Origin: Methylococcaceae bacterium
GTDB taxonomy: Bacteria; Pseudomonadota; Gammaproteobacteria; Methylococcales; Methylomonadaceae
Assembly (NCBI GenBank): GCA_030627285.1
Contig: DAOUSJ010000011.1
Span: forward strand, 1-32,862
Reading direction: 5' to 3'
DNA: 32,862 nucleotides
Part shown: positions 1 through 32,862 of the stretch, in pieces
Layout: each line of letters starts with the position of its first letter
Position numbering within the stretch: the first letter of the stretch is position 1
The notes under the pieces: model-generated
The model's database searches: none
The model's input: only the letters and a program-made list of their open reading frames with translations
Told to the model about the DNA's origin: nothing
Translations under genes and position numbers: made by a program

Positions 1-873
1 TAATACATCCCACCAAGGCTTTGGTTTGGCGACACCAGGAATTAATGTTTGAATATATCTAACACAAGCAAGGCTTCTATGCTTTTTACAGGCGTTTTTA
101 GTCTTTCTAAAATAAGCTAATTGTTCTTTAGTTAAAGAACTTAAAAAACCTTTAGCATTTGTAGATTCTGGCCCAATAGCACCAATTTTAATATTTGGAT
201 CTACCTTTTTCATTTCTCTAGAAAAAACTTTTAAAGCTTTTGCATATTGAAATGAGGTTAATGGATGCACTCCAGCACGTAAATATGATTCATTGCCTAT
301 TTCCCAATATTGAACTTTATAACCTCTTTGCTTAACTGCTTGTACCCAACGAGCTGCATTTTTAGCATAGCGTAAAATATTTGCATTTAAATCACCTTTA
401 GCAATAAAAGCCCCTTCTAAATTAACTACAAAAAATAATTTATTCGCATTAATTTTTTTAGCATGTTCTAAAAACTCTATGTAATCTAACCGTTGCGATT
501 TAGCAAATAAATCTGGAGCTGCTTTTGGAAATACTTTAGGGTTTTCAAGACTATTAGTTTCCCAGTCATAATTATCTGCAACTTCCCCACCTGGGTAACG
601 TAAAGTTTTAATACTAAGTTGTTGTAATTTATTGCCTAATTTATGTGTATTCCAAACTTTATCATCATCAATCCAATATAAAATATTAGTGCCTAATAAA
701 TTTGGGTTGTTATTATTTCCTGATGGCAATTTATTTGCCATAGATACAGTTAACTTAGGATCTGCTGCAACACTAACTGAATTAATAATTAAACTTAAAA
801 AAATAAATTTAAATATCCATTGTATTGCTGTTAAAAAACTCTTAAAAAATTTAATCTTTATTAAATTCAACAC
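1..873 (-). CDS. Secreted glycoside hydrolase-like protein (clan GH-A / alpha-L-arabinofuranosidase- or GH39-like), 3' end truncated by window edge, GTG start
   Basis: Manual minus-strand translation from GTG at 873 stays open to base 1 (291 codons): (M)LNLIKIKFFKSFLTAIQWIFKFIFLSLIINSVSVAADPKLTVSM... signal peptide, then GTNILYWIDDDKVWN...KTLRYPGGEVADNYDWE...VQYWEIGNESYLRAG (GNE acid/base-type motif). Not in the ORF track. Confidence 0.8.
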   Translation of the reverse strand, partial: MLNLIKIKFFKSFLTAIQWIFKFIFLSLIINSVSVAADPKLTVSMANKLPSGNNNNPNLLGTNILYWIDDDKVWNTHKLGNKLQQLSIKTLRYPGGEVADNYDWETNSLENPKVFPKAAPDLFAKSQRLDYIEFLEHAKKINANKLFFVVNLEGAFIAKGDLNANILRYAKNAARWVQAVKQRGYKVQYWEIGNESYLRAGVHPLTSFQYAKALKVFSREMKKVDPNIKIGAIGPESTNAKGFLSSLTKEQLAYFRKTKNACKKHRSLACVRYIQTLIPGVAKPKPWWDVL

Positions 874-928
874 TGTATTATTCCATTTCCAATAAACATA
901 TCTTAAATAATTAATAACAATTTATTAT

Positions 929-1549
929 TTACATTTTTGCTAATACTTTAGGAGCATTTTCAGTCCAATATTGCCAAAACTCAAAATCTTCTTGGTAATA
1001 AGCATTGATTTCAGCAATTATTTCTGAACTTAAATCTGCCCGCTTCATCTTTTTACCAGTACTTTTATTACTATTAGGTAATTTAACTTGTGCCAAATCT
1101 AACGATTTCATTACAATTGGAAACATAGTTTTAATTTTATCTTGTGGCATAATTAAATCAAATCTACACACACCATCATTATCAATAAAATGACGTTTTT
1201 GAGAAGCATTTTTAAGCCACTCATCTTTAGTCCAAAATTGTTCAAAGGTTGTATTAAATGGTAAAGGATGTTGAACTTTTTTATTACCGCGACGATAATT
1301 ATACCAACTTAAAATCCACTCAATTGGTTCACGAACCACCCCAAAACGAAAAAAAGTTTCTGGTCGATATTTTTTTAAATTAAATAAAAATTTATATTCT
1401 CGTTTTACTTTCAACCATTTAACATGTTTTCTTTGCGCACCACCATTTCTATTGATTTCTGCAAACTTAGTTAATGCATTTTCTATACTGGTTGAAGCTG
1501 TTTTGGAATTGGCAATAAAAACAAATTTCTTTTTTACACTAATAAGCAT
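929..1549 (-). CDS. Sulfotransferase family protein (Sulfotransfer_2-like), 206 aa
   Basis: N-terminal VFIANSKTASTSIENAL resembles the 5'-phosphosulfate-binding loop; FGVVREPIEWILSWYNYRRG resembles the 3'-phosphate-binding motif. Confidence 0.75.
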   Translation of the reverse strand: MLISVKKKFVFIANSKTASTSIENALTKFAEINRNGGAQRKHVKWLKVKREYKFLFNLKKYRPETFFRFGVVREPIEWILSWYNYRRGNKKVQHPLPFNTTFEQFWTKDEWLKNASQKRHFIDNDGVCRFDLIMPQDKIKTMFPIVMKSLDLAQVKLPNSNKSTGKKMKRADLSSEIIAEINAYYQEDFEFWQYWTENAPKVLAKM

Positions 1550-1563
1550 AGTATCTAAAATCC

Positions 1564-2595
1564 TTATTTTAAGAAGGTAGTTAAAATTAAATGTAATTTA
1601 CCATTTTTACTTTTTAGATAAATTTTTATTGGATGTTCTGAACTAATTTGCAAACCTGTAACTTTAAATCTTGAGTTAGCTGCATGTGTTAATCTTGGAA
1701 ATGTATTAATTAATTTAGGCGATGGCAATTGCCAATCTACTTGATGTTCACCGTTTTTATCTAATGCTATCAATTCATTATGTTTAAGAACTTTATTAGG
1801 CAGAATTGCCCCATGCAATACCATATTATTAAATTTTGTGGGATTTAATGGGTCTAAACTTGAATATCGAATAAATCCTGGTATTTTTTCATATTCAGTT
1901 ACCAGTTCTTTGGTTTCAGTTTCTGAACTATGTTTAACTGCAAGTACAGCATCAATTATAGCTTCATTATATTCTGCACCTAAAAAATCAAACATTGCTT
2001 GCAAAGGTGGTCTTTTATTAACTACATCTTCATATTTAATTGCAAAAGTATTAGTTTTATTTACACTATAGTCGTTAATATTATTTTCAAATTCAGCTAA
2101 TTTAGATTTTACTTTTTTAATTTCTTGAGATTGCCACCAACCACTTTTTAATACTTCATCATGTTCTCTAGTTAAAAAAACCAAAGCTACATTAGGAAAT
2201 AATTTACTTAAAAAATTTAAATAACTATGTAATTTTAATTCGCCATTTTCTACTGTATTTAAGCCTTGATTTATATATCTAATTTCCTTAAAACCTATAC
2301 AATCAGGCACTATTGCATTAGGTATTAATTGGTTTAATACTAATTTGCTCGCGTCATCAATAAATTTTTCTGCACTAAAATCATTAGCACCATACCATGG
2401 AGAAGTTGGTTCTGCTGCAGAGCTACCATATTCTGTTTTAGATTGAAGCAAAGCTTGATAAGATTCAAATAAACTGTAACAAAAATTGTAATTTTCACCT
2501 CTAATTTCACAACCATCAATAGAATTCAAAACTCCTTGAAGTAAAGTAGAGCCACTACGTCCATAAGTTACAATTAGTACACTAGAAAAATTCAT
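1564..2595 (-). CDS. Sulfotransferase family protein with extra C-terminal module, 343 aa
   Basis: SSVLIVTYGRSGSTLLQGVLNSIDG PAPS-loop at N terminus; VALVFLTREHDEVLKSGWW; C-terminal ~60-90 aa resembles the C-terminus of the next gene. Confidence 0.75.
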   Translation of the reverse strand: MNFSSVLIVTYGRSGSTLLQGVLNSIDGCEIRGENYNFCYSLFESYQALLQSKTEYGSSAAEPTSPWYGANDFSAEKFIDDASKLVLNQLIPNAIVPDCIGFKEIRYINQGLNTVENGELKLHSYLNFLSKLFPNVALVFLTREHDEVLKSGWWQSQEIKKVKSKLAEFENNINDYSVNKTNTFAIKYEDVVNKRPPLQAMFDFLGAEYNEAIIDAVLAVKHSSETETKELVTEYEKIPGFIRYSSLDPLNPTKFNNMVLHGAILPNKVLKHNELIALDKNGEHQVDWQLPSPKLINTFPRLTHAANSRFKVTGLQISSEHPIKIYLKSKNGKLHLILTTFLK

Positions 2596-2598
2596 TGC

Positions 2599-3726
2599 TT
2601 ATACTGCTCCTGTTAATGCAATCTTAAATAATGGATATTCGTCACCATTAGTATCTTGTAGATATATTTCCAAAGTCTCAGCAGCTATTAATTTCAATTC
2701 TCCAGTTTTAAAGCGTGCTGTAGCTGCTTGAGTGCTATTCGGATAAATTTTAGCAATTTTACGTGAAGCTTTGCCCCAAAATATCTTTTGTGCAATAGAA
2801 TTTTTGCGAATATTTAATACCATACCTGTAGGCGCAATGTTATCTAAGACTATAACACCACCTAAATCAAAGGCCTGACCAGTAAGCAATACTTGCGGCA
2901 TAGTATCAATCTGCGCTTTTAAAATCCAATTAGGCAAAGTATGTACATGAATTTCTAACACCGCCATTTTTGCATTGGGTTTAAAGCTATCTACATTTAA
3001 CAATGCTTGTTCTAATTCATCAACGCCAGCAATACTTTGATATTTATCGCGTGTTCCTTGATCGCCTCTGCCAATTACTGCCATAGAAAATTCTTTATCA
3101 TTGGCAGAATCTTTAGATAAATGTAATCTATTCAACAAGGGTAATAAAGCTGTTATCGCTTGCTCTGAAGGCACTTTATATAGCTCTTCATAACTTAAAG
3201 CTAATGGTGAAATACCTTGACTAGTTAAATATTGCCATAATTTATGCAAGATTTGAATGCTTTCTTGTTCATGTTGAACTAATTTAGTCACTGGAATTTT
3301 TTCAATTTCTGCGTCTGGTTTGAGTTTACCTTTTGGCCCCCAAACTCCTGTGTTTTGCGCAAAATGCAATGACAACAATCTATCTCTAGAAGCTTCACGA
3401 TATAAAAATAAATGTTGATAATCCGCTTGCACACTTGCATCTGCTAACGCTGCAGTAACTGCCCAAGGAACCATTTCAACACAATGTTTAATAATTTCTT
3501 GACGCGCTATAATTGCTTGAATGCTACCAACCAATTGGGCTTGATCTTTAGTTTCGCGCCATTGTTTAGTAATATCACCATATTGTCTTTCAGGATTAAA
3601 AGGTTCATGTTCTGCAAAGGGTAATCCTGAGCGTTCAATCAAACGCTGGGTTAAATTAGTGCCACCAGTACGTTGTAAAGTCCAAATAATAAATGGTTTT
3701 GCTGATTTTTGATTCGAATTACTCAT
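2599..3726 (-). CDS. Sulfotransferase-like protein with C-terminal module, ~375 aa
   Basis: PFIIWTLQRTGGTNLTQRLIERSGLPFAEHEPFN (P-loop-like sulfotransferase N-terminus), HLFLYREASRDRLLSLHFA. Start MSNSNQ at 3726 preferred over track start 3759, as it overlaps the upstream stop by only 8 nt. Confidence 0.65.
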   Translation of the reverse strand: MSNSNQKSAKPFIIWTLQRTGGTNLTQRLIERSGLPFAEHEPFNPERQYGDITKQWRETKDQAQLVGSIQAIIARQEIIKHCVEMVPWAVTAALADASVQADYQHLFLYREASRDRLLSLHFAQNTGVWGPKGKLKPDAEIEKIPVTKLVQHEQESIQILHKLWQYLTSQGISPLALSYEELYKVPSEQAITALLPLLNRLHLSKDSANDKEFSMAVIGRGDQGTRDKYQSIAGVDELEQALLNVDSFKPNAKMAVLEIHVHTLPNWILKAQIDTMPQVLLTGQAFDLGGVIVLDNIAPTGMVLNIRKNSIAQKIFWGKASRKIAKIYPNSTQAATARFKTGELKLIAAETLEIYLQDTNGDEYPLFKIALTGAV

Positions 3727-6700
3727 TGTTTGCTGTATCATCCTGCATAAATTTAACAAAATCTTCGGTAGATTTATATTCTACTGACACTTTATCATTT
3801 CCAAACTTGCCTGTGCCTTCGTGTAACATTATGGCATATTTACGATATTCAGCTGCATCTCCAAAATGTTGCCCACGTTGAATTTCAGCCATAACTTTAG
3901 CTTTAAAACCTGCATGATATTTAAAATGTGCAAACCAAGTTTTTTGCTTAGAAACTTGTATATTCGCTGCATCATGTAAACCTTCTGAATACCGAATCCA
4001 AGGATAATAACGAATCAAAGCATATTTTTGACTGGTAAATGAATTTGGCGGAGTGTCACTAGATAACCTATGTCGCAATGCACTCAAATAAGTTGAGCTA
4101 TTACTATACATACCACTACCCAATTTCCATTCAGTTAAAGGATTTTTATCAAACCAAGCAGCAACTTTAAATGGTTCATCTTTAGAAAAATCCGCTTCAT
4201 TTAAATCTGTAAATGGATACATGTCAATCATGTAAGTTAACGCCGCATTACAACCTTCCGCTTCAATGGCTTCGATTAAATCATCTAAACTTCTATCATT
4301 ATCTTGTTCAAACACAAATAATTCATCTGCATCTGCTAAAATTACCCATTTACCTAAACAATGATTGCCTAAAATAGTTTGTTGCCAAACTACACCAAAA
4401 TGTGAATGCTTATATTCAGTATCAGCAGAATATAAAATTACATCTGGTTGTTTAAATAAATATTCCCGAGTGCCATCATCAGAACAATTATCCACCATCA
4501 TAAAACAATTAATTCCTAGCTTACGATAATGGGCTAAAAAATGCGGTAACATTAAAATCTCATTGCGAACTACAGTTACCACACAGGTTTCATATTCTAA
4601 TAAAGCATTCATCTGCTTAGGGTCAGTTAATAACTCTAGTTGATTACTGTTACCAGTTTTAATTTTTACATTACTACATGTAGGCCATAATTTTTTCGGC
4701 CATAATTCTTTGCTATGTCTTTTATCATAAGTGGGTTGTAAATCAAATTGGCTATCTAAATGCGCTACTTTTGTAGGGGTAGCTTGACATGGAAAAAAGA
4801 TATTTTCCCGAATTGATACTGGCATAGCTTCGGGAAATGTCCGTCGGCGTTGATAAGATTCATAATCTTCATTTGAAGGTGCAATAAAAGCTGAAGCTAA
4901 TAAATCTCCAACTAATTTATCTTCCATAAATGAACAAGAAATTAATCTTTCCCCACGGACAGTTTTTTCAGCAGCCAATAATTCAAACATAGCCAATCTG
5001 GATAAAGTATATCCGCCACCACCATCAGTATATACAGATGGTTCTGGTGATTTATCAATCCTTTTTTGCCCATTTTCAGCTTGGGATTTAGTTTGATGCC
5101 AAGTTCTATCCATGCCACCAACTTCACGATGAATAACTCGACCGTAATAAAAATGTTTTCTATAACTTAAACTATCAAAAAATTGTGCTACATCTAAATA
5201 ACAATCGTCATCTATTTTTAATACATATTGCGCATTGGTATGATTGTAAACCCAATCAAATAGTTTTAAGGTTTTTTGCGGTAAACTCTCATAGCGATCT
5301 GAAACATCTAAAGCCAAGACATCATCTTGTAAACTATCATCGCCATCACCAACTAAAATTACATATGGAATCTTGCGAGCTTTTAATTCTTGAATCCAAG
5401 TATCTCTAATTGCTTGTACACGAGTCTCTAAATATTTACGACATGAATAAATTACCACTAAAGTATCTTGTGGCCAGCCTGCTGTACTTAATTCTAATTT
5501 TAATTCTGAGGTCTTCTCAAACACAAATTCCATGCGTTCGCCAAATTTTTGCTTAATTAATTTGTGACATTCAGCTACAAATCCACGCAATAAGGAATCA
5601 GTTTGAATTAATTCACCTTGTAACCGTATTAGTCCAGATTGCACAGGTGCTGGCAAATACCAATCAGCTTTAGTTTCTTCTACAGCTTTTTGCAACATCC
5701 ATTGCATATGCGTCAAAATATGCGTTAATAACGCTGAACCTTGCTGTCCATATTGCGCAATCAAAATATAGGCACTAGCTAATAAATCAAAACTTAAAAA
5801 ACCACCTTGATAATCTGCGATTTTAATTACTGTCGGCCCTAACTTAGCAAATGCCTTTTCTACTTGTTCCAAATCAGCATCTTCATCTATGCATAAAAAT
5901 AATTCTTTTAACGCCTGACTAGCTTGCATTTGTAAATGCCAAGTAATACTTTTTTCTGGCTCACTTAAATTACGTAGTGTTTCCCTTATTACGGCAGGAT
6001 TAGTTTCGGGAAAATGTTGAATTAGTTGATTACTATCCGTCAAAGGAAATGCACTAATTCTTAAAGATTCTTTAACATCATCAGCTAATAATTTAGCAAT
6101 TAAATCTTGTCCTTTTGAAGATAAGGATTCATTTAATTCCGGTAAAGTATTTGCCAAAATTTCCCGCACAAAAAATACTGCTTCTGGATTATTTTTAGCT
6201 TGAAAATACATTAACGGGCGCGAAAGTTCTTCTAACCATGTAACTACCGAATGATTTTTATTAATTAAAGCTTGATGTAATTGTTGAAATTGTTGCTGTG
6301 CATAAGCCAATTCAGTTGTTAACAATGGTAATTGTTGTGCAGCTGCACGTTGCCAAAATGTAGGATTAAGTCCGTAATGTTGTAAAGTAGCATTTAAAAT
6401 ATCCGTGCGATGATAATCAGTATAGCGATCAAAATCTATTAACAACAATAATATGGAATCAATTAAATATCGGTCATGTAAGCGCGAAAACCAATCGCCT
6501 TTAAATGCAGTAATTAATTCGATTAAAGCGTAACGAAATGTTTGCCCCATTTCAATTTTAATTTCAACATCGGCTTCCATTTGCTGCAAAGCTTTTACTG
6601 AAAAATAAATGCATTCGGTACTTAACCAACCACTATCTAAATTTTTTGCCATTTTATACAGCAAACTTGTGACTCTTGGAATATCCTTATCTACCATAAT

Positions 6701-7915
6701 TGCTGGCAATGCAATACTCATTTGCCACAATTCATCACTTTTTTCTAAGTTTTGCAAATGTTTAAAATCAGATAATTCTCGTAAACGTAAAAACTCACCT
6801 TTAGCACATAATAATGGGGTTACTGAACGCAAAAAACCTTCTCTAGCTTCACCTTGTAATCTCAACTCATCAATAACAGTTCTTATTTCTTCAAAAACTG
6901 TACCTTCATGCTCTCTTAAACGAGAATTTAGTGTTCTTAAAGCCTTCCAAAGCAATAACATAGCAACACTTTCACTAATTTCTTCAGCTTCTGCAATCTC
7001 CAAATTACTATCAGGAGTTAGAAAAAAATCATCTAATTGCATTTGTTTAGCAAAATTAGTAATTATTTCTACATCTTCAGCTTCAAGTTCAGTTAAAAAA
7101 TTTCCGTAGCGAATATGTTCAACCGCCAATAACAAACGATATTGTTTTTCTTCCCCAGACTGCATTTGTAAAATATCAGCAATCCAATTTAAAACTTTCA
7201 ATCTATTTAATTCAGGTGGAATTAAATTAATAGTTTCAGCACCTAAACTTATATCCAATTGACACAAAATTTCTTCAGAATTCTGCTCCCAAATATATCC
7301 TGGCAATTCAGCTTCAAAACGATACCTAATTTTATCTATGCTAGATGAACGTTGTTCTTGGCGTAAAAATACCGAATTTAAAAATTCTCGATTACAAAAT
7401 AGTTTAGCTGCTGGAACTTCAGCAGATTCAGCAGGTACTTCTATCCAGCCTTGTAAAGTAAAATGTCCCCAAGCTTCTATTTCTGCACTTAATCCTGCAT
7501 TATCTTCACGAATACTACCAGATTCAGGCATTAATGCTTTTGCATTTGGATTTTGTTTTTGAGCAATATTTTCCAACAAAGTATTATTTGCAAACACTCT
7601 AATTGGTTTATTTAATGCTACAGCATTATGTAACATACTCGCTGTTTGCCCAGCAAATACAATTCTAAAACCGCAATCACTATTCTCTAATTCATATTTT
7701 GTTGCTACATCAATACGTTCAAACCACTTAGTCTGACCTTGACATAAATTGCCATCAATTTCACATTCAAGCTTTAAATTTAGCCCAGCTTTATGAATTG
7801 CCCAACCATGAACTCCATCAGAAGCTATTTTATCTATATAACCAACAACTTCAGCTTCATTAGTTATTTTTTTGAAAAAACTACGCATATTTGGCAAAAT
7901 TTTGGTTTTTTTCAT
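3719..7915 (-). CDS. Very large multidomain glycosyltransferase (GWA-type N-terminal domain + long helical region + GT31-like domain + GT2/GT92-like domain), ~1398 aa
   Basis: N-term GYIDKIASDGVHGWAIHKAG; central LVVIYSCRKYLETRVQAIRDTW...QKTLKLFDWVYNHTNAQYVLKIDDDCYLD...GGGGYTLSRLAMF...CSFMEDKLVG (GT31-like); C-term ETCVVTVVRNEILMLPHFLAHYRKLGINCFMMVDNCSDDGTREYL...WVILADADELF. Start at 7915 gives an ATGA overlap with the upstream gene (track start 7942). Confidence 0.85.
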   Translation of the reverse strand: MKKTKILPNMRSFFKKITNEAEVVGYIDKIASDGVHGWAIHKAGLNLKLECEIDGNLCQGQTKWFERIDVATKYELENSDCGFRIVFAGQTASMLHNAVALNKPIRVFANNTLLENIAQKQNPNAKALMPESGSIREDNAGLSAEIEAWGHFTLQGWIEVPAESAEVPAAKLFCNREFLNSVFLRQEQRSSSIDKIRYRFEAELPGYIWEQNSEEILCQLDISLGAETINLIPPELNRLKVLNWIADILQMQSGEEKQYRLLLAVEHIRYGNFLTELEAEDVEIITNFAKQMQLDDFFLTPDSNLEIAEAEEISESVAMLLLWKALRTLNSRLREHEGTVFEEIRTVIDELRLQGEAREGFLRSVTPLLCAKGEFLRLRELSDFKHLQNLEKSDELWQMSIALPAIMVDKDIPRVTSLLYKMAKNLDSGWLSTECIYFSVKALQQMEADVEIKIEMGQTFRYALIELITAFKGDWFSRLHDRYLIDSILLLLIDFDRYTDYHRTDILNATLQHYGLNPTFWQRAAAQQLPLLTTELAYAQQQFQQLHQALINKNHSVVTWLEELSRPLMYFQAKNNPEAVFFVREILANTLPELNESLSSKGQDLIAKLLADDVKESLRISAFPLTDSNQLIQHFPETNPAVIRETLRNLSEPEKSITWHLQMQASQALKELFLCIDEDADLEQVEKAFAKLGPTVIKIADYQGGFLSFDLLASAYILIAQYGQQGSALLTHILTHMQWMLQKAVEETKADWYLPAPVQSGLIRLQGELIQTDSLLRGFVAECHKLIKQKFGERMEFVFEKTSELKLELSTAGWPQDTLVVIYSCRKYLETRVQAIRDTWIQELKARKIPYVILVGDGDDSLQDDVLALDVSDRYESLPQKTLKLFDWVYNHTNAQYVLKIDDDCYLDVAQFFDSLSYRKHFYYGRVIHREVGGMDRTWHQTKSQAENGQKRIDKSPEPSVYTDGGGGYTLSRLAMFELLAAEKTVRGERLISCSFMEDKLVGDLLASAFIAPSNEDYESYQRRRTFPEAMPVSIRENIFFPCQATPTKVAHLDSQFDLQPTYDKRHSKELWPKKLWPTCSNVKIKTGNSNQLELLTDPKQMNALLEYETCVVTVVRNEILMLPHFLAHYRKLGINCFMMVDNCSDDGTREYLFKQPDVILYSADTEYKHSHFGVVWQQTILGNHCLGKWVILADADELFVFEQDNDRSLDDLIEAIEAEGCNAALTYMIDMYPFTDLNEADFSKDEPFKVAAWFDKNPLTEWKLGSGMYSNSSTYLSALRHRLSSDTPPNSFTSQKYALIRYYPWIRYSEGLHDAANIQVSKQKTWFAHFKYHAGFKAKVMAEIQRGQHFGDAAEYRKYAIMLHEGTGKFGNDKVSVEYKSTEDFVKFMQDDTANNE

Positions 7916-10578
7916 GGGGACGTGTTTAAAAGTGATTGACAATGTTTTAAATAATTCACAAAGTGGTCATTAATTATATGAGGTGTATGTGACATTTGCA
8001 AAGGCATTAAATGTTCTTTAGCATTAATTGCATGTAATCTGCGCGCAATCGCACCTAAATCAAATGCAGCTACTTGATAGCCACCAGCTAAAGCTAAGGA
8101 TAAAGTATAACTATAAGTTTCTGGCCACAAAGAAGGCAACCATACAATATGTGGTTTTAAACGAGTTAAATATGCTTGGGCTTCAGAATCTAAATAACGC
8201 CCAGTAATTTTTACATCAAATTTTTGTAAAACTTTATCGTTTAAACTATAGCCCATTAACAAAAATTCTAGGGGTAATTTACGTTTTTTAGCATCTTGCG
8301 CACAGGCTAATAAAACTTCATAACCTTTAATTTTACCCACACCACCAATAACCACAATTTTAAGTTTTTCATTAGATTTTATTACAGGCGGTTGTAATTG
8401 AATTTGTTGTGAATTAATTTCTTCATGCGGAGCTACAGTAAATTCAATCGTCGGAAAATAATTCTCTAGTCTAGTTTTAACATCTTCATCCGGTACAATT
8501 ACCTTATTTGCTTGGGTAAATAAAGCTCCACGCATCGCACGCCAAACGTTTATATCTAATACATCAAAACTAGATCCTCTAGTTTTAAGACAATTATTGC
8601 ATACATCTATTTCAGGTTCACCGCAATATACCCCATTTTGATCTACCAAATTAATTCTTGGGCAAATAGCTTTATAATCATGTACATATACATCTACTGG
8701 TGCATTAATTTCATGTGCTAAAGCTAAAATTATTTCAGAAGTATGTAGTAAAAAATCCACTAAACTATGTACGTGAATTGCGGTAATATTTAAAGCTTTT
8801 AACGCTATCACTAAAGTTTCTGTACTATCTAGATCAATTGCTTGATAGTTACATAAACTTCTAATAAGTGGATGTTTTAAAATTATTTTATGTTTATTAC
8901 CTTGCATAGGACGCATTAAAAATACCCCATGACCAGCTTTATTTAACCTAAGAATATTTTCTTGCACACTTCTTTCCGAACCACCACCACGATTATGACT
9001 CACAATCAAAATGTTAGCAGATTTTACAAACCTTTGCATTCGCGCCCAATCTAAACGCTGTCTATATACTAATAGTGGATCTTGTTGAATAAACTGTTCT
9101 ACATCAGTTTGATAATTTGGATAGCGTTGATTCACAATTTTTAAAGCTGCTCCAATGCGCTGAGATTTTTCACCTTGAAAAGAAGTTTCACCCCAATGAC
9201 GTACAAATACATTGGCAGCAATTATATTATTCCAACCTTGTTGAATTGCTCGCTGACAAAAATCATTTTCTTCTCCATAACCTTTGCCAAAAGCAGCAAC
9301 ATCAAATTCTCCCACTGCAGTTAAACAATCGCGCTTAATGTACATGCAAAATCCTACCGCAGTAGGGGTAATTACAGTGGCATTAACATTTATTTCACTG
9401 GCAATTTTATCTAAAAATTTATAGTCCAGTTCCAATGGGTATGGATTGTCATGTAAAAAGCGTGGATAACTACAAATAGTAGCGTTATTAGATAATGGCG
9501 TTACAGTACCAGTATTACCGTGGATAAATGCGGCTGCATGTAAACGATCTAGCCAACCAGAGTAAACTTCGGTGTCAGAATTAAGTAAAACTACATTACG
9601 TTTTGAATTGCATGCCATGCCACGATTGACAGTGCCGACAAAACCCACATTAGTTTCATTAACCAATAAGGTGAATAATTTTAACTCAGCTAATTGGCTT
9701 AATTTAGCAACTAATTCTGCATCAGGACTAGCATCATCAATAATAATTAATTCGAATAATAAATTATTGGCTGCGGTTAATGCACTGTAAATACAGCGTA
9801 AAGTTTCTAAATAACCTTTATAAACTGGAATAATAACATCAACAGTTGCCTGCGTAGTATCAACAGGGACTAATTTTTGCCACACGGCTAAATCCAATAC
9901 GTTAACTCTAACTATAATATCTGAGCTTTCAGAATCAAATAATATTTTGGAAGTTTTTGGAACTACGCAGCGTTCTTCTACACGACCACTTCTAAGATAG
10001 TGTAATAATGGATTAACTTTAGCCTCTGCAACTTCAGGATTTGAAGCTAAATAATATAGTCCATTAAACTGTGGACACGGCGAACGTCCTTCTGTTCCAC
10101 CCCAAGTTAAATAATGTTTTAATGGTTCAATTCCAGAACGAGCAACATCTTTATTTTCTTGCAAATAATAATTAATATCAAACCATGGACTAGGGGATAA
10201 ACCTAAATAACGCCCAACATATGCGTAGTGTAATAATGCATTTACAGTTTTTAACTTACTTTGGCATTGAGTGCGATAATATTTAGGATCAAATAGCGGC
10301 ATTGGATTGCGCCCTTCTTTATCACCCCAAACTGCATAATGATGTAGCGGCGAAAACCCTTGCTGATTCACATCAGTATTCATTTCTAAATAATATTCTG
10401 CATCAAATAAAACTGTTCTTTTGATAAGATAACGTAAATGTCGCCGATGAAAAACTTGTACCTTAACTAACGCAGCAATTTTTTTTTCAAAAAATAAACC
10501 ACCTAAAAGAATTCTACCCTTCCATATCAAAAGTTTGGTTTTAAGTGGCAATCCTGAATAATTTTTAAACCATGCCAT
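7912..10578 (-). CDS. Two-domain glycosyltransferase (GT2 + GT4-like) with N-terminal FDxxYYL/HY/EGR repeats, 888 aa
   Basis: VDVIIPVYKGYLETLRCIYSAL...ELIIIDDASPD...VVLLNSDTEVYSGWLDRL (GT2); ILIVSHNRGGGSERSVQENI...LKIVVIGGVGKIKGYEVLLACAQDA (GT4-like); four N-terminal repeat units. Confidence 0.88.
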   Translation of the reverse strand: MAWFKNYSGLPLKTKLLIWKGRILLGGLFFEKKIAALVKVQVFHRRHLRYLIKRTVLFDAEYYLEMNTDVNQQGFSPLHHYAVWGDKEGRNPMPLFDPKYYRTQCQSKLKTVNALLHYAYVGRYLGLSPSPWFDINYYLQENKDVARSGIEPLKHYLTWGGTEGRSPCPQFNGLYYLASNPEVAEAKVNPLLHYLRSGRVEERCVVPKTSKILFDSESSDIIVRVNVLDLAVWQKLVPVDTTQATVDVIIPVYKGYLETLRCIYSALTAANNLLFELIIIDDASPDAELVAKLSQLAELKLFTLLVNETNVGFVGTVNRGMACNSKRNVVLLNSDTEVYSGWLDRLHAAAFIHGNTGTVTPLSNNATICSYPRFLHDNPYPLELDYKFLDKIASEINVNATVITPTAVGFCMYIKRDCLTAVGEFDVAAFGKGYGEENDFCQRAIQQGWNNIIAANVFVRHWGETSFQGEKSQRIGAALKIVNQRYPNYQTDVEQFIQQDPLLVYRQRLDWARMQRFVKSANILIVSHNRGGGSERSVQENILRLNKAGHGVFLMRPMQGNKHKIILKHPLIRSLCNYQAIDLDSTETLVIALKALNITAIHVHSLVDFLLHTSEIILALAHEINAPVDVYVHDYKAICPRINLVDQNGVYCGEPEIDVCNNCLKTRGSSFDVLDINVWRAMRGALFTQANKVIVPDEDVKTRLENYFPTIEFTVAPHEEINSQQIQLQPPVIKSNEKLKIVVIGGVGKIKGYEVLLACAQDAKKRKLPLEFLLMGYSLNDKVLQKFDVKITGRYLDSEAQAYLTRLKPHIVWLPSLWPETYSYTLSLALAGGYQVAAFDLGAIARRLHAINAKEHLMPLQMSHTPHIINDHFVNYLKHCQSLLNTSP

Positions 10579-10590
10579 ATTTAATAGTCC

Positions 10591-11505
10591 TCAAAAAAGA
10601 CTGCCTTGTAAAACCCTTAATAAATATTGTCCATATTCATTCTTTATTAATGGTTGCGCCAAATTTTCTAAAGTATTTGCACTAATCCATTGTTGCCGAT
10701 AAGCAATTTCTTCAGGACAAGCAATTTTTAAATTTTGGCGGCGTTCTAAGGTGGCAATAAATTGTCCAGCCTCAAGTAAAGATTCATGCGTGCCTGTATC
10801 TAACCACGCATATCCACGCCCCATAACTTCAACATTTAAAGCTTGATTGGTTAAATAAACTCGGTTTAAATCAGTAATTTCATATTCACCTCGAGCTGAG
10901 GGCTTTAACTCACTAGCAATATCTACTACTTGATTATCATAAAAATATAAACCTGTAACTGCATAATTAGACTGCGGTTTTTCAGGTTTTTCTTCTAATG
11001 AAATTGCCGTACCTGCATTATCAAATGCAACGACACCATAGCGTTCTGGATCAGTAACATGATATGCAAATACGGTTGCGCCGGTAGTAGTTGCAGTAGC
11101 ACGTTCTAACTGCGCTTGCAGGCTATGACCATAAAATATATTGTCGCCTAAAACTAAAGTAACCGCATCTTGGGCAATAAAATCTTTGCCAATTACAAAT
11201 GCTTGCGCTAAACCATCGGGTTTTTCTTGCACTGCATATTGAATATCCAAACCCCATTGATGCCCATTACCTAATAATTGTTCAAATCTAGGCGTGTCTT
11301 GTGGAGTTGAAATTATTAAAATTTCCCTAATTCCAGCCAACATCAAAGTGGATAAGGGATAATAAATCATCGGCTTATCATAAATAGGCAACAGTTGTTT
11401 AGAAATAACCTGAGTTACAGGATATAAACGAGTTCCTGAACCACCAGCAAGAATAATCCCTTTCCTATTAGTAGTTGTAGTGTGAGTATTTATACTGGCA
11501 GTCAT
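10591..11505 (-). CDS. rmlA: Glucose-1-phosphate thymidylyltransferase
   Basis: [53 protein letters not shown], a characteristic RmlA N-terminus; adjacent rmlD/B/C. Confidence 0.97.
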
Positions 11506-11552
11506 AATAATTTTGTGAGTTAATTCGTCAATATTGGGCTATAAGTATGACT

Positions 11553-12452
11553 TTAAGGGGTTATTTCTGCAAGCATTCTAATTACCCCAACTTCCCAAGC
11601 TGGCAAAGTTAGCTTAAAAGCAGTAACAAGCTTGGCAGTATTTAAACATGAATTCTGCGGTCTAGTTGCAGGAGTAGGAAAAGCACTAGTTGGAATTGCT
11701 TGTACAGAATTTGGCTTAACTTTTAACTCTATTCCTGACTTTTGCGCAGTGCTTAAAACTAATTTAGCATATTCAAACCAACTAGTTTTACCAGTAGCAA
11801 CTAAATGATATAGTCCTGATAACTGCGGTTGCAAGTGGCATTTACTCAGTGCTTGAGCAGTTACATCTGCAATTAAATCTGCTCCTGTAGGTGCGCCAAT
11901 TTGATCGTTAATTACACTTAAACTTTCACGGCTAGTAGCCAAACGCAACATAGTTTTTGCAAAATTATTCCCACGCGAGCTATAAACCCAACTGGTACGA
12001 AAAATTAAATGTTTGCACCCAGAAGCTTGAATTTTTTGTTCTCCAGCTAATTTACTAGCCCCATAAATATTCAATGGTTGCACTACATCAGTTTCAATCC
12101 AAGCTTTATTACCAGCGCCATTAAACACATAATCAGTGGAATAATGAATTAACCAAGCATTACATTTTAAAGCTTCAGCTGCTAAAGATTCTACCGCTAA
12201 ATTATTAATTTGATTTGCTAATTCAATTTCAGTTTCAGCTTTATCTACTGCAGTATAAGCCGCAGCATTTACGATTACATCAGGTTTAATACTGCGAATA
12301 GTATCTATTAATAACTGTAAATTTTCTAAATCACCGCAATATCCCTGAGCATTAACTTGTCTATCTAAAGCAATTAATTCGCCTAAAGGAGCTAAAGCAC
12401 GTTGCAATTCCCAACCAACTTGACCATTTTTACCTAATAATAAAATTTTCAT
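11553..12452 (-). CDS. rmlD: dTDP-4-dehydrorhamnose reductase
   Basis: MKILLLGKNGQVGWELQRALAPLGELIALDR; NAAAYTAVDKAE; STDYVFNG; YGASKLAGEQ. Confidence 0.97.
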   Translation of the reverse strand: MKILLLGKNGQVGWELQRALAPLGELIALDRQVNAQGYCGDLENLQLLIDTIRSIKPDVIVNAAAYTAVDKAETEIELANQINNLAVESLAAEALKCNAWLIHYSTDYVFNGAGNKAWIETDVVQPLNIYGASKLAGEQKIQASGCKHLIFRTSWVYSSRGNNFAKTMLRLATSRESLSVINDQIGAPTGADLIADVTAQALSKCHLQPQLSGLYHLVATGKTSWFEYAKLVLSTAQKSGIELKVKPNSVQAIPTSAFPTPATRPQNSCLNTAKLVTAFKLTLPAWEVGVIRMLAEITP

Positions 12453-12457
12453 ATTAA

Positions 12458-13537
12458 TTAAGTCCGCGCAGAATAATTTTTATCTAACCATTCCCGATAC
12501 GCACCAGATTGTACATTTGCCACCCATGCTGAATTATCTAAATACCACTGTACAGTTTTTTGAATTCCAGTATTGAAAGTTTCCGCAGGTTTCCAACCTA
12601 ATTCACGTTCAATTTTGCTGGCATCAATAGCATAGCGTCTATCATGCCCTAATCTATCAGTAACATAAGTAATTTGCTCTCGGTAAGATTTACCATCTGT
12701 ACGTGGGCGTTTGGTATCTAATAAATCACAAATAGTATGCACAATATCAATATTTGCCATTTCATTCCAACCACCAATATTATAGGTTGCACCTACTGTT
12801 CCAGCGGCTAACACCTGATTAATAGCAGTGCAATGATCGACTACATATAACCAATCTCTAATTTGTTGACCATCACCATAAATAGGTAAATCCTTATCAG
12901 CTAAAGCATTTGCAATTACTAATGGGATTAATTTTTCTGGAAATTGATACGCACCATAATTATTCGAACAATTAGTAGTTAATACTGGAATTCCATAGGT
13001 GTGATGATATGCACGCACTAAATGATCGCTAGAAGCTTTGCTAGCTGAATAAGGGCTATTAGGTTCATAAGTGTGAGTCTCTGTAAATGCAGGTTCTTCA
13101 ACTGCTAAAGACCCATATACTTCATCAGTAGAGACGTGTAAAAACCTAAATTGTTGTTGTGCAATTTCAGTTAACAAATTCCAATATGAACGCACTGATT
13201 CTAATAAATGAAATGTACCAACTATATTGGTTTCAATAAAATCTTCAGGTCCATGAATAGAACGATCAACATGTGATTCAGCTGCAAAATTAATAATGGC
13301 TGTAGGTTGATATTTAGTTAATAATTCAGTAACTAAATTCTTATCGCCAATATCTCCTTGCACAAATACATGTCTAGCGTCATCCTTTAAAGCAACCAAA
13401 TTTTCCATATTGCCCGCATAAGTTAGTTTATCCAAATTAATAATTTTTGCATCAACATCTGCTTGTTGCAACCATGTCAAAACAAAATTTGCGCCTATAA
13501 ATCCAGCACCGCCAGTAACAAGAATAGTTTGAGTCAT
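12458..13537 (-). CDS. rmlB: dTDP-glucose 4,6-dehydratase
   Basis: ILVTGGAGFIGANFV; AAESHVDRSI; STDEVYGSL; YSASKASSDHLVRAYHHTYG; NCSNNYG. Confidence 0.97.
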   Translation of the reverse strand: MTQTILVTGGAGFIGANFVLTWLQQADVDAKIINLDKLTYAGNMENLVALKDDARHVFVQGDIGDKNLVTELLTKYQPTAIINFAAESHVDRSIHGPEDFIETNIVGTFHLLESVRSYWNLLTEIAQQQFRFLHVSTDEVYGSLAVEEPAFTETHTYEPNSPYSASKASSDHLVRAYHHTYGIPVLTTNCSNNYGAYQFPEKLIPLVIANALADKDLPIYGDGQQIRDWLYVVDHCTAINQVLAAGTVGATYNIGGWNEMANIDIVHTICDLLDTKRPRTDGKSYREQITYVTDRLGHDRRYAIDASKIERELGWKPAETFNTGIQKTVQWYLDNSAWVANVQSGAYREWLDKNYSART

Positions 13538-13546
13538 ATTGAATTT

Positions 13547-14104
13547 TTATGCTGTGTAATGAGGTAAATTTGCTGCTTCAAAATCTGCTAACTTAATTCC
13601 TTGTTGATCCTTAACAGATAATTCTGGATTATTAACAGGCCATGGAATATTTAAAGCTGCATCATCCCATAATACACAGCCTTCAGCAGTTGGATTATAA
13701 ATATCGGTACATTTATATGCGAATAATGCCGTGGCAGAAGTTACACAAAAACCATGTGCAAACCCTGATGGTACATAAAACTGTTTTTTATTTTCCGCAG
13801 ATAATAATACACTCACCCATTGTCCAAAAGTTGGAGATCCAAGCCGAATATCTACCGCAACATCAAACACTTCGCCTTGCAATACATGTACTAATTTACC
13901 TTGAGGGTTTACAGTTTGGAAATGTAATCCACGTAATACACCTTGTTTAGAAAAAGATAGATTATCTTGGACAAAATTTTCCGTGGTTACTTGCTCTGCA
14001 TAACGTTGTTGATTCCAAGTTTCTGTAAAAAAACCGCGTTCATCGCCAAAAACTTTGGGTTCAATAATTACCACCCCAGCTAATTTTGTTGTATGTACTT
14101 GCAT
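13547..14104 (-). CDS. rmlC: dTDP-4-dehydrorhamnose 3,5-epimerase
   Basis: GVVIIEPKVFGDERGFFTETWNQQRY; QDNLSFSKQGVLRGLHFQ; FYVPSGFAHGFCV. Confidence 0.97.
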   Translation of the reverse strand: MQVHTTKLAGVVIIEPKVFGDERGFFTETWNQQRYAEQVTTENFVQDNLSFSKQGVLRGLHFQTVNPQGKLVHVLQGEVFDVAVDIRLGSPTFGQWVSVLLSAENKKQFYVPSGFAHGFCVTSATALFAYKCTDIYNPTAEGCVLWDDAALNIPWPVNNPELSVKDQQGIKLADFEAANLPHYTA

Positions 14105-14125
14105 TGTGTTATTCCTTAAATTACT

Positions 14126-15844
14126 TTAGAAAGCTAAAATTGTGCGCGCACCCAAGGCTAATTGATAAATCATGGTCATAATTTCTTTAGCAAATTGGCG
14201 AGATTTTAAATCAACTTTAGGCAAAACTAAAATTTCATCCCCTGGACGAATAATAATTTCTTCAGAAAACATACTGTTTTTCTCGGCTATGTCTTCAAAA
14301 CTACCATCTACATGCGCAATAATAACCCGATTACTATCTGCATTTTGTGAATAACCACCTGCATTTTCAATATAGTATTCAAAAGTTTTATTGGGTTCAA
14401 TTGCAATCGTATTTGGAAACATTACTTCTCCACTTACTAACACTAAATTATTCAATGCAGGAATTTTTATTATATCGCCATTTTCTAATAATAACTCATT
14501 TAATGCGGTAGCCTGTGAAATCACTACTTGCCCAGATGGTTCTATATCCTTTGCCCGCGTCACCCATTGCATAATTAATTCAGCTTCGCTAGCACGTAAT
14601 TGAGCTTCATCAGTAGTTCCAGAACGTGCAGTTAACACACTAGCTTCCAATCTTTCCAATGAAGTTAGGAGTAATTCTTTTTGCCGTTCACGCACACTAT
14701 GACGAAACAATTGTAAATTTTTAAAATCTGAATTTACTGAATATTCTATTTGGGTTATTAAATCGCCTAATAATGCTCCATGTGGTAATACATATTCTTG
14801 CGCGCTTTTATGTTCACCTTCAACTCGTACAGTGATAGTTCCAGGTTTTTTATCCGCAGTAAATTCTAATTCATCGCCACTTTCTAAGATAATATTCGCG
14901 GCCTCATATAGAGGAAAATATTCAATGTTTTTAATCACACCGGTATTGCGCACAATTCTTACATGCGTAGTTTTGGAACTTGGTTTAGAGACTTCTATTA
15001 AATCAGCGACAGTATTACGATTATGATTAAATTCAAATACTTTGGCATTCGCAACTAAGCCAGATACAATCACACTTTTTTGTTTTGGAGATACAAAAAT
15101 CACATCACCATTTCCAAGTTGAATCAGTGGAATTTGTCCATTTAATAAAAAATCATATAAATTTACAGTCGCACGAACATAAGAACCGCGTTTTACTTGC
15201 ACGTTTAAAAAAGACCCTCTCTCCGCATCAATACCTCCAGACTGGTCTAAATAATGTAATAAACTATCCATGCTAGTACCACTATATAAACCTGGACGAT
15301 TCACAAAACCACTGACAAATACACGTACTGGTTGGGCAGCGGCTAAACTAGCGTAACTAGATACATTAGCTAAAAATACTTTTCTAACCGCAACCGAAAA
15401 TAAACTTTGTAATTCTTTATTCCGAATCCCTAAAATTTTTATAGGCCCTATATGTGGTACAAATACATTGCCTTGAGGATCAACAGTTAAAAGTGCATCA
15501 TATTCAAAAGCCCCCCAAAAACGTACTTGAATTTGGTCACCTGTAGCAATCACATAATCTGGATTAAATTGCGTAGCTCCTTCACGCGCGAAAGCTCCGG
15601 TAAATAAATTTGCTCCAAAAACATTACTCTTTATATTAACCGAATAGTCAAATAATTGTGGATTAGAAATTATTGTGGTTGGTGCAATTGCAGCTGGCGG
15701 AGTAGCCACTGGAATTTGATTTACAGGTGGAGTAGGTGGAGATAAAGTTAAAGCTTGTTGCAAATCAATTGCAAATACATTTGAAGCTATTATGAGTAAT
15801 AACAGACTACATAAATTTAATCTTAGTTTGTTAAAGAATTTCAT
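14126..15844 (-). CDS. Outer-membrane polysaccharide export protein, KpsD/Wza-like with SLBB domains
   Basis: Signal peptide MKFFNKLRLNLCSLLLLIIASNVFA; YVIATGDQIQVRFWGAFEYDALLTVDPQGNVFVPHIGPIKI; VFVSGFVNRPGLYSG. ATG at 15844 preferred over the TTG at 15865 used by the track. Confidence 0.88.
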   Translation of the reverse strand: MKFFNKLRLNLCSLLLLIIASNVFAIDLQQALTLSPPTPPVNQIPVATPPAAIAPTTIISNPQLFDYSVNIKSNVFGANLFTGAFAREGATQFNPDYVIATGDQIQVRFWGAFEYDALLTVDPQGNVFVPHIGPIKILGIRNKELQSLFSVAVRKVFLANVSSYASLAAAQPVRVFVSGFVNRPGLYSGTSMDSLLHYLDQSGGIDAERGSFLNVQVKRGSYVRATVNLYDFLLNGQIPLIQLGNGDVIFVSPKQKSVIVSGLVANAKVFEFNHNRNTVADLIEVSKPSSKTTHVRIVRNTGVIKNIEYFPLYEAANIILESGDELEFTADKKPGTITVRVEGEHKSAQEYVLPHGALLGDLITQIEYSVNSDFKNLQLFRHSVRERQKELLLTSLERLEASVLTARSGTTDEAQLRASEAELIMQWVTRAKDIEPSGQVVISQATALNELLLENGDIIKIPALNNLVLVSGEVMFPNTIAIEPNKTFEYYIENAGGYSQNADSNRVIIAHVDGSFEDIAEKNSMFSEEIIIRPGDEILVLPKVDLKSRQFAKEIMTMIYQLALGARTILAF

Positions 15845-15851
15845 CAAATTG

Positions 15852-15921
15852 TGTGTGATACCCAATCTTTTTAGATTTGAGAGGTAAGCGCGTCAGGATT
15901 AAATCCGACCTCCATCACACA
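15852..15921 (-). promoter_or_regulatory. Nested inverted repeats, potential three-way-junction leader RNA
   Basis: Outer stem tgtgtgat (15852-15859) / atcacaca (15914-15921); arm aatct-tttt-agatt (15864-15877); arm gaggt (15881-15885) / acctc (15908-15912) enclosing ggat-taa-atcc-type pairing. Confidence 0.4.
15871..15915 (-). other. Possible 14-aa leader ORF (MEVGFNPDALTSQI*) in the kpsD-like gene leader
   Basis: ATG at 15915, TAA at 15871-15873, preceded by AGGA-like ribosome-binding sequence (TAGGAAATGTGTGATGG). Confidence 0.3.
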
Positions 15922-15983
15922 TTTCCTATTATTTAAGGCTTACTTTAATTACTAAGAAAAACTGTTAAAAATATTCTGCAACT

Positions 15984-17111
15984 TTATTCTTTATGATCCA
16001 AAATAACCACAGTGAGTAAATTCATGATTCCAAAAATTACTAAAATTAATAATATTGACACCACTGAGTTATAGATTCTGTTTGGCTTTAATGGATATTC
16101 TGGCATTGTTGGAGCCTGCAAAATTGACATTTTTTTAAGAGTTCTGGATGCTTCTATACGACCTTTTTCCATAGCTACTAAAGTAGTTTGATAAACCTCT
16201 TGCGCAAATTGAGATTTTAATTGTAATTGTTGATACTCTTCAACAGTTTTGTTGAGGGATTTACTATTTTTGGAATTAGAAGTTAAATGCGATTTTTCTT
16301 TTTTAATTTGCTTTTTAATCGCCTGAATTTGTAATTCCAATTCAACTATATTGGCACTAGTTGGAACTAAATAACCTAACAAAGCAATTTTTTGCGCTTG
16401 TAATTCAGCTAATTTTGCTTCCATACTATTCACTATTACCGCATAATTTTCAGCAGTATTTTGCGGTGAAATTAAATCGTGTTTATTTTGATAACTTAAT
16501 AATTCATGGCGAGTATTTAATACTCTTGCTTCCATGGTTTTAACTTCAGTGCTTAGAAATTTTACTTGTTCATAAGCAAGTTGTTTGGCGATTTCATTCA
16601 TAAAAACTTCACCTTCTACAATCATTAAAGAAGAAATTTCATGCGCTATTTCTGGAGTAAAAGCCTGTGACTGAATAATTAACAATCCCGCATAATCATC
16701 AAACTCAACTACTATTCTGGATAAATAATATTCAAAAAATTCTTCAATAAAATTATCTTTTTTCCACATTCTAGATAACAAATCTAACTCTAAATTACTA
16801 TAATGCGTGCGTAAATCTAATGCGTCATCTAATTTTTTAAGCATATCAATAGATAGCAAATGGTCGCGCAATAATAACTGGTCTGTTTGATTACCAGAAC
16901 CACTATTACCTAAAATTAAACCACCAAAATCTACACTTTGACTGGCAGCCAAATCAGCTTGTTGAATAATAATATGTGCTTCAGATACATATCTATCTGA
17001 GGCAACAAAATTCCAATAATAAATAGACGCCGTAGAGCATAAAATAATCATCCATAAAAATGGGTGTTTAAATATTGAAAAAATACTCAGGATTTTTTTT
17101 AATAATTTCAT
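15984..17111 (-). CDS. Capsule polysaccharide export inner-membrane protein, KpsE/BexC/CtrB-like (Wzz domain)
   Basis: N-term TM, YYWNFVASDRYVSEAHIIIQQAD, coiled coil, C-term TM following PTMPEYPLKPNR; adjacent to kpsT/kpsM-like genes. Confidence 0.88.
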   Translation of the reverse strand: MKLLKKILSIFSIFKHPFLWMIILCSTASIYYWNFVASDRYVSEAHIIIQQADLAASQSVDFGGLILGNSGSGNQTDQLLLRDHLLSIDMLKKLDDALDLRTHYSNLELDLLSRMWKKDNFIEEFFEYYLSRIVVEFDDYAGLLIIQSQAFTPEIAHEISSLMIVEGEVFMNEIAKQLAYEQVKFLSTEVKTMEARVLNTRHELLSYQNKHDLISPQNTAENYAVIVNSMEAKLAELQAQKIALLGYLVPTSANIVELELQIQAIKKQIKKEKSHLTSNSKNSKSLNKTVEEYQQLQLKSQFAQEVYQTTLVAMEKGRIEASRTLKKMSILQAPTMPEYPLKPNRIYNSVVSILLILVIFGIMNLLTVVILDHKE

Positions 17112-17773
17112 TTAGGTAGACTATCCTTAAAAGCCCTCAAAGCCTCATCAATATCATCAAACCAATAAACCTTGCCTTGATTTAAAAATATTCCAGATTT
17201 ACAAAAATTTTTTAAAGTTCCTTCTGCATGTGAAACCATAATTAAACTAGCTCTACCTGCTAATTTTTTAAATGCTTGTTTGGCTTTCTTTTTAAAAGTA
17301 ATATCTCCAGCTCCAGTCACCTCATCGGAAATATACACATCAAAATCAATTGCTAAAGATAAAGCAAATTGCAATTTTGAACGCATTCCAGAGGAATAAG
17401 ATTTTACAGGTTCATCAAAATATTCTTTAAGCTCTGCAAATTCCTGAATATATTGCATACGTTCTGGAATATCTGCTGCATGTCCGTGAATTCTACAAAC
17501 AAATTTAGCATTTTGTCTGCCAGTTAACGAACCTTGCAAACCACCGCCATAACCCATTTGCCAAGAAACACTGCATCTACGTTCAATTTTACCTTTAGTA
17601 GGCGTGTCTGCTCCGCCTATTAAACGTAATAAAGTAGATTTTCCTGCACCATTCAAGCCGATCAAACCTACACTGGTACGCGGTGGAATAACTAAATTCA
17701 CCCCTTGTAACACCCATTTACTGTAACCATGACTTGTACGGTAACGTTTATGAACATCATCAACAATAATCAT
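17108..17773 (-). CDS. kpsT: Capsule polysaccharide ABC transporter ATP-binding protein, KpsT-like
   Basis: VGLIGLNGAGKSTLLRLIGG Walker A; VKSYSSGMRSKLQFALSLAIDFDVYISDEVT; 221 aa; ATGA overlaps with both neighbours. Confidence 0.92.
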   Translation of the reverse strand: MIIVDDVHKRYRTSHGYSKWVLQGVNLVIPPRTSVGLIGLNGAGKSTLLRLIGGADTPTKGKIERRCSVSWQMGYGGGLQGSLTGRQNAKFVCRIHGHAADIPERMQYIQEFAELKEYFDEPVKSYSSGMRSKLQFALSLAIDFDVYISDEVTGAGDITFKKKAKQAFKKLAGRASLIMVSHAEGTLKNFCKSGIFLNQGKVYWFDDIDEALRAFKDSLPK

Positions 17774-18576
17774 GCTTGAATCATGCGGCTTGAATAACGA
17801 CGATATAATACTAGACCAAAAAATATCATGCTAAAAGCAAAACTATATAAATATCCTAAACTCAATTCTGGAATTGTATGATAATAAGGCGCAAACCCTA
17901 AACGAATTGCATCTACACCATGTAATAATGGATTATATGCTAACCATTGGCGATATTCTGCGGGAATAATAGTTATGGGTAAAATTACCCCAGAACAAAA
18001 ATATAATGGCATCATTAAAATTGCGATAAATTTACCTGCAACTGGAATTAAGGTAGATACTACTGAAGTAATTAAGCCAAAACCCACTCCCATCAACCAC
18101 ATTCCAAAAAATACTATTAAGACCATAAGTGGATCATCTGGAAACATACCAAAATCAAATAAAAAACTACCACAAAATAAAATTATCGCTACCATAATTC
18201 CAATCACACCTTCTAAAAACGCGCGACTAATTACTGTGTCTATAGGTTTTACTTGTCGATAAGTAAATAATGCTTTATTGGAATTTACCGAATTTTGGAG
18301 TTGTTTACCAGTAGATCTAAACATATTAAAGGCTATTAAACCTGTCATCAACCAAATTGGAGTATTAATACCACCAACAATTCGCATTCTAATAGTAGTA
18401 AAAATAAATACCATCATAGCTATTTGAATCATTGGATCCAAAAATATCCATAACCATGCAGTACGATTAGCAGATAACCTACTGATAACTTCACGTAAAA
18501 ATAGGGCTTTCCAAACTGAAATGGCAACATTCAATGGCGATCTGGCTATATATTCTTTAACCTTTGGCTCGATCAT
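17770..18576 (-). CDS. kpsM: Capsule polysaccharide ABC transporter permease, KpsM-like
   Basis: ABC-2 permease: ALFLREVISRLSANRTAWLWIFLDPMIQIAMMVFIFTTIRMR; YFCSGVILPITIIPAEYRQWLAYNPLLHGVDAIRLGF. Confidence 0.92.
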   Translation of the reverse strand: MIEPKVKEYIARSPLNVAISVWKALFLREVISRLSANRTAWLWIFLDPMIQIAMMVFIFTTIRMRIVGGINTPIWLMTGLIAFNMFRSTGKQLQNSVNSNKALFTYRQVKPIDTVISRAFLEGVIGIMVAIILFCGSFLFDFGMFPDDPLMVLIVFFGMWLMGVGFGLITSVVSTLIPVAGKFIAILMMPLYFCSGVILPITIIPAEYRQWLAYNPLLHGVDAIRLGFAPYYHTIPELSLGYLYSFAFSMIFFGLVLYRRYSSRMIQA

Positions 18577-18616
18577 TATATTTAACAGCCCAAATTTTTT
18601 GATGATAGCATAATAG

Positions 18617-19354
18617 TCAAGAAACAGTCCAAAAAAAAGAGGTACTATAATATTTATGCTTTTCTACTACTAAATCTAAGTAATTTTCATGCCAAATTTC
18701 TTCTTTAGCGTTATTAGATTTGTCTTTGCTTTTAGTATATTTCAAATTATCTTTTAAATTAAAGTGTACTAATGCCGAAATACCAACATGACGTGGAACT
18801 TGAAGTTGTTGCGCTATAGTCATAGATGTATTTAAAGGCGTACCACTCCAAACCAATTCTTTTTGTCGTGTATGTTTACTATTAATACCCACACATAAAA
18901 CTTCACCATCATCAATTCCTATAGCAAAATTCAATACTTCATACACTTCCAATAATTTTCTAACTTTAGAATACTCATTAGTTAACATATATTTAATTTT
19001 TAAGGCAGATTTAACAGCATTATTCAAAGAATATTGTGTCGTTCCTTGAAAAAATATATAAAATCCATTTTCAGTTATTTTTCTAACACTACCACCCAGA
19101 TTATGTACTATTTCAACTACCAAATAAAAATATATACTTCTAAATTTTGCCACCATAGCAGGATTATTTTTAGATAAAATCTCGTCCAAATTTTTTATTA
19201 ATATGCACAACACAGTAGCTTCAAATTTTAGTCCTTTATTACCACTATTTAAACGTTTATCGCCTATTTTAGGAACATTATCACATTCTTCAGTTTCAAA
19301 AGGACTGTTAAGTATTTGCTGTACTGCATTTTCTATTTCTATTTTCATAATCAC
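18617..19354 (-). CDS. Class III adenylate/guanylate cyclase-like catalytic domain protein, apparently degenerate (lost metal-binding Asp residues)
   Basis: VEIVHNLGGSVRKITENGFYIFFQGTTQYSLNNAVKSALKIK...LNFAIGIDDGEVLCVGINSKHTRQKELVWSGTPLNTSMTIAQQL follows the cyclase homology domain pattern; expected Asp sites are not Asp. Confidence 0.65.
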   Translation of the reverse strand: MIMKIEIENAVQQILNSPFETEECDNVPKIGDKRLNSGNKGLKFEATVLCILIKNLDEILSKNNPAMVAKFRSIYFYLVVEIVHNLGGSVRKITENGFYIFFQGTTQYSLNNAVKSALKIKYMLTNEYSKVRKLLEVYEVLNFAIGIDDGEVLCVGINSKHTRQKELVWSGTPLNTSMTIAQQLQVPRHVGISALVHFNLKDNLKYTKSKDKSNNAKEEIWHENYLDLVVEKHKYYSTSFFWTVS

Positions 19355-19381
19355 ATGCTTACATAGAAAATATATCTAACA

Positions 19382-21100
19382 CTATGGCTTTTCAAGCACA
19401 CCTAATTCAACAATTCTATTCAAAACAATTTCAACTGCATCTTCCATAGAATATTTAGAAGTATCTATACTTAATTCAGGATTTTCAGGCACATCATATG
19501 GATCATCTATACCAGTAAAACCTTTAATTTTACCAGCTCTAGCCAAAGCATATAAACCTTTACGATCACGTTGTTCACATACTTCAATAGGTGTAGAAAC
19601 ATGAATTTCAATAAAAGTTCCATGTTCTTCTATAGCCTGTCTAACTTTGTTCCTTGTTCGTACATAAGGTGCAATTGGAGCGCAAACTGCAATCCCGCCA
19701 TGTTTAGTAATTTCACTAGCGACATAGCCAATCCGTAAAATATTTAAATCTCGGTGTTCTTGTGAAAAAGTTAGTTCACTAGATAACATTTTTCTTACTA
19801 CATCACCATCTAATAAGGTAACTTTACGCCCACCATATTCTAGTAATTTTATTAAAACTCCATTAGCTAAAGTAGATTTTCCAGAGCCAGAAAAGCCAGT
19901 AAAAAATAAAGTTACACCTTGTTTAGAGCGTGGAGGTAAAGTGGTATGTAATTCTTTAATTACCTCAGGATAAGCAAACCATTTTGGAATTGGTTGCCCT
20001 AATTTTAATAATTCTCTAAGTTCTGTACCAGAAACATATAAGCCAGTTTCATTGGGTAATAATTGCTGTTCTTCACAAAATTCTTCGCGTTCAGGAGCAT
20101 ACAATAAAAATGGTGCCGATAAAATTTTAATTGCTAATTGATCTTGATATGACAACACCAATTCTTGCGCAGCTTGAACATCATAAAAATTTCCACCTCG
20201 ATTATTACGTCCAGGTCCTGCATGATCGCGTCCAACAATAAAATGACTAAAGCCATAATTTTGGCGAATAATTGCTTGCCACAATGCTTCTCTAGGCCCG
20301 GCCATCGACATTGCTAATGGAAACAAACTTAACATTGCAGAGTTTTCTGGATAATGCTGGAGAATTTTTTCATAACAACGTACACGACTATAATGATCTA
20401 TATCGCCTGGCTTTGTTACTCCGACAGCAGAATGAATTACCAAATTAGCTTGATGTTCAGCCATTAGACGTTTAGTCATAATCACATGCGCTCTATGCAC
20501 AGGATTTCGAGTTTGAAACGCAATAACTCGTGACCAGTTTTGAGTTTTAAAATAATTTCTTAATTGTAGTGGCGTATGTCTTAGAGATTTAAAATCATAA
20601 TGATATGGTGGCGTAATACCAACCAAGCTCCCACCTAAATAATAAGCTCCCGCTTCATTTAATAAATGTCTTACCCCAGGATGACTAGCATCATTCATCC
20701 CAAATACTGCTTGCGCTTCTGCCACATGATCTGCTTGCCAACAAGAATCAATAGTCATATTGGCAATTAATACTCCTTCTGGATCACGTAACGCAATGAT
20801 TTCACCAATTTCTATAGATTTAGCAAAAGCTTCAGAAACATCTAAATTAATTGGCATTGACCATAAAGTGCCGTTTGCCAAGGTCATAGACTTTAAAACC
20901 GCAGTATAATCTGCTTGATTTAAAAATCCTGTTAGCGGTGAAAAAGCTCCATTTAATAAAAGTTCCACGTTACAAAGTTGGCGTTTAGATAAATCCCATG
21001 ATTTACTATGCTGGGATTTTTGTTTTTCTAAGGCTATTTGTTGGGAATCTACATATAGATTTAATAATTCCCCGCCATGTGCATGAATAATTTCAGTCAT
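19382..21100 (-). CDS. Bifunctional sulfate adenylyltransferase / adenylylsulfate kinase (PAPS synthesis), 572 aa
   Basis: Sat: RQLCNVELLLNGAFSPLTGFLNQADY, VIAFQTRNPVHRAHV, FIVGRDHAGPG; APS kinase: GVTLFFTGFSGSGKSTLANGV, LLDGDVVRKMLSSELTFSQEHRDLNILRIGYVA. Confidence 0.95.
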   Translation of the reverse strand: MTEIIHAHGGELLNLYVDSQQIALEKQKSQHSKSWDLSKRQLCNVELLLNGAFSPLTGFLNQADYTAVLKSMTLANGTLWSMPINLDVSEAFAKSIEIGEIIALRDPEGVLIANMTIDSCWQADHVAEAQAVFGMNDASHPGVRHLLNEAGAYYLGGSLVGITPPYHYDFKSLRHTPLQLRNYFKTQNWSRVIAFQTRNPVHRAHVIMTKRLMAEHQANLVIHSAVGVTKPGDIDHYSRVRCYEKILQHYPENSAMLSLFPLAMSMAGPREALWQAIIRQNYGFSHFIVGRDHAGPGRNNRGGNFYDVQAAQELVLSYQDQLAIKILSAPFLLYAPEREEFCEEQQLLPNETGLYVSGTELRELLKLGQPIPKWFAYPEVIKELHTTLPPRSKQGVTLFFTGFSGSGKSTLANGVLIKLLEYGGRKVTLLDGDVVRKMLSSELTFSQEHRDLNILRIGYVASEITKHGGIAVCAPIAPYVRTRNKVRQAIEEHGTFIEIHVSTPIEVCEQRDRKGLYALARAGKIKGFTGIDDPYDVPENPELSIDTSKYSMEDAVEIVLNRIVELGVLEKP

Positions 21101-21115
21101 AATTTTATTGTGAAG

Positions 21116-22882
21116 TTAAAAAACCCAAACTTGTGGAATAATCCAAATAGATATTATTGCCACTAAAATGCTTAATGGTGTTCCCAGTTTAACATAATCG
21201 CTAAAACGGTAACCTCCAGGTCCATACACCATTAAATTGGTTTGATAGCCAATTGGAGTTATAAAACTGGCGGAAGCAGCAATCATCACTGCAACTGCAA
21301 ATGGTGTAGGATTAACACCTAATACTTCAGCTCCTTGAACTGCAATTGGAAACATAATAATTGCGGCTGCATTATTGGTAATAATTTCCGTTAATAAGCC
21401 AGTTACCAAATATATTAGCACTAATAATATCCAAGGATTATTGTCTGCTAAATTTAATGCTTGAGTCGCTAACAAAGTTGCTAAACCTACTTTTTGTACT
21501 GCTGCACCTAAACCAAATGCACAGGCAACTACTAATAATACTTGGTAATCAATATTTTTTTGTGCAGTTTCAAAACTTAAACAACCGGTAATTAACATAG
21601 CTCCAGCAGCTAATAATGCAGCTTGTAAAATTGACACCAAACCGCTAATAACTAATATTAACATTAAAATAATAATGCTAATCGCCCATGGTGCGCGTTC
21701 ATGACGAACTGGTCCTGAATCTTCCAGTTTACTGATTAGAAGAAAATCTCTACTATCACGGTATTTAAATAAAAAGCCTTTTTCCGCTTCAATTAATAAA
21801 GTGTCTCCAGGTTCAACACAAATATTGCCAACTTTACCTGTTAAGCGTTGCCCATTTCTAGATACTGATAATACTACTGCATTATAACGATGTCTAAAGC
21901 GTGATTTACGAATATTTACCCCAACAATAGGATTTTCAGTACCTACCACTGCTTCAAACAAACGACGTTCATTTTGAATTCCATCGAGTTTAAATAATTG
22001 TTTGGTAGCAACCACTAAACCACGAATTTTACGTAACTCAACTACTGAATCTACTGCTCCAGCAAAAACTAAATGATCTCCAACTTGAATCATAGTTTGC
22101 GGTGAAACTACTGAAAACACATGCTTGTCACGCATAATTTCAATTAAAAATAAGCCTGGCAAATGCCGCAAACCTGCATCTGCAACTGTTTGCCCAGCTA
22201 ATTCACAATCATTTTCTACCATCATTTCTAGTAAATATTCCCGCACATCATGAAATTGTTCGGTAGCACCAGCTTTGTCAGGTAATATTTTTTGTCCAAT
22301 AGTAAGTAAATATAGACATCCAACTAAAGTAATCGGGATGCCAACATAAGATAATTCAAATAAACTAAACCCTGGCAAGCCTGCTTGACGCATCAAACCA
22401 TCTACAACTAAGTTAGTGCTAGTACCAATTAAAGTACAAGTGCCACCTAAAATGGAAGCATAGCTTAGTGGAAGTAAAAAATGTGAAGCTTTAAAACTTG
22501 TGCGCTTACACCAATCTTGCACAGAAGTAGTAAACATTGCTACTACAGGGCTATTATTAATAAATGCACTCATCATGGCAGCGGGCAGAATTAATCTAAG
22601 CAAAGCAATGGTTTTATGTTTGGGTTTGCCTAAAACTAAGCGACTAATCCATGCTACTGTACCAGTTTCTCGCAAGGCCGCAACCACTATATATAGGACT
22701 GCAATAGTCATCATGCCTTGATTAGAAAAACCGATTAATGCCTCTATAGGCGTTAAAATTCCTGAAGCTATTAAAATTCCTAATGCTGAAACTAAAATTC
22801 TGTCAGCAGAGTATTTATTACTTGCCAAGAGAATTAATGTACAACCCAATAATAAAGTAACTAACCAAAAATCAATAGACAT
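21116..22882 (-). CDS. SLC13/DASS-type permease with TrkA-C (RCK_C) domains, likely sulfate uptake
   Basis: 588 aa polytopic; INNSPVVAMFTTSVQDWC, LGGTCTLIGTSTNLVVDGLM, EIITNNAAAIIMFPIAV, ASFITPIGYQTNLMVYGPGGY; two cytosolic TrkA-C-like segments. Confidence 0.88.
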   Translation of the reverse strand: MSIDFWLVTLLLGCTLILLASNKYSADRILVSALGILIASGILTPIEALIGFSNQGMMTIAVLYIVVAALRETGTVAWISRLVLGKPKHKTIALLRLILPAAMMSAFINNSPVVAMFTTSVQDWCKRTSFKASHFLLPLSYASILGGTCTLIGTSTNLVVDGLMRQAGLPGFSLFELSYVGIPITLVGCLYLLTIGQKILPDKAGATEQFHDVREYLLEMMVENDCELAGQTVADAGLRHLPGLFLIEIMRDKHVFSVVSPQTMIQVGDHLVFAGAVDSVVELRKIRGLVVATKQLFKLDGIQNERRLFEAVVGTENPIVGVNIRKSRFRHRYNAVVLSVSRNGQRLTGKVGNICVEPGDTLLIEAEKGFLFKYRDSRDFLLISKLEDSGPVRHERAPWAISIIILMLILVISGLVSILQAALLAAGAMLITGCLSFETAQKNIDYQVLLVVACAFGLGAAVQKVGLATLLATQALNLADNNPWILLVLIYLVTGLLTEIITNNAAAIIMFPIAVQGAEVLGVNPTPFAVAVMIAASASFITPIGYQTNLMVYGPGGYRFSDYVKLGTPLSILVAIISIWIIPQVWVF

Positions 22883-22914
22883 TTAAATTATGCAACTGCT
22901 TAAACTTTTGCATC

Positions 22915-24282
22915 TTAACTATTTTTTAATGGTCTATGCCAATTTTTAATAGAAATTTGCTTGGCACGAGTCAAAGTTAATTGCGCATCAGGAGTATTTT
23001 TAGTAATTGTAGATCCAGCTCCAATAGTAGCGTTTTTACCTATGTTTACTGGTGCGACTAATTGACTGTTAGAACCAATAAACGCACCATCTTGAATAAT
23101 AGTTTGAAATTTATTTACGCCATCATAATTACAGGTAATAGTACCTGCACCAATATTCACCCCACTACCAATAATACTATCACCAATATAACTTAAATGA
23201 TTGATTTTACTACCAGTAGCAATACTAGATTTTTTAATTTCTACAAAATTGCCTACATGTACTTTAGCAGCTAATTTTGTTTGCGGTCTTAATCTTGCAA
23301 ATGGGCCTATGCGGCTATCTGCACCGACAACAGCATCTTCAATAATACAATTTGGCAAAATAACCACTCCAGATTCGATAGTTGAATTTTTAATTATTAC
23401 ATTAGCTCCAATAGTGACATTATCTGCAATACTATTTGTACCGATAAAAATCACGTTTATATCTATAGTTATATCTTGTCCAAGTTTGGAAAATGATCCA
23501 CGTACATCAATTCTATTGGGATCACACAAACTTACACCAGCAAGCATTAATGCTTCTGCTTGCTCCAATTGATACACACGTTCTAAATGTGCCAATTGAA
23601 TCCGATTGTTTACCCCTAAAACTTCATCAACATTTGGAGCCTGTTGAGTCTTAACTTCAATCCCATCCGCAACTGCCATTGCGATCACATCGGTTAAATA
23701 ATATTCTTGTTGCGAATTATCATTTTGCAACTGCAATAACCAATGTTTTAATTTTTTACCTTGAACCGCCAGAATTCCAGTATTAACTTCTTGAACTTGT
23801 TGCTCTAATGCATCCGCATCTTTTTGTTCCACAATCTTAATGACTTGCTGATTATTATCCCGAATAATACGACCATAGCCTGTAGGGTTATTCAAAGTTA
23901 CCGTTAATAAAGCCAGTGAATTTGAACTAACTTTGGATAATAAATTATTTAACGTCTGCTGCTTTAATAATGGTACATCGCCATACAAAATTAATACTGT
24001 ATCAGAATCTTCAATTTCTGCAGCTGCTTGTTGTACAGCATGTCCAGTACCTAATTGTTGTGTTTGTTCTATCCAAGTAAGATTTAGCGATGCTAATTCA
24101 TGTTTAACTTGCACGCCACCATGACCGTAAACTACTATTAAATGGTTATTTTTTAATTTAAAACTGGTATCACACACATGTTGCAATAAAGTTTTATTAG
24201 CTAATTTATGTAACACTTTAGGCAGCTTAGAACACATCCTTGTGCCTTGCCCTGCAGCTAAAATAATAGTTTTAAGTGCCAT
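22915..24282 (-). CDS. glmU: Bifunctional UDP-N-acetylglucosamine pyrophosphorylase / glucosamine-1-phosphate N-acetyltransferase
   Basis: ALKTIILAAGQGTRMCSKLPKVLHKLANKTLLQHV; left-handed beta-helix hexapeptides; NHLSYIGDSIIGSGVNIGAGTITCNYDG. Second ATG (24282) matches the conserved start better than 24297. Confidence 0.97.
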   Translation of the reverse strand: MALKTIILAAGQGTRMCSKLPKVLHKLANKTLLQHVCDTSFKLKNNHLIVVYGHGGVQVKHELASLNLTWIEQTQQLGTGHAVQQAAAEIEDSDTVLILYGDVPLLKQQTLNNLLSKVSSNSLALLTVTLNNPTGYGRIIRDNNQQVIKIVEQKDADALEQQVQEVNTGILAVQGKKLKHWLLQLQNDNSQQEYYLTDVIAMAVADGIEVKTQQAPNVDEVLGVNNRIQLAHLERVYQLEQAEALMLAGVSLCDPNRIDVRGSFSKLGQDITIDINVIFIGTNSIADNVTIGANVIIKNSTIESGVVILPNCIIEDAVVGADSRIGPFARLRPQTKLAAKVHVGNFVEIKKSSIATGSKINHLSYIGDSIIGSGVNIGAGTITCNYDGVNKFQTIIQDGAFIGSNSQLVAPVNIGKNATIGAGSTITKNTPDAQLTLTRAKQISIKNWHRPLKNS

Positions 24283-24314
24283 ATGAAGTTTATCCAAATT
24301 AAGTTTATAAACAA

Positions 24315-24348
24315 AAAACCCGATAACGAGGTGTCATTATCGGGTTTT
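24315..24348 (-). terminator. Intrinsic terminator downstream of atpC (possibly bidirectional)
   Basis: Stem cccgataa (24319-24326) / ttatcggg (24337-24344), flanked by A-run and T-run; on the minus strand CCCGATAA...TTATCGGG TTTTTT. Confidence 0.88.
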
Positions 24349-24370
24349 AAAAACATGCAAAGCTTAAAAC

Positions 24371-24793
24371 TTATCCGCCAAGTTTTCTAAGCCTATCTAA
24401 TGATCTTAATTGTTCCATGGCTTCAGCTAATTGAGCATGGGCAGTAGAATAATCAATGCTACCAGTTTTATCTGCTAAAGCTTCTTCAGCCTTTTTTTTA
24501 GCTTCTAATGCCGCCGCTTCATCAATATCTTTAGCTCTAATTGCAGTATCTGCTAAAATTGTTACCACATGTGGTTGCACTTCAATCATACCGCCAGAAA
24601 CATAAAAAGGTTGCGTTTCTTTAGGAGAAATTTTAACTCTTACTTCTCCTGGCTTAAGTTTAGTAATAAATGGTGCATGCCGTGGAGCAATCCCTATTTC
24701 TCCCATTTCAGCAGGTGCAAACACCATTTCAGCTAAACCAGAAAAAATAGCTTGTTCTGCACTCACAATATCTACATGTATTGTCATAGTCAT
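24371..24793 (-). CDS. atpC: F0F1 ATP synthase subunit epsilon
   Basis: TIHVDIVSAEQAIFSGLAEMVFAPAEMGEIGIAPRHAPFITKLKPGEVRV; operon position. Confidence 0.97.
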   Translation of the reverse strand: MTMTIHVDIVSAEQAIFSGLAEMVFAPAEMGEIGIAPRHAPFITKLKPGEVRVKISPKETQPFYVSGGMIEVQPHVVTILADTAIRAKDIDEAAALEAKKKAEEALADKTGSIDYSTAHAQLAEAMEQLRSLDRLRKLGG

Positions 24794-24808
24794 AACATTA
24801 CCTATTAT

Positions 24809-27111
<2,303 letters not shown>

Positions 27112-27122
27112 TTGAAAACCCT

Positions 27123-28664
27123 TTACCAGCTATGTGTTTTAGTGAATGTTTCAATCGCAGACGTTAAATTCTGCTTAATGTCATCATTAAAATTACCAGT
27201 GGTGTTAATGTTGTTCATTAAATCTGTTTGCTCAGAAGCCATATACAACTGTAACGCATCTTCAAAATCACGCACTTTTTTTACTTCAATATTGTCCAGA
27301 AAACCTTCATTAGCTGCAAATAAAGATACTGCCATTTGCGCAACTGACATTGGTGAATATTGATTTTGTTTCATTAATTCAGTTACACGTTGACCACGTT
27401 CAATTTGTTTACGTGTATTTTCGTCTAAATCAGAAGCAAATTGTGCAAAAGCTGCAAGTTCACGATATTGCGCTAAATCTAAACGCACACCACCACCAAG
27501 CTTTTTGATAATTTTAGTTTGCGCGGCTCCACCTACACGTGACACAGACAAACCAGCATTTACCGCTGGACGAATCCCTGAATTAAACAAATCTGATTCT
27601 AAGAAAATTTGTCCATCAGTAATGGAGATAACATTTGTAGGTACAAAGGCCGATACATCACCAGCTTGAGTTTCAATAATTGGCAAAGCAGTTAAAGAAC
27701 CAGTTTGACCTTTTACTTCACCATTAGTTAATTTTTCAACTTCTTTAGCATTAATTCTAGCTGCTCGTTCTAACAAACGTGAATGCAAATAAAATACATC
27801 TCCAGGGTAAGCTTCTCTACCTGGTGGACGACGTAATAATAATGAAACTTGACGATATGCCCATGCTTGTTTGGTTAAATCATCATAAACAATTAGCGCG
27901 TCTTCGCCTTTGTCTCTGAAAAACTCTCCCATTGAACAACCAGTATAAGGTGCAACAAATTGTAATGCTGCTGATTCAGAAGCTGAAGCTGCCACTATAA
28001 TGGTATGTTCCATTGCGCCATGTTCTTCTAACTTACGTACCACATTCGCAATTGAAGAACGTTTTTGCCCAATAGCAACATAGATACATTTAATACCTGT
28101 GCCTTTTTGGTTAATAATCGCATCAATCGCAATTGCAGTTTTACCAGTTTGGCGGTCACCAATAATTAATTCACGCTGACCACGTCCAACTGGAATCATG
28201 GCATCAATTGATTTTAAACCTATTTGTACAGGTTCATCTACTGATTGACGTGCAATAACTCCTGGGGCAATTTTTTCAATTGGTGAACTTACGGTAGTTT
28301 CAATAACACCTTTACCGTCTATAGGTTTACCTAAAGCATCAACAACACGACCTAATAAAGCGTCTCCAACAGGTACTTCTAAAATTTTACCGGTACACTT
28401 AACGGTATCGCCTTCAGAGATATGTTCATAAGAACCTAGAATAACAGCACCAACAGAATCACGTTCAAGGTTCAACGCCATTCCATAAGTGTTATTAGGA
28501 AACTCTAACATTTCTCCTTGCATAGCTTCAGCAAGACCGTGAATCCTAACAATACCGTCAGTTACACTAACTACAGTACCTTCCGTATGTGCTTCTACAT
28601 TTAGGTCGAAATTTTCGATCTTTTGTTTAATAAGATCACTGATTTCAGATGGGTTTAATTGCAT
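27123..28664 (-). CDS. atpA: F0F1 ATP synthase subunit alpha
   Basis: [20 protein letters not shown] (start at 28664 rather than track 28733); [62 protein letters not shown]. Confidence 0.99.
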
Positions 28665-28680
28665 ATTCTTTTTCTCACTC

Positions 28681-29214
28681 TTATTGTAGAGTCTTTTGCA
28701 TGATTTGAAGTTGACCTTTAATAGAACCGTCAATTACTTGATCGCCGGCTTTAGCAATAAAACCGCCAATCAATGACTTATCCACACGGATAGAGAGATG
28801 TACTATTTTATTAAATATTGTTGCTAAAGTTTCCGCAAACTTTTGTTCATCTTCTTTACTGAAAATATAGGCAGTGCTGACATCTACATTAATATATCCT
28901 TCAGCATTAGCTTTTTGTTGTTGGTAAAGTTCTAAAATTTTGTCTGCGAGCTGCAACTTATTGTTTTGAATTAAAAGTTTAAAAAAGTTTTCACTTTCTT
29001 TGTCCAAATATTCAGCACATATATCAAATAATAAGTTAGTCAATTTAGTTTTACTAACTTTTGGATTACCTAAAATAGTTACAAATTCTCTATTTTTAAC
29101 TACTGAACTAACAAAAGTTAAAGATATTAACCATTTTTCAGTAGTATCAGTTTCCACAGCGCGTTTAAAAGCTGCTTCAGCGTAGGGTCTGGCTAGTGTT
29201 GCTAACTCAATCAT
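28681..29214 (-). CDS. atpH: F0F1 ATP synthase subunit delta
   Basis: [17 protein letters not shown]...; C-term [33 protein letters not shown]. Confidence 0.96.
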
Positions 29215-29220
29215 ATAGCT

Positions 29221-29697
29221 TTAACCCGTTAATTGATTAGAAACTTTGGTAATTAATACTTTATGTTCCGCTTTATTAATTTCTTTTTGTAAAATCTGCT
29301 CAGCAGCATTAAAAGCTAAATTAGCAACTTCTTGTCGTAAACCTTCTTTTGCTTGCTGTATTTCTTGTTGAATTTGGGCTTTTGCTGCTTCAATCAAACG
29401 TTCGCCTTCTTTCTTAGCGTTACCTTTTGATTGTTCCACTAATTCATTAGCTCGTTTTTGCGCAAGACTTACAATTTCAGATGATTGTTCTTTTGCTTCT
29501 CTTAGAACGACTAAGGCACGCTTTTCTGCCAATTCAATTTCTTTATGTCCTTTTTCAGCCGCAGCCAAACCGTCAGAAATTTTCTTTTTTCGTTCTTCTA
29601 AAGCTTCTATCAATGGGGGCCAGATATACTTCATAGTAAACCATACTAGAAGTGTAAACGTTATCATCTGACCTATCAGAGTAGCATTGATACTCAC
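29221..29697 (-). CDS. atpF: F0F1 ATP synthase subunit b
   Basis: [49 protein letters not shown]. Confidence 0.97.
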
Positions 29698-29738
29698 GAT
29701 GCGTTCCTCTTGTTGCTGTTAAAAGTCAATTAATTAAA

Positions 29739-30041
<303 letters not shown>

Positions 30042-30066
30042 CTATATAAATGAATAATAAGAATTT

Positions 30067-30849
<783 letters not shown>

Positions 30850-30858
30850 TCACTTATG

Positions 30859-31227
30859 TTAATCGCGCATTAACAGCGCAAACCAAAAAATTGATACCAC
30901 CGCGACATATCCTGCCAACAACGGTAATAATGTTATATTAGGAACTTTAAAAGCTACGTAAAACAATATAGCTGTAAGGATTAATTTCCCAGACTCACCT
31001 GCATAAAAAGACCGCATTATTTTTTTTGCATCTTGATCCGCACTAGTATTTGCTATCCTTAATGCAAAATACAAATTTGGAATAAAAGCAATTAATCCAC
31101 CTGATAATGGGGATAGTGCTATGGGAAAACCATAAACTATATAACATCCGCTGGTAATTATAATCACCAACAACACTTGTAATGTTAAAATTTTACTAAC
31201 AGTAGAAAGTTTTGTTCCAACTGCCAT
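30859..31227 (-). CDS. atpI: F0F1 ATP synthase subunit I
   Basis: Small 4-TM protein immediately upstream of atpB; YCIVYGFPIALSPLSGGLIAFIPNLYFALRI-type AtpI core (actual: GCYIVYGFPIALSPLSGGLIAFIPNLYFALRI). ATG at 31227 preceded by AGGA. Confidence 0.85.
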   Translation of the reverse strand: MAVGTKLSTVSKILTLQVLLVIIITSGCYIVYGFPIALSPLSGGLIAFIPNLYFALRIANTSADQDAKKIMRSFYAGESGKLILTAILFYVAFKVPNITLLPLLAGYVAVVSIFWFALLMRD

Positions 31228-31256
31228 GATATTTCCTGTCATAACAACAACGGCAA

Positions 31257-31285
31257 ATTATAGCTAGCAGTTGTAATTAAATCAA
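31257..31285 (-). promoter_or_regulatory. Predicted sigma70-type promoter for the atp operon (TTGATT-17-TATAAT)
   Basis: Minus strand: -35 TTGATT at 31280-31285, 17-nt spacer, -10 TATAAT at 31257-31262, about 30 nt upstream of the atpI ATG. Confidence 0.65.
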
Positions 31286-31289
31286 CTGC
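31267..31289. repeat. 23-bp interrupted palindrome GCAGTTG-N9-CAACTGC over the -35/spacer region
   Basis: gcagttg (31267-31273) and caactgc (31283-31289): perfect 7-bp arms. Confidence 0.7.
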
Positions 31290-31302
31290 GATTGCAAGCA
31301 TT

Positions 31303-32319
31303 CTACCTTTTAATTGCTTTTTCACCTAGAAAAAATAATCTGCATAAATTATTTTTGCTACAAAAAAAATAAATAACTATTGGTCCTAGTATTCCAAATA
31401 TTAGCCCATTACCAAACAAAATTGTTATATCATGAACACCTGTATTCTGTAACAAAATTCTCATACCTGCAGTAAAAAATATATGGTGTAAATAAATTGC
31501 ATAAGAATATTTTCCCACTATAGCTAGCCATCCAATTTTAATTTTAGTCAATAACAAGCCTAAACAGCCGCTTAACCCAATCAACAATGGTAACCACATT
31601 TTTTTTGATGCAATTAGTTCTTTAGGTATAAATGGTGTCACTAAAATAATTGTTAAAATTAAAATCCAACCCCAGTATTGCCGCCATGATTTAATAATAT
31701 CGAACCTAAAAACAAACATTCCAAAAATAAAATACGGAAATAAATAAATTGCACCTGAAATTGAAAACCAAGGGATATATAAAGGTGAAATATATATAAT
31801 CATTGCAATTAAAAAAATCAGAATAGTGTTTACCTTATGTCGCAAAAAATTCAACTTCTCCAATGGAATAACAACTAAATAGATAATAAATAATGCCTCT
31901 GCAAACCAAAAATGTGCATATGGTTTGATTAATAGTAAATACCATGTTGTTACATTATTATTTGTAGTGGGAATGTTTATTTGAATGAAAGCAAATAACA
32001 GTCCTACAACTACCATTGGAACTAATAATCTCCTAGTTTTAGCAAATAAAAACTTAGCCACGCCAATTTTAAATGGTCTATACGCATAAATATATCCAGA
32101 TAAAAAAGTAAATAGTGGCATCCGAATTAACGCAAGTGAATCATTAATATCTCTTATAAAACCTGTTGAAATTTTTAATCCAGCATCTTCATTATTACCT
32201 ATAACATGGTAAGCCACTAACAGAATACAGGCAATTCCCCTAAGAGTATCAATTTCAATATTTCTATAATTTTGAGAATTTTTTAGAGGTTTATATATAT
32301 TGAATTGCCAAAATTTCAT
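31303..32319 (-). CDS. Acyltransferase 3 family membrane protein (OafA-like)
   Basis: [41 protein letters not shown]; multiple TM segments; [10 protein letters not shown]. Confidence 0.88.
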
Positions 32320-32767
32320 AATCTATGTCGCCTCCAGGAGCTTTCACAGTCACAACATCTTCAGCTTGTTTACCAATTAAAGCACGAGCAATAGGCGAAC
32401 CTATAGAAATACGCTGAGCTTTTATATCCGCCTCATCTTCACCTACAATTTGATAAGTTACCACCACTTCTGTATCAAGATTTTCAATTTTTACAGTAGC
32501 TCCAAAAATAACTTTACCCTTGGCATCAATTTGAGTCACATCAATAATTTCTGCATTAGATAATTTACCATCAATATCTTTAATACGACCTTCGGTAAAA
32601 CTCTGTTGGTCACGAGCCGCATGATATTCAGCATTTTCTTTTAAATCACCGTGTTCACGTGCTGTTGCAATATCTGCAATAATACGAGGACGTATCACTG
32701 ATTTTAATTGTTCTAATTCGGCACGTAATTTATTCGCACCTACAACAGTTAAAGGGACTTTATTCAT
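32291..32767 (-). CDS. greA: Transcription elongation factor GreA
   Basis: [73 protein letters not shown]. Confidence 0.98.
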
Positions 32768-32790
32768 TGATTACTCCAATTTTTAATTTA

Positions 32791-32825
32791 AAAAACCTGA
32801 GAATTTTCCAAGAATACTCAGGTTT
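32791..32825 (-). terminator. Intrinsic terminator-like hairpin 5' of greA
   Basis: Stem aaacctgag (32793-32801) / ctcaggttt (32817-32825), perfect 9 bp; on minus strand the stem runs into TTTTT. Confidence 0.75.
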
Positions 32826-32862
32826 AAAGGTTTTAATTATTAAAAATAATACTTAATTTAAA

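Follow-up and report, generated by a model that had tools for sequence, protein, structure and literature searches.

Genomic setting of the fusion gene

The window, the whole 32,862-nucleotide stretch analysed here, is an entire contig, one end of which falls inside orf1, within a capsule gene cluster, and additional transferases may be missing from view. The host is a low-GC bacterium that carries a pmoA/amoA-family gene and is therefore probably a methane oxidiser. On the minus strand, positions 3719–7915 are likely a gene for a 1398-aa protein, with an ATG start at 7915 that overlaps the stop codon of an upstream glycosyltransferase (GT) gene (ATGA, 7915–7912); a TTG start at 7942 would give 1407 aa, and residue numbers throughout follow this longer reading. 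The chain comprises, in order, two N-terminal beta-sandwiches, a helical stretch of about 560 aa, a GT31 domain and a Glyco_tranf_2_4 domain, and a profile search found it to be the sole Galactosyl_T match of the 1.93-Mb host genome. The first-pass annotation had described a ~1398-aa chain joining a GT31-like domain to a second GT domain; both domains score above their Pfam cut-offs, and the search for homologues of equal architecture that it proposed found them in four other genomes at 43–49% identity. Because the whole architecture recurs in these genomes, a frameshift or assembly artefact is ruled out.

Upstream, also on the minus strand, lies a second multi-domain GT gene (7912–10578; 888 aa) with GT2 (PF00535, 49.1 bits) and GT4-like parts (GT4 profiles below cut-off). 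It is followed by rmlA, rmlD, rmlB and rmlC for dTDP-L-rhamnose synthesis (10591–14104, minus strand; TIGR01207, TIGR01214, TIGR01181 and TIGR01221, over NCBIfam cut-offs) and by export genes (14126–18576, minus strand) for an SLBB/Poly_export (KpsD/Wza-like) protein, a BexC/CtrB/KpsE-like protein, an ABC ATPase and an ABC-2 permease; the KpsE-family profile matched with E = 2e-80 and 270 bits, below the curated 437.5. The same strand then encodes a bifunctional ATP sulfurylase/APS kinase for synthesis of PAPS (19382–21100; PF01747 and PF01583; NF004040, 808 bits, over cut-off) and a CitMHS/Na-sulfate symporter family transporter (21116–22882; PF03600 and PF00939), which by its family probably takes up sulfate. 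Beyond the transporter, at higher coordinates, come a glmU-like gene and then the atp operon. Between the export genes and the PAPS synthetase, positions 18617–19354 encode a 245-aa protein with a weak adenylate/guanylate cyclase match (18.6 bits, below cut-off), possibly a regulator.

Downstream of the fusion gene are three sulfotransferase-like genes and an arabinofuranosidase-like gene. The first sulfotransferase-like companion (2599–3759, minus strand) has no Pfam match, is conserved beside the roseobacter homologues of the fusion gene and near the homologue in genome G505, and is a candidate for a new sulfotransferase family. The other two, likewise on the minus strand, are a Sulfotransfer_3 protein (1564–2595; PF13469, 35.6 bits) and a Sulfotransfer_2, or carbohydrate sulfotransferase, protein (929–1549; PF03567, 39.7 bits). 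Positions 1–873, cut by the contig end, encode a secreted alpha-L-arabinofuranosidase-like glycoside hydrolase (PDB 4atw, 4e-11; no Pfam match).

KpsC- and KpsS-type proteins (two Capsule_synth proteins) are encoded elsewhere in the host genome, and the genome thus holds the components of an ABC-dependent (group 2/3) capsule system: a KpsE-like protein, an ABC ATPase and permease, a Poly_export/SLBB protein and KpsC/KpsS-type proteins. PAPS synthesis and sulfotransferases are found here in one cluster, which is the criterion for a sulfated capsule locus in PMC11641403. In that paper a sulfated capsule of solved chemistry is attributed to a locus of Vibrio sp. KMM 8419, which shares dTDP-Rha and PAPS synthesis, sulfotransferases and ABC export with the window but has other transferases, with no GT31 listed in the available text (PMC11641403). 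The sulfated ABC-capsule setting is the strongest functional clue to the window protein.

Two conserved catalytic modules

The GT31 domain (aa 825–1063; 4754–5470, minus strand) matched PF01762 (Galactosyl_T) over aa 843–1022 with 54.2 bits against a cut-off of 23, and the whole protein matched the Fringe profile PF02434 with 31.8 bits against 21; PF01762 was also over cut-off in the four other GWA-type proteins. Motifs picked out earlier in the two GT domains (IRDTW, KIDDDCYLD, GGGGYTLS, MEDKLVG, VVRNE, MVDNCSDDGT and ILADADELF) are all present in the open reading frame. In an alignment of 17 homologues, D911–913, G974/G975, E1007–D1008 and H1061 are invariant and stand in GT31 order. These belong, all on the minus strand, to the DxD motif (D911-D912-D913; 5204–5212), which aligns with the DDD of B3GALT6 and B3GNT2; the glycine-rich loop DGGGGY (aa 973–978; 5009–5026), in which Y978 is also invariant; the invariant xED motif (M1006-E1007-D1008; 4919–4927); and a C-terminal histidine (4760–4762). 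In the GT-A site of human B3GNT2, the DxD holds both the metal and the donor, the base is the xED aspartate and the C-terminal histidine is a metal ligand (PMC7948508). D1008 is accordingly placed by analogy with B3GNT2 D333 as the predicted catalytic base, and H1061, by analogy with the C-terminal histidine, as a predicted metal ligand (PMC7948508).

A profile of the GT31 region searched against the PDB returned GT31 enzymes only at E < 0.01, led by human B3GALT6 (2e-8) and B3GALT5 (6e-7) and including B3GNT2 (4e-3), with matches over the DxD region. Membership of the GT31 family is well supported by these profiles and by the ordered active-site elements. An AF2 model of the catalytic half (aa 799–1407) from a two-row alignment reached a pLDDT of 30, and we infer the GT-A fold from the profile matches. 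Relative to human B3GALT6, B3GALT5 and B3GNT2, the window protein has the DxD, glycine loop, xED and C-terminal histidine in equal order and a profile score above cut-off, but it is bacterial, multi-domain and fused to a GT2-type domain. A search of the open-access literature found no description of a bacterial GT31.

The C-terminal domain (aa 1119–1375; 3818–4588, minus strand) matched PF13704 (Glyco_tranf_2_4) over aa 1126–1223 with 79.2 bits against a cut-off of 27.5. Of the earlier description as GT2/GT92-like, the GT2 part holds and the GT92 part falls away: a Pfam search with E up to 0.1 gave no GT92 match. Its DxD lies in ADADE (aa 1203–1207; 4322–4336, minus strand), where D1204, D1206 and E1207 are invariant in the 17 homologues, as are this domain's RNE and SDDG elements; it showed no counterpart of the xED. 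A PDB search with it gave GmaR alone, at a non-significant E of 0.03. An animal chondroitin synthase type of enzyme (GT31 plus GT7) was rejected: no GT7 profile was returned, and the C-terminal domain is Glyco_tranf_2_4. The profile matches 252 of 298 Rhodobacteraceae genomes, nearly all through free-standing proteins, which share this domain with the C-terminus of the window protein but are ~340 aa long and lack the GT31 fusion.

Both catalytic modules are kept in all 17 aligned proteins, and the earlier claim of two catalytic domains in one chain is borne out by Pfam scores over cut-off and by the invariant catalytic residues. COSMC, a known catalytically dead GT31 member (PMC7185993), gives a precedent for a degenerate module that would act as a scaffold and leave a single transferase activity. 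COSMC has lost its DxD and xED, however, whereas the GT31 catalytic residues and the GT2_4 DxD are invariant here across 17 proteins, and we regard a degenerate module as very improbable.

Beta-sandwiches and helices of the N-terminal half

AF2 modelling of the N-terminal half used two sequences and gave a mean pLDDT of 55.6. The two sandwiches of the model span about aa 32–118 and 161–240. The N-terminal GWA-type domain of the first-pass annotation is thereby predicted to be two tandem beta-sandwich modules: a first GWA module (aa 30–118; 7589–7855, minus strand), with strands at a pLDDT of about 65–75, and a second, GWA-like module (aa 156–240; 7223–7477, minus strand), with strands at low confidence, whose W218 is invariant in 17 homologues. 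Foldseek matched the model weakly to tandem Ig-like domains (best E 1.5e-3, low TM), which we take as support for two beta-sandwiches and nothing beyond. Elsewhere in the host genome, a 308-aa protein (L029:1319–2245, contig C14) has a sulfotransferase-like stretch, RGGTSMVSGTL, and a segment resembling the N-terminal GWA module, which suggests that the GWA beta-sandwich may be common to transferases and sulfotransferases. In the host's bacterial family, loci L009, L011 and L013 (G053 C9) and L008 and L012 (G028) have long open frames (2738 and 1541 aa) that contain GWA-type modules in several copies.

The motif-free helical region of ~600 aa noted earlier corresponds, with moderate confidence, to an all-helical, solenoid-like region of AF2 helices (aa 247–809; ~5516–7204, minus strand; pLDDT up to 87 in parts). 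It had no Pfam match, and a sequence search of the PDB was also empty. Among relatives the region is homologous yet divergent, at 16–43% identity. An NCBIfam hit to segregation protein A within it (17.6 bits against a cut-off of 436) was dismissed as chance.

Distribution of the fusion and its neighbourhood

Full-length relatives occur in G019 (~44% identity overall), G513 and G505 (45–49% over BLAST segments) and Sulfurisoma sediminicola (43%); they are 1387–1458 aa long, with their parts in identical order. Four of 311 genomes of the order have a GT31 domain, in every case as the GT31+GT2_4 fusion, and an even sample of the phylum added one further genome of 399, again with the fusion. The fusion is rare and patchy. 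Viral contigs contained no relatives of the window protein.

Twelve Roseobacteraceae proteins carry the GT31 and GT2_4 pair, with 43–47% identity where the pair was aligned alone. Most of them also have the helical region, matched more weakly, and more than half have a third, N-terminal GT2 module. Five of the 12 are encoded on sequenced plasmids (Sulfitobacter, Thalassococcus, Tropicibacter and Palleronia). A tree built from the catalytic half separates the GWA-type proteins, as a single group (100/100), from the roseobacter proteins.

Parts of the locus recur with the gene. No galE is present in the window; in G019 and G513 galE lies directly upstream of the homologue, and in Sulfurisoma it is separated from it by a few genes. 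An APS kinase gene adjoins the Sulfurisoma homologue, and one lies within a few genes of the homologue in G505. Counterparts of the ABC ATPase, permease, KpsE-like and sulfotransferase-like proteins are encoded beside roseobacter homologues on several plasmids or contigs, with rml genes in several loci, and three Roseobacteraceae plasmids with replication initiator A unite the homologue, an ABC exporter, rmlABCD and sulfotransferases. The same combination likens the window to the Roseobacter rhamnose-operon plasmids reported in 2016, as these are cited in PMC10090131 and PMC13386836; the window differs in that its contig also carries the atp operon and comes from a bacterium with a pmoA/amoA-family gene.

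This distribution bears on whether the protein might build a fixed, non-repeating segment (a linker, primer or cap), as B3GALT6 does in the glycosaminoglycan linker. B3GALT6 is the best PDB match, and the KpsC/S-type proteins imply an existing linker region. Yet the Kdo linker is normally the work of KpsC/S themselves, the two GT polypeptides visible in the locus would leave few candidates for the repeat, and a rare and patchy gene is what is usual for repeat-unit genes. A fixed-segment builder is thus an improbable identity for the protein.

Galectin domains in roseobacter relatives

Whole-protein scans matched several roseobacter homologues to PF00337 (Gal-bind_lectin), with scores above cut-off for four; the domain of the Thalassococcus protein also matches Caenorhabditis elegans LEC-6 (1e-5) and human galectins. 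Of the 12 roseobacter homologues, 11 have the galactose-binding signature H-x3-R...N...W-x2-E, which the five GWA-type proteins lack; all the ORFs of these loci (338,278 aa) contain only 13 occurrences, these 11 included. Its presence points to a beta-galactoside as the putative ligand. The galectin domain sits at the chain position of the first N-terminal module. PF00337 occurs in seven of 298 Rhodobacteraceae genomes, all seven among the eight that have the GT31 fusion (present as fragments in G1261). Galectin-family domains at L030–L033 and L065–L070 (Roseobacteraceae; for example, L031:11082–11462) were, as sampled, only inside GT31+GT2_4 fusions. The window protein itself was rejected as a galectin–GT31 enzyme, having neither a PF00337 match nor the H-R-N-W-E signature.

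A survey of 153 genomes placed PF01762 and PF00337 in one protein in land plants only (PMC5225481), where such proteins are the GALT1–6 galactosyltransferases (PMC4687291). The roseobacter pairing contradicts that land-plant-only statement (PMC5225481). Like GALT1–6, the roseobacter homologues join PF00337 and PF01762; unlike the plant enzymes, the bacterial forms have an extra helical region and a GT2_4 module, and the window protein is without a galectin.

Proposed function

The domains, invariant catalytic residues and conserved gene neighbourhood are legible in the sequence itself. We consider the window protein probably to be a cytoplasmic bifunctional GT responsible for part of the backbone of a sulfated capsular polysaccharide. 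Its GT31 module would be an inverting, metal-dependent beta-1,3-glycosyltransferase, with UDP-galactose or a related UDP-hexose as the most likely donor, and its GT2_4 module would add a second sugar; donor, linkage, order of action and the working of both modules on one chain are what we infer. GT31 donors also include UDP-GlcNAc, UDP-GalNAc and UDP-Glc; here the sugar is probably galactose because of the B3GALT matches, the galE neighbours and the galectin domain in relatives. A probable role of the helical solenoid and N-terminal beta-sandwiches is to position the growing chain or keep hold of it. Further residues, presumably rhamnose among them, would come from the neighbouring 888-aa GT2+GT4 protein; the sulfotransferases would modify the chain with locally made PAPS, and the KpsMTED-type ABC exporter would move the polymer out.

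A stronger version makes the protein a true chain polymerase, its modules alternating on one chain end as in Escherichia coli KfoC, so that one protein would make a disaccharide repeat. Polymerisation of ABC-exported capsules takes place in the cytoplasm and often relies on multi-domain GTs, two intact catalytic modules are present per chain in 17 of 17 homologues, and the helical solenoid could be a spacer. Set against this, the 888-aa GT2+GT4 protein and the rml genes imply more than two sugars, and the third, N-terminal GT2 module is present in over half of the roseobacter proteins. The alternating-sugar polymerase suggested in the first-pass annotation is compatible with the data; equally, the two modules may supply one each of two consecutive residues in a repeat that the 888-aa protein helps to build. 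We hold the disaccharide polymerase to be rather unlikely, and keep to the bifunctional backbone GT as the probable function.

More speculatively, and with a tentative standing of its own, the protein may belong to a bacterial class in which a galectin-type or other beta-sandwich module, a GT31 and a second GT make a sulfated galactose-containing polymer, with the lectin holding the nascent chain for processive synthesis. The polymer of such a class might resemble animal glycosaminoglycans or plant arabinogalactans, and its carriers might be the Roseobacter rhamnose-operon plasmids and a few other proteobacterial genomes.

In animals, core linkages of mucins and of glycosaminoglycan linkers are the work of GT31 enzymes, as are those of arabinogalactan proteins in plants; bacterial members with intact active sites would serve as models and tools. 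The position of such genes in sulfated-capsule loci would give experiments a way into the sulfated polysaccharides of bacteria. For some Roseobacter rhamnose-operon plasmids, the locus that they share with the window further suggests what their polymer may be: a sulfated one that probably contains rhamnose and galactose.

A further genome of the host's taxonomic class (G276) encodes a 1338-aa protein (L026:36–4052) with TPR, a GT2 domain that also has GT7C, a second GT2 domain, a GT31 domain and a weak capsular/DXD-type domain. It likewise sets a bacterial GT31 domain within a multi-GT chain, but its similarity to the window protein is confined to that domain.
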